From the NCBI RefSeq assembly GCF_009731355.2, contig NZ_AP022810.1:1888001-1952000 (forward strand): 64,000 bases of DNA, in the 5' to 3' direction. Source of the DNA: Desulfuromonas sp. AOP6 (GTDB lineage: Bacteria; Desulfobacterota; Desulfuromonadia; Desulfuromonadales; SZUA-540). The notes under the pieces are model-generated. The model did not search any database. It saw nothing but the letters and a program-made list of their open reading frames with translations, and had not been told where the DNA came from. Position numbers and translations under genes: made by a program. Of the stretch, positions 1 through 64,000 are shown one piece after another; position 1 is the first letter of the stretch, and each line of letters opens with the position of its first letter.

Positions 1-540
1 CTTGGGCGCCTCTTTGTCGGTGACCGCCCAGACCACGAAGACCCCTGCATAGGGCGCGCTGGTGATGAAGATCTTGGAGCCATTGAGTATGTAGTGGTCA
101 CCGTCCCGCACGGCCTGGGTCGTCATGCCGGACGGATCGGAACCGGCACAGGTCTCGGTCAGGCCGAAGCTGCCGGCGGCGTATTCACCGCTGCAGATTT
201 TAGGAATGTAGTTCTGCTTCTGCTCTTCGGAACCGATGGCCTGGATGACCTCGCAGACCATGTTGTTCACCGACACCGTCACCGCCGTCGAGGAGCAGGC
301 CCGGGCGATCTCTGTCATGGCCACGCTGAAGGCAACCACGCCGGCCTCCGAGCCGCCGTATTCCTCTTTGATATTCAGGCCCATAAAGCCGAGTTCGGCC
401 AGCTGTTTGAGGTTGCCCAGCAAGGTGTCGCGGTCCTTGTCCTGGTCGAGCCTGGCAGCCACGGGCTCCAATTGGTTGCGGGCAAAATCCCGGGCCGTAT
501 CCTGGATCAGCTTCTGCTCTTCGGTCAGTTCAATGTTCAT
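1..540 (-). CDS. Acyl-CoA dehydrogenase, second copy (3' end outside window)
   Basis: The first 180 residues of an FAD-dependent acyl-CoA dehydrogenase are visible; the gene runs off the left edge. It opens MNIELTEEQKLIQDTARDFA, the N-terminal helical domain of the family. Further on are KEEYGGSEAG and the FAD-binding FGLTETCAGSDPSGM (the LTEPxAGSD motif, with C in place of P), followed by NGSKIFIT. The ATG at 540 follows a GGGGGGAGGGCAC ribosome site. It lies 120 nt downstream of the QueG-like gene and is probably the last visible gene of the beta-oxidation operon. It is a different paralogue from the 5733-6872 enzyme, so two chain or branch specificities are likely. The catalytic Glu region is not in the window, so the substrate (short-chain, isobutyryl, isovaleryl or glutaryl) cannot be judged. 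Confidence 0.93.
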   Translation of the reverse strand, partial: MNIELTEEQKLIQDTARDFARNQLEPVAARLDQDKDRDTLLGNLKQLAELGFMGLNIKEEYGGSEAGVVAFSVAMTEIARACSSTAVTVSVNNMVCEVIQAIGSEEQKQNYIPKICSGEYAAGSFGLTETCAGSDPSGMTTQAVRDGDHYILNGSKIFITSAPYAGVFVVWAVTDKEAPK

Positions 541-660
541 GTGCCCTCCCCCCTCACTGCGGTTGACTCAAATGAAAATTCACTTTAACTTTTGCGGCTA
601 TCTGTCTGCCTCAACATGTTTTTTTGATGTTCTCTCAAGCGCATTATAGTTATCTGTGGA

Positions 661-1401
661 CTAGCCGGCCGGATTCTGCGCCTCGCTCTGTGATCGCCTC
701 CCCTTCAGCTTTCGTCCCCAGGGACAGACCTTGATGCAGAGGCCGCAGATCGGCTTGCCGATGTTCTCCATCTGACTGAACTCCTTGACCAGCTTGTCGG
801 CGCACTTCTGAAAATCGAGGGCCTCCTCGCGGCTGGCATAGTGGAAATCCGTGGAAACATTGCGGATGGCCCCGGCCACACAGGCCTCCGTGCAGCAGGT
901 ACAAGCTCCGCAGCGATTTTTCAGTGGCTTATCGGCGGTCAAGGGCATATCCGTCAGGACGGTCACCAGGCGCACACGCGGTCCGTATTCTGGCGTAACG
1001 ATGAGCAGGCTCTTGCCCTGCCAGCCCAGACCGGCGGCGTTGGCCACGGCCTTGGCGGAGAGGTGTGAGCGAAATACGGTCATATCAAGAGGCTGCGAGG
1101 CCGGTATGGGCAGAGCGGCATACTTCTGTCTCTCGATATGGGCGCACAGGCGCAGGGCAATCTGATCGAGCAAGGCGTTGGCGTTGAGATAAACCTGGGC
1201 GTAGAGCGGTGTTGGCCGGTCAGTGAGCTGTTCAAAAACGGCATGGGGCAGTTTGACGGCAATGGAAATGGCGTAGCGGTAGGGGGCGAGCAGGTCGGCA
1301 GGCTCGGTAGCGATGCCTTGGAGCAGGGCCAGATCGGCGACCCCGACCAGGTCTGACCCCAGACTTTTGGCGTGTTTTTTAAGATCCCCAGTCAAATCCA
1401 C
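661..1401 (-). CDS. QueG-like 4Fe-4S double-cluster protein
   Basis: A 246-aa protein related to epoxyqueuosine reductase (QueG) and similar corrinoid/Fe-S reductases. It has an N-terminal alpha/beta part (GSDLVGVADLALL) and a C-terminal dicluster ferredoxin with CGACTCCTEAC and, 50-60 residues on, CGLCIKVCPWG. It is about 130 residues shorter than typical QueG and lacks the C-terminal HEAT extension. Translation probably starts at GTG 1401, behind GGGGGA. It sits 32 nt downstream of cobO. QueG enzymes bind cobalamin, so a link to the B12-dependent mutase encoded nearby is possible, for example corrinoid reduction before adenosylation. That is inference: a stand-alone Fe-S redox protein is equally possible, and true tRNA epoxyqueuosine reduction is less likely given the length and context. 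Confidence 0.75.
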   Translation of the reverse strand: MDLTGDLKKHAKSLGSDLVGVADLALLQGIATEPADLLAPYRYAISIAVKLPHAVFEQLTDRPTPLYAQVYLNANALLDQIALRLCAHIERQKYAALPIPASQPLDMTVFRSHLSAKAVANAAGLGWQGKSLLIVTPEYGPRVRLVTVLTDMPLTADKPLKNRCGACTCCTEACVAGAIRNVSTDFHYASREEALDFQKCADKLVKEFSQMENIGKPICGLCIKVCPWGRKLKGRRSQSEAQNPAG

Positions 1402-1433
1402 CTTGCATTCCCCCTTTCCCGTCGGAGTTGGCG

Positions 1434-1958
1434 CTATTTTTCAATGCCGACGCGGGCCGGCACCCCTTGCTGGTAGTAGTGCTTAACCTCGGTCATTTCG
1501 GTGACCAGATCCGCCGCCTCGATGACGCGCGGGTCGGCGCTGCGGCCCGTCAGCAGCAGTTCAACGGTAGCGGGTCGCGCCGCCATCAGGTCGAGAATGT
1601 CCTCCACCGACAGCAGACCGAACCAGACGGCGCCGTTGATCTCGTCGAGGATGACCAGGTCATAGTCGCCACTCGTGAGGGCCTGCCGCGCCAGCGCCAG
1701 CGCCTCCTGCGCAATGCGGATATCCTCGGGGTCGAGCTTGTCCTTGAAGATCCAGTTATCGCGCCCCGTCTGGTGGATGGTCAGCAGGGGAGCCAGGCGG
1801 CGAGCGGCCTCATGTTCGCCGTATTCGCCGCCCCCCTTGATGAACTGCACCATGCAGACCTTGAAGCCGCGCCCGACGGCCCGCAGGGCCAGCCCCAGCG
1901 CCGCCGTGGTCTTGCCCTTGCCGTTACCCGTATAAACCTGCACCAGGCCCTGTTCCAT
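1434..1958 (-). CDS. cobO: Cob(I)yrinic acid a,c-diamide adenosyltransferase
   Basis: An ATP:corrinoid adenosyltransferase of the CobO/BtuR/CobA family, 174 aa against about 180-200 for the family. It starts [20 protein letters not shown], carrying the P-loop GNGKGKTT at residues 11-18. It also has the family motif [19 protein letters not shown] and the C-terminal [12 protein letters not shown]. It transfers the 5'-deoxyadenosyl group of ATP to Co(I) corrinoid. It lies 9 nt after etfA in the beta-oxidation operon, which fits supply of adenosylcobalamin to the IcmF mutase encoded at 11692-14943. A second cobO occurs at 27188-27730. Confidence 0.93.
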
Positions 1959-1967
1959 GGCCGCCGC

Positions 1968-2882
1968 CTATTTCTGCAACGCCGCCGTGAGCACCGGCGC
2001 GAACTGCAGGACATCGGCCACCACCAGGACGTCGGCCACCTCGCCGATGGGGGCGTCCTTGTCCTTGTTGATGGCGACAACGAAGTCCGACTTCTTCATG
2101 CCGGCCAGATGCTGGATGGCGCCCGAGATGCCGCAGGCCACGTAGAGCTTGGGCGAGACGGTCTGCCCCGTGGTGCCGACCTGGCGACTGTGGTCGACCC
2201 AGCCGGCGTCCACCACCGGACGGCTGGCGCCCAGCTCGCCGCCAAACGCCTTGGCCAGCGCTTCAATGACGGCGACGTTGTCCTTCTTGCCGATGCCGCG
2301 CCCGGCGCTGACGATGATTTCGGCCCGGGCCAGATCGACGGCTTTGGCCTCGGCGGGTTCATAGCCTTTAAAGGTCAGGCCCTGTCCGTCAGCCGACACC
2401 TCAAGCTGCTCGATACGCGGCGCTCCCTGCGGCGGCGCCGCGGCAAAAGCACCCGCCTGCACCGTCAGCACCGCCCTTGCCCCGGCAGGTTTGACCTGGC
2501 GACGCATCTTGGCGTTGCAGCAACCCACCTCGAAACCGCCGTCGGCGATAGCGACAATCTCCGTCACCTGCCCGACCTTGAGAGCGGCGGCCACACGCGG
2601 CGCCAGATCCCAGCCGTAGGACGAATGACAGAGGACGACGTAATCCGGCTCTTCCTTTGCCACCGCCGCCAGCACCGCCGCCTTGTGGGCGGCCGGGTTG
2701 TACTCACCCAGCGTCGCCGCATCGACCAGATAGACACGGCCGTCGAATTGGGGCGCGGTGCCCTCGCTGCCGACCAGCACGGCGACCTTCTCAGCCCCGA
2801 GCCTGTCGGCAAAGGTCATCAGCTCATAACTCGAATCGAGGAGTTTGCCCTCGCGAACTTCACAGACCAGTAGTGCTTTCAT
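1968..2882 (-). CDS. etfA: Electron transfer flavoprotein, alpha subunit
   Basis: A 304-aa EtfA. The C-terminal FAD domain shows the family signatures: [62 protein letters not shown] and [18 protein letters not shown]. With EtfB it forms the soluble FAD heterodimer that collects electrons from acyl-CoA dehydrogenases. The gene follows etfB by 25 nt. Here the electrons are expected to pass to the membrane Fe-S oxidoreductase encoded just upstream of etfB. No N-terminal ferredoxin extension of the bifurcating or CarE type is seen, so it is probably a conventional, non-bifurcating ETF. Confidence 0.96.
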
Positions 2883-2907
2883 AGAATCCCCCTCTTGGTT
2901 CCGGCTG

Positions 2908-3684
2908 CTAGCGCAGCACCGCAGTCTTCTCTTTGAGGATGTTCACCAGCTTCAGCGCCGTCTCGCTCGGCTCGCCCTCCAGCACAAGGCCGCCGCCCTT
3001 ACGGGCCGGCGCATAAAACGAGGTCGTCGGCGCCAGGGGCTCTTCCCTCAACAGTTCAGCGACGGGAATGGGCCGGATCTCCTTCTTCTTGGCCTTCATG
3101 ATGTTGGGCAGGGTCGGATAGCGGGGAGTGTTCAGGCCGAGCTGGCAGGTAACCAAAGCCGGCAGGCGCAGATTAACCAGCCCCTTCATCCCTCCTTCGA
3201 GCTCACGCTTGGCCTGGACGACGCCGTCAGCGTAACTGAAGCCCACCAGGGTGGTGGCGCTGGCAAGGCCGAGCAGCTCCGCCACCAGCACCCCGACCTG
3301 GGCCGAGCCCCGGTCCTGCGACTGCATGCCGGTAAAAATGAGGTCGAACCCCTGCTCGCCGGCATAGGCGGCGATAGTGGAGGCGATCTGCCAGGGATCC
3401 TTCTGATGCGCGGCGATGTCCTGCACATGCACCGCCTTGTCGGCCCCCATGGCCAGGGCCTTCTTGATCGCTTCCACCACCCGGTCGGGGCCGATGGAGA
3501 GGACGGTCAGCTCCGCTTCGCCCCCCAGCTGTTCCTTGAGCTGCACCGCCTGTTCGACGGCGTATTCGTCGTATTCGTTCAGGCGCCAGGCCAGGTCGTT
3601 TTCGTCAAACCAGAGACCGTCGGCGGCCGGCTTGAAGCGGGACTCCAGGTCGGGAACCTGCTTGATGCATACCAGTAATTTCAT
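2908..3684 (-). CDS. etfB: Electron transfer flavoprotein, beta subunit
   Basis: A 258-aa EtfB, starting MKLLVCIKQVPDLESRFKP. It has NEYDEYAVEQAVQLKEQ, a nucleotide-binding stretch with MGADKAVHV, and the recognition-loop region VNLRLPALVTCQLGLNTPRYPTLP, which in EtfB docks on the dehydrogenase partner. It ends just short of etfA. Its start codon lies 2 nt after the stop of the Fe-S oxidoreductase gene, so the three are almost certainly co-translated. Function: the partner subunit of EtfA in electron transfer from acyl-CoA dehydrogenases. Confidence 0.96.
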   Translation of the reverse strand: MKLLVCIKQVPDLESRFKPAADGLWFDENDLAWRLNEYDEYAVEQAVQLKEQLGGEAELTVLSIGPDRVVEAIKKALAMGADKAVHVQDIAAHQKDPWQIASTIAAYAGEQGFDLIFTGMQSQDRGSAQVGVLVAELLGLASATTLVGFSYADGVVQAKRELEGGMKGLVNLRLPALVTCQLGLNTPRYPTLPNIMKAKKKEIRPIPVAELLREEPLAPTTSFYAPARKGGGLVLEGEPSETALKLVNILKEKTAVLR

Positions 3685-3686
3685 GG

Positions 3687-5675
3687 CTATCCTCCTATCC
3701 TTTCCACAACAATTTCGGCTAAGTCGCGCACTTTAAGCCGGTCTTCGCAATCTGAGGTCTTGATGCCGTCTTCGAACATGGTCAGACAGAAGGGGCAGTT
3801 GCTGACCAGAATCGGCGCCTCCGTGGCCGCCGCCTGCCGCACCCGCGTCACATTGATGCGCGACCCCAGTTTCTCTTCGGCCAGAATGCGGCCGCCGCCG
3901 GCGCTGCAGCAGAAACTGTCGAGCCCGGCCTGGTCCATCTCCGTCACCTGCCAGCCTGCCGCCTTCAGCACCTCCCGTGGCTCGCTGACGATATCCTTGT
4001 AGCGCCCCAGGTAGCAGGAGTCGTGATAGGTACAGGCCTGTTCAGCCCCCGGCGTCAGCAAAAGATGACCTTCTAGCAGAAGACGGTGGATATAGGTCGT
4101 GTAGTGTTCGACCTCCACCTCCAGCCCCAGATCGCGGTAATCGCGGCTCAAGGTGTTGAAGCAATGCGGACAGGTGGTAACGATGCGGGCAACGCCGCTG
4201 GCCTGAAGGGTCTCGACATTCTCCTGGGCCAGCATCTGGTAGAGATATTCGTTGCCCAGCTTGCGGGCTGGTTCGCCGCAGCACTTCTCGTCCTTGCCGA
4301 GGATACCGACGCGGACGCCGGCGGCCTGGCAGATGCGCACGAAGTTGCGGGCGACCTCGCGGTTGCGCTGGTCAAAGGAGGCGTAGCAGCCGGCGAAGTA
4401 GAGAATGTCGGCTGACTCCCCCGCCCCCACCCGGGCCACATCGAGCCCCTCGGCCCAGTCGCCGCGTCCGGCAAAGGCCATCCCGAAAGGATTGCCGTTC
4501 ACCTCCAGGTTGCTGATGGCCGTGCGCACCTCGTCGCCGGGGAAAGCGCCTTCCATCAGGGTCAGATTGCGGCGCAGCTCGATAATCTTGTTGACGTGTT
4601 CGTTGTTGGCGGGGCAGATGTCCTGGCAGGCGCGGCAGGTGGTACAGGACCAGATGGCCTCCTCCCCCACCGCCTCGACCAGCGGCGCATCCTTGCCGGT
4701 AATCGCCGTCTCGCCCAGTTGCTCGATGAGTTTCATGGGGGAGAGCGGCTTGTCGGTAATATAGGCCGGGCAGCGATCCTGGCAGCGTTTGCAGCTGGTG
4801 CAGGCGTCCGCGTCAAAGAGGTCCTTCCAGGTCAGATCGGCTACGGTAGCGGCGCCGAACTGCTCGGCTTCTTCGTCTTCGAGGTTGAGGGTGGCAATGG
4901 CGCCCTTGGCCTCCAGGGGGGCGAAAAAGGCGTTGGCGCTGGTGTAGAGGATGTGCTTGAGCTTGGTGAAGGGCAGCGCCGCAATGAAACCGAGAGCCAG
5001 CAGCAGATGCAGCCACCAGAGGAAGACGTGCAGGGTGCCGAGGCCCTGTGGTGACAGCCCCGACATCCCCTTGGCCACGAGCAGACCGACGGGAGAAAAG
5101 CGGGCCAGCTCCGGATTCCAGACCAGTTCGGTGGCGGCCATACGGGCCCCCTCAATGAAGAAGCCGGTGATGAGGATGGCGAAGAGCAGGCCGTGAAGCC
5201 AGAGATCTTCGGTCTTCGTCTCCAGGCCGGCCGGCTTGACCAGGTAACGCCGCACGAAGAGGCCAGCCAGCATGAGGATGGCCACGGCGCCGGCGATATC
5301 AAGCGCCAGTGAGAAAATCAGGTAAAAGCTGCCCTGCAGCAGATTGAACTCGAACACCGGTGTCAGCAGGTCGGCCTGCAGCATGACCAGCAGGGTGCCG
5401 ACAAAGAGGGTCACAAATCCCCAGAAGAACAGGGCATGAAAGACACCGCCCTCGCGGACGCGCGCGACCTTGCTTTGTGCCAGCACCTCGCCGACCATTC
5501 GCCGCAACCTCTCCTGCGGGCGATCGAACCGGTTGAGCGGCTTTCCCTGCCGCCAGTGGGCCAGACGTTGCCTGACCCCCCAAGCCATCAGGCCGAAGGC
5601 AGCCATCGCCAGAAGATACATGGGCAGCACCACGCCATGGCCGACATTCCAGTAGATTTCACGGGTGGCTTCCAT
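3687..5675 (-). CDS. Membrane Fe-S oxidoreductase, probable ETF:menaquinone oxidoreductase (EMO type)
   Basis: A 662-aa fusion. The N-terminal roughly 250 residues carry about five to six membrane helices, resembling a NarI-like cytochrome b/gamma subunit. Next come two 4Fe-4S motifs (CTSCKRCQDRCP and CTTCRACQDICP). The C-terminal half is HdrD/GlpC-like, with two CCG domains (CCGEPARKLG, then SFCCSAGGG plus upstream cysteines such as FAGCYAS and YHDSCYLG). This layout is that of the DUF224/CCG family encoded next to etfBA in anaerobes, which passes electrons from reduced ETF to menaquinone in place of ETF-QO. It sits between bcd and etfB. Function is inferred from architecture and context, which agree well. 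Confidence 0.88.
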   Translation of the reverse strand: MEATREIYWNVGHGVVLPMYLLAMAAFGLMAWGVRQRLAHWRQGKPLNRFDRPQERLRRMVGEVLAQSKVARVREGGVFHALFFWGFVTLFVGTLLVMLQADLLTPVFEFNLLQGSFYLIFSLALDIAGAVAILMLAGLFVRRYLVKPAGLETKTEDLWLHGLLFAILITGFFIEGARMAATELVWNPELARFSPVGLLVAKGMSGLSPQGLGTLHVFLWWLHLLLALGFIAALPFTKLKHILYTSANAFFAPLEAKGAIATLNLEDEEAEQFGAATVADLTWKDLFDADACTSCKRCQDRCPAYITDKPLSPMKLIEQLGETAITGKDAPLVEAVGEEAIWSCTTCRACQDICPANNEHVNKIIELRRNLTLMEGAFPGDEVRTAISNLEVNGNPFGMAFAGRGDWAEGLDVARVGAGESADILYFAGCYASFDQRNREVARNFVRICQAAGVRVGILGKDEKCCGEPARKLGNEYLYQMLAQENVETLQASGVARIVTTCPHCFNTLSRDYRDLGLEVEVEHYTTYIHRLLLEGHLLLTPGAEQACTYHDSCYLGRYKDIVSEPREVLKAAGWQVTEMDQAGLDSFCCSAGGGRILAEEKLGSRINVTRVRQAAATEAPILVSNCPFCLTMFEDGIKTSDCEDRLKVRDLAEIVVERIGG

Positions 5676-5732
5676 CAGCTCTCCTTCTTTCTTTCCAGCC
5701 TTGCAGCTGGCGCCAGTGAAGTTTTCCCGACC

Positions 5733-6872
5733 TTAGCCCAGGAGCAGTTTGGAGATGACCACACGCTGCACCTCGTTGGTCCCCTCGTAGATTTCGGTGA
5801 TCTTGGCGTCGCGGTACATGCGCTCGACCTCGTAGTCGCAGATGTAGCCGTAGCCGCCGTGGATTTGAATGGCTTCCTTGGTCACATAGGTCGCCGTCTC
5901 GGAAGCATGCATCTTGCACATGGCCGATTCCATGGTGTAGTTCCTGCCGGCATCTTTGAGACAGGCCGCCTTGTAGGTCAGCAGCTTGCTCGTTTCGATG
6001 CGCGTCTTCATGTCGGCCAGCTTGAACTGGATCGCCTGAAACTCGCAGATAGCCTGGCCGAACTGCTTGCGCTCCTTGGAATAGGCCAGGGCCCGCTCAA
6101 AGGCGCCTTCGGCAATTCCCAGGGCCTGGGAAGCGATGCCGATGCGGCCGCCATTGAGGGTGTCCATGGCGACGTTGAAACCCTTCCCTTCCTGGCCCAG
6201 CAGGTTTTCTACCGGGATGCGGACGTTGTCGAGGGCAAAAGCGGTGGTGTAGCTGCCCCGGATGCCCATCTTGTTCTCGTTTTTGAGAATGGAAACCCCC
6301 GGCGTTTCGAGATCGATGATAAAGGCGCTGATCCCCTTGTGTTTGAGGCTGCGGTCATAGGAAGCCAGCAGCACGCCGGTGCCCAGATAACCGCCGTTGG
6401 TGATAAAGGTCTTGCTGCCGTTGATGACGAATTCATCTCCCTCGCGACGATACGTGGTGGCGGTGCCGCCGGCGTCACTGCCGGCATCGGGCTCGGTCAG
6501 CAGGAAGCAGCCTATTTTTTCACCTGTATTGAGGGCCGGCAGCCACTTCTGTTTCTGCTCCTCGGTGCCGAAGGTATAGATCGGCCCGGAGCAGAGGGAG
6601 GTGTGGGCAGAGATGAGGACGCCGCTGGAAGCGCAGGCCTTGGAGACCTCTTCCACCACGATAGCGTAGGAAAGCATGTCCATGCCGGCACCGCCGTACT
6701 CTTCCGGCAGGTAGCTGCCGAGCAGGCCCATCTCGCCTATCTGTTTCACCAGGGCGTCGGGAATGGCGTGATCCTCGTCTATTTTCATGGCCAGCGGCTT
6801 GATCTCCTTGTTGACGAAATCCCGCACGCTGTCCTGCAGCACCCTGTGATCCTGTGAAAGTTCAAAATTCAT
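5733..6872 (-). CDS. Short-chain (butyryl-CoA-type) acyl-CoA dehydrogenase
   Basis: Full-length 379-aa acyl-CoA dehydrogenase. It has FLLTEPDAGSDAGGT (FAD/substrate motif), NGSKTFITNGGYLG, and the C-terminal QIHGGYGYICDYEVERMYRD. The motif ITEIYEGTNEVQR contains the Glu expected as catalytic base in short-chain and butyryl-CoA dehydrogenases. It oxidises a short acyl-CoA to the 2-enoyl-CoA and hands electrons to ETF. It lies 57 nt upstream of the EMO-type oxidoreductase and 30 nt downstream of crotonase. Butyryl-CoA is the most coherent substrate given the neighbouring hbd and thiolase genes, but isobutyryl- or isovaleryl-CoA cannot be excluded. Confidence 0.95.
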   Translation of the reverse strand: MNFELSQDHRVLQDSVRDFVNKEIKPLAMKIDEDHAIPDALVKQIGEMGLLGSYLPEEYGGAGMDMLSYAIVVEEVSKACASSGVLISAHTSLCSGPIYTFGTEEQKQKWLPALNTGEKIGCFLLTEPDAGSDAGGTATTYRREGDEFVINGSKTFITNGGYLGTGVLLASYDRSLKHKGISAFIIDLETPGVSILKNENKMGIRGSYTTAFALDNVRIPVENLLGQEGKGFNVAMDTLNGGRIGIASQALGIAEGAFERALAYSKERKQFGQAICEFQAIQFKLADMKTRIETSKLLTYKAACLKDAGRNYTMESAMCKMHASETATYVTKEAIQIHGGYGYICDYEVERMYRDAKITEIYEGTNEVQRVVISKLLLG

Positions 6873-6902
6873 GACGTCCCTCCCTCACCTCAATAAAATG
6901 GA

Positions 6903-7685
6903 TTACTTCCCCTTGAAGGCCGCTTTGCGCTTTTCCACGAAAGCCCCCATCCCCTCTTTCTGATCCTCCGTGGCGAAAAGCACGCCGAAGAGGGAAGCCT
7001 CGTAGCGGAAGCCGTCCTCCTTGCCCATGTTAAGCCCGTTGACGATGGCGTTCTTGGCGTAGGCGACACCGAGGGAGCCGACGGAGGCGATGGCTGATGC
7101 CGTCTCCATCGCCTTGGCAAGCAGCTCTTCCGGCGCGAAGACCTCGTTGACGATCCCCCAGGTACAGGCTTTTGACGCCTCGATCATACGGCCGCTGAAA
7201 ATGAGCTCGCTGGCCCGGGCCGAGCCAAGGCGGCGGGCCAGGTTCTGGGTGCCGCCGAAACCGGGGATGATGCCGAGGGTCACTTCGGGGAAGCCAAGTC
7301 GGGCTTTTTCCGAGGCATAGATGAAGTCGCAGGCCAGGGCCAGTTCGAGGCCGCCACCGAGGGCATAGCCGTTGACGGCGGCGATCACCGGTTTGCGCAT
7401 CTTTTCCATCATCAGCATGACCCGCTGCCCCTTGAGGCCGAACTGCTGCCCCTCGAAAGCATTCATCCCGGCCATTTCCTTGATATCGGCGCCGGCCACG
7501 AAGGCCTTGTCGCCAGCACCGGTGAGCACCACCACTTTTACCGCATCGTTGCGGTCCAGCTCATAGAGAGCGCACTCCAGCTCGCTCAAGACCGTGCTGT
7601 TGAGAGCGTTGAGGGTCTTGGGGCTGTTGATGGTCAGCAGGGCGATCCCGTCGTTTATATCGATCAGCAGCAGACTGTTGTCCAT
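6903..7685 (-). CDS. Enoyl-CoA hydratase (crotonase family)
   Basis: A 260-aa crotonase, typical length. The oxyanion-hole motif FVAGADIKEMAGM is present. The first catalytic Glu lies in GYALGGGLELALACDF and the second in LGFPEVTLGIIPGFGG, the canonical pair for 2-enoyl-CoA hydratases. It hydrates crotonyl-CoA to 3-hydroxybutyryl-CoA. It is 16 nt downstream of hbd and 30 nt upstream of the acyl-CoA dehydrogenase gene, in one operon. Confidence 0.95.
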   Translation of the reverse strand: MDNSLLLIDINDGIALLTINSPKTLNALNSTVLSELECALYELDRNDAVKVVVLTGAGDKAFVAGADIKEMAGMNAFEGQQFGLKGQRVMLMMEKMRKPVIAAVNGYALGGGLELALACDFIYASEKARLGFPEVTLGIIPGFGGTQNLARRLGSARASELIFSGRMIEASKACTWGIVNEVFAPEELLAKAMETASAIASVGSLGVAYAKNAIVNGLNMGKEDGFRYEASLFGVLFATEDQKEGMGAFVEKRKAAFKGK

Positions 7686-7701
7686 GAGCGTCTCCCTTTA
7701 C

Positions 7702-8547
7702 TTAGTAGGTGTAGAATCCGCGGCCAGATTTGCGCCCCATATAGCCGGCGTTGACCATCTTCACCAGCAGCGGGCAGGGCCGGTACTTGGGGTCCTTAAA
7801 GCCGTCGTAGAGAACATTGGCGATGGCCAGCACCGTGTCGAGGCCGATGAAGTCGGCCAGGGTAAGCGGCCCCATGGGCTGGTTGGTGCCCAGCTTCATG
7901 CCCTTGTCGATATCCTCCGCCGTGGCGATCCCCTCATAAAGGGCGAAAACGGCTTCATTGATCATGGGGATGAGCACGCGGTTGACGATGAAGCCGGGGT
8001 AGTCCTGGGAGACAGCCATCTCCTTTTCCAGCTTCTTGACCAGCGCCGACGTGACCTCAAAGGTCTCGTCGCTGGTGGCGTGGCCGCGGATGACCTCGAC
8101 GAGCTTCATCACCGGCACCGGATTCATGAAGTGCATGCCGATGACCTTCTCGGGCCGTCCGGTTACGGCGGCGATCTTGGTGATGGGAATGGAGGAGGTG
8201 TTGGAGGCGAGAAAGGCTTCAGGCTTGACGATGCCGTCGAGCTGACGAAAGATTTCCAGCTTGAGGGTTTCGTTCTCGGTGACAGCCTCGATGGCGAAAT
8301 CGACTGCCGCCAGTTCTTCCATGGCCTTGGTGGTCTTGATCCGGCCGAGAGATTCGGTCACCAGGCTGTCGGCGATGGCGCCTTTCTTCGCCTGGCGCTC
8401 CAGGTTCTGCCGTATGGTGGCCACCGCCCTGTCGAGCTGGTGCTGGGCGATGTCGTACAACACGACTTCATATCCGAACTGGGCAAAGACGTGGGCGATG
8501 CCGTTGCCCATCTGTCCTGCCCCCAATACGCCAATCGTGGTAATCAT
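7702..8547 (-). CDS. hbd: 3-hydroxybutyryl-CoA dehydrogenase
   Basis: A 281-aa single-domain-pair 3-hydroxyacyl-CoA dehydrogenase, the length of clostridial Hbd/PaaH. It has the N-terminal NAD-binding GVLGAGQMGNGIAHVFA, the catalytic-His motif GMHFMNPVPVMKLVEVIRG, and QDYPGFIVNRVLIPMINEA in the C-terminal domain. It oxidises 3-hydroxybutyryl-CoA to acetoacetyl-CoA. It is not fused to a hydratase, unlike FadB. It follows the thiolase gene by 14 nt. Confidence 0.95.
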   Translation of the reverse strand: MITTIGVLGAGQMGNGIAHVFAQFGYEVVLYDIAQHQLDRAVATIRQNLERQAKKGAIADSLVTESLGRIKTTKAMEELAAVDFAIEAVTENETLKLEIFRQLDGIVKPEAFLASNTSSIPITKIAAVTGRPEKVIGMHFMNPVPVMKLVEVIRGHATSDETFEVTSALVKKLEKEMAVSQDYPGFIVNRVLIPMINEAVFALYEGIATAEDIDKGMKLGTNQPMGPLTLADFIGLDTVLAIANVLYDGFKDPKYRPCPLLVKMVNAGYMGRKSGRGFYTY

Positions 8548-8561
8548 AGGTGTGCTCCTTT

Positions 8562-9743
8562 TCAGGCGATACGTTCAAAAATGACGGCCACGGCTTCGCC
8601 GCCGCCGATGCACAGAGTGGCCAGACCATAGCGCAGCTGACGCTTCTCCAGTTCCCGGATGAGGGTGGTCGCCAGACGGGCCCCGCTGGCACCGATGGGA
8701 TGACCGATGGCGCAGGCGCCGCCATGGACGTTGACCTTATCCAGTGGAATGTTATGGGCCTTGATGGCCAGCAGGGCCACGGAAGCAAAGGCCTCGTTGA
8801 TTTCAAAGAGATCGATATCGGCCACCGACAGTCCGGCCTTGGCACAGACCTTGGCGATGGCGCCGATGGGGGCCTCGGGGAACTCGTCGGGATGGCGGCT
8901 TTCGGTAGCCTGGGCCACTATCCGGGCCCGCGGCTTCAACTGGTGCCGCCTGAGCGCCTCTTCACCGGCCAGCAGCAGCATGGCGGCGCCATCGTTGATG
9001 GTGGAGGCGTTGCCGGCGGTGATGGTGCCGTCCTTTTTGAAGACGGCCCGCAACCCGGTCAGGCGGTCGAAATCGACCTTGAAGGGTTCCTCGTCCTTCT
9101 CGATGACCGTTTCTCCCCCCCTGCCCTTTTTGACCACGGGGACGATCTCTTCAGCGAAGACCCCGCTCTCAACGGCGGCCTGGGCCAGGCGGTAGGAGCG
9201 CAGCGCCAGTTTGTCCTGCTCCTGACGGCTTAGACCGTGGCGCTCGACGCTCGCTTCGCCGATCTCCCCCATGTGGCGTCCGGTATAGGGGTCGGTAAGA
9301 CCGTCGAAGACCATCAGATCGACAAGTTCACCGTTCCCCATGCGATAACCCGTGCGAGCCTTGCTGAGAACATAAGGGGCCAGGGACATGCTTTCCATGC
9401 CGCCGGCGACGACCAGCTGCGACTCGCCGAGCCGGATTGAATCAGCGCCCAGCATGACAGCCTTCAAGCCGCTGCCGCAGACCTTGTTGATCGTCAGGGC
9501 GGCCGCTGAATCGGGGATACCGGCCCCACGCATGGCTTGCCGGGCCGGGGCCTGACCGCAACCGCCGGCCAGGACCTGACCGACAATGACTTCGTCTACC
9601 GCCTCAGGCGACAGGGACGCTGCCTGCAGCACCCCCTGGATGGCCGTCGTGCCCAGAACAGCGGCAGGAACATCGGCCAGGACGCCTCCAAAGGAGCCGA
9701 AAGGCGTTCTCTTGGCCTCCACCACATAAACATCAGCACTCAT
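8562..9743 (-). CDS. Acetyl-CoA acetyltransferase (thiolase)
   Basis: A 393-aa thiolase II. The nucleophilic Cys is in INKVCGSGLKAVMLGA, the active-site His in VHGGACAIGHPIGASG, and the second Cys in LATLCIGGGEAVA. It splits acetoacetyl-CoA into two acetyl-CoA when the operon runs oxidatively. It is the first gene of the operon. The ATG at 9743 follows a strong AGGAGGTG ribosome site, and a near-consensus promoter with an operator lies 30-58 nt upstream. Confidence 0.95.
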   Translation of the reverse strand: MSADVYVVEAKRTPFGSFGGVLADVPAAVLGTTAIQGVLQAASLSPEAVDEVIVGQVLAGGCGQAPARQAMRGAGIPDSAAALTINKVCGSGLKAVMLGADSIRLGESQLVVAGGMESMSLAPYVLSKARTGYRMGNGELVDLMVFDGLTDPYTGRHMGEIGEASVERHGLSRQEQDKLALRSYRLAQAAVESGVFAEEIVPVVKKGRGGETVIEKDEEPFKVDFDRLTGLRAVFKKDGTITAGNASTINDGAAMLLLAGEEALRRHQLKPRARIVAQATESRHPDEFPEAPIGAIAKVCAKAGLSVADIDLFEINEAFASVALLAIKAHNIPLDKVNVHGGACAIGHPIGASGARLATTLIRELEKRQLRYGLATLCIGGGEAVAVIFERIA

Positions 9744-9772
9744 CTATTCCACCTCCTGAAAAAGTTAACCCG

Positions 9773-9801
9773 ATAATAAATTTCGTTTACGTACATGTCA
9801 A
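9773..9801 (-). promoter_or_regulatory. Promoter of the thiolase-led beta-oxidation operon
   Basis: On the minus strand a perfect -35 TTGACA (9796-9801) and a -10 TATTAT (9773-9778) are separated by 17 nt. This gives a predicted start near 9766 and a leader of roughly 23 nt to the thiolase ATG. The 16-bp operator-like site overlaps the -35 box and the first part of the spacer, which would suit repression. Confidence 0.75.
9786..9801. promoter_or_regulatory. Operator-like site, copy 1 (candidate MerR-family target)
   Basis: TTTACGTACATGTCAA, an imperfect palindrome (10 of 16 positions match its reverse complement). It differs by a single base from the site at 21356-21371 and by three from the site at 21515-21530. 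All three lie in promoter regions of this island. Binding by the MerR-family protein of 21569-21994 is inferred. Confidence 0.65.
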
Positions 9802-9863
9802 TCAAAAATAAAACTTTATTTTAATTTTACGAAGTGAACACAGATTATCGTGGCGAATTTACG

Positions 9864-9911
9864 CTTAAAAAAGAAACCGTTCGCACACAAAAAGACTTGT
9901 AGTGCGAACGG
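9864..9911 (-). terminator. Rho-independent terminator after the M24 peptidase gene
   Basis: CCGTTCGCAC (9877-9886) pairs with GTGCGAACGG (9902-9911). An inner ACAA/TTGT extension is offset by one bulged A. On the minus strand the stem is followed by a T-rich run (TTTCTTTTTT). It ends the CoA-transferase/TRAP/IcmF operon just before the next operon's promoter. Confidence 0.85.
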
Positions 9912-9919
9912 CAAAGACT

Positions 9920-11086
9920 CTACAGGTAGGTAATTACATCTGGGATATCGGTGAGTTTGACACCACCTATGGCTGTGGTGACGAAGGTGTTTTCAATGCC
10001 GACCACCCCTTTGCCGGGAAGAACAAACTTCGGTTCTATTGCGATGACATGCCCTTCTTTGAGGGGGACTTTAAAACCCTGGGCAATGACTGGAAACTCA
10101 TCGAGCTCCAGGCCGACCCCGTGGCCGACGAAACGAGCCTGCTCCCCGGGCATACCCATGAAGGAACCACCGAGACCGGCTTCTGCCGCCATCTCGACGG
10201 ACCGCAGGAAGAGTTCCTCGCAAATGGCCCCCGGTTTCAGGGCAGCCTGCAGATAAGCCTGAATGGCCACGGAGACATCAAAGGCGTGCTTGAGTTCGTC
10301 ATCGAGGTCGCCAACGACGAAAATTCGGGTCATATCGGTAATATAGCCTTCAAAGACGCCGGTATAGTCGAGGAGGATGGGGACGTTTCTCTCGATGACG
10401 TCGAGGGAGGCGCCGTGGGGCGAAGCGTTGGACAGCCCCCTGCCGGTGACGGCGCCGTCAAAAAAGCCGTAGCTGGCACCGCCGGCCGACACCGCCAGCC
10501 CCTGAAAGAGCTCCTGATTGAAGGCGCGCATGCGCACATAGCCTTCGTTGCCCGCCTTGCGCAGGCGGCATTCGAATTCGGCCGACAGATCGAGCTCGCG
10601 CATCCCCGCCCGCAGGAATTCCGGCACCTGGGTGAAGACGGAACTGAGGCTGGCGCCGCTGCGCCGCAGCAGCTCGACCTCGAAGGGGGACTTCACCGAG
10701 CGTACCTCGCGATTGAGGGGGGAGATGTCGACGAACTCCCGCCCTGCCAGCAGTTTGGTGTAGAAGTTGAGCTGCTGCACGGGCAGCACATCGAAGGTCA
10801 GTCCGAGCTTGACGGCTTCGGCTGGAATGACGGACGCAAAATCCCGACTGGAGGGAAAGGGCCGGATATCGGCCAGGGGGCTTTCCTGCCGGGCCCGCTC
10901 GAGGCTCTTGCGTACCATGAGAAGCGGCGTCCCCTCCGACGGCATCCACAAGGTGGCATTCTGGCGGGTACCGCTGAAGTAGTAGACGTCGATGGGGTAG
11001 ATAAACAGGGCGCCGTCCAGCCCTTTCGCTTTCAGCAGATCCTGCATGGCGGCTATGCGCTGCTGCAATTCGGTCAGGTCGATCAT
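9920..11086 (-). CDS. M24 family metallopeptidase (Xaa-Pro aminopeptidase-like)
   Basis: A 388-aa creatinase/aminopeptidase-P-fold protein: an N-terminal ribonuclease-H-like domain (residues 1 to about 130) and a C-terminal pita-bread domain. Metal-ligand motifs are visible: DYTGVFEGYITDMTRIF (two Asp), GHGVGLELDEFP (His), and AIEPKF followed by GVVGIENTF (two Glu). It probably removes an N-terminal residue before proline, or a similar C-N bond. It lies 12 nt after the nitroreductase gene and is the last gene of the operon. A role in the acid degradation pathway is not obvious. Confidence 0.88.
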   Translation of the reverse strand: MIDLTELQQRIAAMQDLLKAKGLDGALFIYPIDVYYFSGTRQNATLWMPSEGTPLLMVRKSLERARQESPLADIRPFPSSRDFASVIPAEAVKLGLTFDVLPVQQLNFYTKLLAGREFVDISPLNREVRSVKSPFEVELLRRSGASLSSVFTQVPEFLRAGMRELDLSAEFECRLRKAGNEGYVRMRAFNQELFQGLAVSAGGASYGFFDGAVTGRGLSNASPHGASLDVIERNVPILLDYTGVFEGYITDMTRIFVVGDLDDELKHAFDVSVAIQAYLQAALKPGAICEELFLRSVEMAAEAGLGGSFMGMPGEQARFVGHGVGLELDEFPVIAQGFKVPLKEGHVIAIEPKFVLPGKGVVGIENTFVTTAIGGVKLTDIPDVITYL

Positions 11087-11098
11087 GGTGGTATTCTC

Positions 11099-11632
11099 CT
11101 ATTCGTTGGCAGGCCAGGTGTCGAAGTAGGCGATATCCGTCAGCGCCTTACGCGGGCGCGGCTTCGGCTCCTGATCTGGAATGCCCAGAGGAGTAAAGCC
11201 GACCACGCGCATGGGCTCGGGGATGGCCAGCGCCGCCTTGATTTTGGCCTCGTCGTACCATCCCATCCAGCAGGTGCCGAGGCCTAAGGCGTGGGCTGCC
11301 AGACAGAGATGCTCAAAAGCGATGGCGGCGTCGGCTACGTAGTAGGGGATGCCGTTCTCGACGTCGGACTCGCGCGGATCGGCGCAGAGCAGAATGATCA
11401 CCGGCGCGGCGGCCACCGCCTTCTTGCCGGGATTGTCGTCCGGAATGGCCTCCAGCAGAGCCGCCCGCCGGGCCGGATCCCGCAGGACAAGAAAGCGCCA
11501 GCACTGCATGTTCTTCCAGGAAGGCGCCAGCCGGGCCGCGTCGAGAATCTGCTCGATCTTTTCGGGCTCGACGGGGCTGTCCTTGTACTTGCGGATACTG
11601 CGTCGGTCGCGAATGACTTCAAAAATGTCCAC
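11099..11632 (-). CDS. Nitroreductase family protein
   Basis: A 177-aa FMN-dependent nitroreductase-fold protein. It begins MDIFEVIRDRRSIRKYKDSP (the family's RRSIR phosphate-binding start) and has ARLAPSWKNMQCWRF and the C-terminal LGLGTCWMGWYDEAKIK. It transfers hydride from NAD(P)H via FMN; the physiological acceptor is unknown. It lies 59 nt downstream of icmF, with a strong hairpin in the gap. A second, different nitroreductase is at 35717-36268. Confidence 0.88.
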   Translation of the reverse strand: MDIFEVIRDRRSIRKYKDSPVEPEKIEQILDAARLAPSWKNMQCWRFLVLRDPARRAALLEAIPDDNPGKKAVAAAPVIILLCADPRESDVENGIPYYVADAAIAFEHLCLAAHALGLGTCWMGWYDEAKIKAALAIPEPMRVVGFTPLGIPDQEPKPRPRKALTDIAYFDTWPANE

Positions 11633-11661
11633 ACTGTTCTCCTTTTGGCAAAAGGGTACTT

Positions 11662-11685
11662 TTTGGGGGGCCGCAGCCCCCCAAA
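11662..11685. repeat. Strong GC hairpin between icmF and nitroreductase
   Basis: TTTGGGGGGC (11662-11671) pairs perfectly with GCCCCCCAAA (11676-11685) around a CGCA loop. There is no T-run on the minus strand after the stem, so this is not a classic terminator. It could stabilise the icmF mRNA 3' end or reduce expression of the two downstream genes. Confidence 0.7.
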
Positions 11686-11691
11686 GTAGTC

Positions 11692-14600
11692 CTACATGTT
11701 GCGCCGGTAGCGCCCGCCGACCTCGAAAAGGGCCTGGGTGATCTGACCGAGAGAAGCGACTTTGACCGTTTCCATCATTTCGGCAAAGATATTGCCGCCG
11801 GTAACGGCCACCTCTTTCAGGCGCTCGAGGGCCTGTGGCGCCTGGTCTTTGTTCTTCTCCTGAAAGGCGCGCAGATTGGCAATCTGCCTCTCCTTTTCCT
11901 CCGGGGTAGCCCGCGCCAGTTCACCGGGAATATCGTAGCCTGCCTCATCGGCCCGGGGGCTGAGGAAGGTGTTGACACCGACGATAGGCAGGTCGCCATT
12001 GTGTTTTTTGTGCTCATAGAGCATTGATTCATCCTGAATTTTGCTGCGCTGATACTGGGTCTCCATGGCCCCGAGCACGCCACCGCGATGGTCGAGGCGC
12101 TCGAACTCCTGCAGGACCGCCTCCTCCACCAGGTCGGTCAGCTCCTCAATGATGAAAGATCCCTGCACGGGGTTTTCATTCCTGGTCAGCCCGAACTCCT
12201 TGCTGATGATCATCTGGATGGCCATGGCCCGCCGCACCGACTCCTCTGTAGGCGTCGTCACCGCCTCATCGTAGGCATTGGTGTGCAGCGAGTTGCAGTT
12301 GTCATAGATGGCGATGAGAGCCTGCAGAGTCGTGCGGATGTCGTTGAAGTCCATCTCCTGGGCGTGCAGGGAACGCCCCGAGGTCTGAATGTGGTACTTC
12401 AATTTCTGGCTGCGCTCGTTGGCCCCGTACTTCTCCCGCATGGTCACGGCCCAAAGGCGCCGCGCCACCCGGCCGATGACCGAATACTCCGGGTCGAGGC
12501 CGTTGCTGAAGAAGAAAGAGAGGTTGGGGGCGAAATCATCGATATGCATCCCCCGCGACAGATAGTACTCGACATAGGTGAAGCCGTTGGACAGGGTCAA
12601 TGCCAGCTGGGTGATGGGGTTGGCCCCCGCTTCGGCGATGTGGTAGCCGCTGATGGACACCGAGTAGTAGTTGCGCACCTTCTGGTCGATGAAGTACTGC
12701 TGCATGTCCCCCATGATCTTGAGAGCGAAATCGATGGAGAAGAGGCAGGTGTTCTGGCCCTGGTCCTCTTTGAGAATATCGGCCTGCACGGTGCCGCGCA
12801 CGTTCTGCAGGGTGGCGCTCTTGATCTGCGCCACCTCTTCCGCATTCGGCTGCCTCCCCTGCTGTTCCACAAATTTGTCGACCTGCTGACCGATGGCCAC
12901 ATTGAAGAACATGGCCAGCATGGCCGGGGCCGGGCCGTTTATGGTCATGGAGACGCTGGTGGACGGCGCGCACAGGTCAAAGCCGGCAAAGAGCTTGCCC
13001 ATGTCTTCGACGTTGCAGATGGAGACACCACTCTCACCGACCTTGCCGTAGACATCGGGCGGCGTATCGGGATCGGCCCCATAGAGGGTGACGCTGTCAA
13101 AAGCCGTGGAGAGTCGCTTGGCGCCGTCGTCCTGGCAGAGATAGTGGAAGCGCCGGTTGGTGCGCTCGGGGCTCCCCTCCCCGGCGAACTGCCGCTTGGG
13201 ATCCTCCTCAGCCCGTTTGAAGGGGAAGACGCCGGCCGTGTAGGGGAAGTAGCCTGGCAGGTTCTCCAGCATGAGCCAGCGCAGGATGTCGCCCTGGTCG
13301 GTGTAGCGCGGCAGGCTGACCCGGGGGATACGCGTACCCGAGAGGCTGGTACTGAAGAGCTCGGTGCGGATCTCCCGGTCGCGCACCTTGGTCACCAGGG
13401 CATCCTGACGGTAGGCCTGCTTCAGTTCATCCCAACAATCGAGCAACTGGCGCGGCTCTTCATGCAGCATGGACTCCGTCTTTCGTATCAGGCCAGCCAC
13501 CTCTTCAGCCGCCGCCAGCCCCTCCGGCAACTGGGCCAGGGTGGCTTTGAGCTGGCCGAGGGCGCGGGCCACCTTGCTCTGCTGTTCGACATCCTTGTGG
13601 TAACTCCGCACTGTCTGGGCAATCTCCCCCAGGTAATGGATGCGGTCGGCGGAGATGACCGTCTTGCTCAGACTGTCGCCGTCGCTCACCTGCATTTTTG
13701 ATTGCCAGCCCAGTTGCCGTTTCTCATTGAGCTTCTCCAGCACGGCCAGGTAGAGGACGGAGACGCCGGGGTCGTTGAACTGGGAGGCGATGGTGCCATA
13801 GACGGGAATCGCCTCATCAGGGACATCAAACTGATTGCGGTTGCGCCGCACCTGCTTCTTGACGTTGCGCAGGGCGTCCTCGGAACCCTTGCGTTCGAAC
13901 TTGTTGATGGCGACCAGATCGGCGAAGTCGAGCATATCGATCTTCTCCAACTGGGTCGGCGCCCCAAACTCGGAAGTCATCACGTAGAGCGAAAGATCGC
14001 AGATGGGCACGACGGAGGCATCGCCCTGACCGATGCCGGAGGTCTCGACGATGACAAGGTCGAAACCCGAGGCGCGCACCACGTCGAGGGCATCCTGAAT
14101 GGCCAGGGACAGCTCGGAGCGTGAATCCCGCGTGGCCAGGGAGCGCATGTAGACCCGTTTGCCGGCGATGGAATTCATGCGGATGCGATCCCCCAGCAGG
14201 GCGCCGCCCGTACGCTGCCGGGAGGGATCGACGGCGAGGATAGCGACGCTCTTGTCGGGAAAATCCCGTAAAAAACGCAAGACCAGTTCATCGCACAGGG
14301 AACTCTTGCCGGCGCCGCCAGTGCCGGTCACTCCCAGCACCGGCACCGAGCGGGCCATGGCCTTGACCTGGTCGCGCAGTCGGGCATAGCCGCCTTCGCT
14401 GCCAGCGTGAACCGAGTCTTCGGCCAGGGAGATAATGGTATTGATGGCCCGGATGTCCTGCTGGGCCAACTTCTGCAGCTCTTCGTCGGGATGGCGCTCC
14501 AGGCTGAAATCGCACTGCTTCAGCATGAAGTTGATCATCCCCTGCAGTCCCATGCGGCGGCCGTCTTCGGGGGAGAAGATCTTGGTCACCCCGCAGGATT

Positions 14601-14943
14601 CGATCCTCTTGATCTCCTCGGGGATGATGACGCCGCCGCCGCCGCCGAAGACCTTGATGTGGCCGGCGCCGCGTTCGCGCAGCAGATCCATGGTGTACTG
14701 GAAGAATTCGACATGACCGCCCTGGTAGCTGCTGATGTTGATACCGTGGGCGTCTTCCTGAATGGCGGCCGTGACGATCTCGTCGACGGAACGGTTATGG
14801 CCAAGATGGATCACCTCGGCGCCGGAGGCCTGCAGCAGGCGGCGCACAATATTGATGGAAACGTCGTGGCCGTCAAAAAGACTGGTGGCGGTCACAAAAC
14901 GCAGTTTATGCTGGCTTTTGTAGGGTGCTATCTGTTGGTGCAT
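11692..14943 (-). CDS. icmF: Fused isobutyryl-CoA mutase (IcmF-type B12 enzyme)
   Basis: A 1083-aa fusion in the IcmF order. First comes a B12-binding domain (residues about 10-145) with FDGHDVSINIVRR, D24-x-H26 being the cobalt-ligand motif. Next is a MeaB-like G-protein chaperone domain with the P-loop GVTGTGGAGKSS at 204-215. The last part is a methylmalonyl-CoA-mutase-like TIM barrel (from about 560), with RFHYLCQDDGAKRLSTAFDS and a long SISGYHIAEAGA region. IcmF enzymes interconvert isobutyryl-CoA and n-butyryl-CoA with adenosylcobalamin; close relatives act on isovaleryl/pivalyl-CoA. The neighbouring CoA-transferase, TRAP transporter, butyrate oxidation operon and cobO support a short-chain branched acyl-CoA. 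Methylmalonyl-CoA is less likely because MCM lacks this domain order. Start ATG at 14943 behind GAGGAGGGAACC. Confidence 0.93.
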   Translation of the reverse strand: MHQQIAPYKSQHKLRFVTATSLFDGHDVSINIVRRLLQASGAEVIHLGHNRSVDEIVTAAIQEDAHGINISSYQGGHVEFFQYTMDLLRERGAGHIKVFGGGGGVIIPEEIKRIESCGVTKIFSPEDGRRMGLQGMINFMLKQCDFSLERHPDEELQKLAQQDIRAINTIISLAEDSVHAGSEGGYARLRDQVKAMARSVPVLGVTGTGGAGKSSLCDELVLRFLRDFPDKSVAILAVDPSRQRTGGALLGDRIRMNSIAGKRVYMRSLATRDSRSELSLAIQDALDVVRASGFDLVIVETSGIGQGDASVVPICDLSLYVMTSEFGAPTQLEKIDMLDFADLVAINKFERKGSEDALRNVKKQVRRNRNQFDVPDEAIPVYGTIASQFNDPGVSVLYLAVLEKLNEKRQLGWQSKMQVSDGDSLSKTVISADRIHYLGEIAQTVRSYHKDVEQQSKVARALGQLKATLAQLPEGLAAAEEVAGLIRKTESMLHEEPRQLLDCWDELKQAYRQDALVTKVRDREIRTELFSTSLSGTRIPRVSLPRYTDQGDILRWLMLENLPGYFPYTAGVFPFKRAEEDPKRQFAGEGSPERTNRRFHYLCQDDGAKRLSTAFDSVTLYGADPDTPPDVYGKVGESGVSICNVEDMGKLFAGFDLCAPSTSVSMTINGPAPAMLAMFFNVAIGQQVDKFVEQQGRQPNAEEVAQIKSATLQNVRGTVQADILKEDQGQNTCLFSIDFALKIMGDMQQYFIDQKVRNYYSVSISGYHIAEAGANPITQLALTLSNGFTYVEYYLSRGMHIDDFAPNLSFFFSNGLDPEYSVIGRVARRLWAVTMREKYGANERSQKLKYHIQTSGRSLHAQEMDFNDIRTTLQALIAIYDNCNSLHTNAYDEAVTTPTEESVRRAMAIQMIISKEFGLTRNENPVQGSFIIEELTDLVEEAVLQEFERLDHRGGVLGAMETQYQRSKIQDESMLYEHKKHNGDLPIVGVNTFLSPRADEAGYDIPGELARATPEEKERQIANLRAFQEKNKDQAPQALERLKEVAVTGGNIFAEMMETVKVASLGQITQALFEVGGRYRRNM

Positions 14944-14976
14944 GGTTCCCTCCTCTGGGCAAGTCGAATCATCACA

Positions 14977-15522
14977 TCAGTCCTGCAGCGTAAATTCCCA
15001 GGCGCACCAGAAATCGTCCGGATGGGGATCGGGCGGACAGGCGATACATCGGGTGACCAGGCGCGGGTCGATGGTTTTGGCGAACTCGCCGTATTCGACA
15101 ATACCCACCGATTTGCAGGGGTGATCCGGAAGCCCCTTGCGCTTGCGGGCAGACTGCACGCGGCAGTCAAGCATACGGAAGACCACCCGCGTATCGGTCT
15201 GCTCGATACACTCCTGCAGGTTCAGGCGGGCGTAGAAACGGTGCTTGAGGCATTCCACCAGAGCGGGAATGCCTCCTCCCGGCTTCAGGCCCAGGCGCTC
15301 CATGATGCGCCTGGCTTCAATCACGGTGAAATAGCGCCAGGCTTCGATATCGGCCTCCACCGCCACCTCCATACCGTAGCGCCGTTCGATGGCCTGAAAC
15401 CAGAGGCCGTCATGGGCCAGCCAGTTCTTGGCATCGTCGACAATAATTTTCACCAGTTCTTCCTTGCTCAGATTGTAAAGCAGGCTGATGCCTTCATCTC
15501 CTGCCCGTGCAGCGCTGGACAT
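14977..15522 (-). CDS. Small cytosolic protein, probable DUF6125-like family
   Basis: A 181-aa soluble protein of unknown activity. It has a conserved-looking helical N-terminus (LSKEELVKIIVDDAKNWLAH, then GLWFQAIERRYG) and a C-terminal half with several Cys and Trp residues (MLDCRVQSARKRKGLP, CIACPPDPHPDDFWCAWEF). Proteins of this type are found as cytosolic companions of acyl-CoA enzymes; the family name is from memory and needs a profile search. The start at 15522 has an AGGAGA site; a longer open frame upstream lacks support. It lies between the universal stress protein gene and icmF, 33 nt before icmF. Confidence 0.75.
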   Translation of the reverse strand: MSSAARAGDEGISLLYNLSKEELVKIIVDDAKNWLAHDGLWFQAIERRYGMEVAVEADIEAWRYFTVIEARRIMERLGLKPGGGIPALVECLKHRFYARLNLQECIEQTDTRVVFRMLDCRVQSARKRKGLPDHPCKSVGIVEYGEFAKTIDPRLVTRCIACPPDPHPDDFWCAWEFTLQD

Positions 15523-15535
15523 ATCCTGTCTCCTT

Positions 15536-16003
15536 TTATTTTTCTGGGATGCGTACAACCAGCACAGGAATCGTGCTTTCCTGCACCATCTTCTGTGCCG
15601 TGCTGCCGATAAGTGCCCGGAACAGACAGGTGTGCCCGTGGGTCCCCATGACAATCAGGTCACAGTCGTCTTTTTTCGATTGCGCGATGATAGCCTCGAC
15701 CGGCATGCCGGCGGTGACGTGAATGCTGTCCACCAGTTTGGTGTAAAGACACTCCTCCACATTCTCCTTTTTGCCGTACATCTTCAGCTGCGCCTGAATT
15801 TTCTCCGTCAGCTTGTTCTTGGCCGTGGCAAAGTCCACGGAACGCATTTGAATATTGCGATTATTCGTCAACTTTTCGTAGACGTTGATGATGGATATCT
15901 TGGCTCCATGACTCAGCGCCAGGCTCACGGCATAACCGAAAGCGTAATTGGCGTTGGAAGAAAGATCGGTGGCATAGAGTATTTTTTTGATTTTAGGTGT
16001 CAT
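15536..16003 (-). CDS. Universal stress protein (UspA family), TRAP-linked
   Basis: A 155-aa single-domain Usp. The start MTPKIKKILYATDLSSNAN fits the family, and AAAGGGG lies upstream; further upstream in-frame codons look spurious. The ATP-binding motif G-x2-G-x9-G-S is intact in MGTHGHTCLFRALIGSTAQK, so it belongs to the ATP-binding Usp class. It directly follows the dctM gene of the TRAP transporter. This mirrors the known TeaD arrangement in Halomonas, where a nucleotide-binding Usp regulates a TRAP system, so a similar regulatory role is plausible. Confidence 0.92.
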   Translation of the reverse strand: MTPKIKKILYATDLSSNANYAFGYAVSLALSHGAKISIINVYEKLTNNRNIQMRSVDFATAKNKLTEKIQAQLKMYGKKENVEECLYTKLVDSIHVTAGMPVEAIIAQSKKDDCDLIVMGTHGHTCLFRALIGSTAQKMVQESTIPVLVVRIPEK

Positions 16004-16049
16004 CGTCAGGCCCCTTTCGTTGTCCCGTGCATGCTCACGTTCAGAATGA

Positions 16050-17363
16050 TCAGCCAATAAGGGCTGGGAGGAAGGTCACGATGGCTGGGAAAACGTACAT
16101 AATGGCCATCCCCAGGATAAAGAGCCCCACCATCGGCCAGGCTCCCCCATAGACGTCGTCCAGGGTCAGTTCCGGCATCGCCCCCTTGAGGGCAAAGATC
16201 GTGTAACCGAAGGGAGGAGTCAGACTCCCCAGTGTCAGATTGATGAGAAAGAGCATCCAGAACCAGACGGGATCGAAATTGTAGACCTGCAGCAGGGGGT
16301 CGTAGATCGGGATGGCCACCAGCATGACGGCGAAGAGATCGACGAACATACAGAGGATGAAAGGGACCAGCATGAGCACGAAAAAGGTGCCCACCAGGGG
16401 GAGGTCCAGTTCGGAGGCCATCCGAACCAGCCCGCTCGAAGCGCCCGTGAAGGACAGCAGTTGGCCGAAGAGCATGGAGCTGGCCATGATGACCAGGATC
16501 ATGGTGCTGACCGAACAGGTGCCCAGCACCGCCTCGTAGAGCATTTTGAAGGAGAGTTTGCGAAAGACCGCCGCCGCCAGCATAGCGCCGAGCACACCCG
16601 TCGCCGCCGACTCCGTCGGTGTTACGATCCCCATGAGAATCAGTCCCATGACCGAGAAGATGACGATGAGAAACGGCAGGGTGCGGGCCAGGGCCGTAAA
16701 AAATTCGCGGGCGCTCACCCTCTCCTTCGCAACCCCGTCGCCAGCCGGCTCCAGGGCCGGATTGCGCAGGAGGCGGATATAGACGTAGATGACCATGATG
16801 ACCGCCATCATGATGCCCGGCACGATGCCGGCGATGAGCAGCTTGGCGATGGAGACATCCACCATGGAGCCGACCATGATGACCAGCAGGCTCGGCGGGA
16901 TGATGGGTGCCAGGCTGGCACCACCCAGTATCGCACTGATGGAAAGACGGGTATCGTAACCCCGCGCATCCATGGTCGGCATCACCGAGCGACCCAGCAT
17001 GGCGGCCACCGCCACCGCCGAACCACTCAGGGCGCCGAAGACCGTAGACAGGGACGTGACAAGGACGTAATTGCGCCCGCGCACGTTGCCTACCATTTTA
17101 TCGATGGAATCGATGAGAATCTCCACCGCATTGGAGCGAAAAAGGATTTCCCCCATGAGAATAAAGAGGGGAATGGCCATCAGTGATTCCTGGGTTATGG
17201 TCTGGTAGATGCTGTTGGCAAACATGCCAAACCCACTGCTGCCGAACAACAGGAAGACACCGATGACATTCACCACGAGGAAAGCAACAAAGACCGGCAT
17301 TCCTATGGCAAACAAGCTCAGCAGCACGACAATGGCAATCGATAAAGTGACGCCCCAATCCAT
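16050..17363 (-). CDS. dctM: TRAP transporter, large permease subunit (DctM type)
   Basis: A 437-aa polytopic membrane protein with about 12 hydrophobic segments. It shows DctM hallmarks: FGALSGSAVAVAAMLGRSVMPTM and ILGGASLAPIIPPSLLVIM, and near the C-terminus LGSLTPPFGYTIFALKG. It is the ion-driven permease of a tripartite ATP-independent periplasmic transporter. It lies 10 nt after dctQ. With DctP and DctQ it should take up a carboxylate, and its place beside a CoA-transferase and mutase suggests a short-chain fatty acid. Confidence 0.95.
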   Translation of the reverse strand: MDWGVTLSIAIVVLLSLFAIGMPVFVAFLVVNVIGVFLLFGSSGFGMFANSIYQTITQESLMAIPLFILMGEILFRSNAVEILIDSIDKMVGNVRGRNYVLVTSLSTVFGALSGSAVAVAAMLGRSVMPTMDARGYDTRLSISAILGGASLAPIIPPSLLVIMVGSMVDVSIAKLLIAGIVPGIMMAVIMVIYVYIRLLRNPALEPAGDGVAKERVSAREFFTALARTLPFLIVIFSVMGLILMGIVTPTESAATGVLGAMLAAAVFRKLSFKMLYEAVLGTCSVSTMILVIMASSMLFGQLLSFTGASSGLVRMASELDLPLVGTFFVLMLVPFILCMFVDLFAVMLVAIPIYDPLLQVYNFDPVWFWMLFLINLTLGSLTPPFGYTIFALKGAMPELTLDDVYGGAWPMVGLFILGMAIMYVFPAIVTFLPALIG

Positions 17364-17373
17364 GAGATTTCTC

Positions 17374-17901
17374 CTATACTTCGCCCGGAGGGTTGGGTCT
17401 CAACCCCTCACGCAGAAACTGGAACCCGCTCAGCAGAAAACCCAAGGGAATGACCGTAGATATCCACCATTTGGGTATCGGGTTGACCCACATGGTCGCA
17501 ATGCCGCGCTGAAACTGGCGAAAAGATTCGAGCCCGGCGATAGTGAAAACGGCGATACACACCAAAAAACCCAGAAAAGCGATACTCCGATAAACCAACA
17601 GCTTTCTTTTTTGCGGCAGTTTCTCGATGATGATGGTGATGGCCACGTTGCCGTTGGCCCTGGTGATTTCAGGCAGCGCCAGCATGACGGTCAGGGCGAA
17701 GAGCCATTGGTTGACATCACTGGACCAGTTGGTCGGGGCATTGAAGAAGTAGCGCATGGAGACTTCGTAGAGGATCAGGGACACCATGCCTGCCAGGGCC
17801 AGCCCGCTCAGGACGTAACTCACCCGCGTCAACAGGTCGAGGATGCCGGCCATCCCTTTCAGGATGGCCGGCTGGGAATTGTTGAGGCTCCCAGTGTTCA
17901 T
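17374..17901 (-). CDS. dctQ: TRAP transporter, small permease subunit (DctQ type)
   Basis: A 175-aa membrane protein with four helices. It contains YEVSMRYFFNAPTNWSSDVNQ, the characteristic DctQ stretch between helices 1 and 2. The start codon overlaps the dctP stop by 4 nt (17898-17901), so translation is coupled. It bridges the binding protein and the DctM permease in the inner membrane. Confidence 0.93.
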   Translation of the reverse strand: MNTGSLNNSQPAILKGMAGILDLLTRVSYVLSGLALAGMVSLILYEVSMRYFFNAPTNWSSDVNQWLFALTVMLALPEITRANGNVAITIIIEKLPQKRKLLVYRSIAFLGFLVCIAVFTIAGLESFRQFQRGIATMWVNPIPKWWISTVIPLGFLLSGFQFLREGLRPNPPGEV

Positions 17902-18881
17902 CGCGTCATACCTTTTTCGACCGCCAATTCACGGAACTTGGGTCCGGCCGCAGGGGAAGACTGCTTGGCCATGTCCCAGAGGCCATTATTCCAGTATATT
18001 TCCACCTTTTCCTTGTCCTCCGGGTGCATGTTGGTCACCTTCATGCCCTGGTTCTGCAGAAAGGCAATCTCCTCCTCGACGAGGTCATTGAAAAACTCCA
18101 GGCTGTCGAGCTCGGTCTTCCTGCCGGCCTCATCGATCCACTGACGCTGTTCCGGGGTCAGAGCGTTGTATTTATCCAGATTCATCGCGATCATCATGGA
18201 GATGGAGCCGAAGGTCGGACGCACCATATAGTTGGCGACTTCCTGCCATTTGAAATCCTTGACCCCGACCAGGGTCCAGGCCGCACCGTCAATGACACCG
18301 CGCTGCAAAGAGGTATAGACGTCACCACCGGCCATGGTCACCGGCGAGCCTCCCAGGGCCAGGATGGTGTTTTGCAGGCTGGGGTTGCTGCGCATCTTCA
18401 GGCCAGCCAGACTCGGCTTGTTGCCACTTAAGGGATTGCGCGTAATAAAATGATAGGGGGCGACGGGAGGGAGAGCGACGAGCTTGACGCCCAGCTTGTT
18501 GTACTCTTTGTCCAGGAAGTCGAAGAGGCCCGACTCACGACGCTTGGTCGGATCGGCCAGGGTCGCGTCCATGCCGACCCCTACACTGATGGTCCCGGCG
18601 TGGTAAGTGGCATGAGTGAAGGACAGGTCAAAGATGCCGGCCTGCAGAGGCTGGAACTGCTCGAAGGTCGGTATGACATCGGGGCCGTGGAAAGCCACCT
18701 TCATTTTGCCCCCGGATATCTCCTCCAGGTTCTTGATCATCTTGGCGGTAGCACCTACGTTGAAGATGAAGTTCTCATGGAAAGCGGACAACATGCGCAG
18801 TTGGGCGGCAAATGTGTTGGACGAAAAAGTCAGAATCATAAAGACAACGGCGATCAATCCCACATACCTGTTTTTTTTCAT
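17898..18881 (-). CDS. dctP: TRAP transporter substrate-binding protein (DctP type)
   Basis: A 327-aa periplasmic binding protein. It has a signal peptide (MKKNRYVGLIAVVFMILTFS, likely cut after NTFA or NTFAA) and the TAXI/DctP-like two-lobe fold. The conserved arginine that salt-bridges the substrate carboxylate in DctP proteins is visible in LAGLKMRSNPSLQ (about R164), followed by GGSPVTMAGGDVYTSLQRGVIDGA. This predicts a carboxylate ligand, and the operon content suggests a short branched or linear fatty acid. It lies 78 nt downstream of the IclR gene. Confidence 0.93.
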   Translation of the reverse strand: MKKNRYVGLIAVVFMILTFSSNTFAAQLRMLSAFHENFIFNVGATAKMIKNLEEISGGKMKVAFHGPDVIPTFEQFQPLQAGIFDLSFTHATYHAGTISVGVGMDATLADPTKRRESGLFDFLDKEYNKLGVKLVALPPVAPYHFITRNPLSGNKPSLAGLKMRSNPSLQNTILALGGSPVTMAGGDVYTSLQRGVIDGAAWTLVGVKDFKWQEVANYMVRPTFGSISMMIAMNLDKYNALTPEQRQWIDEAGRKTELDSLEFFNDLVEEEIAFLQNQGMKVTNMHPEDKEKVEIYWNNGLWDMAKQSSPAAGPKFRELAVEKGMTR

Positions 18882-18959
18882 CGTGACGACTCCATTCTTG
18901 GTTGGTGAACCGCTTGAAAAATCCCCATCCCCTCAACCCGAGAGGATGAAGCCCACTCG

Positions 18960-19685
18960 TTAACCCGATAAGTACGTATAGCTCTTCAGTGTTTGCCGAC
19001 CGAGATGACGGCTGTCCTGCCATCCGTACATCTCGCCCAAATTTCTGGCACAGCGCGAAAGCAGGGGCAGCAGCTCCTCGGTGATATGCGCCTCGTTCAT
19101 GCGGCAGACAGGTACCGCCAATACCAGCGTCATTTGCCGCAACTCATGCTGCCCTGCAAAGACGACAGACAGCGTCGACACCTCGTCAAGCAGTGTTTCG
19201 TCCGCCCCATAAATACGGCAGATAGGAGATTCTTCCAGCAGGCGCCCCTCTGTTACCGGAAAAGAAGCCCCCAGGCAACCGATGGCCCTCACCACCTGGC
19301 GGCACTCGACCGCGTCGATGAGCAATGCCATCTCGTCATTCATCCTGCCCAGATAGACCGCCTCGCCGGTGGCGGCCGCCAGTTCCTCCAGCACGGGGCG
19401 AAGTTTTGACGCCCGGCCGTTATCTGAGAGTATGCCCCGTGCCAGACTGAATGCCGCCGGCCCCAGGTGATAGTCTCCGGCGCTGTTCCTGGCGACAAAG
19501 TTCTTGATCTCCAGCGTATGCAACATGCGAAAAACTTTGTATTTGCTGGCGCTCGTCATCTTCTCCACAAAGGTTGTCATCTTTTCGCCGGAGGGCGACA
19601 CCGTCAGCAGATGGAGGATATCCAGCACGAACTGGACATTCTGCATCTCGTATTTATGGGTGAATTTTCCGGCGCTCGCTGACAT
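18960..19685 (-). CDS. IclR-family transcriptional regulator
   Basis: A 241-aa regulator. It has an N-terminal winged helix-turn-helix (residues about 14-75, SASKYKVFRMLHTLEIKNFV as recognition region) and a C-terminal IclR effector domain, with GEAVYLGRMNDEMALLIDAV. It starts 3 nt after the CoA-transferase stop, so it is co-transcribed with the pathway it probably controls. IclR proteins often sense the pathway acid or its CoA ester. Together with the divergent MerR protein this gives the island two regulators. Confidence 0.9.
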   Translation of the reverse strand: MSASAGKFTHKYEMQNVQFVLDILHLLTVSPSGEKMTTFVEKMTSASKYKVFRMLHTLEIKNFVARNSAGDYHLGPAAFSLARGILSDNGRASKLRPVLEELAAATGEAVYLGRMNDEMALLIDAVECRQVVRAIGCLGASFPVTEGRLLEESPICRIYGADETLLDEVSTLSVVFAGQHELRQMTLVLAVPVCRMNEAHITEELLPLLSRCARNLGEMYGWQDSRHLGRQTLKSYTYLSG

Positions 19686-19688
19686 AGG

Positions 19689-21248
19689 CTACTCCCAGCT
19701 GTCGATCTTCATGGTTCCTTTGGTGGCCAGCGACTCCTGCATGCGAAAGGCCTTGAAAAGCATGTGGGGCTCGTGGCCGACACCGCGGGCAAAGCAGTCC
19801 TTTTCGGCGCGCTCGTAGTATTCGGTCAGGATCGGCCGGTAATCGGGGTGAGCGCACTTGGCGATGATCTCCCGCGCCCGTTCGCGCGGGCAGAGGCCGC
19901 GCAGATCGGCCAGACCCTGCTCGGTGACGAGGATGTCGAGATCGTGCTCGGTGTGATCGACATGGGTGGCGAAGGGAACGACACATGTAATCCCCGTCGG
20001 GTCTGTCTTGGAGGGGCGCGTCGATGGCGTATGCATGATGGACAGCGCCGCGTTACGTAGAAAGTCGCCGGAACCGCCGATGCCGTTGACCATGCGGGTG
20101 CCACCCACCAGGGTCGAATTGGCGTGGCCGTAGATATCGAATTCCACCGGGGTGTTCATGGCGATCACCCCCAGACGGCGGATGGGCTCGGGATTGTTGC
20201 TCACCTGCATGGGGCGCAGGATGACCTTGCTGGCGTACTTGTCCCAGTTCTGGTAGAAGCGCTCAAAACCCGGCTCCGACAGGGAGAGTGAGGTGGACGA
20301 GGCGAAGTCGAGTTTGCCCGAATCGAAAAAGTCGAGCATGGTGTCCTGGATGACCTCGGTCCAGACCTTGAGATTGCTGAAGGGACCGTTCACCAGACCG
20401 CCGACCACGGCGTTGGCGATATTGCCGACCCCCGACTGCAGGGGGAGCAGGTTTTTCGGCAACCGCCCCGCTTTCACCTCCGCCCCGAAGAAGTCGAGGA
20501 TGTTGGCGGCGATGCGCTCGGAAATCTCGTCCGGCGGGCCCAACGGCCGCCCGCGGTCCGGTTTCTGGGACTCCACAATGGCGATAATCTTGTCGTGATC
20601 ACAGGGGACATGCAGGGTGCCGATGCGATCATCGACCCGGCTGATCAGGTAGGGCTTGCGATGGGGCGGCTTGTCGAGCATGACGATGTCATGCAACCCT
20701 TCGAAGGAGGGAATGGCCGTGTTGATCTCGATGATGAGCTTGTCCGAGTACTGAATGACCTCCGTGGCCGCGCCGATGGAGCCGGCCAGGATAATGCTGC
20801 CGTCCTCGGCAATGCCCGAGGCTTCCACCAGACCAAGATCGAAACCGCCTCCCCTGCCCTTGGTGTAGTAGCCGTAGCCGAGATCCTGGGCATAGAGGGA
20901 CAGATGCTTGTCTCCCATGCGCACGGTACCGTCGTTGACCTGCTTCTGGATCACCTTTCCCGTCTGGTAGGGCCAGCGCTTGTCGGTCATCTGAAGGGAG
21001 GCCCAGCGATCCTCAACCTCCTGACCGATGGAGGCGCCGATAAAGAGATTGAAGCGCATCTTGCCCTGCAGGTTGTTCTGCTCAACGTAGTCAGCCAGGG
21101 CCAGAGGCACCACCTTCGGATATCCGACCGGGGTAAATCCCGACCAGCCCAGATCCATGCCGTTCTTAAAAAACGGAATAGTGTCCTCCGGCTTCATCAC
21201 CCTGGCGTGCAGGCTCTTTTTCCTGATTCGGCTGAGAAATTCAGACAT
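19689..21248 (-). CDS. Acetyl-CoA hydrolase/transferase family CoA-transferase
   Basis: A 519-aa single-chain class I CoA-transferase of the Cat1/Ach1 (succinyl-CoA:acetate, propionyl/butyryl-CoA:acetate) family. It has NLFIGASIGQEVEDRW, QSGVGNIANAVVGGL, the likely catalytic Glu in KVWTEVIQDTMLDFF, and NGIGGSGDFLRNAALSI near the C-terminus. It would activate the imported acid by CoA exchange with acetyl- or succinyl-CoA. The ATG at 21248 follows GGAGGAGGG; an open frame upstream would run into the promoter and is rejected. It is the first gene of the right operon. Confidence 0.92.
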   Translation of the reverse strand: MSEFLSRIRKKSLHARVMKPEDTIPFFKNGMDLGWSGFTPVGYPKVVPLALADYVEQNNLQGKMRFNLFIGASIGQEVEDRWASLQMTDKRWPYQTGKVIQKQVNDGTVRMGDKHLSLYAQDLGYGYYTKGRGGGFDLGLVEASGIAEDGSIILAGSIGAATEVIQYSDKLIIEINTAIPSFEGLHDIVMLDKPPHRKPYLISRVDDRIGTLHVPCDHDKIIAIVESQKPDRGRPLGPPDEISERIAANILDFFGAEVKAGRLPKNLLPLQSGVGNIANAVVGGLVNGPFSNLKVWTEVIQDTMLDFFDSGKLDFASSTSLSLSEPGFERFYQNWDKYASKVILRPMQVSNNPEPIRRLGVIAMNTPVEFDIYGHANSTLVGGTRMVNGIGGSGDFLRNAALSIMHTPSTRPSKTDPTGITCVVPFATHVDHTEHDLDILVTEQGLADLRGLCPRERAREIIAKCAHPDYRPILTEYYERAEKDCFARGVGHEPHMLFKAFRMQESLATKGTMKIDSWE

Positions 21249-21342
21249 ACCCTCCTCCTTTTTGCATTTCCCTTTACATGACATGTTCCCCGACGGCACG
21301 GGGTCTCGACAGGGCGGCCACAAACCGCTTCCTTTAGGACTA

Positions 21343-21371
21343 TTTGTAATTTGCATTTACGTGCATGTCAA
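21343..21371 (-). promoter_or_regulatory. Promoter of the CoA-transferase/TRAP/IcmF operon
   Basis: On the minus strand, -35 TTGACA (21366-21371) and -10 TACAAA (21343-21348) are separated by 17 nt, the same geometry as the thiolase promoter. The leader to the ATG at 21248 is about 88 nt. The operator overlaps the -35 box and spacer. Confidence 0.65.
21356..21371. promoter_or_regulatory. Operator-like site, copy 2
   Basis: TTTACGTGCATGTCAA, identical to the 9786-9801 site at 15 of 16 positions and placed identically against its -35 box. Confidence 0.65.
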
Positions 21372-21514
21372 CGATTTTTTGAACGTTTTTTTGTTTTACA
21401 TTTTTCACAGATTTTACCAATGGCTAACTATCTGATTTTTTTGTCACTTTTCTCCATAACACTGTTATTTTTTTAAATTATGACCGCAAAAGTAAAATTT
21501 TAAGTTTCATTTTA

Positions 21515-21530
21515 TTTACGTCAATGTCAT
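21515..21530. promoter_or_regulatory. Operator-like site, copy 3 (merR autoregulation)
   Basis: TTTACGTCAATGTCAT, 13 of 16 positions shared with copy 1. It ends 38 nt before the merR start codon, a natural place for autoregulation. It is the weakest of the three matches. Confidence 0.5.
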
Positions 21531-21568
21531 ACTGCGCAGGAAAAAATAAATCATCTGCGAGGGACGCC

Positions 21569-21994
21569 ATGAGTGAAGACATACCGCCAACCGAAGAAAT
21601 TGTTCCTATTGGCACGCTGTGCAAAGATCTGGGGATTTCGACACGGACGCTGCGCTACTGGGAAGAGGTCGGCATCATCGAGTCAGTAGAACGACTTGAC
21701 CGGGCCAACCGAGGCTATACACCGTATATGGTGAGAAGAATCAGATTCATCATTAAACTGCGGGACCTGGGCCTGACCATCAAAGAAATGCAGCACCTGT
21801 ATGAGGTTTACGGCAATGCCAAAAAGACGGATCGGCTCATCCCCGAACTCATCGGCATCTTCGACCAGCATATCCATACCATCGACGACAGGGTTGCCAA
21901 GCTGAATTCCCTGCGCAGAGACATCGTCGAATATCGCGAACGCATGCTGACCAAACTGAAAGAAGCCATGCAGAAAGAGTCCACCGGCACCTGA
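21569..21994 (+). CDS. MerR-family transcriptional regulator of the island
   Basis: A 141-aa MerR-type protein. The N-terminal winged helix (residues 11-80) has IGTLCKDLGISTRTLRYWEE, and the central part has YMVRRIRFIIKLRDLGLTIKE. A long helical dimerisation segment follows (QHIHTIDDRVAKLNSLRRDI). No metal-binding Cys is seen. The start at 21569 has GAGGGA seven nt upstream; a longer frame from 21524 would begin inside operator copy 3. It is divergent from the CoA-transferase operon. LiuR-type MerR proteins control acyl-CoA and branched-chain acid degradation in other proteobacteria, which fits this setting. A terminator follows at 22022-22064. Confidence 0.9.
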   Translation: MSEDIPPTEEIVPIGTLCKDLGISTRTLRYWEEVGIIESVERLDRANRGYTPYMVRRIRFIIKLRDLGLTIKEMQHLYEVYGNAKKTDRLIPELIGIFDQHIHTIDDRVAKLNSLRRDIVEYRERMLTKLKEAMQKESTGT

Positions 21995-22021
21995 CGAAAT
22001 CGCTCACTCATACAAAAGAAC

Positions 22022-22064
22022 AAAAAGGGTCATTGACAGGCTACAGCCGTCAATGACCCTTTTT
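22022..22064. terminator. Bidirectional terminator
   Basis: AAAAAGGGTCATTGAC (22022-22037) pairs perfectly with GTCAATGACCCTTTTT (22049-22064), and an inner GGC/GCC pair closes a TACA loop. T-runs are present for both strands. It separates the merR gene from the convergent Fe-S membrane protein gene. Confidence 0.92.
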
Positions 22065-22113
22065 ACATGCTTTGAAGAAACAAAGAAGCCTTGCCTCGGA
22101 AGCAAAGCACAAC

Positions 22114-23643
22114 CTAAAGTCGGCGCCGGCGGCTCTCCCCTTCGCTTATAACCCGGATGGCGCTGGCCCCCTCCAGAGGGCAGCGGGTCTCGCAGATACC
22201 GCAGCCGATGCACAAATTTTCCACTACCCGGGGTATTTTGAGCTGACGGATTTCTCCCGCGAAGAGGACTTCTTTTTCCTCAAAGACAATGGCTTTTTCT
22301 GGCGTCGGACAGTGCTCTTCGCACACCAGGCATTCACTGCCACGGGCGAAGGGAAGGCAGCGATCCTTGTTGAAAACGGCCAGGCCGATGACTGTGCGGC
22401 GTTTCTCTTCCAGACCGAGGCGCTTGATGGCGCCGGTGGGGCAGACCTGGCCGCACAGCGTGCAGTTGTATTCGCAGTAGCCAAGGCGCGGTACGACCAG
22501 CGGCGTCCACAGGCCGGCCGGCCCCGCCTGCAGGAAGGCGAGATGGAGCACGCCGCCGATACAGACCTTGAGGCATTCACCACAGCGCACGCAGCGGCGC
22601 AGGAACTCCTCCTCCGCCACGGCTCCGGGCGGTCGCAGCAGAAATCCGTGACGACCGGGGTCGGGGCTTAGACGAAACATCGGCGCTACCAGCACGCCAG
22701 CAGCTAAAGCTGTCACCGTGCCGCGCCGGGTAAGATCGACGGACGTCGACGGCCGCCGATAATCGAAACGCCAGTGGACGCGCTCCTGCGGGCAGAATCC
22801 GTCACAGTCGAAACAGAGAACGCACTCCTCGGAACGCCTGCTCTCCTCCCCCACCGCATTCATCCGGCAGGCCTGCAGGCAGCGCCGGCAATCGGCGCAG
22901 GCGGCTGATGGGTTGCGCTGCAGCAGGGCATAGCGGGAACAGAGACCGAGCAGAGCTCCCAATGGACAGAGATTTTTGCACCAGAAACGTCGTTCAAGCC
23001 GCTCCAGCATCAGTATAGCGACAAAGACCAGCAGGGTGAAAAGAGCCAGCGTGAAGGTCGGCGGATGGAAGGCCAGCAGATAGTCGCGAAAGAAAGGCCA
23101 GACAGCATCGGCTGTCTCTGACAGAAGCGGCACCCGGTGCTCGTAAAGGGCGGTGAATCCCTCGTTCCAGAACAGATTCCAGGCCGGATAAACCGCTACG
23201 GTGAGAGTGCGCAGAAAGATTGCCAGCGGGTCAAAGAGACCGAGCAGCTGCACACCGACCAGGCCGGCCGCGACAAGGGCAAAGAGGAGATAATATTTCA
23301 CGCGCCGCCAGGCCGGTGACAGTACCCGCCGGCCACGACCGATACCATGGCCGAGGCCATCCAGGGTGGTGCCCAGCGGACAGATCCACCCACAGAAGAA
23401 GCGGCCCAGGACAAAGGTCAGCAGCAGCAGAACAAAGGCAGGCCACAACAGACGCCAGTGGAAGTCTCCCGGCGCCAAAGCATCGGCCAGCGCGGCCAGC
23501 GGATCGAGGCGAAAGAGGAGACTGACCGGCCAGGGGAGATCGTCTTCACCCCGGTATTCCGTCTGCAGAAAAAGCCACAAAAAACCGAACAGGGTCAGGA
23601 TCTGGACGCTGCGCCTTACGGTTCGCATGGGGGGGAAATGCAT
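22114..23643 (-). CDS. Polyferredoxin membrane protein (NapH/RdxA-like N-terminus, NapG-like C-terminus)
   Basis: A 509-aa protein. The N-terminal half has several membrane helices and NapH-type motifs (LGRFFCGWICPLGTTLDG, then FWCKNLCPLGALLGL, plus CADCRRCLQACRMNAV and CVLCFDCDGFCPQERV). The C-terminal half is a multi-cluster ferredoxin like NapG/MauM (RCVRCGECLKVCIGG, YNCTLCGQVCPTGAI, CLVCEEHCPTPEKAI, LCIGCGICETRCPLEG). It probably shuttles electrons between the quinone pool and periplasmic or cytoplasmic partners. The start overlaps the DUF362 stop by one base (TGATG), so the two are coupled. It is one long chain where NapG and NapH are usually separate proteins. The true partner enzyme is not in the window. 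Confidence 0.85.
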   Translation of the reverse strand: MHFPPMRTVRRSVQILTLFGFLWLFLQTEYRGEDDLPWPVSLLFRLDPLAALADALAPGDFHWRLLWPAFVLLLLTFVLGRFFCGWICPLGTTLDGLGHGIGRGRRVLSPAWRRVKYYLLFALVAAGLVGVQLLGLFDPLAIFLRTLTVAVYPAWNLFWNEGFTALYEHRVPLLSETADAVWPFFRDYLLAFHPPTFTLALFTLLVFVAILMLERLERRFWCKNLCPLGALLGLCSRYALLQRNPSAACADCRRCLQACRMNAVGEESRRSEECVLCFDCDGFCPQERVHWRFDYRRPSTSVDLTRRGTVTALAAGVLVAPMFRLSPDPGRHGFLLRPPGAVAEEEFLRRCVRCGECLKVCIGGVLHLAFLQAGPAGLWTPLVVPRLGYCEYNCTLCGQVCPTGAIKRLGLEEKRRTVIGLAVFNKDRCLPFARGSECLVCEEHCPTPEKAIVFEEKEVLFAGEIRQLKIPRVVENLCIGCGICETRCPLEGASAIRVISEGESRRRRL

Positions 23644-24554
23644 CAGACCCGCCGTATCCGGGCAAGATCGGCGATGCCCAGCCCTCGTCGGCCAGCGGTC
23701 ACCAGGGTCGAAATGTCGTCGGGCTGATGCCCCAAGAGGGTCGCGGCGATACTGTCGGCGGCGACAATATCTGCCGAGGCAACCAGAGTGTCGAGCCGGC
23801 GCACATCTTCCGCCCTCCCCCCCTGTGGCCCATTAGCGACAAGAACACGGGTGGCGTCGATGAGGGTCAGATCGGAAGGGACGATGAGGTTGATGTCACA
23901 GAGGGCCTCGTCGATCTGCCGATGCAGGCGCCCGCGGTTGCCGCCAATCACCCCCATGATGTTTTTCATGCCCAAAGTGACGGTGGAGAGCCCGTGATGT
24001 TTGGCAATGGGTAAATTGATGAAGCGATCGGCTTCCAGCGCCGGTCGGTAAAATTCCCAACGCTGCAGTTCCACTCCCTGAGCGATATCCAGCTCCTGCC
24101 AGCCGCGCCGGTCCATATGTTCTACCTTCACCCGATTGGAGCCGATCGACTCCACTGCCTCCTGGATACCGCTCTGTACATAACAGCGCCGCGGGTCGTT
24201 GCAGGGCCGGTCGAACACCTGCACCTGCTTGGCTCCGGCCTCCAGACAGAGTTCCACCACGGTACGCACCACCAGAGGGTTGGTGTTGGCAGCCAGTTCC
24301 GGGGTACGGTCCCAACCGATATTGGGCTTCACCACCACGGTTTCACCCTTTTTGACGAACTGGGTCATGCCTCCCAAAGCGTCGAGCGTCTGCCGCACCA
24401 GCAAGGGGATATTCTCTCCCTTGCGCACGGCGACGGTCGAGCCGGCTGCCGCCAGGATCGGCCGGGGCAGCAAGGAAAGAATCGGAACACTGCCAACAGC
24501 GGTCACCGCCAGGGCGGCCTGCAGCGTTTGACGGATGAAAGCGCGTCTGTCCAT
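23643..24554 (-). CDS. DUF362 domain protein with twin-arginine-like signal
   Basis: A 303-aa DUF362 protein. The N-terminus MDRRAFIRQTLQAALAVTAV resembles a Tat signal (RR-x-F-I), followed by a hydrophobic stretch ending near PILAAAG, so export is likely. The mature part has VVVKPNIGWDRTPE, the typical DUF362 start, then NLPIAKHHGLSTVTLGMKNIMGV. The ATG at 24554 has GGGAGGTTGTC upstream; a frame starting further upstream lacks such a site. DUF362 proteins often pair with ferredoxins; the function is not established. It is coupled to the polyferredoxin gene. Confidence 0.85.
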   Translation of the reverse strand: MDRRAFIRQTLQAALAVTAVGSVPILSLLPRPILAAAGSTVAVRKGENIPLLVRQTLDALGGMTQFVKKGETVVVKPNIGWDRTPELAANTNPLVVRTVVELCLEAGAKQVQVFDRPCNDPRRCYVQSGIQEAVESIGSNRVKVEHMDRRGWQELDIAQGVELQRWEFYRPALEADRFINLPIAKHHGLSTVTLGMKNIMGVIGGNRGRLHRQIDEALCDINLIVPSDLTLIDATRVLVANGPQGGRAEDVRRLDTLVASADIVAADSIAATLLGHQPDDISTLVTAGRRGLGIADLARIRRV

Positions 24555-24726
24555 GACAACCTCCCTCGAAAGACATGACATCGGCATAGGGCAATACACT
24601 TCGAACAACAGGATGATGAGCCTTAAATGTTAGTGTATAGCCTGGGCCGTTCATGTAAAGAAGGTAACATGCAGCTAAAGCCATTTGCCCGAAGGCGCTT
24701 TATTGCAGGATAAAAAACTTCAGCCA

Positions 24727-25374
24727 TTAAGACGGATTTGCCAGTCTGACCCCCAACTCAAAGGCCTTGCGGCAATCCTCGGGGAATGCCTGTTGGTATT
24801 TCTCGCGGCGCTCGATGGGATCAAAGTAGTCGAATACGAACTTATCGTAGTCATCGAACTGGAGTGTCTCGAAGGCGCAGAGCGTTTCGGCCTGGCCGAA
24901 GATGCGCGCCAGATAGTTCTGGTTCATATCCATATGAACCGCATACTGAAAAGTCTTCATCATCTCTTTCGAAATATTCATGGTGTAGATCATCGCTGTC
25001 GGAATTTTCCGGCCGAACAATGACTGCGGCTGTCGGGCGTAGACAAAAAATGGAAAGAGCAGCCGCTCCATGCAGGAGCGCATCTCCCCCGTCACCGTAC
25101 CGAAGTAGACCGGCGACCCCAGTACAAAAGCATCGGCTTCGGCCAGTTTATCCAGAACAGGGGTCAGACCATCGCGCATAGCGCACTTGCCGTAACTCCT
25201 GCCGCCCTTGAGTTTGCAGGCGAAGCAGCTGGTGCACCCCTTGAAGTCAAGATCATAGAGGTGGATCAGTTCGGTCTCCGCGCCACGCGAGGCGGCGCCT
25301 TTCAGGGTTTCCTGCAGAAGCTTAGCGGTATTCCAGGACTTCCTCGGGCTGCCATTGATGGCCAAAATTTTCAT
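24727..25374 (-). CDS. NAD(P)H-dependent FMN reductase / iron-sulfur flavoprotein family
   Basis: A 215-aa flavodoxin-fold protein. MKILAINGSPRKSWNTAKLL is the FMN phosphate-binding loop (GSPRKxxNT) and ADAFVLGSPVYFGTVTG the second flavin loop. A CTSCFACKLKGG stretch at about residues 51-62 offers Cys residues like those of iron-sulfur flavoproteins, but spacing is insufficient to claim a cluster. It stands alone between the DUF362 operon and tRNA-Val. Its partner is unknown. Confidence 0.85.
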   Translation of the reverse strand: MKILAINGSPRKSWNTAKLLQETLKGAASRGAETELIHLYDLDFKGCTSCFACKLKGGRSYGKCAMRDGLTPVLDKLAEADAFVLGSPVYFGTVTGEMRSCMERLLFPFFVYARQPQSLFGRKIPTAMIYTMNISKEMMKTFQYAVHMDMNQNYLARIFGQAETLCAFETLQFDDYDKFVFDYFDPIERREKYQQAFPEDCRKAFELGVRLANPS

Positions 25375-25451
25375 GTGTTGCCTCCGTTTACGTTTTTATC
25401 CATCCCAAAACAATTAACAAAAACATCCGGTTTCGCCAGCATAAAAAAAAG

Positions 25452-25477
25452 GGGGTTAGCGACTTGTCGCTAACCCC
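25452..25477. terminator. Terminator downstream of tRNA-Val
   Basis: GGGGTTAGCGA pairs with TCGCTAACCCC around a CTTG loop. On the minus strand it is followed by C and eight T. On the plus strand TTGATTTTTT follows, so it may act both ways. Confidence 0.9.
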
Positions 25478-25486
25478 TTGATTTTT

Positions 25487-25561
25487 TGGTGGGCGTTACT
25501 GGGATTGAACCAGTGGCCCCTGCCGTGTGAAGGCAGTGCTCTCCCGCTGAGCTAAACGCCC
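25487..25561 (-). tRNA. tRNA-Val(CAC)
   Basis: A 75-nt cloverleaf including an encoded CCA. The acceptor stem is GGGCGTT/AACGCCC, the D arm GCTC/GAGC and the anticodon arm CTGCC-TTCACAC-GGCAG with anticodon CAC. The T arm ACTGG-TTCAATC-CCAGT is canonical. It reads GUG codons. Confidence 0.96.
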
Positions 25562-25575
25562 TTTGTAGGATGGCT

Positions 25576-25605
25576 TTTATAGCAATTTGCACCCGAGAGT
25601 GTCAA
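25576..25605 (-). promoter_or_regulatory. Promoter of tRNA-Val
   Basis: On the minus strand TTGACA (25600-25605) and TATAAA (25576-25581) are 18 nt apart, with TGC before the -10 (extended -10 type). The tRNA 5' end is 15 nt downstream of the -10 box. Confidence 0.8.
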
Positions 25606-25609
25606 CCGT

Positions 25610-26563
<954 letters not shown>

Positions 26564-26586
26564 GACAGGAGGATTCCTTTCCTGTG

Positions 26587-26655
26587 GATTAAGACAAGGG
26601 CCCAAGAAGTTCGCGGGCGATAACCAGGCGCTGCACTTCGCATGCTTCATCGCCG
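26587..26655 (-). pseudogene. 3' remnant of a deleted acyl-CoA dehydrogenase gene
   Basis: The minus strand between the terminators and meaB reads, up to a TAA, NGDEACEVQRLVIARELLGP followed by LS. This matches the C-terminal signature of acyl-CoA dehydrogenases (E-x-QR-x-VI-x-R-x-LLG), as also seen at the end of the intact enzyme of 5733-6872 (NEVQRVVISKLLLG). The frame has an in-frame TAA directly upstream, so only about 20 codons survive. It is best explained as the scar of a gene removed from between the B12 subunit and meaB. Confidence 0.6.
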
Positions 26656-26677
26656 TTTTATGACGAGGGAAAAGACA

Positions 26678-26699
26678 GGGCGGCCTCTTGCGGCCGCCC
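26678..26699 (-). terminator. Second hairpin of a tandem terminator
   Basis: GGGCGGCC (26678-26685) pairs with GGCCGCCC (26692-26699) around six nt. On the minus strand TGTCTTTTCCC follows. Confidence 0.6.
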
Positions 26700-26700
26700 A

Positions 26701-26732
26701 AAAAAGGCGGGCCCTCGGCATGGAGGGCCCGC
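26701..26732 (-). terminator. Terminator after the B12-binding mutase subunit gene
   Basis: GCGGGCCCTC (26707-26716) pairs perfectly with GAGGGCCCGC (26723-26732). On the minus strand the stem is followed by C and six T. Termination here would separate meaB from the upstream genes. Confidence 0.9.
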
Positions 26733-26762
26733 ATACATTACGTGTTGAATTAAAACTTTGGT

Positions 26763-27167
26763 TCAGGCCCTGGGTTTGATGTTTTCCCGCACCCAGGCAT
26801 TGATATCCTCAGTGCTGGTCCCAGGCGTGAAAATTTCCTTGACGCCCACCGCCTTGAGTCCGGGAATATCGTCTTCCGGAATAATGCCGCCGCCAAAGAC
26901 GGGCACATCGTCCGCCCCTTTGGCCTTGAGCAGTTCAATGACCTTGGCGAACAGGGTGTTATGCGCCCCGGACAGAATGGAAAGGCTGACAGCGTCGACA
27001 TCTTCCTGGATGGCGGTGTTGACGATCTGTTCCGGTGTCTGGCGCAGGCCGGTATAGATGACTTCAAAGCCGGCATCGCGAAAGGCGCGGGCCACGATTT
27101 TGGCGCCGCGATCATGCCCGTCGAGTCCGGGTTTGGCTACCAGCAATCTGAGTTTTCTTTCTGCCAT
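26763..27167 (-). CDS. Methylmalonyl-CoA mutase-type B12-binding subunit
   Basis: A 134-aa stand-alone cobalamin-binding domain. [18 protein letters not shown] carries the base-off DxHxxG motif (D16, H18, G21). [11 protein letters not shown] and [14 protein letters not shown] are the remaining corrin-loop motifs. It matches the small subunit of split B12 mutases such as McmA2/IcmB/HcmB. The catalytic large subunit is not adjacent. It lies 20 nt downstream of cobO copy 2. Confidence 0.92.
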
Positions 27168-27187
27168 TATTTCTCTCCTTTTTACCT

Positions 27188-27730
27188 CTATGATTCGATC
27201 CCCTCGCGGGCGTGCTGTCCTGAGTTGTAGTAGTGTTTCACTTCCCTCATTTCAGTCACCAGATCGGCTAAAGCGATGATATCGGGATGGGCGCCGCGTC
27301 CGGTCATGACCAGTTCGGTATGCGCCGGTTTCTGGCGGATAAGTTCTTTGACCTCTTCAACGGGGATAAGCCCGAAATCGACGGCACAGTTGAGTTCGTC
27401 AAGGATGACCAGATCGTAGTCGCCCGATAGCACTATATCCCGGGCTTTTTCAAAACCCGCCTGCGCCATGGCTGCATCAATCGGATCAGGATTTGACTTG
27501 GACACAAAGGTATCGCGGCCAACCTGTTCTATGGTGATCTCGGGAGTGAGCCGCTTGGCCGACTCCAGCTCGCCGTACACCGTGCTGCCCTTCATGAATT
27601 GCAGAATACGCACCCTGAAGCCATGCCCGGCTGCCCGGAAAGCCAGCCCAAGGGAAGCCGTCGTCTTGCCTTTACCATTGCCGGTATAGACCTGTATCAG
27701 GCCTTTTTTCAGGGGATGGTCTTTGCTCAT
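27188..27730 (-). CDS. cobO: Cob(I)yrinic acid a,c-diamide adenosyltransferase, second copy
   Basis: A 180-aa paralogue of the 1434-1958 protein. P-loop GNGKGKTT at residues 17-24, [19 protein letters not shown], and C-terminal [20 protein letters not shown]. It is clearly related but not recently duplicated, because many positions differ. Its stop lies 20 nt before the B12 subunit gene and its start overlaps the thioesterase stop by one base. Each B12 mutase locus in the window therefore has its own adenosyltransferase. Confidence 0.93.
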
Positions 27731-28134
27731 TAAGATTCTCCCGGTGCAGCTTTGGCCAGCATTTCAGGCGGCAGTGCCACTGGGCGGCGGTCCTGTCCCA
27801 AAACGACATGAACCGTGCGTCCCTCAGCCAGCAGGCGACCTTCCTGGTTCAAGGCGCAATAGCTGAATTCCAGCACCTTGCCCTTGAAGCGGTCCAGGCT
27901 GGTCTCAATAGAAATCACATCTTCATAATAGGCCGGTGCCTTGTATTTCACCTGCGCCTCGGCCACCACAATATAATAGCCGGATTTTTCAAAGTCGGTG
28001 TAGTTGAGACCCTGCTGACGCAGATAGTCGGACCGCCCCTCTTCGAACCAGACGAGATAGTTGGAGTGATGCACGATTCCCTGCGCATCCGTTTCGGCGT
28101 AGCGGACCGTCAGGCGACAGGTGGTAGTAGTCAT
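27730..28134 (-). CDS. Acyl-CoA thioesterase (4-hydroxybenzoyl-CoA thioesterase / YbgC family)
   Basis: A 134-aa hotdog-fold protein. VRYAETDAQGIVHHSNYLVW holds the catalytic Asp (D16) and the family's HxxNY motif. The end GRTVHVVLGQDRRPVALPPE is typical. It hydrolyses a short acyl-CoA or aryl-CoA. It is the first gene of the cobO/B12-subunit operon, with a TAATG stop/start overlap to cobO, and may release stalled acyl-CoA in that pathway. Confidence 0.9.
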   Translation of the reverse strand: MTTTTCRLTVRYAETDAQGIVHHSNYLVWFEEGRSDYLRQQGLNYTDFEKSGYYIVVAEAQVKYKAPAYYEDVISIETSLDRFKGKVLEFSYCALNQEGRLLAEGRTVHVVLGQDRRPVALPPEMLAKAAPGES

Positions 28135-28336
28135 GGCGTCCTTTTTACGGCAGCCCCATCAACCCGGGAATCGGGAGGCGGAAAGGGTGAAACGGTGGTT
28201 GGTGTAAGGAGAAACTGTTTTAAGCGCGCTAAAAAGATTTAACAGGCCGAAAATATAGCAACCATGAAAAAAGGTGTCAAGAAGGTTCACCGAAATCTAT
28301 AACAACTTTTGATTTAGGCGAAAACAGCGCCGCAGT

Positions 28337-29254
28337 CTAGCGCCAGCCAGGATCATCACCCTGTAGATTGTCGAGGATATACAGGTAGGAGTCATAACGT
28401 TCAGCGGGAATCTTCCCCGTCTGCAGACCAATCCGGACCAGGCAGCCAGGTTCGTTACGATGAAGGCAATTGCGGAAGCGACAGGGCGTTTGCTGTATTT
28501 CTTCGAACCCGGGGAAAAAATGAGCCAACTCCTGTTCGGAAATATCGACAAGACCGAAATCGCGAAAGCCGGGAGTATCGACCAGTTCGCCGCCGCTGGC
28601 AAGAGAGTGCAGGGTTGAAACCGTGGTGGTATGGCGCCCCAGGCCAGTGTCCTGACTCAAGTCGCCAATGAGAAGATCGATGCCCGGAACCAGGGCGTTC
28701 AGAAGAGAGCTCTTGCCGACCCCGGAAGTCCCCACGAAGACAGCCCGGTGTCCCTGCGCGAGAAAATGGCGAAGGGCGTCCAGCCCTGTTGCGCTGGAAG
28801 CGCTGACCGGGAAAATCGGCATCAGAGCACCATAGACCGCCTGCAGAGAATCGACCAGCGCGGCTGTAGCGGGCAGGTCGGCCTTGTTGACCACGAGAAA
28901 GGGATCGATGCCCGCAGCACGGGCGGCAACAAGGGCCCGATCGAGATAATGCCGGGGAGGAGGTGGGGAACAGCAGACCACGATACCGAGCACATCGAGG
29001 TTGGCGGCGACCAGACGAATCTTGCCGCGAACATCCCGACGGCTCATCTCTGTGCGGCGAGGTTGGCGGTATAAAACTTCACCACGGATGAGGACATTGT
29101 CCCCGACCACATGACCGGATTGCCGCTTCACCCGAACCTGGCAACTGCTGCCGTCGGCAAAGCGAACCTCAACGGCTACACCGTAATGGGCCACAATAAG
29201 GCCCGAGCGACCCTCTTCGTTTGACAGCTTTTTTTTCGGTTGTGACAAGGGCAT
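28337..29254 (-). CDS. rsgA: Ribosome small subunit-dependent GTPase A
   Basis: A 305-aa RsgA/YjeQ. It has an N-terminal OB domain and a circularly permuted GTPase, with NKADLP (G4) before the P-loop FVGTSGVGKSSLLNAL (G1) and DTPGFRDFGL (G3). The C-terminal zinc finger is CRFRNCLHRNEPGC. It acts in late 30S maturation. The ATG at 29254 has a closely spaced GGGGAG. It is divergent from the cytochrome genes. Confidence 0.96.
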   Translation of the reverse strand: MPLSQPKKKLSNEEGRSGLIVAHYGVAVEVRFADGSSCQVRVKRQSGHVVGDNVLIRGEVLYRQPRRTEMSRRDVRGKIRLVAANLDVLGIVVCCSPPPPRHYLDRALVAARAAGIDPFLVVNKADLPATAALVDSLQAVYGALMPIFPVSASSATGLDALRHFLAQGHRAVFVGTSGVGKSSLLNALVPGIDLLIGDLSQDTGLGRHTTTVSTLHSLASGGELVDTPGFRDFGLVDISEQELAHFFPGFEEIQQTPCRFRNCLHRNEPGCLVRIGLQTGKIPAERYDSYLYILDNLQGDDPGWR

Positions 29255-29564
29255 CTCCCCAGCGGCATAAAACTGTTGGATCCAATGGTTTTCAATGTTG
29301 GGTCAGGAGTATAAATTGTTATCAGGCCTCGGCATAGGATAAAGTGAAATATGGTTTTTATTCCCGCACTGGAAAATATTTCACTTTTCCAAGCCACCCT
29401 GACACCCGACATGGCTCTCAATAACTAGCTGATATCATATATATTGAACCAGACATCGGTCAAAATGACGATAGATATCGAATGAATAGTCACGTCGGGG
29501 CACCTATAGTGAGGACAACACGAGACTGCCGTAAAACAACAGATAACCAAAGGAGGAACATGCC
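29255..29564. other. Divergent intergenic region rsgA / cytochrome c7
   Basis: A 310-nt AT-rich gap. It holds a perfect 12-bp inverted repeat (29341-29352 and 29376-29387) and the AGGAGG site of the cytochrome gene. No convincing promoter hexamer pair or gene was identified. Confidence 0.6.
29341..29387. repeat. Perfect 12-bp inverted repeat
   Basis: AAAGTGAAATAT (29341-29352) and ATATTTCACTTT (29376-29387) are exact reverse complements with a 23-nt spacer. The AT-rich arms and absence of a T-run argue against a terminator. Two operator half-sites for DNA looping or a dimeric regulator are possible. Confidence 0.75.
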
Positions 29565-29837
29565 ATGAAGAAGATGTTAGCGCTGCTGTCCACCATCGCC
29601 CTGCTGTCCATTGCCGTCATCGCCACGGCCAGCGACACCGTTGTACTGGAAAACAAGCGGGGAGCTGTGACCTTCAACCACAAGGCCCACAGTGAATCCA
29701 TCAGCTGTGATAGCTGCCACGGCAGTGGGGAACCAGCTAAAATCGAGTTCGACATGAAGTCCGCTCATGCGTTGTGCAAGACCTGCCATGAACAAAAAAG
29801 CGGGCCGACCAAATGTAATGATTGCCATCATAAGTAA
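29565..29837 (+). CDS. Periplasmic triheme cytochrome c7 (PpcA-like)
   Basis: A 90-aa precursor. The signal peptide is residues 1-22 (cut after ATA), leaving about 68 aa, the size of Geobacter PpcA-family cytochromes. Three heme motifs occur: CDSCH (48-52), CKTCH (71-75) and CNDCH (84-88). The axial histidines are in FNHKAH (39, 42), with others at 68 and 89. It carries electrons across the periplasm during extracellular or metal respiration. RBS AGGAGG. Confidence 0.93.
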   Translation: MKKMLALLSTIALLSIAVIATASDTVVLENKRGAVTFNHKAHSESISCDSCHGSGEPAKIEFDMKSAHALCKTCHEQKSGPTKCNDCHHK

Positions 29838-29867
29838 TTCGTTATATAGTGATGCGATTTTTAACAA

Positions 29868-29891
29868 AGGCTGCACCTAAAAAAGCAGCCT
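29868..29891 (+). repeat. Hairpin between the two cytochrome genes
   Basis: AGGCTGC (29868-29874) and GCAGCCT (29885-29891) pair around ten nt. There is no T-run, so it more likely stabilises or differentially processes a bicistronic cytochrome mRNA than terminates it. Confidence 0.55.
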
Positions 29892-29914
29892 GAAAACAAC
29901 ATGGAGGTTTTCTG

Positions 29915-30241
29915 ATGCGTAACATGATTAAAGTACTGGCCGCTTGTCTTCTGGTCGCCTTCGTCGCCACTTCTGCTCTGGCCGTCACCGGTGGGAACCC
30001 TAAAAAGGGTAAATATCTCTACAAGAAAAACTGCAAATCCTGCCACACCGAAGGCGCTGAGGGCGGTAACCTGACCCCCGTCAGCAAGACCATGGCCCAG
30101 TGGGACCGCTTCTTCGAGCGTGACAAGCACGCTGTCAAGCCTGAGGCCTTCGAGGGTATCAGTGAGAAGGATCTGCTCGACATTCAGCAGTTCCTTTATG
30201 ACCACGCTGCCGATGGCCCCCAGCCCCAAACCTGCGGCTAA
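29915..30241 (+). CDS. Monoheme c-type cytochrome
   Basis: A 108-aa precursor with a signal peptide (cut near SALA, residue 23) and one CKSCH heme motif at 40-44. GKYLYKKNCKSCHTEG is typical of class I c cytochromes, and a Met in VSKTMAQW may be the sixth ligand. The C-terminal helix ISEKDLLDIQQFLYDHA completes the fold. It lies 77 nt after the cytochrome c7 gene and is probably co-transcribed with it. RBS GGAGG. Confidence 0.9.
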   Translation: MRNMIKVLAACLLVAFVATSALAVTGGNPKKGKYLYKKNCKSCHTEGAEGGNLTPVSKTMAQWDRFFERDKHAVKPEAFEGISEKDLLDIQQFLYDHAADGPQPQTCG

Positions 30242-30270
30242 TGGACTGACGCACAAAGGAACAAAGGAAA

Positions 30271-30300
30271 AGGGAGCAGCCGCAAGCTGCTCCCTTTTTT
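30271..30300. terminator. Terminator after the cytochrome genes
   Basis: AGGGAGCAGC (30271-30280) pairs with GCTGCTCCCT (30286-30295) around CGCAA and is followed by a T-run. The minus strand also has TTTTCC, so it may serve the convergent mgtC gene. Confidence 0.92.
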
Positions 30301-30310
30301 TATCAACCCA

Positions 30311-31015
30311 TCACCGAAAACTGACTTTTTTCACCCCCGGCATCTTACTGATGGCAGCGGTCATTTCCTTACCGATGCGCCGGTGATGATTGGTCACCAC
30401 CACATCGATCCGCACCTCTTCATGCTCCAGGTCCGTCACCATTTCCAGATCGCTCACCCGAAGCTTCATCTCGGCAAACAACGCCTCCAGATCGTCACAG
30501 AATGCCTCTCGGTTGAAGGCAAGGACACTGAGCTTGAGATAGCGATCCTTACCGATGAAAGGTTCAAGTTTTTTGAGAAACATCAAACTCAGCAAAGCCA
30601 GAACCGTACTAAGTATCGCCGGGAAATAAAGGCCCATGCCGATAGACATGCCGATGCCGGCGACAAGCCACAGGCAGGCCGCCGTGGTCAGGCCACGAAC
30701 GGAAATCCCCTCTTTGAGAATGACCCCGGCCCCGAGAAAACCGATGCCGGTGACGATCTGGGCGGCGATGCGGGCCGGATCGAGGCGAACGACCGAGGTC
30801 CCCGGTACATCCCCGTATTTGATAAAAAACGCCTCAGACACCACCATCATCAAACAGGAACCGACAGTCACCAGCAGATGTGTCCGCAAGCCGGCAGGGC
30901 GTCCGTGCTTTTCACGCTCCAGACCGATAAGACCACCGGCCAGAGCAGCCAAAAGAATCCTCACAATCACTTCTAATTCATAATGGCCCAGGTGCAGGGC
31001 AGATAACCAGGTCAT
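30311..31015 (-). CDS. MgtC/SapB family membrane protein
   Basis: A 234-aa protein. The N-terminal membrane domain has the MgtC signature LLAALAGGLIGLEREKHGRPAGLRTH, then GIGFLGAGVILKEG and VRGLTTAACLWLVAGIGM. The last 80 residues look like an ACT-type domain (LRVSDLEMVTDLEHEEVRID). Roles in other bacteria include magnesium homeostasis or F-ATPase modulation. It overlaps the thioesterase stop by 3 nt (31013-31015), so the two are coupled. Confidence 0.9.
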   Translation of the reverse strand: MTWLSALHLGHYELEVIVRILLAALAGGLIGLEREKHGRPAGLRTHLLVTVGSCLMMVVSEAFFIKYGDVPGTSVVRLDPARIAAQIVTGIGFLGAGVILKEGISVRGLTTAACLWLVAGIGMSIGMGLYFPAILSTVLALLSLMFLKKLEPFIGKDRYLKLSVLAFNREAFCDDLEALFAEMKLRVSDLEMVTDLEHEEVRIDVVVTNHHRRIGKEMTAAISKMPGVKKVSFR

Positions 31016-31413
31016 GGTTGCTCCACTCGAAAAACCTTGGCTTGCGCTTTGGCGTGAACCTGGTCATCGATCTTCAGTTCGGCTGTGACCAGGAGGATTC
31101 TCTTTTTCTCTTCACAGATTTCCGCCGTGACAACAACCTCTGTCTGGGTTGGCACAGGGCGCAGATATTTGACGGCAATCTCCGCGGTAACAAAGTGGTC
31201 GCCAATGGAACGACAGGCATAAATACAGGTTTCGTCAAGCAAAGCAGCGATGACGCCACCATGAACCATATCTTGCCAGCCTTGAAAAGAGGACGGAATG
31301 CTTACCCTCCCTACGGCACTCCGACCCTCTTTATCGATATTAAAATGCGCTTTCAAGCCAATCGGGTTGTCCGCGCCACACACAAAACATTGTCCATCAT
31401 CCAAAATCTCCAT
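31012..31413 (-). CDS. PaaI-like hotdog thioesterase
   Basis: A 133-aa hotdog-fold protein with CFVCGADNPIGLKAHFN at the N-terminus and the active-site stretch QDMVHGGVIAALLDETCIYA. The start MEILDDG at 31413 has AGGGGA upstream; a longer in-frame extension lacks support. It probably hydrolyses a short or aromatic acyl-CoA. It stands just upstream of mgtC with an ATGA-type overlap, an unusual partner. Confidence 0.87.
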   Translation of the reverse strand: MEILDDGQCFVCGADNPIGLKAHFNIDKEGRSAVGRVSIPSSFQGWQDMVHGGVIAALLDETCIYACRSIGDHFVTAEIAVKYLRPVPTQTEVVVTAEICEEKKRILLVTAELKIDDQVHAKAQAKVFRVEQP

Positions 31414-31835
31414 GCTATCCCCTTTTGCTTCAAATTGACGCACTGAAAAACCCTGATCTGCCGCTTTAAATAGTCCTTATCTCTATAATCAGATTGGAGA
31501 GACTCTATCGAATTTCCTCAGGCTACTGATCCCCTGGATGTGGCAATATACCATGGATAAAAAAATCATCCACCACTTAAAATAGTTTTTTAGCTGCAAT
31601 TTCAGTCAGTTAAGAATAAGAACACCTGAAGGGGCCCGCTTTCAGCTTATCGAATGAATATTCTGCTCATACAGGGTCCAGCACGCCGATCTTAAAAATA
31701 CGCCCTCGCTTGGTTAATTTTATTTATTGATTTCAATATGATAGCGCCAACATGAGTAATTTTTTATTTTTTGGCATGGAGCATGCTCAACTAAAAGGCA
31801 AAGGGGACACAGAGAGAAACCCCACAGGAGGAAAT
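31414..31835. other. Intergenic region with sigma-54 promoter
   Basis: A 422-nt AT-rich gap between the divergent thioesterase and the small membrane protein gene. It contains the sigma-54-type site at 31772-31787. The rest has no convincing ORF, RNA or repeat. Confidence 0.6.
31772..31787 (+). promoter_or_regulatory. Sigma-54 promoter of the small membrane protein pair
   Basis: TGGCATGGAGCATGCT matches the -24/-12 consensus (TGGCACG-N4-TTGCW), with GG and GC exactly 10 nt apart. The predicted start is near 31798, about 38 nt before the ATG. Confidence 0.65.
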
Positions 31836-32051
31836 ATGAAAAGCCTATACAACGCCTTATTGAGCATCCTGATCTTCGCCGGGTCCGCTTTTGCAGCCGG
31901 CCCCGCCATTGAAAGTCAGGGCATTTTGATTCCTTTGTTTATCGGCTTCGTGGTTCTGCTACTTCTTAACCAATTCGTCCCGGGTTTGCTTCGGTTGACT
32001 TCCCTGTTCAAGGGAATAAGTCATTGTTCGATCAACCGCCGGATAAACTGA
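31836..32051 (+). CDS. Small exported or membrane protein, copy 1 of a tandem pair
   Basis: A 71-aa protein of unknown function. A signal-like N-terminus (MKSLYNALLSILIFAGSAFA) is followed by one hydrophobic segment (GILIPLFIGFVVLLLLNQFV) and a short basic tail with PGLLRLTSLFKG. The start at 31836 follows AGGAGG. It aligns with the neighbouring 32096-32326 protein through G-I, F-x-G-F, Q-x2-P-x-LL and K-G positions. It lies behind a sigma-54-type promoter. Confidence 0.7.
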   Translation: MKSLYNALLSILIFAGSAFAAGPAIESQGILIPLFIGFVVLLLLNQFVPGLLRLTSLFKGISHCSINRRIN

Positions 32052-32095
32052 ACGGCAGAAAGTGACAACCGTTCAAAAATGAAAAGGAGGACACT

Positions 32096-32326
32096 ATGAA
32101 AACCATGACCAGTATCGCCATCGCTGCAACTATCCTGTTTGGGTCCGCCTCCTCAGTTCTGGCCGCCACCGGCATGCGGGAAGACAACAGCGGTATCATC
32201 GTATGGGTCTTCCTTGGCTTCTGCGCCCTGATCATTGTCGCCCAACTCCTTCCTGCCATCCTGCTGGCTGTCGGCATGGTTAAAGGTCTTGCCGGAACGA
32301 CCGTAAAAGCATCTCAGATCAACTGA
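32096..32326 (+). CDS. Small exported or membrane protein, copy 2 of a tandem pair
   Basis: A 76-aa protein of unknown function. The signal-like segment MKTMTSIAIAATILFGSASS precedes VLAATG and one hydrophobic helix (GIIVWVFLGFCALIIVAQLL), then PAILLAVGMVKGLAG. It is a divergent paralogue of the protein just upstream, 44 nt away. RBS AAAAGGAGGA. No family is recognised. Confidence 0.72.
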   Translation: MKTMTSIAIAATILFGSASSVLAATGMREDNSGIIVWVFLGFCALIIVAQLLPAILLAVGMVKGLAGTTVKASQIN

Positions 32327-32335
32327 ACCTGAACA

Positions 32336-32372
32336 TCTCAGGCGGTTGCACATATCGTGTGACCGCCTGAGA
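32336..32372 (+). repeat. Hairpin after the small-protein pair
   Basis: TCTCAGGCGGT (32336-32346) pairs perfectly with ACCGCCTGAGA (32362-32372), with an inner CACA/TGTG stem. There is no T-run, so any termination would be weak or Rho-assisted. Confidence 0.65.
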
Positions 32373-32439
32373 AATGGTCAGCATCCGCTGCACTTCCCTT
32401 CGGTTAATACTCACCATAGAAAAATCAAATAAAATTTTG

Positions 32440-32455
32440 TGGCCCTCTTTTTGCT
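32440..32455 (+). promoter_or_regulatory. Sigma-54 promoter of the REC-PilZ gene
   Basis: TGGCCCTCTTTTTGCT has GG and GC 10 nt apart and a perfect TTGCT -12 element. The predicted start is near 32467, giving a leader of about 120 nt that contains a CCGAAAG/CTTTCGG hairpin at 32486-32503. Confidence 0.65.
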
Positions 32456-32586
32456 TACATTCGGCTTGTAATATCTGAAGTATGGCCGAAAGCCGTCTTT
32501 CGGGCACATGCAACCCTGCCTTAGACGTTCTCTTCGGGAAATAACGGCATCCTGATCCCGCTATATGACAATTAAAGGAGAAAGAG

Positions 32587-33288
32587 GTGGAACAAAAGAA
32601 GATCCTGCTGGTGGATGATATCGGGCTTTTTATTGCCATGGAAAAAGAATACCTGCGCCGGGAAAACTGTCTCCTTTTGACCGCCCGCAGCGCCAAGGAA
32701 GCCCTTGAGAAAACCCAGACGGAAAAACCGGATCTGATCTTCATGGATCTTTACATGCCTGACGGTGATGGGGACGAGGCCTGTCAGGCTATTAAATCGG
32801 ATCCCGGACTTTGCCATATTCCGGTTGTCATGGTGACCAACAGTCAGGACGAAAAAGACCGTGAGCGCTGCCAGAAAGCCCGCTGCGACGCCTACATCAA
32901 CAAGCCGATCGATCGCAATATTTTCCTGACCACGGCTTATCGTTTTCTAAAAATTGCCGACGAAGATATCCGCCGTCGAAAGGTTCACCTGGATGTCCTG
33001 TACGGACCGGACCGGGAACAGATGGTGCAGCGCAGAAGTATCGACCTGAGCCCCGGTGGCATGTTTATCGAGACGGACCGCATGCTGCGTCGCGATACAG
33101 AGATCCATCTGGAATTCACTCTGCCCGGCGAGGAGACTATACACTGCCGCGGTCGAGTTGCCTGGGCCAACCACAAAAACTGGCTGCACAAAGCGGATGC
33201 CCCTCCGGGTCTGGCCATTCAGTTTGTGAACCTGCCCCAGCCTTCCCAGGAAATGATCCGACAATTTCTGCGCGCCGGCCTGGGATAA
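32587..33288 (+). CDS. Response regulator with C-terminal PilZ domain
   Basis: A 233-aa two-domain protein. Receiver domain residues 1-120: D10/D11 and phospho-acceptor D54 (LIFMDLYMPDGDG), Thr in VVMVTNSQ and Lys in YINKPID. PilZ-type domain from about 128, with VHLDVLYG, RRSIDLSPGGMFIE (the D-x-S-x-x-G c-di-GMP motif) and GRVAWANHKN. The Arg-rich RRRKV at the junction fits the PilZ RxxxR region. Start GTG 32587 with AAAGGAGAAAGAG. It would link phosphorylation to c-di-GMP. The cognate kinase is not adjacent. Its sigma-54-type promoter is shared in kind with the preceding small-protein pair. Confidence 0.9.
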   Translation: MEQKKILLVDDIGLFIAMEKEYLRRENCLLLTARSAKEALEKTQTEKPDLIFMDLYMPDGDGDEACQAIKSDPGLCHIPVVMVTNSQDEKDRERCQKARCDAYINKPIDRNIFLTTAYRFLKIADEDIRRRKVHLDVLYGPDREQMVQRRSIDLSPGGMFIETDRMLRRDTEIHLEFTLPGEETIHCRGRVAWANHKNWLHKADAPPGLAIQFVNLPQPSQEMIRQFLRAGLG

Positions 33289-33323
33289 AAGCTAAAACGA
33301 GTCGCAGGCCATCGTTGTGCGCC

Positions 33324-34295
33324 TTAACGGGCGTTGGCGAGCAGAATGGCACGAAGGGGGGCAGGATAACCCTCTATCGTCTTTCCCCTGTCACGGGGAT
33401 CGAGAAAGTCCTGCAGCGATTCCGTCTGGATCCACTCCGTTCGGCGCTGTTCGGCGCCGGTGGTCGGTGTGATATCGATGCAGCGGACGTTTTCAAAACC
33501 TGCCCGCTGCAACCAGTGCGTCAGACAGGTGACCGTGGGCAGGAAATAGACATTATTCATCTTCGCGTAGCGCTCGGCAGGACAAAGCGCCATGTCCCCT
33601 TCCCCCTCGATAATCAGCGTTTCCAGCACCAGCTCGCCGCCCCGGCGCAGGTTGTGGCGCAACTCCATGAGGGCGTCGATGGGCGAGCGACGGTGATAGA
33701 GAATCCCCATGCAGAAGATCGTATCGAAGTAGCGTCGCAGCAGCGGCATTTCCTCGAACTTGACTGGCAGGCCATAGAGGTTGGGAACACGGGCGTAGTG
33801 CTGGAGCAGGCGATATTGGAAGTAAAAGGTGAGATAAGGCTCCAGGCCGATTACGCAGCGAGCCCCTTCTCCGGCCATGCGGTACATGTAGTAGCCGCTG
33901 CTGCTGCCGACATCGAGAACCTTACGGTCATGCAAAGACGCGATCTGGTCCTTGACCCGGTTCCACTTCAGAGAGGAGACCCACTCGCTGTCGATGTCGA
34001 TGCCGAACAGGCTGAAAGGCCCTTTGCGCCAGGGACTGTAACTTTTCAGGGCGTCCAGCAGAAGATCACCGGCGATTTCGTCTCTGTCCGCCGCCGTGCC
34101 GATGCGGACAGCGTCGGCCGTCAGGTCAAGAGAAGAGGCGGTCAACTCTGGCAGTTCGGCAAAGGTGCGCAGATAGCGCTGCCCCTTGACATCCACCTGC
34201 CTGATGTACTTCTCCTTCCGATCCAGCAGCTCCGCTAACGGCTCCGCATAGGAGCCCAGCTCCAGCGCTTCAGCATCGCGGATGAGGTTATGCAT
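33324..34295 (-). CDS. cmoB: tRNA U34 carboxymethyltransferase
   Basis: A 323-aa CmoB, the same length as the E. coli protein when started at ATG 34295 (GAGGG upstream). It has KVLDVGSSSGYYMYRMAGEG, a SAM/carboxy-SAM Rossmann motif, plus FDTIFCMGILYHRRSPIDAL and ELVLETLIIEGEG. It transfers the carboxymethyl group from carboxy-SAM to 5-hydroxyuridine-34 of tRNA, giving cmo5U. The start overlaps the cmoA stop by 8 nt. Confidence 0.95.
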   Translation of the reverse strand: MHNLIRDAEALELGSYAEPLAELLDRKEKYIRQVDVKGQRYLRTFAELPELTASSLDLTADAVRIGTAADRDEIAGDLLLDALKSYSPWRKGPFSLFGIDIDSEWVSSLKWNRVKDQIASLHDRKVLDVGSSSGYYMYRMAGEGARCVIGLEPYLTFYFQYRLLQHYARVPNLYGLPVKFEEMPLLRRYFDTIFCMGILYHRRSPIDALMELRHNLRRGGELVLETLIIEGEGDMALCPAERYAKMNNVYFLPTVTCLTHWLQRAGFENVRCIDITPTTGAEQRRTEWIQTESLQDFLDPRDRGKTIEGYPAPLRAILLANAR

Positions 34296-35028
34296 TCTCG
34301 CCCTCTTTCTGGCCAATGAGGGACGCGAAATTGAACCACTTTAGCCAAACATCCATGCGCACAAAACCGGCCTCGCTCAGGCGCTGCACGTGAGCCTCCA
34401 GGGTCTCGGGAATCAACACGTTCTCCAGGGCTTCACGTTTCTGACTGATTTCCATCTGCGAATAGCCGTTCTCCTTTTTGAAACGGTAATAGAATTCCTG
34501 CTGCATGGCATCGAAGGCGGAGTCGGCGTGGACAACCTTTTCGGTCAGCAGCAGGATGCCGCCGGGCCTCAGCCCATTGTAAATCCGGCCAATCAGAGCC
34601 GTTCGGGCAGCCAGGGGCAGAAACTGCAAGGTCAGATTGATGATAACCACCGAAGCGTTTTCCAACGCAACCTCGCACACGTCACCGAGAACAAGCTGCA
34701 CATCCTTCTGCCGGGCATGACCGCACAGGCGGTTCCGATAAGCGTCGAGCATGGGAGACGAGTTGTCCACGGCGACCATGTTAAAGGGCCGTTCAGCCAA
34801 TTCCTGACAGAGACAGAGACCCAGATTGCCGTTGGAGCAGCCAAGGTCATAGATGAGGCTGCCCGGCTGATAATAACGGGCGGCCAGCTGGGCCTGACGG
34901 CGAACATTCTCACGATAGAGGGGGACGGAACGGCCGATCATATCATCGAAAACACGGACAACCTGTTCGTTGAAGGCGAAGGGTTCGACCTGTTCTTTTT
35001 TCTCAGCAAAAACCTTATCCTGCTTCAT
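34288..35028 (-). CDS. cmoA: Carboxy-S-adenosyl-L-methionine synthase
   Basis: A 246-aa CmoA (E. coli 247). SLIYDLGCSNGNLGLCLCQE is the SAM-binding motif, and NMVAVDNSSPMLDAYRNRL and VVIINLTLQFLPLAART are conserved. It makes carboxy-SAM from SAM and prephenate for CmoB. It forms an operon with cmoB downstream and a MazG-like gene 23 nt upstream. Confidence 0.95.
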   Translation of the reverse strand: MKQDKVFAEKKEQVEPFAFNEQVVRVFDDMIGRSVPLYRENVRRQAQLAARYYQPGSLIYDLGCSNGNLGLCLCQELAERPFNMVAVDNSSPMLDAYRNRLCGHARQKDVQLVLGDVCEVALENASVVIINLTLQFLPLAARTALIGRIYNGLRPGGILLLTEKVVHADSAFDAMQQEFYYRFKKENGYSQMEISQKREALENVLIPETLEAHVQRLSEAGFVRMDVWLKWFNFASLIGQKEGENA

Positions 35029-35051
35029 TTTGTATCCTTGACGTAGAGCGA

Positions 35052-35327
35052 TCAGATGCCGCTGTCGCTTTCGAGCAACGCCCGCAGCTTGATGATTTTG
35101 CGTTCCACGGCCTTTTGCACCCTCTCCTCGCCGAACATATAGGTCAACTGACCCACCATGAGAGTGACGTCGGCCAATTCTTCAATAATGACCTCTTCTT
35201 CGACCTTGCCCCGCTTGAGGTGCTTAAGGGAGGCAATCAGCTCGGCGCATTCTTCCACGGCCTGGTCGTATTGGGCCTCTTTCCCCCACTTGGAGAGAGT
35301 AGCCCGATAAAGTTCCTGATAATCCAT
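35052..35327 (-). CDS. MazG-like all-alpha NTP pyrophosphohydrolase domain protein
   Basis: A 91-aa helical protein. YDQAVEECAELIASLKHLKR and VIIEELADVTLMVGQL give the EExxE...ExxD metal-binding layout of MazG-type enzymes. Three ATG codons lie in a row; the third (35327) has AAAGGA at the best spacing. It probably hydrolyses a (d)NTP, possibly house-cleaning. Confidence 0.75.
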   Translation of the reverse strand: MDYQELYRATLSKWGKEAQYDQAVEECAELIASLKHLKRGKVEEEVIIEELADVTLMVGQLTYMFGEERVQKAVERKIIKLRALLESDSGI

Positions 35328-35354
35328 CATCATCCTTTGGCACAGCCAAAAGAA

Positions 35355-35382
35355 ACAGAGGGGAAAACGCCCTCCCCTCTGT
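35355..35382 (-). terminator. Terminator after the rhodanese operon
   Basis: ACAGAGGGG (35355-35363) pairs with CCCCTCTGT (35374-35382). On the minus strand TTCTTTTGG follows. Confidence 0.75.
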
Positions 35383-35414
35383 CCTTCAGACCGGATGTCC
35401 TGTTGTTGTTCTGA

Positions 35415-35720
35415 TTACTTTTCCAGGGGCAAAGACGCTTTTCGCCAGGCAGCCATCTGCCCGTCAAGAAGATCGGCCCGGTAGCCCCGCTTCAGCAGCA
35501 GCGCGCGGGCCATTTCAGCCCGCGGACCGTGCTCACAGACCACGACGACGGGCACCTGCTGATCCTGCGGCAGCCGGGCCAGGCGAAAAAGGAGTTTCCA
35601 CAGGGGCGCATGCAGAGCGCCTGGGATATGGCCGCTTCTGTATTCGAAGCCGCTACGCACATCAACGACACAGGGCGGCTTCTGCCCCTGCAGCCTCTTG
35701 TTCAGATCGATCGCTTTCAT
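35415..35720 (-). CDS. Rhodanese-like domain protein
   Basis: A 101-aa single rhodanese domain, starting with PPCVVDVRSGFEYRSGHIPG. The active-site loop begins with Cys in VVVVCEHGPRAEMA, so sulfurtransferase activity is plausible. The start overlaps the nitroreductase stop by 4 nt. It may carry sulfane sulfur or be a redox partner. Confidence 0.9.
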   Translation of the reverse strand: MKAIDLNKRLQGQKPPCVVDVRSGFEYRSGHIPGALHAPLWKLLFRLARLPQDQQVPVVVVCEHGPRAEMARALLLKRGYRADLLDGQMAAWRKASLPLEK

Positions 35721-36268
35721 TGCCGGCTCCGGCCGAAACCGTTGGTGTGAATACGTTCGGATTTGAGGCTCTCAGCTGAATGGCCGGCCTTTTCTTCCCC
35801 AGGATAACCCAGGCCGATGATCGCCTCGACCCGGTAGTTTTCAGGAATATCAAGAAGCTCGCGGACAAAGGCCTCGGCGCTTATCTTCTCATCATGGGGG
35901 CGCAGCCGAATCTGCACCCAGCAGCTTCCCAGACCGAGGGACGCGGCCGTCAGCTGCACTATGGTGGCAGCAATGGAGCAATCCTCAATCCAGACATCGC
36001 TCTTGCTCTCATCGGCGCAAATGACCAAAGCCAAGGGAGCCCCGGCGAGAAAAGTCGAGCCATGCTGTTTTGACCGGGAGAGCCCTTGCAGCAGCTCGGG
36101 CCTGGTGATCCACAGAAATTCCCAGGGATCGTTCCCGCGAGACGAATAGGTGCGCAGCACCGCTTCGGTAAGCATGGTGACCGTCTCAGCCTCGACGGCT
36201 GTGTCCTCAAAAACACGAATGCTTCGACGCTTTTGCAGCAGGGAAAGCAGCATAGGGGCTTCGCTCAA
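35717..36268 (-). CDS. Nitroreductase family protein, second copy
   Basis: A 183-aa FMN-dependent nitroreductase fold. LLQKRRSIRVFEDTAV is the RRSIR start, with YSSRGNDPWEFLWI and ASLGLGSCWVQIRLR. A TTG at 36268, six nt after GAGGAG, appears to be the start; an in-frame ATG at 36253 has no good ribosome site. It is unlike the 11099 paralogue in detail. It is coupled to the rhodanese gene. Confidence 0.85.
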   Translation of the reverse strand: MSEAPMLLSLLQKRRSIRVFEDTAVEAETVTMLTEAVLRTYSSRGNDPWEFLWITRPELLQGLSRSKQHGSTFLAGAPLALVICADESKSDVWIEDCSIAATIVQLTAASLGLGSCWVQIRLRPHDEKISAEAFVRELLDIPENYRVEAIIGLGYPGEEKAGHSAESLKSERIHTNGFGRSRQ

Positions 36269-36279
36269 AAGAGACTCCT

Positions 36280-36681
36280 CTAACGCACGGGGTTAAAAAC
36301 GACCTGCTCTCTGGCCTGTTCCAGGGGCACTTCATAACCGTCAGCATCCACCAGACGGAGGTTACGCTGACAACGGGCGCAGTGAAAAGCCCAATATGTT
36401 GCAGGGACTTTAACCGTACGCCCTTGGGCATCCTTCTGGAATTTGACGCTGTCGTACTGTTGCCAATCGGTGAGTTTCCTCCGGCAGTGCGGACAGAAGG
36501 GCCTGATTTTACGATCCCACAACACGTCAAACTGATGGACAAAACGACGATACTGCCAGCGTTTATACAGCAGCCAGGTCAACAGCACACCGGCAAAGCC
36601 TCCAGCCACCCCCAAACCCACCAGGGGAAGTGAAGCACTACTATCGGGCAAAAAATTCAAAACCATCCTCCTTGCCGGCAA
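36280..36681 (-). CDS. Membrane-anchored protein with zinc-ribbon-like Cys pairs
   Basis: A 133-aa protein of unknown function. One N-terminal membrane helix (LPLVGLGVAGGFAGVLLTWL) is followed by a cytosolic part with CPHCRRKL and, later, FHCARCQRNLRLVD, a possible four-Cys zinc ribbon. The start is uncertain. The ATG at 36666 directly abuts AAGGAGG with no spacer, whereas TTG 36681 lies 4-5 nt after TAGGAG. It heads the nitroreductase/rhodanese operon, 11 nt before the nitroreductase start. Confidence 0.65.
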   Translation of the reverse strand: MPARRMVLNFLPDSSASLPLVGLGVAGGFAGVLLTWLLYKRWQYRRFVHQFDVLWDRKIRPFCPHCRRKLTDWQQYDSVKFQKDAQGRTVKVPATYWAFHCARCQRNLRLVDADGYEVPLEQAREQVVFNPVR

Positions 36682-36863
36682 ACGGCTCCTACAGGGTCTA
36701 CGACCTGCAAATGGCGACAGAATACCCCTTTGAACAGAATGCTGTCAATTCCTTCGAATGGCTGCCTCTCCTTGCATTATGACACCGTCGCGATATGCAT
36801 GTAGGCAGAGGCTACTTTGTCGCCGACAAAAAAACGCAGGCTAACCAGGGAAGGACACATGAA

Positions 36864-37247
36864 ATGAAAAAGGGATGGATACTCGGAGGAGCGCTTCTGC
36901 TGCTGTGTGGTTGCAGCTTTCCCACCTATGAATGGCGTCATCCGCAGGGACTGGAGCAGACGACCCTCGAAAGGGACAAGGAAGAATGCTACCGCTACGC
37001 CAATCAGGCCATTCCCCCCTCTTACTACTTCGACGATGCTTTTCTATGGGCAGACCCCTACGGGGATCTGCGCTGGCCTTACCACCGGCACCCCTACTAT
37101 CCCCACAGCTTCAGCTACAACTATCCCGGCTATTGGGGATTTTCCTCACACTTTTATTTCCGCTACCGCGACGACATTTTCAAGGCCTGCATGAAAGGGA
37201 AAGGCTGGCGCCTTGAACGGGTGGAGGAAAACAGCAGAAAAAAATGA
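36864..37247 (+). CDS. Aromatic-rich lipoprotein
   Basis: A 127-aa predicted lipoprotein. Signal MKKGWILGGALLLLCGCSFP has a lipobox L-C-G-C with Cys17. The mature chain starts with TYEWRHPQGLEQTTLERDKE and then has an unusually aromatic stretch (YYFDD, RWPYHRHPYYPHSFSYNYPG, HFYFRYRDD) before KACMKGKGWRLERVEEN. The latter resembles a short motif of outer-membrane entry-exclusion or assembly lipoproteins, which is tentative. Start ATG 36864 after GGAAGG. Function unknown. Confidence 0.7.
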   Translation: MKKGWILGGALLLLCGCSFPTYEWRHPQGLEQTTLERDKEECYRYANQAIPPSYYFDDAFLWADPYGDLRWPYHRHPYYPHSFSYNYPGYWGFSSHFYFRYRDDIFKACMKGKGWRLERVEENSRKK

Positions 37248-37248
37248 T

Positions 37249-37701
37249 TTACTGAAAAAGGGCCCAGACAAAGACCCCGGCCATATACAACACGACCAGA
37301 ATGCCCAGAAAAATGAGGACCGCCGCCACGGGGGGATAGGTTTTTCCATAGATTCTTTTTAAAGGGGGAGCCGGCTGCAGAAACTCCTCCTCCACCGCCG
37401 CCAGGATGTCCCCATTGCGGGCAGGCATGATGGACCTGAGCCCGCCGATAAAGTCTTCGGCGGTAAACTTGCGGGTCTTTTTCGGCGCGACGACAAGCAG
37501 GGTGCGCTGCTGCGGCGAGATTTCCCGTTCCACCGTCAAAAAGGTGGAGAAGAGGTCCAGATTGAAGGGCTTGCCGTATTTGGCCCCCTCAAGTCGCAGA
37601 AGCCAGGGTTCCTCGGCAAAGTGCTCCCGGACCGCCACCCCCGTCGGCAGCTCAACTCCTTCCCGGGTTAACTCCCAGCCAGCCAATAGCCGTTCTGCCA
37701 T
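37249..37701 (-). CDS. Tail-anchored protein of unknown function
   Basis: A 150-aa protein. The N-terminal 125 residues are soluble, with EREISPQQRTLLVVAPKKTR and FTAEDFIGGLRSIMPARNG. One C-terminal membrane helix follows (VAAVLIFLGILVVLYMAGVF), so it is probably anchored with the bulk in the cytoplasm. No family was recognised. Its 3' end lies 1 nt from the convergent lipoprotein gene. Confidence 0.65.
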   Translation of the reverse strand: MAERLLAGWELTREGVELPTGVAVREHFAEEPWLLRLEGAKYGKPFNLDLFSTFLTVEREISPQQRTLLVVAPKKTRKFTAEDFIGGLRSIMPARNGDILAAVEEEFLQPAPPLKRIYGKTYPPVAAVLIFLGILVVLYMAGVFVWALFQ

Positions 37702-37803
37702 AGTCCCTCCCCTTTAGTTGTCTGAAGACGCCTATCGTCCAGGACGTTACGCCATCTTCGTCTACCAGTCAACAAGACGGCCGAACCATGCTGCTCTTTC
37801 CTG

Positions 37804-37839
37804 AAAAAAGCCCCACCGGAAAAGGTATCCGGTGGGGCT
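37804..37839 (-). terminator. Terminator after the ferredoxin-like gene
   Basis: AGCCCCACCGG (37809-37819) pairs with CCGGTGGGGCT (37829-37839) around nine nt. On the minus strand six T follow (plus-strand A-run 37804-37809). Confidence 0.92.
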
Positions 37840-37864
37840 GGGATCAATTAACGATGAGGTTGAA

Positions 37865-38641
37865 TCACGACATTCTCTCGCCCTGAATGCCTATTTTGAC
37901 AGTCTGCAGAGGGATATCCTTACCACTGGCGGCCAAGGCCTGGCGTACGATGGCGACCAGCCCGGAGCAGCAGGGCACTTCCATGTGCAGCACGGTAAGA
38001 CTTTTGATGTCGTTTTTCACCAGCATCTCGGTGAGTTTGTGCAGATACGCCTGGCCGTCGTCGAGCTTGGGGCAGCCGATGAGCAAGGCTTTGCCCTGCA
38101 GAAAATCCTTGTGGAAGTCGGCGTAGGCAAAGGGCACGCAGTCGGCAGCGAAAACCAGCTCAGCCCCTTGCAGAAAGGGGGCGGTTGGCGGCACCAGGTG
38201 CATCTGCACCGGCCACTGCCGCAGCTGGGACTGACGGCTGCCCGCTTCTGCCTCAGCATCGTTTGCGGGCGCAGAAAAGCTGCGCAGGGCCGAACCGGGG
38301 CACCCCCCGCCAGTCGGCGGCGTCATCGACATGACCCTCGACCCCGGGCAACCACCCTGACCGTGTCCGTGTCCATGGGATGGCGCAGGCGCCTTGTCGA
38401 CGGTTTTTTGCAGGTGTTGCTCCACGGCCTCTTCATCGAAGGCATCTGCCTGCCGCTTTTCAATCGTTATGGCACCCTGCGGGCAGTCGCCCAGACAGGC
38501 ACCCAAACCGTCACAGAGGTTTTCAGCCAAAAGGCGCGCCTTGCCGTCGATGATCTGGATGGCCCCTTCGGCGCAGGCAGGGACACAGAGGCCGCAACCG
38601 TCACATTTTTCTTCGTCGATTCTTACGATTTCCCTGATCAT
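37865..38641 (-). CDS. Ferredoxin-like protein with long C-terminal domain (FrdX candidate)
   Basis: A 258-aa protein. The N-terminal 2x4Fe-4S part is CDGCGLCVPACAEGAI and CDGLGACLGDCPQGAI (second motif CxxxxxCxxxC, slightly altered). Next comes a His/Gly-rich linker (HGHGHG) with two GGCPGS motifs. The C-terminal domain has FAADCVPFAYADFHKDFL, LLIGCPKLDD, and EVPCCSGLVAIVRQAL, possibly another redox site. In HcpR regulons of deltaproteobacteria a ferredoxin-like gene (frdX) accompanies hcp. A CRP/FNR-type box lies 86 nt upstream of this gene, which supports that reading. No hcp is in the window. Confidence 0.75.
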   Translation of the reverse strand: MIREIVRIDEEKCDGCGLCVPACAEGAIQIIDGKARLLAENLCDGLGACLGDCPQGAITIEKRQADAFDEEAVEQHLQKTVDKAPAPSHGHGHGQGGCPGSRVMSMTPPTGGGCPGSALRSFSAPANDAEAEAGSRQSQLRQWPVQMHLVPPTAPFLQGAELVFAADCVPFAYADFHKDFLQGKALLIGCPKLDDGQAYLHKLTEMLVKNDIKSLTVLHMEVPCCSGLVAIVRQALAASGKDIPLQTVKIGIQGERMS

Positions 38642-38720
38642 GATGCGCTCCGTTCTTTATTAAGAGGGTGATTGTTTTCTTTTATGGTGCTCATTCTAGA
38701 GGAATCCTGCCGCCATCGCC

Positions 38721-38734
38721 TTGACCGGAATCAA
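38721..38734. promoter_or_regulatory. CRP/FNR-type operator upstream of the ferredoxin-like gene
   Basis: TTGACCGGAATCAA: half-sites TTGAC and ATCAA with a 4-nt spacer, centred about 86 nt upstream of the ferredoxin ATG. It is close to the FNR/DNR/HcpR consensus. Confidence 0.65.
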
Positions 38735-38758
38735 AAAAAACGGGATTAGGACATTAAT

Positions 38759-39091
38759 TTAAAAAAAGTAATGCCAGAGAAGATCCAGACGCCCTCGCAT
38801 GATCAGCTTTTTTCCTGAAAAACGCATAATTTCCCGCACCTTCTCTCGATGTCCCGGCCGGTAGCAGTGAATATGACAGCCTTTGCAGTCCGGTTTGGGA
38901 TCGAGGGGACACTTGATGCGCCGGCTGAAGGCATATTCCAGGAACTCCCGACATTCGGCACAGAGAGTAAAGCGGGAGAAATCCATGCCGTCAAATGCAG
39001 GAGAAGTCTTTTCCCCCTCGTGGTGGGCATGGCAGTAAACCGAGGTAAAAAGCGCTAAAACACGAAGGTCTTTTTGTTCTTTGCGGGTCAT
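38759..39091 (-). CDS. YgbA-like, nitrous oxide-stimulated promoter family protein
   Basis: A 110-aa cysteine-rich small protein: VYCHAHHEGEK, RFTLCAECREFLEYAFSRRI, CPLDPKPDCKGCHIHCYRPG, then MRGRLDLLWHYFF. This Cys/His pattern is that of the YgbA_NO family, whose promoters respond to nitrogen oxides. It likely binds a metal or cluster. It follows the Crp/Fnr gene and has a perfect TTGAC-N4-GTCAA palindrome upstream. Confidence 0.88.
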   Translation of the reverse strand: MTRKEQKDLRVLALFTSVYCHAHHEGEKTSPAFDGMDFSRFTLCAECREFLEYAFSRRIKCPLDPKPDCKGCHIHCYRPGHREKVREIMRFSGKKLIMRGRLDLLWHYFF

Positions 39092-39161
39092 GGTTCAAGT
39101 CTCCCAAAGCAGCAGGTGAGAATGCTGGAGAGAAGAATAAAACAATTGGCGGCGCTATTCC

Positions 39162-39175
39162 TTGACGGCCGTCAA
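39162..39175. promoter_or_regulatory. Perfect palindromic CRP/FNR-type operator upstream of the ygbA-like gene
   Basis: TTGACGGCCGTCAA, a perfect 14-bp palindrome centred 77 nt upstream of the ygbA-like ATG. It lies between that gene and the Crp/Fnr regulator gene. Confidence 0.75.
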
Positions 39176-39256
39176 ATTTTAACGGAAATCGATCAGGGGA
39201 AAAAAGTCAGGAGAGATAGTTGTCACAAAACGAGGGTAGATTGCTCCAGCACCCCG

Positions 39257-39931
39257 TTATTCTTTATAGGTCTGGGCCAGATCTTCAAGACGGTCACGGT
39301 CGAGGATGTCGATGACCTTGCCTTGGACGGCAATCAACTCGTCATCGGACAGCTTGCGCAGGGTGCGGGAAAGGGTTTCACTGACCGTACCAAGGTTGGA
39401 GGCCAGCTGCGTCTTGGAAATCCCCAATTCGATGCGTTCGTCCTCGTCGCCTGCCACCTCGAGCAGATAGCGGGCCAGGCGGGCCGGCACATCCTTAAAG
39501 GTCAGCTCTTCAATCTGCGTGGTGAACTGGCGCAAAAAACGTGAGAGACCGGCGATCATGTTGATGGCGATGCGTGAATGCTCGTGCAGGAGGGTGAGGA
39601 ATTCCTTTTTGGGGAAGAAAAGGACCTGTGAGGCCTGCAGTGGCTCAGCGTAGGCAGGGTAGAGGCCGTTGCCGAAGATGGCCGCCTCGGCAAAGGTGCC
39701 GCCGGGATGGATGATGTGCAGGATACGCTCCTTCCCCTCGGGCGAGAGCTTGTAGATCTTGACCTTGCCGCTGAGCAGAACGTAAAAGCCCAGGGCCTTC
39801 TCCCCGTCAGCGAAAAGTACTTCCCCCTTGGCGTGCTGGCGAACCTTGCCGACCTGTTGCAGATAAGACAGGTCTTCCTCGGTCACACCGGCAAAGATAG
39901 GGCATTTTTTTAGAATCGCATCGATATCCAT
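39257..39931 (-). CDS. Crp/Fnr-family regulator, HcpR-like candidate
   Basis: A 224-aa regulator. Residues 1-120 form a cyclic-nucleotide-type beta roll (FYVLLSGKVKIYKLSPEGKE, IHPGGTFAEAAIFG). A dimer helix and winged HTH follow, with ISKTQLASNLGTVSETLSRT, where E-x2-SR is the DNA-reading motif shared with FNR/DNR. No N-terminal FNR cysteine cluster is visible. ATG 39931 is taken as start (weak ribosome site); an upstream TTG extension is unlikely. Its neighbours and the two TTGAC palindromes suggest a nitrosative-stress sensor. Confidence 0.87.
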   Translation of the reverse strand: MDIDAILKKCPIFAGVTEEDLSYLQQVGKVRQHAKGEVLFADGEKALGFYVLLSGKVKIYKLSPEGKERILHIIHPGGTFAEAAIFGNGLYPAYAEPLQASQVLFFPKKEFLTLLHEHSRIAINMIAGLSRFLRQFTTQIEELTFKDVPARLARYLLEVAGDEDERIELGISKTQLASNLGTVSETLSRTLRKLSDDELIAVQGKVIDILDRDRLEDLAQTYKE

Positions 39932-39980
39932 AGCAGGCGGATAGTAGCAGAGAGGGCCGTTGCCGGCAAGATGCAAAGGG

Positions 39981-40029
39981 AAATAAAAAATCCAACTCTC
40001 CAGGGCAATACCTGTGTTGAGTTGGATTT
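39981..40029 (-). terminator. Terminator after tRNA-Leu
   Basis: AAATCCAACTC (39988-39998) pairs perfectly with GAGTTGGATTT (40019-40029), with an inner CAGG/CCTG stem. On the minus strand a run of T (TTTTTTATTT) follows. Confidence 0.85.
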
Positions 40030-40033
40030 GTGA

Positions 40034-40058
40034 CTCCTGAAGAATCAGGAGGTTTTTT
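40034..40058 (+). repeat. Small hairpin with plus-strand T-run
   Basis: CTCCTGA and TCAGGAG pair around AGAA and are followed by G and six T on the plus strand. There is no plus-strand gene to terminate. It may block antisense readthrough into tRNA-Leu. Confidence 0.5.
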
Positions 40059-40062
40059 CTGT

Positions 40063-40149
40063 TGGTGCCGAAGGGGAGACTCGAACTCCCACGGGACTAC
40101 TCCCACTAGACCCTGAACCTAGCGTGTCTACCAATTCCACCACTTCGGC
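40063..40149 (-). tRNA. tRNA-Leu(CAG)
   Basis: An 87-nt class II tRNA with encoded CCA. The acceptor stem is GCCGAAG/CTTCGGC. The anticodon arm is CTAGG-TTCAGGG-TCTAG, giving anticodon CAG. The long variable arm and the TTCGAGT loop are typical of leucine tRNAs. It reads CUG. Confidence 0.96.
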
Positions 40150-40163
40150 TTGAAACGTGGGCT

Positions 40164-40192
40164 TTTATAACAAAACGATTTATCCAATGCAA
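40164..40192 (-). promoter_or_regulatory. Promoter of tRNA-Leu
   Basis: Minus-strand TTGCAT (40187-40192) and TATAAA (40164-40169) with a 17-nt spacer. The tRNA 5' end is 15 nt downstream of the -10 box. Confidence 0.75.
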
Positions 40193-40229
40193 CAAAAAAA
40201 ATCACAAAAACAAGGGGCCCCTGAAAAAG

Positions 40230-41903
40230 CTATAGGGGCCGCAGAGGCGGCACCAGCACGGACGAAAAACGGCTGACCGTCACCAGTCCGGGGCGCGCCC
40301 CTTTGGGCTTGTGCACGGCCTTTCCTTCGGCCACCATCACCTCGACTTTGGTCTCGTCCTTGCCGCGGGAGTAGCCGGCGGCGATACGGGCGGCAAAGAG
40401 CCTGTCCTCCGCCGGGATGTCGCCGGCATGCTGTTCCCTTTTGAGAACGACATGGGCGCCCGGCATATCCCGGGCATGAAACCACAGATCGTCGTCGGCA
40501 GTTAGCTGGCGACTGACATAGTCGTTGGTACGGTTGTTCTTACCCCAGCAGATCGTAAAACCGCCGGGACTCTGGAGTCGACGCACCTGTTCCCTGGCGT
40601 CGCTCGGACGGCGGCGGCCGCCACTCCAGCGCGCGCTGGTCCGGATCAATCCGGCCTCTTCCAGTTCGGTGCGGATAGCGACCAACTCTTCGGCTGTGTC
40701 CGCCTCATCGAGAGCGTAGAGCATTTCCTGCAGCCACTCTTTTTGCTCTCGGGCCTCGTCCAGTCGGCGCAAAAGGTGGATCTCCCCCCGCCTGCCTTTT
40801 TTGAAGCGGCGGAAATAGCATTCGGCGTTCTCCTGTGGGGTAAGCAGAGGATCGAGCCCAATGGTAATCGGACAGGGAGGCTGGGCATGATAATCTTCCA
40901 CCGTGATTTCGTTCATGCCACGGCGGACGCGATAAAGATTCGCCACCAGCAGTTCACCGAGTTGCCGCTGCCGGTCGAGCTCCGTCAGGCCTTCCTGTTC
41001 CTGGTCGAGTTTCTGCAGCCGTCTGTCGAGGCGCTTTAGCCCACGCCGCACGGCCTCCTGCATTTCTTCCTTACCACCGGCGTTCCCGGTAGCCCCTTCC
41101 CTCTCTCCATAAAAACAATCGGCGGCGGCGGCGAAGCTGGCAAAGGTGCGCTGGCTGCTTACTTCCAAAAACTGCACATCAAAGGGGAGCAACAGTGATT
41201 TCCCCTCAATCTCCACAATCTGGGGGACAAGCGGCTCGAAAAGCCAGCGCTTGCGAAAGGACTCCAAAACCACTTCGGGGGGCAGGCCAAGACGGACCCC
41301 CGCCGCCAGGTCGCGCGCCACCACAGGGGTCATGGGAGCCACTTCCCGTTTGAGCCAGCCCTCGAAATCATCAGCCTGCCGAAAAGCCTCAGGAACTGTC
41401 AGGGGCACATCCGACAGCAGCGTACGCGGGCGGGCCTCGGGCAGACGGTAGGGAATGCCCGGCATCAGGGCTCGTTCGCCCAGGGCGTGGGTTTCGCGCT
41501 TGAGACAATCGACAACGCCGCCGTCAGCATCGACCAGAATCAGATTGCTGCGCCCTCCCAGCAGCTCAGCCATCAATCGGTAATGTTTGTCATCCTTGCC
41601 GGCAAAAGTCAGTTGCACCACGCGTTCACCGGGAATCTGCTCGATGGCGAGAAGTCGGCTGAGACGGGCCCGCAGCAGTTGGCAGAAACGCGGGGGCGAG
41701 GCAGGATTGGGAAAAGTTTTTTCGGTAAGATGAAGACGACTGGCGCGGGGGAAGGTCGAAAGCAGCAGGCGACTGTCGCCGTTGCGATTCCAGAGACGCA
41801 GAATGATATCCTCGGCATCCGGCTGATAAATCTTGCGAATCAGGGCGCCGGGGAGGACTTCTTCCAATTCCCGCACCATGGCCGCAATGGCAAAGATATC
41901 CAT
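40230..41903 (-). CDS. rqcH: NFACT family protein (RqcH/FbpA-like)
   Basis: A 557-aa NFACT protein. The NFACT-N domain covers residues 1 to about 200 (GALIRKIYQPDAEDIILRL, HYRLMAELLGGRSNLILVD). The middle is coiled coil (LKRLDRRLQKLDQEQEGLTE). The C-terminal NFACT-R/DUF814 domain has the GKNNRTNDYVSRQLTADDDLW and WFHARDMPGAHVVL signatures. In Bacillus the homologue is RqcH, which adds alanine tails on stalled 50S-peptidyl-tRNA complexes; other homologues bind fibronectin. ATG 41903 is preferred; a GTG at 41909 is the alternative. It is uncommon in many proteobacteria. Confidence 0.92.
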   Translation of the reverse strand: MDIFAIAAMVRELEEVLPGALIRKIYQPDAEDIILRLWNRNGDSRLLLSTFPRASRLHLTEKTFPNPASPPRFCQLLRARLSRLLAIEQIPGERVVQLTFAGKDDKHYRLMAELLGGRSNLILVDADGGVVDCLKRETHALGERALMPGIPYRLPEARPRTLLSDVPLTVPEAFRQADDFEGWLKREVAPMTPVVARDLAAGVRLGLPPEVVLESFRKRWLFEPLVPQIVEIEGKSLLLPFDVQFLEVSSQRTFASFAAAADCFYGEREGATGNAGGKEEMQEAVRRGLKRLDRRLQKLDQEQEGLTELDRQRQLGELLVANLYRVRRGMNEITVEDYHAQPPCPITIGLDPLLTPQENAECYFRRFKKGRRGEIHLLRRLDEAREQKEWLQEMLYALDEADTAEELVAIRTELEEAGLIRTSARWSGGRRRPSDAREQVRRLQSPGGFTICWGKNNRTNDYVSRQLTADDDLWFHARDMPGAHVVLKREQHAGDIPAEDRLFAARIAAGYSRGKDETKVEVMVAEGKAVHKPKGARPGLVTVSRFSSVLVPPLRPL

Positions 41904-42099
41904 GTTCACGTAGTTTTATGCCTTTTCAGTGTAAAAAGCAGGAATCCAGCTACCGATGTTCAGCAGAAACACAGTCATAAGGATAACGGAGTCGCTTGCG
42001 GCGCTCAAGTTTTTCATTTAAAAAAGCCGTCAATCTGCTATCATGTCCGACCTGCGTATCACCTGACATCAGAAGCATCTTCGCAAAAGGGAGGTCCCT

Positions 42100-43383
42100 A
42101 TGGACAAGAACTGGAAACTAGAGACCCTGGCCATTCAGGCAGGTTACAGCCCCAAGGCCACGGAACCGCGTATCGTTCCTATCGTGCAGAGCACGACTTT
42201 CAAATATGACAGCGCCGAACATGTGGCCAAACTGTTCGATCTGGATGCCGCCGATCCTTTTTACACCCGTCTCGGCAACCCGACGACTTCAGCCTTCGAG
42301 GCTAAGATTGCCGCTATGGAAGGGGGCGTCGGTGCGCTGGCCACCTCCGCCGGACAGGCCGCCTCCACGCTGTCCATCCTCAATATCTGCCGCTCCGGCC
42401 AGCACATCATCTCGGCCAGCACCCTGTACGGTGGCACCTACTCCCTCTTTGCCAACACCCTGCCCAAGATGGGCATCGAGGTCACCTTTGTCGACCCTGA
42501 AGCGCCTCTGGACGAACTCAAGAAACACTTCCGCACCGAAACCCGCGCCATTTTTGCGGAGACCATCGGCAACCCCGGCCTGAATGTGCTCGATTTCGAA
42601 AAATTCTCCACCCTGGCCAACGACATGGGTGTCCCCCTCATCATCGACAACACCTTCGGCACCCCTTATTTGTGCCGTCCCTTTGAACACGGCGCCCACA
42701 TCATTGTCCACTCAACCACCAAATACATCGATGGCCATGCCACCAGCGTCGGTGGCGTCATTGTCGACAGCGGCACATTTGACTGGACCTCGGGTAAATA
42801 TCCCGAACTGACAGAGCCGGACTCCAGTTACCACGGCCTGCGCTACGTGGAGAAGTTCGGGCCGATGGCCTACATTATCAAGGCCCGCGCCCAACTGATG
42901 CGCGACATCGGCACCACCCCGGCCCCCCTGAACTCTTTCCTGAACAACCTTGGCCTCGAAACCGTCGCCTTGCGCATGGAGCGCCACAGCAACAACGCCC
43001 TGGCTCTGGCCCAGTATCTCGAGGAGCACCCTGATGTCAACTGGGTCAACTACCCGGGGCTGCCCAGCCATCCCAGCTACAGTCGCGCCCAGAAATATCT
43101 GCCCAAGGGAGCGAGCGGCGTGCTCACCTTCGGCATCAAGGGAGGAAAAGAGGCCGGCATCAAATTCATGGAGAGCACCAAACTCATCGCTCTGGTCGTG
43201 CACGTTGGCGATGCCCGCTCCTGTGTCCTGCACCCTGCCAGCACCACCCATCGTCAGCTTACCCCGGAACAGCAGCTGGCCTCCGGTGTTTCGCCCGACC
43301 TCATCCGCCTTTCTGTGGGCATTGAACACATCGACGACATTATTGCCGATGTCGAACAGGCGCTGCGTGTCAGCCAGCAATAA
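42100..43383 (+). CDS. O-acetylhomoserine sulfhydrylase (MetY family), copy 1
   Basis: A 427-aa Cys/Met-metabolism PLP enzyme of MetY length. It has [34 protein letters not shown] and the PLP lysine in [16 protein letters not shown]. The ending [20 protein letters not shown] is typical. It forms homocysteine from O-acetylhomoserine and sulfide, or methionine with methanethiol. ATG 42100 follows AGGGAGG. It is followed by a terminator and a second paralogue. Confidence 0.93.
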
Positions 43384-43408
43384 ACCGCTTGCCACCACAA
43401 CACTACGA

Positions 43409-43437
43409 AGCGGGTCCGTCAGGGCCCGCTTTTTTTG
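43409..43437 (+). terminator. Terminator after the first sulfhydrylase gene
   Basis: AGCGGGTCC pairs with GGGCCCGCT around GTCA (one G-T wobble) and is followed by a T-run. Confidence 0.92.
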
Positions 43438-43571
43438 TCCTCCTCTCTGCTCCAATTAAACCTTGCCTTGCGGCAAAACATTTGCTAAATACCGGGCTAT
43501 ATTCCCTATCGTTTTACTATGAATTTGCAATCCCCATCAATTTTTCTCTAAGATTCCATATGGAGGTCGAC

Positions 43572-44864
43572 ATGGCTGATATCAAACGCGGCATTGGTAC
43601 CCAGGCCCTACATGGTGGTCAGCAACCGGACGCCGCCACCCGTTCACGGGCGGTGCCGATTTACCAGACTACCTCCTACACCTTTGATTCAGCCTCTCAC
43701 GCCGCCAGGCTCTTTTCCCTGGAGGAGCAGGGGAACATCTATACCCGCATCATGAACCCTACCACCGACGTGCTGGAACAGCGTCTGTCAGAGATGGACG
43801 GCGGCAGCGGTGCCCTGGCCATGGCCTCGGGCTCGGCGGCCATCAGCCTGACCATCCTTAATCTGGCCAGCGCCGGCGACAATATCATCGCGTCCAGTCA
43901 CCTTTATGGCGGCACCTACAATCTCTTCAACCACACCCTGCGCCGCTTCGGCATCCGTGTCCGTTTTTTCGACCCGGCCGCCCCCGATACTTTGCCCGCT
44001 CTTATCGATGAACGGACGCGGGGTATTTTTGTGGAGACAATCCCCAACCCTAAAAACTGCGTCATTGAGTTCGCGGCCATCAGCGACATGGCCCGGGCAC
44101 AGGGGGTTCCCTTGATCGTCGACAACACCGTGGCGACACCTGTTCTTTTCCGACCCATCGAGCATGGCGCCAATATCGTCTGCTATTCGCTGACCAAGTT
44201 TATCGGCGGCCATGGCACCAGCATCGGCGGTGCCGTTGTCGATCTGGGCAATTTCGACTGGGGCAACGGGCGCTTCCCCGAGTTCACCACGCCGGACCCA
44301 AGCTACCATGGTCTGGCCTACTACCCGGCCCTGGGTCCGCAGGCTTTCATCCTGAAGATGCGGCTGACCTTGCTGCGGGACATGGGACCCAGCATCTCCC
44401 CTTTCAACAGTTTTCAGATTCTGCAAGGCATTGAGACCCTGCACCTGCGCATGCCCCGCCACTGCGAAAATGCCTTGGCCCTTGCCCGCCACCTGGAACA
44501 GCATCCTGATGTCACCTGGGTCAACTATCCGGGACTGCCCAGCCATGCCGACCACCAACGTGCCCTCAAATATCTGCCCGAGGGTCAGGGCGCCATCCTC
44601 GGCTTTGGCATCAAGGGGGGCAAAGAAGCGGCAGCCCGCTTTATTGACCATGTGCAGCTTGCCAGCCATCTGGCCAATATCGGCGATGCCAAGACCCTGG
44701 TGATCCACCCGGCCTCGACCACCCACCAGCAACTTACTCCCGAAGAACAGCAGTCGGCGGGGGTGACGCCCGATTATGTCCGGGTATCCGTGGGCATTGA
44801 AAGCATCGAGGATATCCTGGCCGATTTCGACCAGGCCCTGCGAGCGGCCCGCCCCTCGCACTGA
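43572..44864 (+). CDS. O-acetylhomoserine sulfhydrylase family enzyme, copy 2
   Basis: A 430-aa PLP enzyme, colinear with copy 1 but clearly diverged. It has [55 protein letters not shown] and the lysine in [19 protein letters not shown] 43572 has GGAGG upstream; an earlier in-frame ATG at 43560 is less well placed. It may differ in sulfur donor or acceptor from copy 1. The separate terminator and 188-nt gap indicate independent transcription. Confidence 0.92.
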
Positions 44865-44917
44865 AGCGATTCACTCTGCACAGCGGCATTCTGACCGCCG
44901 GAATTTTTCAAAACAAC

Positions 44918-44966
44918 GGGCAGGGTGTGGTGACCACCAAACCGCATCCTGCCCTGCCCCTTTTTA
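44918..44966 (+). terminator. Terminator after the second sulfhydrylase gene
   Basis: GGGCAGGGTG pairs with CATCCTGCCC (one wobble), a 19-nt loop apart, with TGCCCCTTTTT following. Confidence 0.8.
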
Positions 44967-45036
44967 TTGCCAATCCCGCCTGTGCATGCTAAGCTCCTGC
45001 CGCTTCTTTGAGCTCAAATTCCTGCTACCAGGGCCC

Positions 45037-45921
45037 ATGAAAAAACGATTTTTCAAAAACCGCCTCGAATATATTCTCTTTCTTCCCTTGGCCTTTCTGG
45101 CCCGGGTTCTGCCTCGGGATGTCGCTTTGGGGCTGGGCGCCCAACTGGGCTGGTTCAGCCAGTTCCTGCTGCCTAAACGGGCATTGCAGGCCCGCGACAA
45201 TCTACGCCAGGCTTTCCCCCATATGTCCGCACCCGAAATGAAGCAGACGATCGACGACATGTTCCGTCATCTAGGCAAAAGTGGGATGGAGATGTTGCAG
45301 CTCGACCAGTTCCGCACCGACGAGGATGTACAAAAATACTTCACGTTCCACGGACTGGAAAACCTGAAGGAGGCGCAGGCCCTTGGGAAGGGACTGTTCA
45401 TTCTCACCGGTCATCTCGGTTTTTGGGAGGTGGGGACCTTCTTTCTGCCCCGACTCGGTGTCCCCGTAGATTTCGTCGCCAAGAAGATGAAAAACCCTTA
45501 TATAGACGCCTATTTCCGAAGGCTTCGTGAAGCCGGTGGCGGCCAGGTGATCGACGCCAAGCACGGTGCCCGCCGCATCGTTAAAGCCCTGGGCGAACAG
45601 CGGGCCGTGGCTATATTGCTGGACCAGCACATCTCGCCGCCCGCCGGCATCAAGGTGAATTTTTTCGGGCGGCCGGCCTATACCACCCCCATCATCAGCC
45701 AGATGGCCATGAAACTCGGCACGCCGGTGGTACCGGCTTTTTCCTATCGCAAGGACGACAACCACTACGACATCGTTTTCGAGCCGATGCTGGTTTTCGA
45801 CAAGGACAGCAGCGAAGAGGCGGCCCAGCGCAACACCCAGGTTCTCACCGACCACATTGAAGCCGCCGTGCGCAAGAAGATTACCCAGTGGTTCTGGGTG
45901 CACAAGCGCTGGCGGGCTTAA
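45037..45921 (+). CDS. Lipid A biosynthesis acyltransferase (LpxL/HtrB family)
   Basis: A 294-aa acyltransferase. The N-terminus MKKRFFKNRLEYILFLPLAF is a membrane anchor. The HX4E motif is in LTGHLGFWEVGT, and LLDQHISPPAGIKVNFFGRP is a second family motif. It ends TQWFWVHKRWRA, as LpxL/LpxM proteins do. It adds a secondary acyl chain to Kdo2-lipid A. ATG 45037 was chosen because the upstream open frame covers the previous gene's terminator. It is 9 nt upstream of trmL. Confidence 0.93.
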   Translation: MKKRFFKNRLEYILFLPLAFLARVLPRDVALGLGAQLGWFSQFLLPKRALQARDNLRQAFPHMSAPEMKQTIDDMFRHLGKSGMEMLQLDQFRTDEDVQKYFTFHGLENLKEAQALGKGLFILTGHLGFWEVGTFFLPRLGVPVDFVAKKMKNPYIDAYFRRLREAGGGQVIDAKHGARRIVKALGEQRAVAILLDQHISPPAGIKVNFFGRPAYTTPIISQMAMKLGTPVVPAFSYRKDDNHYDIVFEPMLVFDKDSSEEAAQRNTQVLTDHIEAAVRKKITQWFWVHKRWRA

Positions 45922-45930
45922 ACCATCCCC

Positions 45931-46407
45931 ATGGTCACAGCATCCCTCCCCTTCCATATTGTGCTTATCGAACCGGAAATCCCCCCCAACACCGGCAATA
46001 TCGCCCGGCTGTGCGCGGCCACGGGCACCCATCTGCACCTGGTGGGCAAACTCGGCTTTTCCCTCGACGACAAACATCTCAAACGGGCCGGTCTCGACTA
46101 CTGGCCAGCTGTGAAACTGCAGCGCTGGACGAGCTTGGTGGAGCTGCAGCAGGCTTTTCCCGTCGGCCGCTTTTGGTACACCTCCAAAAAGGCGGCACAC
46201 TCCTACGTGCAAGCCGACTTTCAGCCCGGAGACTTCATTGTTTTCGGAAAAGAAACGGAAGGACTGCCGGAAGATCTGCTGGAAAACAACGCCGAGAACA
46301 CCATTCGCATCCCGATTTTCTCACCGGATGTGCGCAGCCTGAACCTGTCGACGGCAGCAGGGATTGTGCTGTACGAGGCCCTGCGTCAGTCGGGACGCCT
46401 CAGCTGA
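45931..46407 (+). CDS. trmL: tRNA (cytidine/uridine-34 2'-O-)-methyltransferase
   Basis: A 158-aa SPOUT enzyme. VLIEPEIPPNTGNIARLCAA opens it. IVFGKETEGLPEDLL and the C-terminal IPIFSPDVRSLNLSTAAGIV form the trefoil-knot SAM pocket. It methylates the wobble ribose of tRNA-Leu isoacceptors. The last 8 nt overlap the convergent yjdF-like gene. Confidence 0.95.
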   Translation: MVTASLPFHIVLIEPEIPPNTGNIARLCAATGTHLHLVGKLGFSLDDKHLKRAGLDYWPAVKLQRWTSLVELQQAFPVGRFWYTSKKAAHSYVQADFQPGDFIVFGKETEGLPEDLLENNAENTIRIPIFSPDVRSLNLSTAAGIVLYEALRQSGRLS

Positions 46408-47047
46408 GTGCTCTTTTCTCCTCTTTACGACCAAGGCGTGCCAGCGCCCGGTCGTGCCAGCGGGAGAGCAGCAGCAAAGCCGTGACGGCTCCCACCAAAG
46501 CCCAGAACATATCCCACTGAGTATCCCAGATGTCCCCCTGCAGAGAGAGAAAGGCGTCAGCGGCTGTGCCGGTAAGAACGGACATCCACCATTCGACCAG
46601 TTCATAAAAGGCGCTGATGGCCAGGCAGACGCAGGTGACCAGGAATAAGAGCCAGCCACCCGGCCGCAGCGGCGAGGTGCGCAGTAGGATTTCCCTGGCC
46701 ACAATGGCCGGAACAAAACCCTGGGCGAAGTGGCCGAGGCGATCATAATAGTTGCGTTGCAGTTCGTAGGTATCCTGCAGCCAATTAAAGAGGGGAACTT
46801 CGGCATAAGTGTGGTGACTGCCAACAATCAGGATGATGGCATGCCACCAGATGAGAACATAGGCGAGATTCGTCAGACGGAAGGTTCGGTAGGTGAAAAG
46901 CAGAACGATGACGGCGAGAATGGCTGGGAGGGCTTCCAGAATCCAGATAAAGAGATCGGCCGGTTCGATGACCGACCATCCCAGCAGGACCAGCAGGCTG
47001 ACAAACAGAAAAAGATGAAGGTTCCTGTCCCTGGTCGAATTCACCAT
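46400..47047 (-). CDS. DUF2238 / YjdF-like inner membrane protein
   Basis: A 215-aa protein with about six membrane helices. WWHAIILIVGSHHTYAEVPL, YYDRLGHFAQGFVPAIVARE and SAFYELVEWWMSVLTG (conserved His, Asp, Glu) together with DIWDTQWDMFWALVGA form the DUF2238 signature. Function unknown. It overlaps trmL at the 3' end by 8 nt. Confidence 0.9.
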   Translation of the reverse strand: MVNSTRDRNLHLFLFVSLLVLLGWSVIEPADLFIWILEALPAILAVIVLLFTYRTFRLTNLAYVLIWWHAIILIVGSHHTYAEVPLFNWLQDTYELQRNYYDRLGHFAQGFVPAIVAREILLRTSPLRPGGWLLFLVTCVCLAISAFYELVEWWMSVLTGTAADAFLSLQGDIWDTQWDMFWALVGAVTALLLLSRWHDRALARLGRKEEKRALS

Positions 47048-47071
47048 CGCTGCTCCTGATGAGAAAACGCT

Positions 47072-47605
47072 TTATCCCTCTTGTTCGATCCGCTGCTTTT
47101 CGAGATCAAGTAACCACTGTTTGGTGGCCAGTCCCTTGCCCCCCGAATAGCCTGTCAGCTTGCCACCACCACCAACGACCCGATGACAGGGTACGACAAT
47201 CGGAAAAGGGTTGGTGGCCATGGCCCTTCCAACAGCTCGCGCCGCCCTGGGCGAGCCGGCCAGAGTCGCCAGTTCTCCGTAGGTCAGGGTGCGACCATAA
47301 TCCACCCGGGACAGCGTGGTCAGCACTTTGCGGGTAAAGGCCGGCAAACGGGAAAAATCGAGAGTCAGTTCAAACTGCCGCCGGTGGCCATCAAAGTAGT
47401 CTTGCAGTTGCCCAGCCGCTCTTTGCAGGAGGGCATTTTCCTGCTCCCTGGCCTGGGGATATTTCCTAAGGATCCGTTCTTTCATCATAGCGGGGTCTGC
47501 CTGAAAGACAATCTCCACCAGCCTGTCATCGTTCCCGACAAGTCCAATCGTCCCCACCAGAGTCTTCAACAGCGTAAAAACGAGCCCCTCACTGTGCAGA
47601 GTCAT
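47072..47605 (-). CDS. ogt: Methylated-DNA-protein-cysteine methyltransferase
   Basis: A 177-aa Ogt. The acceptor Cys is in IVVPCHRVVGGGGKLTGYSG (PCHRV), and the DNA-binding HTH is GRTLTYGELATLAGSPRAAR. It removes alkyl groups from O6-guanine and is consumed in the reaction. The start overlaps the murJ stop by 4 nt. Confidence 0.94.
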   Translation of the reverse strand: MTLHSEGLVFTLLKTLVGTIGLVGNDDRLVEIVFQADPAMMKERILRKYPQAREQENALLQRAAGQLQDYFDGHRRQFELTLDFSRLPAFTRKVLTTLSRVDYGRTLTYGELATLAGSPRAARAVGRAMATNPFPIVVPCHRVVGGGGKLTGYSGGKGLATKQWLLDLEKQRIEQEG

Positions 47606-49173
47606 GTTCGCCTCCCGAGTTTGCGACGGATCAAGGCATAGGCCTCACCAGCCTGGGGTATGCGTACCGCCAGGCAGCCAACGGCATACACCAATGCCCC
47701 CGAAACCACGGCGCCAAAAAGAACCGACGCTTTGAGTCCGTGCCGGCCAGTCTCCATCCACGGGCCAAACTGCAGAATATACCAGACCACGACTCCCATC
47801 AGCAGCGTGACGGGAATCAGGCGCAACAGGTTTCTTATCACCGGCATCAAACCAAGCGGACCGGCCACCCGCCGCAACATCCACAGCAGCAGGGCGCCAT
47901 TGAAAACAGAGGAAAGGGTCAGGGCCAACGCCAGGCCCAGATGCTTGAGAGGCCCCATGAGCGCCAGACCGAGACCCGCATTGACCAGCAGAGTCCAGAA
48001 AGATATCCAGACGGGCGTGCGCGTGTTCTTCATGGCATAGAAAGCTGGAACCACGACACGGCTGATACCAAGAAAAAAGAGTCCCGGCGCATAAAAGGCC
48101 AGGGCCAGAGCAGATTGACGGACTTCTTCATAACCGAAGGCACCGGACATGAAAAACAGGCTGAAAACAGGCGCCGCACACAACAGCAAGCCGACAGCGG
48201 CCGGCACGGTAAAGAGGGCGATAAGAATAAGGGCGAATCGCAGTGAATCCTTAAGTCCATCCATATCCCCGAGGGAGGCCTGCCGGCTCATGGAGGGGAG
48301 CACAGCCTGGGCCAGGGAAACGATGAAAATACCCTGAGGAAATTCAAAAAGGCGCTGGCCGTAATAAAGGTAGGAGACGCTCCCCTCAGGGAGAAATGAA
48401 GCCAGCAGACGGGTGATGACCACGTTGATTTGATAGATAGCTACTCCAGCTATCCCCGGCAACATGAGCGAAGCGATGCGGCGCACCGCCGGATGGGAAA
48501 AAGAGAAGTCGAGTCGCAGACCTATCCCCGTCCCCCGCATGGCAGGAAACTGCATGAGGAACTGGAGCAGGCCACCGAGAAGAACACCAATCGCCAAGGC
48601 TGTGATGGGAACCTCGAACAGAGGTGAAAGAAAGATCGCGCATAGAATCATGGCGATGTTTAGTACAAGCGGCGAGACGGATGGCCAGAAGTAACGGCCG
48701 TGGACATTGAGAACCCCGGTGAGCAGCGCCAGCAGGCTGACGAAAAAGATATAGGGGAACATGATCCGATTCAGGTAATCGGTCAAGGCCAGCTTCCCCT
48801 CGGTGCTGCCAAAACCGAAGCCGATAACGCGCACGATATAAGGGGAGCCGAGCACACCGGCTACCGTCACCAAGGACAGTATGATCAGCAGCAGGGTCCA
48901 GCAGATAGACGCTACGCGCCGGGCTTCTTCCGGCCCTTCCCGATGCAGGACATCGGAAAAAGTAGGGACGAAGGCGGCGGTCAGGGACCCTTCAGCGAAA
49001 AAACGGCGAAGTAGATTGGGTATGGTAAAAGCCATGAAAAAGGCGTCGGTAGCGAATCCCGCCCCGAAAAACCCGGCAACCACCATATCGCGCACCAAAC
49101 CGCCGATACGGCTCAGGCCGGTAGCCAGGCCCATGATCCCGGTTGCCCTGGAAATGTGCTTATTCTCTGACAT
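47602..49173 (-). CDS. murJ: Lipid II flippase
   Basis: A 523-aa MVF-family membrane protein with about 14 helices. TGLSRIGGLVRDMVVAGFFG and FRRFFAEG-type residues (LLRRFFAEGSLTAAFVPTFS) are MurJ hallmarks, and the chain has the expected length. It moves lipid II across the inner membrane for peptidoglycan synthesis. It is upstream of ogt in the same operon and divergent from rpsT. Confidence 0.95.
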   Translation of the reverse strand: MSENKHISRATGIMGLATGLSRIGGLVRDMVVAGFFGAGFATDAFFMAFTIPNLLRRFFAEGSLTAAFVPTFSDVLHREGPEEARRVASICWTLLLIILSLVTVAGVLGSPYIVRVIGFGFGSTEGKLALTDYLNRIMFPYIFFVSLLALLTGVLNVHGRYFWPSVSPLVLNIAMILCAIFLSPLFEVPITALAIGVLLGGLLQFLMQFPAMRGTGIGLRLDFSFSHPAVRRIASLMLPGIAGVAIYQINVVITRLLASFLPEGSVSYLYYGQRLFEFPQGIFIVSLAQAVLPSMSRQASLGDMDGLKDSLRFALILIALFTVPAAVGLLLCAAPVFSLFFMSGAFGYEEVRQSALALAFYAPGLFFLGISRVVVPAFYAMKNTRTPVWISFWTLLVNAGLGLALMGPLKHLGLALALTLSSVFNGALLLWMLRRVAGPLGLMPVIRNLLRLIPVTLLMGVVVWYILQFGPWMETGRHGLKASVLFGAVVSGALVYAVGCLAVRIPQAGEAYALIRRKLGRRT

Positions 49174-49361
49174 GATGCCCAGCCTCTATCATTTCCACGT
49201 CCCTGAGAGTAGGTATCAGACGTTGGCCTGATTTACCAGGCCGGGTTTCATACTGCCACAAAGGGTGGACAGTATGTATTATTTTCTATTAATCCGGCAA
49301 GGCGCGACCACAAGATACTGATTTAATGATTATTTAGTGCAGTCATTAATTGTTTTTTATG

Positions 49362-49391
49362 TTGACATTCCATCGAGGGGAATGCTATAAA
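49362..49391 (+). promoter_or_regulatory. Promoter of rpsT
   Basis: TTGACA (49362-49367) and TATAAA (49386-49391) with an 18-nt spacer and an extended TGC before the -10. It resembles the tRNA-Val promoter closely. The leader to the TTG start is about 45 nt. Confidence 0.85.
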
Positions 49392-49442
49392 CTGGCCTTC
49401 GCAAGCAACTTTAATACAAAAGAATCACCGGAGGATAGAACC

Positions 49443-49706
49443 TTGGCAAATCACAAATCCGCATTGAAAAGAAACCGTCAGAACGCTGTCCGCAACGCCC
49501 GCAACACGCACATCCGTTCTTCCATGAGAACCTTGGTCAAAAAGGTTCGCGAAGCGGTATCCGCCGGCGACGCAGAAGCTGCCAAAGCCGCCCTGGTGCA
49601 GGCTGTTCCTTTCATCGACAAAGCCTCCACCAAGGGGGTTATTCATAAAGCTACGGCCAGCCGCAAGATCTCCCGCCTGACCAAGCTTGTCAACACCATG
49701 AGCTAA
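49443..49706 (+). CDS. rpsT: 30S ribosomal protein S20
   Basis: An 87-aa S20: (M)[20 protein letters not shown], then [18 protein letters not shown] and [20 protein letters not shown]. The only start that gives the correct N-terminus is TTG at 49443, ten nt after GGAGG. E. coli rpsT also uses TTG, and poor initiation there is part of its autogenous control, so similar feedback is likely. A strong terminator follows. Confidence 0.97.
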
Positions 49707-49736
49707 GAGCAAACCAGCCAGTTTGCTGATCAGATT

Positions 49737-49766
49737 AAAAGGGGGGCTTTTGCCCCCCTTTTTTTT
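49737..49766. terminator. Terminator of rpsT
   Basis: AAAAGGGGGGC pairs perfectly with GCCCCCCTTTT around a TTTT loop, and more T follow. The A-run on the other side may also serve the convergent holA operon. Confidence 0.95.
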
Positions 49767-49783
49767 GTGTCCTACCCGGTCTT

Positions 49784-50776
49784 TCAAGCCCCGATGATAT
49801 TGAGCACCAATTCTTCCATGAGCGCTTCGGGATTGGCACCACTTGATTTAAGAGCCACATCGGTCTGCAGAAACAGTTCGAATATCCGGCGATATTGTCG
49901 TGGTGAAAACAAATGAGCTTGTTCTATCAAACCATCAGCGAAATAAGGATTGACGCCTACCTGACGAGGGATATCCCGGCGCGGCACCTTCTGGTCAAGA
50001 AGTTCCCTTATTTTCCAAAGGTTCCGATAGTGACGCGTCAACATGGTCAAAATGACTAAAGAAACAACAGCATCCTCGTGGAGCCGTCGCAGAAATCGCA
50101 GTGCCTCCCCCCTCTGGCGTTTCCCCAGAGCGTTGCTCAGATCAAAGACCGTGTCAACCCGGGTATCGGATACCACCGCCTTTACTTCCGCCACATCAAT
50201 TAACCGCCCATCACCGACATAGCCGTAAAGCTTGCTCAGTTCCGCATCAATTTCCTGAAGGTTGGTTCCGACACGGCGGCAGAAAAGGGCCAGGCCCTCT
50301 TCCGTGAAACTCTTCTTCGCTTCCCGAGCGTGATTTTTGACAAACGTCGGGATTTGATTGTCATAGAGTGGCTTGTATTCAACCAGCGCACCCTGCTTCT
50401 TGAATTCCTGGAAAAACTTTCTGCGAGCATCAATCTTGTCAGCAACAAAAACGAGGACGGTTTCGGGTGCAGCGTCCGACAGATAGGGAAGAAATGCGTC
50501 CAGCTGCGCCGCCGACAGGAGTTGGGCATCCTTGACAATAATCAGACGACGGGACGAAAAGACCGGAAAAGTGCTGGCGGTGTCGAGGATATTTTCTACG
50601 GCGGCATCCTTGCCATAACAGACTGTCAGGTTGAAATCACGGGCTTCGGCAGGAACGAGGGCATCTCGAAGGGTCTCCAGGCAACGGTCGCGCAAATAGG
50701 TTTCCGTCCCATAAAGGAAAATCAGGGAGGGCACCTTGCCGTCATCAACGGCCCGCAGAAGTTCGACATGAGTCAT
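49784..50776 (-). CDS. holA: DNA polymerase III subunit delta
   Basis: A 330-aa HolA. PSLIFLYGTETYLRDRCLET (degenerate P-loop region), FPVFSSRRLIIVKDAQLLSA, and KRQRGEALRFLRRLHEDA with MLTRHYRNLWKIREL in the C-terminal collar domain. It opens the sliding clamp. It is 16 nt after lptE in the leuS-lptE-holA order conserved in many Gram-negatives. Confidence 0.93.
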   Translation of the reverse strand: MTHVELLRAVDDGKVPSLIFLYGTETYLRDRCLETLRDALVPAEARDFNLTVCYGKDAAVENILDTASTFPVFSSRRLIIVKDAQLLSAAQLDAFLPYLSDAAPETVLVFVADKIDARRKFFQEFKKQGALVEYKPLYDNQIPTFVKNHAREAKKSFTEEGLALFCRRVGTNLQEIDAELSKLYGYVGDGRLIDVAEVKAVVSDTRVDTVFDLSNALGKRQRGEALRFLRRLHEDAVVSLVILTMLTRHYRNLWKIRELLDQKVPRRDIPRQVGVNPYFADGLIEQAHLFSPRQYRRIFELFLQTDVALKSSGANPEALMEELVLNIIGA

Positions 50777-50792
50777 GACTTTTCACCCATGT

Positions 50793-51305
50793 TCAGAAGT
50801 TTTCAAGGATGCGAAAGTACAACTCTTCGGCCACCCGTTCAGCAAGCAGGCCCTGGATTTCGCTCTCCCGGTCTTCCTGAACGCCTTTGTCCGGGTGAGT
50901 GGGGTACTCATCATCCCAGGCAACCTGCCCCTTCCACAATGCCTTGCCGTCGACCGCCCGCCGCAGGGTTGCCTGGACGGAAAGCCTGGAGCGATACTCG
51001 AGAATCCTGTCGCCAGGCCCATAGGATATAGCTGAAATGGAATACCCCGTGACCGTGCCGGTCAGAACCACATCGGCCCTATCCCAACTCTCGACGATTT
51101 CCATTTCAGGCTTGCGTGCAAACCTGGTCACAACCGCGTTAGTGACCAGGTCTTCCAGATAAGGTTCCGCCGTTTTATTGCCGAACAGCTCAATATACAG
51201 TCTATTTTCCGCATCAGAAAAGCGACCCGCCTTTTCGGAAAATTGATAGCCGCAGCCGCTAAGAACAAAAAGGAGAAACACCAGGAAAAGAAGAGCGGAC
51301 CTCAT
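50793..51305 (-). CDS. lptE: LPS-assembly lipoprotein
   Basis: A 170-aa lipoprotein. Signal [20 protein letters not shown] has lipobox L-S-G-C (Cys18). The mature chain has [20 protein letters not shown] and [20 protein letters not shown], typical of LptE/RlpB. It plugs LptD and helps place LPS in the outer leaflet. The start overlaps the leuS stop by 4 nt. Confidence 0.92.
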
Positions 51306-53857
51306 GCCACCACCACACTGACGAGACGGCCAGGTACCACCACAATTTTCCGGATTGTTTTACCTTCGATAAAGCGGGCCACGTTTTCCTCTTCGATGGC
51401 AGCCACCTTGATCGCCTCTTCGTCGGCACCGGCCGCCACCGTGATCTTGCCACGAACTTTACCGTTGACCTGCACGACGATGAGTTTTTCATCTTCCACC
51501 AATGCCTCAGCATCAAGCTTGGGCCAGCTCGCCTCAACAAGACGATCCCTGTGACCGATCAGGCTCCACAACTCTTCGGTGATGTGGGGAACAAAGGGCG
51601 ACAGCAGTCTCAGCACTGCCTCGATAGCTTCGCGCACAGCGCCGGGATACTTGTCCTTTTCCTCAAATCCGTAGAGGGCGTTGACCAGCTCCATGACGGC
51701 GGCAATGGCCGTATTGAAGTGGAAGCGGCCGTCTATATCCTCCGTCACCTTTTTGATAGTCCGGTGTGTGACCCGTCGCAGGTTTCTGGCCCCTCCCTCC
51801 CGTTCGGGAGCCATGGAGGTGGAACCCAGCAGGGCATGGTTTTCATAGACAATGCGCCAGACGCGCCCCAGGAAGCGGTAGCACCCTTCAACACCCTGGT
51901 CGTTCCACTCCAGGTCTTTTTCCGGCGGTGCCGCAAACAGGGTAAACAGGCGGGCCGTATCAGCGCCATAACGGCTGATGAGGTTGTCAGGATCGACCAC
52001 GTTCTTCTTGGACTTGCTCATCTTTTCGTTGCGGCCGGTCACGGCAGCGGCCTGGCAACGGGAACACTTGCCCTCCACGACTTCTTCAGGATAAAGCCAG
52101 CCGTGCTCAGGACAGGAGCGGGTTTCCATACAGACCATCCCCTGTGTCAGGAGATTGGTAAAAGGTTCGTCGACCTTCATCATGCCCAGATCGCGAAGGA
52201 CTTTGGTAAAGAAACGGGCATACAGCAGGTGCATAACGGCATGTTCGATGCCGCCGATATATTGATCAACAGGCAGCCAGTACTCCGCCGCCATTCTGTC
52301 GACGGGACCCGAAGGGAAGTCTGGACAGGTGTAGCGGGCAAAATACCAGGAGCTCTCCACAAAGGTGTCAAAGGTGTCGCATTCCCGCCGCGCCACTTCA
52401 CCGCACTGGGGGCAGGTCACGCTCATGAAATCCTGGCTTTTGGTCAAGGGACTCCCCCCTTCACCGGTAAACTCCACGTCAGTTGGCAGCACCACCGGCA
52501 GATCCTGCTCCGGCACGGGTACCACCCCACAGACATCACAGTAAATGATGGGGATGGGCGTGCCCCAGTAGCGTTGTCGGGAGACACCCCAGTCGCGCAG
52601 ACGGTAGTTGATAGTCTTTTTGCCGATACCTTCCTGCTGCAGATAATCAGCGATCTTTTCCTTGGCCGACTCATTGTCCAGCCCATCGAAAGGACCAGAG
52701 TTGGCCATGAGCCCGGGACCGGTCCAAGCCTCGGTCATGGTCTCGGCCGCCAAAGCCTCACCTTGGGGCTGAATGACCACGATCTTGGGCAGATCATACT
52801 TTTGGGCAAACTCGAAATCACGCTGGTCGTGGGTGGGGACGGCCATGACCGCCCCGGTACCGTAATCCATGAGCACAAAATTGGCCAAAAAGACCGGCAT
52901 GCGTTTTTTACTGACGGGGTTGATACAGTAAGCCCCCGTGAAAACCCCTTCTTTTTCCATATCCTCGCTGGTACGTTTGATCTTGTCCTGCTTCTTGATG
53001 CGGGCAATGAAATCCTCGACATCCTGGCGCCTCTCGGCGGTGGTGATGTCGAGAGCCATCGGATGCTCTGGAGCCAAACTCATGAAGGTGGCGCCGAACA
53101 GCGTGTCCTGACGAGTGGTAAAGACGCGAATCTTCTTGAGAGATCCGTCGAGCGGAAAATCGATTTCGCAACCGGTGCTGCGGCCAATCCAGTTTCTCTG
53201 CATGGTGAGAACCGGCTCAGGCCACCCCTTGAGTTCCTCCATGCAGTCGAGCAACTCCTGGGCATATGCGGTGGTCTTGAAAAACCACTGCTCCAGTTCC
53301 TTGGGCACAACCTCGCTGTCACAGCGCCAGCAGCACCCTTCTTCAACCTGTTCGTTGGCCAGTACCGTCTGACACTGGGGACACCAGTTAACAGAGGAAC
53401 TCTTCTTGTAGGCCAACCCCTTTTCGTACATCTTAAGAAAGACGAGCTGTTCCCATTTGTAGTAGTCAACATCGCAGGTCGCGAGTTCGCGGTCCCAATC
53501 GTAGGAAAGGCCCATTTTTTTCAACTGGGAACGCATGTTGGCGATATTCTCATAAGTCCACTTGGCCGGATGCGTGCCATGCTGGATGGCCGCGTTTTCC
53601 GCAGGCATACCGAAAGCATCCCACCCCATGGGATGAAGAACATTGAATCCCTGCATGCGCTTGAAACGAGCGACGACGTCCCCGATGGAGTAATTGCGTA
53701 CGTGCCCCATATGAATACGACCCGAAGGATAGGGGAACATTTCCAGGAGATAATATTTGGGCCTGTCGGAGGTCTCCCCGACCTTAAAGGTCTTTTCCTC
53801 TTCCCATATCTTCTGCCATTTGCCTTCCAGGGTCGTGGCGTTGTACCGCTCTTCCAT
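51302..53857 (-). CDS. leuS: Leucyl-tRNA synthetase
   Basis: An 851-aa class I synthetase. The HIGH-type motif is [12 protein letters not shown] (residues 41-52) and KMSKS is in [17 protein letters not shown]. The editing domain lies between, with [19 protein letters not shown] and [14 protein letters not shown] zinc-binding CPQC pair is visible ([11 protein letters not shown]). It is upstream of lptE and downstream of infA. ATG 53857 follows GGAGGC. Confidence 0.97.
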
Positions 53858-54015
53858 AGTGCCTCCGAAATATCACTTCACGGGGAAAAAACAGGAATAC
53901 CGGCATGCGCCGGTATGGTTGTCGTCAATGAATTTCAACAGTTCTGCGCTGGCGCAGAGAGCGCCAGCCGGATTGCAGAGCAACCGTTCCGCCCTCAGCA
54001 GGGCGGCGAAAACGG
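53858..54015 (-). other. infA-leuS intergenic region with several hairpins
   Basis: 158 nt with at least three stems. CCGCCCT/AGGGCGG occurs just after infA. GCTGGCGC/GCGCCAGC competes with CTGCGC/GCGCAG. ATACCGGC/GCCGGTAT (53898-53917) is followed on the minus strand by TCCTGTTTTTT. The last looks like a terminator 40-60 nt before leuS. No T-box elements were found. Confidence 0.6.
53886..53917 (-). terminator. Terminator-like hairpin before leuS
   Basis: ATACCGGC pairs with GCCGGTAT around ATGC. A six-T run follows on the minus strand after TCCTG. It either ends the infA transcript or attenuates leuS. Confidence 0.65.
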
Positions 54016-54246
54016 CTATTTCTCGCGATAGGTGATTCGACCGCGGGTCAGATCGTAGGGCGAGAGCTCTACGGTGACACGGTCTCCAGGCAGAATGCGG
54101 ATATAAAACTTGCGCATCTTTCCAGAAATATGCGCCAGAACAACATGCCCATTGTCCAGTTTAACCCTGAACATGGCATTGGGTAGCGGCTCGATAACCG
54201 ATCCCTCGACTTCTATGGCTTCTTCCTTTGCCAAAATGGCCTCCAT
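54016..54246 (-). CDS. infA: Translation initiation factor IF-1
   Basis: A 76-aa single OB-fold. [39 protein letters not shown] and [20 protein letters not shown] are near-invariant IF-1 sequences. It occupies the 30S A site during initiation. It has its own promoter at 54297-54326. Confidence 0.97.
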
Positions 54247-54296
54247 CTAGAAAATAATTAACTGAAACAGGGAAAAGGCAGCAACAAAACGGGGCT

Positions 54297-54326
54297 ATTT
54301 AACATAAATACAACAGGCGTTGTCAA
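54297..54326 (-). promoter_or_regulatory. Promoter of infA
   Basis: Minus-strand TTGACA (54321-54326) and TTAAAT (54297-54302) with an 18-nt spacer. The leader is about 45 nt. Confidence 0.6.
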
Positions 54327-54370
54327 GTCCCATCCCATCAGGGGCAGACAGCACCGCCTGTCCCCCAAAC

Positions 54371-54751
54371 TTATCCGGCAAGATTCAGCAGGCGTTTGGC
54401 TGAATCGATGATCTTGGTAGTCTGAATCGGCTTGGTGATATATTCGTTGGCCCCCAAAGCAAGAGCCCTTTCACGATCTTCATGGGCGCCCTCGGTGGTA
54501 ATGATCACAATAGGGACACTTTTATAGCCGGGATCGTTGCGGACGAGGCTCACGAGTTTCAACCCATCCATGATCGGCATATTGATGTCGGTGAAGATCA
54601 GATCGAACTTCTCGATGGACAACTTCTTGAGACCGTCGACCCCATCGCTGGCCTCGACAATCGAAAGTCCTCGTATCCGCTTCAGGGCGAATACGATGAG
54701 CTGCCGCATCGTCGGCGAATCTTCAACGACGAGCACCTTGTAGGTTGACAT
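54371..54751 (-). CDS. CheY-like response regulator
   Basis: A 126-aa stand-alone receiver: VLVVEDSPTMRQL with acidic E10/D11, phospho-acceptor D55 in LIFTDINMPIMDG, Thr in IVIITTEGAHED and Lys in YITKPIQ. The start MSTYKV at 54751 follows GGGAGGG. It is the last gene of the chemosensory cluster and probably its phosphorylatable output. Confidence 0.92.
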   Translation of the reverse strand: MSTYKVLVVEDSPTMRQLIVFALKRIRGLSIVEASDGVDGLKKLSIEKFDLIFTDINMPIMDGLKLVSLVRNDPGYKSVPIVIITTEGAHEDRERALALGANEYITKPIQTTKIIDSAKRLLNLAG

Positions 54752-54766
54752 GGAACCCTCCCCCAA

Positions 54767-55594
54767 TCATTTGGTCAATAGATCAAGAAAACCCTGAATC
54801 GTAGAAAGCTTACGCTCGGATTCAGAATAAAGCTTGGATGAGAATATGGCCGTGGCGGCGTGACCGGCAAGTAGCGTAAAGAGTTCGTAATCGACCTCGG
54901 CAAAGCGCTTTTTCTGGACGAGAAGCTTGTAGATGACGATGACGCCAATCACATGTTCCTTGATTTTGAGAGGAATACAGACAATGGGATGATGCAGATC
55001 CCGCATGTAGTTTTCCATATCCTCGATAAAATAATTCTCGCCGGTTTTAGCCATCTGACCGATGATGCCATCACCGATGGAGATAATGGGCACATCCTGT
55101 GTCTCTATGCCTTCAGACGCGACAGCCTGGAGGCTGTTGCTTTTGTCATCAAGCAGCATGACCGCGAACTCCTCGGCCCCGATGAGATTGATGACTATCT
55201 CCATGATGATCTGCAGAACTTCTTTAAAATCCAGGGTGGAATGAAGTTGATAGGAGGCAATGTAGAGATTGGCCAGATTGTTGTTTTCGGTTTCCACCTC
55301 AACATATCGGTTGGCGAAATCGTGATTCTCCTCTTCAACCCGCTTGATGCGATCCAAAATCTTCAGTTTTTCCGCTTCCAATTCCTCGATGCGCTGGCGG
55401 AGCCTGCGTATCTCCTCTTCTGCCTCTCCGGAAAGGCCCCCCTCGCCTTTGCCGGCTTCCACCTGAAGAATCTGGTAGCGCAGTCGTTCGTTTTCACGTA
55501 GAAGTTCCTGGGTAAACTCCGCTCCCTTCTTAAAGACCTGAAGAAATTCTTCCGCTTTTTTAACCGTTCCTTTATCGTCCATGGTTTCGCTCAT
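54767..55594 (-). CDS. Coiled-coil GAF domain protein
   Basis: A 275-aa protein. The first half is coiled coil (residues about 30-120: EEEIRRLRQRIEELEAEKLK, RVEEENHDFANRYVEVETEN). A GAF domain follows (about 125-255), with LHSTLDFKEVLQIIMEIVIN and GDGIIGQMAKTGENYFIEDM, then CIPLKIKEHVIGVIVIYKLL. It probably senses a small molecule or redox cue and may stand in for, or couple to, receptors in the cluster. It has no catalytic domain. Confidence 0.87.
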   Translation of the reverse strand: MSETMDDKGTVKKAEEFLQVFKKGAEFTQELLRENERLRYQILQVEAGKGEGGLSGEAEEEIRRLRQRIEELEAEKLKILDRIKRVEEENHDFANRYVEVETENNNLANLYIASYQLHSTLDFKEVLQIIMEIVINLIGAEEFAVMLLDDKSNSLQAVASEGIETQDVPIISIGDGIIGQMAKTGENYFIEDMENYMRDLHHPIVCIPLKIKEHVIGVIVIYKLLVQKKRFAEVDYELFTLLAGHAATAIFSSKLYSESERKLSTIQGFLDLLTK

Positions 55595-55680
55595 GGCAAA
55601 CTCCCGAAAATAGGCTGATCGTCAGATTCGAGCCATCCTAACAGCACCCGGACAAAATTTCCAGTATTTCCTTACGGGAA

Positions 55681-56748
55681 CTAGAGTCCACAACGCCTTA
55701 GAATTTCGGTACATAGAAGCGGCAGCGGGATAACCTTATCGATCCGCCCTGTCGCGATGGCCTCTTTGGGCATGCCGAAAACAACACTGCTCTCTTCCGC
55801 TTCGGCCAAGGCCTGACCGCCTACTTCCTTGATAGACAAAACGCCCTTGGCGCCGTCATTTCCCATTCCGGTCAGCACGACGGCAAGGAGACCGGGGCCA
55901 AAGACGCGAGCGGCCGATTCGAACATCACATCGACACTGGGTACATAGCGCTGCCCGGCAACGGGATCGCGTACGTGCGCCAGAACGCGTCCAGAATCTT
56001 CGAAAAAGGTCAGATTGCGGCCACCGGGCGCGATCAGAACACGGCCGGGCTCAAGGACATCCCCGGTCTGGGCCTCGCTGACATCCAGCGCACAAATCTT
56101 GTTCAGGCGCTCCGCAAAGGCACGGGTGAACCCCGCCGGCATGTGTTGAGAGATGGCAATCCCTAAAGGGATTTTCTCGGTGATCTGCGACAGGATGGTT
56201 TGCAAAGCCGGAGGCCCCCCCGTCGAGGCGCCAATAACGACCTGGCAGATCGACGGACCGGACGTATTGCGTCGACGGTGGAGAGTCGGTGCGGCCTCAT
56301 TGACTGACCGGTTTTCCCGTCCAAGGGGGCGCCGGAGAACCTTACGCATATCCGTCAAAACGACCGCGCGGACCTTTCGATGCAAGTCCTCTTTAATGGT
56401 AAGCAATTCCGTGGAAATGCGGGCGGTAGGCTTCGATACGAACTCAACCGCGCCAAAGTCAAGAGCCTTGAAGACGTTTTCATCTTTGGTTCGCGCAGAA
56501 ACAACGATGACCGGCGTCGGCCTGTTCTGCATGACAATGCGAAGGAAGGCAAATCCGTCCATTTTCGGCATTTCGAGGTCGAGCGTAACCAGGTCGGGTT
56601 TCAGGTCAAATACCTTGCGCAGCCCTTCCTCGCCATCGCAGGCATAACCCACCACCTTCACGCCGGGAAGATCTTCCAGCATTTTGGTAATAGCCCGCCG
56701 ATTGTAGGCCGAATCATCAACCACCAGCACACGGACAGGCTCGTTCAT
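55681..56748 (-). CDS. cheB: Chemotaxis protein-glutamate methylesterase
   Basis: A 355-aa CheB. Receiver with D57 ([14 protein letters not shown]). The C-terminal esterase domain has the catalytic Ser in [14 protein letters not shown], His in [11 protein letters not shown] and Asp in [11 protein letters not shown]. It demethylates or deamidates receptor glutamates. The start overlaps cheR by 4 nt. Confidence 0.95.
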
Positions 56749-57629
56749 GCCCCTCCCCCTTCAAAAGGAAGTTGGTGGGGTCGCTGATACACCATGTCAT
56801 GGGTGAAATGACGAAGGGTAAAAACGTTGGTGATATTCATCAGTGATTCGGAATGACCCAGCAACAAAAAGCCCCCGGGGCGAAGACGCTGAAAAAAACT
56901 GTCAACGACCTTTTTTTTGGCAGCCATGTCGAAATAAATAATAACATTCCGACAGAAGATAATGTCCATCCGCCCCAACAGAGCAACACGAGGGGCGTCA
57001 AAAAGATTGAGATGACTGACGGTCACCAGATTCCTGACCCGGTCGTTGACACGGAATTTCCCATCGGCAGCGGCAAAAAAGCGTTCCTGATAGCCGGGAG
57101 GAGTCGCCCTGAATGAAGAAGTCCCGTAAACCCCCTTCCGCGCCAGCTGCAAAACTCTCTGGCTGATGTCTGTGCCGATGATGTCTACCTGAAAATCAGC
57201 CAGGAGGGGATTATCAAGGAGAAGCATGGCGATGGTGTACGGTTCCTCACCGGAAGAACATCCGGCACTCCATATGCGGATACGCCTGTCCTTGTCTTTT
57301 TCTTTTTGACGGACAATTTCAGGTAAAATTTCTTCGGTGAGCGTCTTGAGCTGAAAATCCTCACGAAAGAAATAGGTTTCGTTGGTTGTCAGCAAATCAA
57401 TGAGCTCAGTCAACTCCTGATCTTTGTCTTTGTTGTATCGCAGATAATAGTAGTAGTCTCTGAAACTCTCCAGTTGCAGATGTTGAAGACGCTTGGCAAG
57501 TCTCTTTTCCAGAAGATATTTGGAATCTTCTGAAAAATTCAGACCGCAGTAGTGGTAGACGAAATCCCTGATCAGCTGGAACTCGTCCATCGACATGGCG
57601 ATGCTGGGAGAAGAGAACAAAAATGACAT
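56745..57629 (-). CDS. cheR: Chemotaxis protein methyltransferase
   Basis: A 294-aa Che[21 protein letters not shown] (N-terminal helical domain), [12 protein letters not shown], the SAM motif [18 protein letters not shown], and [12 protein letters not shown]. It methylates receptor glutamates. ATG 57629 lies 4 nt after the HEAT-protein stop; extensions upstream would enter that gene. Confidence 0.95.
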
Positions 57630-57633
57630 AATT

Positions 57634-59655
57634 TTAGATGTTCCCCCTTGCAACATCTTCCAGCAAAACATCAAGCTGACGCCGGACGAGCTCGTCGCTT
57701 TCCTGCCTGTTCATTTCGCGCAGAACAGCAAGGGCCTGGTCCCCGGCATCTTCAACCAGAACCCGGGCGTAGGCAAGACGAACCTCCGACGCGGCATGCT
57801 GACAAAGGCATGGTTGTGCCGATTCGATCTCCCGTTGTCGACCAGCCGCAGCAAGAATCTTGAGACTGGCGGTAACGACTTCTGGATCCGGATGAGACAG
57901 CGCCTCCACAAGAAACAGTGTAGCCTGGTCAAGGTCTTGCTCGGCCAGGGTTTCCAGGGCGGCAATGACGACAAGGCCGACCGGATCGTTCAAAGAATGG
58001 GTCAGAAGACTCCACGCGGCGGGGCAATCTGTGGCTCCCAGCCCTCGGATGGCCGAAACCCGGACCCAGAGATCCTCGTCCTGCACGGCCAGGGAAAGAG
58101 GTTCGAAGGCATCAGGGCCGACAGAGCGGGCAAAAACGTCGACGGCCATACGGCGCACCTCGGGATCTTCATCGGTCAAAGCCAGCAGCAGGGCATCGTG
58201 ATGGCGGCTGCTGCAACATTTCCCAAGCGCCTTCACGGCAGCCTGTCTCACTTGAGGAGTTTCATCCTTAAGGGCAAACACAAGCGCTGATTCAGCAGCG
58301 GGCACGTCAAGACGAGATATTATCGAAAGGGCACAGGTTCTTAAGTGAAAATCTTCGGCGCCAAGAAGTTTCTGCAGGGCACCATAAACCCTTTCGGGAT
58401 ATTTGCCTCCCAGGGTCGCAAGAGCCTCCAGGGCCGCGCTTCGTACCGTGTCACTCTTGTCGTCCAGTAGCGATACCAGCGGCGAGACCGCCTTTTCGAC
58501 ACCAAGTACCCCGAGAGCCTGGGCAGATACTGCGCGCAGATCGGCATCTTCGGACTGCAGCGCTGAGAGGAGATGATTCAGGCCTTCAACGCAACCAGTC
58601 ATCCCAACGACATAGGCCAGGTAGGGCCTTTGATACGCTTCGACACTCTGCCAATGGTCCATCAAAGACGCCGCCGCTTTTCTTCCCATGGAAATAAGCG
58701 CCTTGGTCGCGGCCTCGCGCAGACTTTCCTCTGCCAGCAGGGGAAGAAGTTGAAAGGCGGCCTGTTCGTCTTTTAACACGCCAATAAGTAGTAAAGCGGC
58801 CCGCCTCACCCTATCGGGACCGTCTTCCAGGAGGAGACCAAGCGCTTCAGCCAGGTTTTTACGTATAGGCGCAGGAAGACGCGCAGTTAATTCACCAGGG
58901 TGGCGCCGTTCCACCTTTTCAAGGGCCAATAAGGCCGAATGCCGCACATTGATCTTGTCGTCAAATAAACCCTGGACCAGTTCTTCAGCGACCTCAATCC
59001 CACCCAGTTGGCCAAGACAGTCATAAAGCGCCTTGCGCAACAGAGGCTCACGACTCCACTTCAGTAAGGATTCGACGGGAACCTCGGCTCCAATCTGTCC
59101 CAAGGCCTGCAGGATGGTAAAGCGCAACAGGAGGTCGGCCTCCTCCATCAGATCCAGAAGCGGGCTAACAGCGGCCACAGAGCCTATCTTTCCGAGATTT
59201 TCTGCTGCCGCTGCCCTGATATTGCCATCATTGTCTGACAGGGCTTCGATCATCAGAGGGACTGCTGACGTGTCGCGTATTTCTCCCAAAATATCCAGGA
59301 TAAATTTACGAACATCGCGATCCTCGCACTCCATCTCGGCGAAGAGGCAAGGCAACGATTGCCTGCCAAGCCGGGTAAGAATTTCAACGGCAGCGTTGCG
59401 CGCACCCGCATTGTCATCGGCATAAAGGAGAGAAACGACCCCGCTGATATGATCTATCGCCCCGGGCAACGCCAAAAAGATTTCGACGGCCTCTTTGCGT
59501 ACACGCCAACTCGAATCCCCCATGGCCCTGTACAGCAAGGGGAGCCACTCTTCCCCACAGGATACGCGTAGAGCCCGCAGTCCGCCAAGACGCTCTTCTT
59601 CCAGGGAGGAATCGAGATTTCTTTGGATATCCTTGGGAGTCACTTCGGAATGCAC
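57634..59655 (-). CDS. HEAT-repeat (PBS lyase-like) protein
   Basis: A 673-aa protein made almost wholly of about 20 HEAT-like repeats with the form D-x2-VR-x2-A-x2-ALG (SWRVRKEAVEIFLALPGAID, DVRKFILDILGEI, TVRSAALEALATLGGKYPER, EVRRMAVDVFARSVGP). It starts at GTG 59655 behind AGGAGAG. Such proteins form right-handed superhelical scaffolds. In Myxococcus chemosensory clusters a HEAT/PBS-lyase-like protein (Cpc7) is known in place of a flagellar target. A scaffold or effector role in this cluster is inferred. Confidence 0.9.
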   Translation of the reverse strand: MHSEVTPKDIQRNLDSSLEEERLGGLRALRVSCGEEWLPLLYRAMGDSSWRVRKEAVEIFLALPGAIDHISGVVSLLYADDNAGARNAAVEILTRLGRQSLPCLFAEMECEDRDVRKFILDILGEIRDTSAVPLMIEALSDNDGNIRAAAAENLGKIGSVAAVSPLLDLMEEADLLLRFTILQALGQIGAEVPVESLLKWSREPLLRKALYDCLGQLGGIEVAEELVQGLFDDKINVRHSALLALEKVERRHPGELTARLPAPIRKNLAEALGLLLEDGPDRVRRAALLLIGVLKDEQAAFQLLPLLAEESLREAATKALISMGRKAAASLMDHWQSVEAYQRPYLAYVVGMTGCVEGLNHLLSALQSEDADLRAVSAQALGVLGVEKAVSPLVSLLDDKSDTVRSAALEALATLGGKYPERVYGALQKLLGAEDFHLRTCALSIISRLDVPAAESALVFALKDETPQVRQAAVKALGKCCSSRHHDALLLALTDEDPEVRRMAVDVFARSVGPDAFEPLSLAVQDEDLWVRVSAIRGLGATDCPAAWSLLTHSLNDPVGLVVIAALETLAEQDLDQATLFLVEALSHPDPEVVTASLKILAAAGRQREIESAQPCLCQHAASEVRLAYARVLVEDAGDQALAVLREMNRQESDELVRRQLDVLLEDVARGNI

Positions 59656-59674
59656 TTATTTTTCTCTCCTCATG

Positions 59675-60580
59675 TCAGGGCAAAAGCTCTTTTTGGCGTC
59701 TTTCGACAAAAGCGCAAAAAGCCTGATGCAAAAAATCGGCGTACTGCCCGGCAGCAACGCTGAAGCGTTCCTCGAATAGTCTTTGTCCTTCGACGATTTC
59801 CGTGGCCATAGCCTCGAAGAAATTGCCGTTTACAATGCCCGCATCGACCTTCGGTTGGCTATAAAGGGCGATGTCCGCCACGATGATCCGAGCAAAACGC
59901 CGGGCTTTCTCTGCCTCGGTCTCCCCCCCCTCCTGCGCTTCAAGGTCATGAATTCGGTCTTTCATCCGTTCAACAAAAGAGGTCGGAGTGGACTGGTTTT
60001 TCACTTCTTTTCCTACAGCTCCGGCTGATTCGCAGGCGGAAGAAGGACTCGAATCATCCGTCAGTATCTGGGAGATCCTAAAAACAAGATCACCAGGGAT
60101 ATGGTGCTTTTCAATGTACCCATCGGCGCCATAGAGAGAAACTGGTGTTCGCTTGTAGGCGGTCTTATTGTAAACAGAAGAGACCAGTAGAATTTTGACT
60201 TTATCGAGCCCGGGCCGATGGCGGATTTTTTCGACGGCCTCAAAAGCGTAGAGACCGGGCAGGGCAACATCGAGCACAACAACATGGGGCGCTGATTGCT
60301 CCATGAGGGACAAAGCCAGGTCACCGTCAGAACAGACAAGGCACTCCATCTCCGAACGGTTCAACACCTCCTGGATAGTGGCGCAAAGCTGGGGATCTCC
60401 ATGAGCCACCAGCACCCGGACAAAAGAGAGGTCAGAAATGTCGGAGTTCCGACGGGGCGACACATCAACCTGAAATATTTTCTGACAGCGGGCACAACGC
60501 AGAGTCAACCGCTTCTTGTCGATATACCGGTTCTCAGCCAAACGGAACCGGGCCGAGCACTCGGGACAGGCTATTATCAT
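59675..60580 (-). CDS. Zinc-ribbon / receiver protein (MJ0042-type finger plus REC)
   Basis: A 301-aa protein. The N-terminal zinc finger has CPECSARFRLAENRYIDKKR and CARCQKIFQVDV. A receiver-like domain (about 53-175) has VVVLDVALPGLYAFEAV, where the phospho-Asp position is occupied, and IEKHHIPGD with Lys. A helical C-terminal domain with RRFARIIVADIALYSQPKVD and EIVEGQRLFEERF completes it. Start ATG 60580 after AGAGG. The C-terminal element recurs in deltaproteobacterial regulators. Its role in the pathway is unknown. Confidence 0.83.
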   Translation of the reverse strand: MIIACPECSARFRLAENRYIDKKRLTLRCARCQKIFQVDVSPRRNSDISDLSFVRVLVAHGDPQLCATIQEVLNRSEMECLVCSDGDLALSLMEQSAPHVVVLDVALPGLYAFEAVEKIRHRPGLDKVKILLVSSVYNKTAYKRTPVSLYGADGYIEKHHIPGDLVFRISQILTDDSSPSSACESAGAVGKEVKNQSTPTSFVERMKDRIHDLEAQEGGETEAEKARRFARIIVADIALYSQPKVDAGIVNGNFFEAMATEIVEGQRLFEERFSVAAGQYADFLHQAFCAFVERRQKELLP

Positions 60581-60626
60581 GAAAACCTCTTGCATCAATC
60601 GGGAACGTGCAGGAACAACCGGGTGG

Positions 60627-61166
60627 TCACTCCATCTCTTCCGACAGGTCACTGGGAAGCTGAGGGATTTTTTCCAGATCGATTTTTTCCCGGGAGGAAA
60701 GAATCTTTTCCAGATCGAGTATCATCAGCAGGTCGTCCTCATAACGGCAGACACCATGGAAAAACTCAGTGCCGGGCCCCTTGAGAAAATAGGGCGAAGG
60801 ATAGACCTCTTTTCTCGTGTAGCGTCGGACTTCCGTAACCTCATCCACACGAAGTCCGAGTATTTTGCCAAAGAGTGCACACACAAGCACCCGCTCTTTC
60901 TTCAGACCGGCCTCGACTGCCAGATCGAAGCGCTTGCGCAAATCCAGCACGGGGATGACTACATTGCGCAGAGTAAATACGCCTTCGATAAAAGGTGGCG
61001 CTTTGGGAATGGGTGTAAGCCTGGGGGGGCGGATAATTTCCTTGATGCGCCTGATGTCCAGGGCGTACATCTGCTCACCTACCCTGAAGCAGGCCAGTTG
61101 AATTTCCTGGCGCTCCCTGTCCCCGTCAGCGGAATCAGCAGACTGATGCGAAACCCTCTGGCTCAT
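60627..61166 (-). CDS. cheW: CheW-like scaffold protein, short
   Basis: A 179-aa CheW domain. QLACFRVGEQMYALDIRRIK, PPRLTPIPKAPPFIEGVFTL (RxxxxPIPxxPxFIEGV), RNVVIPVLDLRKRF and ILGLRVDEVTEVRRYTRKEV. It links receptors to CheA. The start overlaps the receiver gene stop by 4 nt. Confidence 0.92.
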   Translation of the reverse strand: MSQRVSHQSADSADGDRERQEIQLACFRVGEQMYALDIRRIKEIIRPPRLTPIPKAPPFIEGVFTLRNVVIPVLDLRKRFDLAVEAGLKKERVLVCALFGKILGLRVDEVTEVRRYTRKEVYPSPYFLKGPGTEFFHGVCRYEDDLLMILDLEKILSSREKIDLEKIPQLPSDLSEEME

Positions 61167-61534
61167 TTGGCCAAAAAGCGCTGGATGGTTTCGATGACCA
61201 TGGCAGACTTGAAGGGCTTGGTGATGTACCAGTCCGCCCCGACCTTTTCGCCCCGAGCCATATCCTCGCGGCTCTTCTTGGCCGTCAGCATAATAACGGG
61301 AATGTGGCGCGTCTGGGGGTTTTCCTTGATTCTTCGACAGACCTCAAAACCGTCTATCTGCGGCAGCATGATATCGAGAAGCACCAGATCGGAAGGATTC
61401 TCGGCCAGGGAATCCAGGGCAGCCTGCCCGTTGGTTACCCCGGTGACGTCGTACCCTTTCGACGTCAACAGAATACTTTCAAGTTTTAGAAGACTTTCTT
61501 CATCCTCAACAATCAGAATCCTTTTTTTGGACAC
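61163..61534 (-). CDS. CheY-like response regulator
   Basis: A 123-aa receiver. RILIVEDEESLLKLESILLT with E10/D11, D54 in LVLLDIMLPQIDGFE, Thr in VIMLTAKKSREDM and Lys in YITKPFK. It lies between the two cheW genes. A second stand-alone receiver is at 54371. Confidence 0.92.
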   Translation of the reverse strand: MSKKRILIVEDEESLLKLESILLTSKGYDVTGVTNGQAALDSLAENPSDLVLLDIMLPQIDGFEVCRRIKENPQTRHIPVIMLTAKKSREDMARGEKVGADWYITKPFKSAMVIETIQRFLAK

Positions 61535-61552
61535 AAAAGTGCTCCTTTCCCG

Positions 61553-62275
61553 TCAGCTACGTTCTGCATCGAGAACGTGGTCTAAATTCAACATGAAAAT
61601 CATGCGATCCTGAAAGCGGCCCACCCCCTTGACCAGATCCCTGTCAAGGCCCGAAAGCAGCGCAGGGGGAGGTTCCGTTTTGCGGATAGGCATCTTAACG
61701 ACCTGATTGATCCCATCGACCAACAGGCCGGCACTGCGCTCCCCCTTTAGACATATAATAATACGGGAAGCGGGAGAAACTTCAACCGAACCCAATTTCA
61801 TACGCCTCGGCAGATCGAACACCGGGACTACCTGTCCACGTAGTGAAATGATCCCCAGCACAAAACCGGGGACCCGGGGGATCTCTTCCACGTTGCGCCA
61901 TTTAATAATTTCACTGACGTGGTTGATGTCCAGGGCATACTCTTCATTCCCCACCGGAAAAGTAAGCCACTGTTCGACCTCTTCCCGCTCTTCCCTTGAC
62001 AAGGCGGCCAGGCCTTCGGCATAGGCCTCCTCCGTGGCCAGATCGATTTCAGGGCAATAATTGAACAAGGCTTCCAGTGGATCCCCCTCCGGCTCCGCTG
62101 CTCCAGAGGAAATCATTCCCATCGGCGACAAGGGGGTGGCTGGAACACCTTGAATGGCCGGCAGTGTCCCCTTTATTCCATCCACTGCGGCAGGGGAAGC
62201 GGCGGATTTTGGAGCGGACTTTTCCTTTTCGGCCTTTTGAGCCTTGGCTTTTTTACGAATATCAGCAAGATCCAT
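61553..62275 (-). CDS. CheW-domain protein with long N-terminal extension
   Basis: A 240-aa protein. The first 85 residues are a Lys/Ala-rich, low-complexity linker (RKKAKAQKAEKEKSAPKSAA), then EEAYAEGLAALSREEREEVE. The CheW domain follows: LTFPVGNEEYALDINHVSEI, EEIPRVPGFVLGIISLRGQV, and RSAGLLVDGINQVVKMP. The start is ATG 62275 or GTG 62281. Its extension differs from the short CheW at 60627, so the two may bind different partners. Confidence 0.88.
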   Translation of the reverse strand: MDLADIRKKAKAQKAEKEKSAPKSAASPAAVDGIKGTLPAIQGVPATPLSPMGMISSGAAEPEGDPLEALFNYCPEIDLATEEAYAEGLAALSREEREEVEQWLTFPVGNEEYALDINHVSEIIKWRNVEEIPRVPGFVLGIISLRGQVVPVFDLPRRMKLGSVEVSPASRIIICLKGERSAGLLVDGINQVVKMPIRKTEPPPALLSGLDRDLVKGVGRFQDRMIFMLNLDHVLDAERS

Positions 62276-62296
62276 ACGCACAGATTCCTGTTCTGC

Positions 62297-63103
62297 CTAG
62301 ATGAGAAGATCAAGCTCGTTCATCACCGACTCCAAAACAGCAGAATCAATGGAGCGAGCTTCCCGGCCGAACCCTTCCAGCAAAGCCAGTGAGGCAATCT
62401 GGTTGATCTTTCGCGGCACCCCGCCGGAAGCCTGGTGAATCAACTGTACGGCGCTATCCGAAAAAAGCCCCGGCAAGCCTCCGGCCACGGCAAGCCGGTA
62501 ATCGAGGTAAGCCCTGGTATCTTCCAGATCCAGAGACTGCAGATCAAACTGCATGCCGATGCGCTGACGCAGGGGCTCGAAGGACCGATGGGCCAGGCGC
62601 TTTTTCAATTCCGGCTGTCCCATCAGGACAATACTCATAAGATTCTGGTCATCCAGCTGAAAATTGGTCAACAGCCGAATTTCGTCGAAGGTTTCCTTAT
62701 GAGGAACCAACTGAGCCTCGTCGATCACCAGGACCGGACAAACGCCCTCCTGATAAAACCGGTAGAGGGCGGCGCCAATCTCTTCAAGGAGATCGGTTTT
62801 AAAACGGGAGGGTTCGTTAATATCCAGGCGCAAAGCCAGGGAACGGAGAAACTCCATGGGAGTAAGGCGCGGATTGATGAAAAGCATAACCCGAAAGCCT
62901 TCTCCCAGTTCATCCATCAGGGCACGTGAAAGCGTCGTTTTGCCGCAGCCTATGCCCCCTGTAAGCAGCACGAGGTCTCTTTCTTCGACGGCGTAGGTCA
63001 GGCGCGCCAGAGCCTCGCGATGCATCCGACTCAGATAGAGAAAACGAGGATCGGGCGTCTTGCTGAAGGGTCGTTCGGAAAACCCGTAGAAGTCTTCATA
63101 CAT
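62297..63103 (-). CDS. ExeA/GspA-like AAA ATPase in a chemosensory cluster
   Basis: A 268-aa AAA ATPase. MYEDFYGFSERPFSKTPDPR is the ExeA-type start. Walker A LLTGGIGCGKTTLSRAL and Walker B VCPVLVIDEAQLV are intact. MSIVLMGQPELKKRL and SGGVPRKINQIASLALLEG (sensor II region) follow. ExeA proteins serve in type II secretion assembly, but no secretion genes are adjacent. The start overlaps cheA by 8 nt (63096-63103), so it is translationally coupled to CheA. It may be a nucleotide-dependent regulator of the signalling complex. Confidence 0.88.
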   Translation of the reverse strand: MYEDFYGFSERPFSKTPDPRFLYLSRMHREALARLTYAVEERDLVLLTGGIGCGKTTLSRALMDELGEGFRVMLFINPRLTPMEFLRSLALRLDINEPSRFKTDLLEEIGAALYRFYQEGVCPVLVIDEAQLVPHKETFDEIRLLTNFQLDDQNLMSIVLMGQPELKKRLAHRSFEPLRQRIGMQFDLQSLDLEDTRAYLDYRLAVAGGLPGLFSDSAVQLIHQASGGVPRKINQIASLALLEGFGREARSIDSAVLESVMNELDLLI

Positions 63104-64000
63104 AGAAAGAAGAATCTCCTCGCAAGGACTCGCTCATAAGACCGCCGACGTCGAGCACCAGTACGGTCTTCTGATTACCGAGGTCGGCGGCACCCGCGAT
63201 CCCCCGGACGAAAGACAGGGTGCTTCCCAGGGATTTGATGACCACATCCTGCTGACCAAGCAGATCGTCGACCACAATTCCCATCTTTTTATCGGCCAGG
63301 CCCACCACAACCACAAACAGCTTGCTGGGCGAACCTTCTGCGGTCGGCAGCCGAAACAGGCGACTGAGTCTCACCAAGGGCAGTGTATGCTCGCGCAGGT
63401 CAATGACTTCAAGGCGCTCGATGGTACGGATCGAAGCCGTCTCGACCAGAAGAGTCTCCATGACGGAATTGATGGGGATGGCATAGGCCTTGCCGCTGAC
63501 TTTGATGACCAGGGCTTTGATGATCGCCAACGTGATCGGGAGGGTGATGGTGACCGCCGTACCCTGGCCGAAGGTGCTGTCGAGTTCGAGCATGCCGGAA
63601 AGGGCCGCAATGTTGTTGCGAACCACATCCATGCCGACGCCTCGGCCGGACAGGTCGGTAACTTCATCACGAGTAGAAAAACCGGGGGCCAAAATGAGGT
63701 TGAAAATGTCGTCCCGCGACAATTCGGCCTCGGCGCTGATCATTCCTTTTTCCAAAGCTTTTTTCCGAACCCGCTCGGGATCGATGCCGCGTCCGTCATC
63801 CCGAATTTCGAGGACGACGTGATTCCCTTTTTGGGAGGCCCACAGGTAAATGCGGGCCTTTTCTGGCTTACCCGCTGCTCGACGCTCCTCCGGCGACTCT
63901 ATCCCGTGATCCACGGCATTGCGGATGATATGCATGAGTGGATCGGAGAGATCCTCCACGATGAGCTTGTCCAGTTCGGTATCGGCTCCCCGGATATCCA
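63096..64000 (-). CDS. cheA: Chemotaxis histidine kinase CheA, C-terminal part
   Basis: About 301 residues are visible; the N-terminus with the phospho-His domain is outside the window. The HATPase domain shows the N-box HIIRNAVDHGIESPEE, G1 IRDDGRGIDP and G2 SGRGVGMDVVRNN. The P5 CheW-like regulatory domain ends the chain, with KALVIKVSGKAYAIPINSVM and KTVLVLDVGGLMSESLRGDS. It autophosphorylates under receptor control and drives the CheY-like regulators. Confidence 0.95.
   Translation of the reverse strand, partial: DIRGADTELDKLIVEDLSDPLMHIIRNAVDHGIESPEERRAAGKPEKARIYLWASQKGNHVVLEIRDDGRGIDPERVRKKALEKGMISAEAELSRDDIFNLILAPGFSTRDEVTDLSGRGVGMDVVRNNIAALSGMLELDSTFGQGTAVTITLPITLAIIKALVIKVSGKAYAIPINSVMETLLVETASIRTIERLEVIDLREHTLPLVRLSRLFRLPTAEGSPSKLFVVVVGLADKKMGIVVDDLLGQQDVVIKSLGSTLSFVRGIAGAADLGNQKTVLVLDVGGLMSESLRGDSSFYV

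Follow-up and report, generated by a model that had tools for sequence, protein, structure and literature searches.

The 16-base repeat described here from Desulfuromonas sp. AOP6 very probably serves as the binding site for a small MerR-type regulator that controls butyrate- and isobutyrate-degrading genes. The switch appears to be conserved across Geobacter and its relatives, usually with an extra DNA element 22 bases upstream. Three copies of the repeat lie in the window, i.e. the whole 64,000-nucleotide stretch that was analyzed (contig NZ_AP022810.1, positions 1,888,001 to 1,952,000), and each is predicted to act as an operator for the MerR-family protein of 141 aa encoded next to them (Table 1). 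Judging from sequence, we hold the complete model to be likely: three MerR operators, steric repression released by an acyl-CoA, autoregulation of merR, and a probable cooperative contribution from the upstream palindrome.

Table 1. Features of the predicted MerR regulon (positions in the window)
Feature	Position	Strand	Remarks
EtfA and EtfB	1968..3684	-	
Membrane Fe-S oxidoreductase (NarI-like + CCG domains)	3687..5675	-	probable Etf:quinone link
Short-chain acyl-CoA dehydrogenase	5733..6872	-	
Short-chain enoyl-CoA hydratase (crotonase)	6903..7685	-	
3-hydroxybutyryl-CoA dehydrogenase	7702..8547	-	
Acetyl-CoA acetyltransferase (thiolase)	8562..9743	-	first gene of operon 1
Operon-1 -10 hexamer TATTAT	9773..9778	-	17-nt spacer
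Predicted operator 1	9786..9801	-	TTGACATGTACGTAAA reading toward thiolase operon; first 6 bases = -35
Upstream palindrome, operon 1	9809..9823	-	TAAAATAAAGTTTTA, 8/8 to TAnAAnnnnnTTnTA; starts 22 nt 5' of TTGACA start
Fused isobutyryl-CoA mutase (IcmF)	11692..14943	-	
TRAP transporter DctP, DctQ, DctM	16050..18881	-	
Protein with partial IclR effector domain (241 aa)	18960..19685	-	
Succinyl/butyryl-CoA:acetate CoA-transferase	19689..21248	-	first gene of operon 2
Operon-2 -10 hexamer TACAAA	21343..21348	-	17-nt spacer; conserved in G002
Predicted operator 2	21356..21371	-	TTGACATGCACGTAAA reading toward CoA-transferase/TRAP/IcmF operon
Upstream palindrome, operon 2	21379..21393	-	CAAAAAAACGTTCAA, degenerate, 6/8
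Predicted operator 3	21515..21530	+	TTTACGTCAATGTCAT, over probable extended -10 of merR
merR, 141-aa MerR-family regulator	21569..21994	+	no conserved cysteine centre

The three sites and their promoters

The positions of operators 1 and 2 and their single-base difference are as given in the preliminary description of this DNA. A genome-wide search, a check set in advance, found only these two exact matches to TTTACGTRCATGTCAA in 3.27 Mb, showing that the 16-mer is not common at random loci. Within the window, matches with up to three mismatches number five versus 0.43 expected. Read as a palindrome, the sites conform to TTTACGTnnATGTCAA, of which the genome contains two exact copies, at the -35 boxes of the two acyl-CoA operons. 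The copy before the divergent merR gene had been called looser; it is present, but the term undersells it, as it is one mismatch away from the palindrome. It departs from the 16-mer at the last base and at the two centre bases, which are free, and a first-order Markov model puts the chance of so good a palindrome match in the 197-bp intergenic stretch at about 4e-4. A relaxed palindrome (two mismatches) was rejected as a means of defining the regulon, the genome scan being too noisy (123 matches per strand versus 78 for the reversed control). In a congener (G002) all three sites are kept inside conserved blocks; those at 21356 and 21515 are identical, and that at 9786 differs at one free centre base only.

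The claimed overlap with a TTGACA -35 box followed by a 17-nt spacer holds for both operon promoters, namely TTGACA-17-TATTAT (9801-9773) for operon 1 and TTGACA-17-TACAAA (21371-21343), with a weak -10, for operon 2. In each, the -35 is one half of the palindrome. The same geometry had also been ascribed to merR, where it fails: site 3 covers a probable extended -10 (TGtCATACT at 21525-21533; TGtCATAAT in G002), not a -35. A minus-strand TTGACG-16-TAAAAT overlaps this site as well, and site 3 could be part of a possible second, minus-strand promoter of operon 2.

The regulator and its predicted targets

The 141-aa protein combines an N-terminal MerR winged HTH with the MerR DNA-binding region, and its fold is clear from Pfam matches above cut-off (PF13411, 54.9 bits; PF09278, 41.5 bits; PF00376, 35.9 bits). 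It lacks the cysteines typical of classical metalloregulators; 55 of 68 orthologues contain no cysteine at all, and the sole recurrent one, at position 18, occurs in 12. Convergent with merR is a gene pair for a ferredoxin-type Fe-S protein and a DUF362 protein (22114-24608), which is kept in G002 (91-92% identical).

Operon 1 encodes, in order, thiolase, 3-hydroxybutyryl-CoA dehydrogenase, crotonase, acyl-CoA dehydrogenase, the Fe-S oxidoreductase, EtfB and EtfA. Operon 2 encodes the CoA-transferase, the IclR-like protein, TRAP DctP/Q/M, a universal stress protein, a DUF6125 protein, IcmF, and nitroreductase-like and peptidase-like proteins. From strand and spacing, each set is inferred to form a single transcript. 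IcmF carries B12, MeaB-like G-protein and mutase domains on one chain and aligns with a solved IcmF (PDB 4xc6) over nearly its whole length. The IclR-like protein shows only a partial effector-domain match, and few relatives have one (L079, L139, L140). The DUF6125 protein (14977-15654) shows 63-91% identity in most relatives that have it, and across the class its gene usually adjoins IcmF. The gene content of these blocks, which recur in many Geobacter-type loci, points to isobutyrate, butyrate or a related short acid as the substrate.

Phyletic association of the site with MerR

Across the class, the motif occurs with at most one mismatch within 400 bp upstream of 51 of 76 distinct MerR-like genes, and near merR orthologues the TTGACA half of the main site always faces the divergent operon. 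In 60 orthologue loci (984 kb) the pattern YTTACGTnnAWGTCAA has 60 exact matches and its reverse none; shuffled patterns gave a mean of 0 matches in a 20-locus test. Of the 77 sites obtained when one mismatch is allowed, 72 fall between genes according to simple ORF calling, the ORFs of relatives having been called mechanically. A survey of 277 genomes of the class found the exact motif in 79 of the 88 with a close MerR orthologue, in 12 of the 49 that have the distant clade alone, and in 6 of the 140 with neither. The contrast of 79/88 with 6/140 (Fisher 4e-43) remains large, though the genomes are related and the value overstates their independence. The units behind the sites are syntenic, one kind containing IcmF or the CoA-transferase and the other being thiolase-Hbd-Crt-acyl-CoA-dehydrogenase, and both acyl-CoA blocks recur in many Geobacter-type loci, often with a site heading each. 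The earlier proposal that the local MerR protein reads these sites is strongly supported by its orthologues' upstream motifs, the co-occurrence across genomes and the synteny of the acyl-CoA units.

Site and protein are nevertheless separable, since nine of the 88 genomes lack the exact motif despite a close MerR, and in Geomonas-type loci no site lies within 400 bp of the MerR genes that adjoin etfAB. This etfAB-near sub-group, 58-64% identical and without the 16-mer within 400 bp upstream (L106, L115, L116, L121, L123, L126, L127, L133, L141), may use another site.

A second palindrome upstream of the promoter

Alignment of the promoters revealed a second palindrome, TAnAAnnnnRTTnTA, overlooked in the preliminary description, which starts exactly 22 nt before TTGACA. 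At this offset, 48 of 67 promoters match at 7/8 or better (42/58 once similar flanks are removed), versus 0-6 at other offsets and 0.5 expected after shuffling. The same element is found at three sites of a paralogous MerR regulon in the same genome. Class-wide, the element followed by 7 nt and TTGAC has 188 matches in 271 genomes (reversed control, 11), and 158 of the 188 carry ACGTAA at the operator position. On these counts the element belongs with MerR operators and not with promoters in general. By itself, the upstream palindrome gives 23 matches versus 8 in the control, and the non-operator matches that were inspected have no shared spacing to a TTGACA.

The element is A/T-rich, and its position, from about -57 to about -43, is that of UP elements, raising the alternative that it is a UP-type element for the RNA polymerase α subunit and unrelated to MerR. 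We consider this unlikely: the element is a palindrome at fixed spacing, the operator's ACGTAA accompanies 158 of the 188 class-wide matches, the reversed control has 11 matches in all, and a general UP element would be expected at many other TTGACA promoters. A bipartite operator is the likely interpretation. The right arm of the upstream palindrome, AYGTTnTA, has an ACRT core in common with the operator half-sites, which hints at, without proving, a second MerR dimer bound there.

Repression versus activation

Consistent with an ordinary promoter, the 67 aligned sequences share TTGACA-17-TATA(A/G)T, i.e. a -10 with conserved T/A/T at 17-bp spacing, with the dyad centred 2.5 bp beyond the -35 hexamer. 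Given its MerR-type HTH and DNA-binding domains, and since most characterized MerR proteins activate, the local protein might instead be an activator of the classical kind, untwisting the promoter upon ligand binding. Such activators require a 19-20-bp spacer and a dyad located 7-8 bp beyond the -35 (PMC5045206), a geometry that these promoters do not have, their dyad not being centred in the spacer. As the metal-binding cysteines are also absent, classical activation appears quite improbable. The spacer, the dyad position and the lack of a cysteine centre in the orthologues make steric repression the better reading. The original suggestion of a repressor is thus favoured by the overlap with the -35 and the ordinary 17-bp spacer, and parallels the repressor role stated for LiuR (PMC3223726).

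Under the steric repression model, the MerR dimer would bind the palindrome, of which the ATGTCAA half would double as the -35 of each target promoter, so that bound MerR would keep RNA polymerase from a promoter whose 17-bp spacing is normal. MerR would be released by a short-chain acyl-CoA derived from the growth substrate, e.g. isobutyryl- or butyryl-CoA as the pathway suggests. Derepression would then permit uptake and activation of the acid (TRAP transporter, CoA-transferase), isomerization by IcmF and β-oxidation to acetyl-CoA, with electrons passing to Etf and the membrane oxidoreductase. Autoregulation would be mediated by site 3, which covers the merR -10. Where the second palindrome is present, as in most relatives, a second MerR dimer or a dedicated partner would probably bind it cooperatively.

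A probable paralogous MerR regulon

A MerR paralogue encoded at genome positions 919175-919555, missed earlier together with its sites, is 44% identical to the local protein. It shares a related operator and an upstream palindrome at equal distance, but differs in the operator variant (TTGACGTnnACGTAA or TTGACCTnnACGTAA) and in its longer-chain fatty-acid gene set. Next to it are genes for an AMP-ligase, a FadB-like 3-hydroxyacyl-CoA dehydrogenase, an acyl-CoA dehydrogenase and an Fe-S oxidoreductase. In the two genome regions concerned, 904001-922000 and 1174001-1186000 (L075, L076), operators of this related form, again with the upstream palindrome, occur at the paralogue's locus and before a FadL-type porin gene. 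The set is likely a fatty-acid regulon.

That another regulator, e.g. this paralogue or the IclR-like protein of operon 2, reads the 16-mer is the least probable alternative: similar sites with the same upstream element do lie beside the paralogue and at another two promoters (TTGACCTTAACGTAAG; TTGACGTAAACGTAAT and TTGACGTGAACGTAAG), and cross-talk between MerR paralogues is plausible, but the ATGTCAA form follows the local MerR clade, AAGTCAA or related forms predominate in genomes that have the distant clade alone, and an IclR-like gene is found in few of the loci. We tentatively entertain, as a possibility short of an even chance, that in Desulfuromonadia two paralogous MerRs, for short- and longer-chain acyl-CoA catabolism, act as cooperating dimers on a 38-bp bipartite operator whose palindromes are 22.5 bp apart, one of them integrated with the -35 box.

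Relationship to characterized MerR-family regulators

LiuR is described as a MerR-family repressor of acyl-CoA catabolic operons that acts via a shared box (PMC3223726, PMC5343134), and in Rhodospirillum rubrum it is linked to growth on butyrate (PMC7238569). By description, the local protein resembles LiuR, the regulator of branched-chain amino acid utilization in Proteobacteria, in its small size and MerR-family membership, in having targets in acyl-CoA catabolism and in the palindromic form of its site. The window operons, in contrast, are not liu/ivd branched-chain amino acid operons, the targets being IcmF, CoA-transferase, TRAP and butyryl-CoA oxidation genes; also by description, the operator half doubling as the -35 and the extra upstream palindrome set the local system apart. 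The protein is best read as a repressor of the LiuR kind that acts on (iso)butyrate catabolism. Plasmid-borne regulators from the protein search were set aside as LiuR candidates; those examined adjoined metal-resistance genes.

With the classical metalloregulators (MerR, CueR, CadR, ZntR) the protein shares the MerR_1 and MerR-DNA-bind domains, and CadR and related chains are among its nearest solved structures by sequence. It differs from them in scoring far below NCBIfam cut-offs, in lacking conserved cysteines, in its 17-bp rather than 19-20-bp spacer and in a dyad off the spacer centre.

The genome papers on Geobacter metallireducens and G. bemidjiensis leave MerR unmentioned in their main texts, and the passages found there on palindromes concern other sequences. 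In the open-licence literature we found no description of this regulator, operator and regulon for butyrate/isobutyrate oxidation, or of a bipartite operator architecture of this kind in the MerR family. For the oxidation of butyrate and isobutyrate in Geobacter-type anaerobes, the analysis predicts a regulator together with its operator and its regulon. The conserved bipartite site bears on how MerR-family repressors may bind DNA, and the promoter is a candidate acyl-CoA-responsive element for use.
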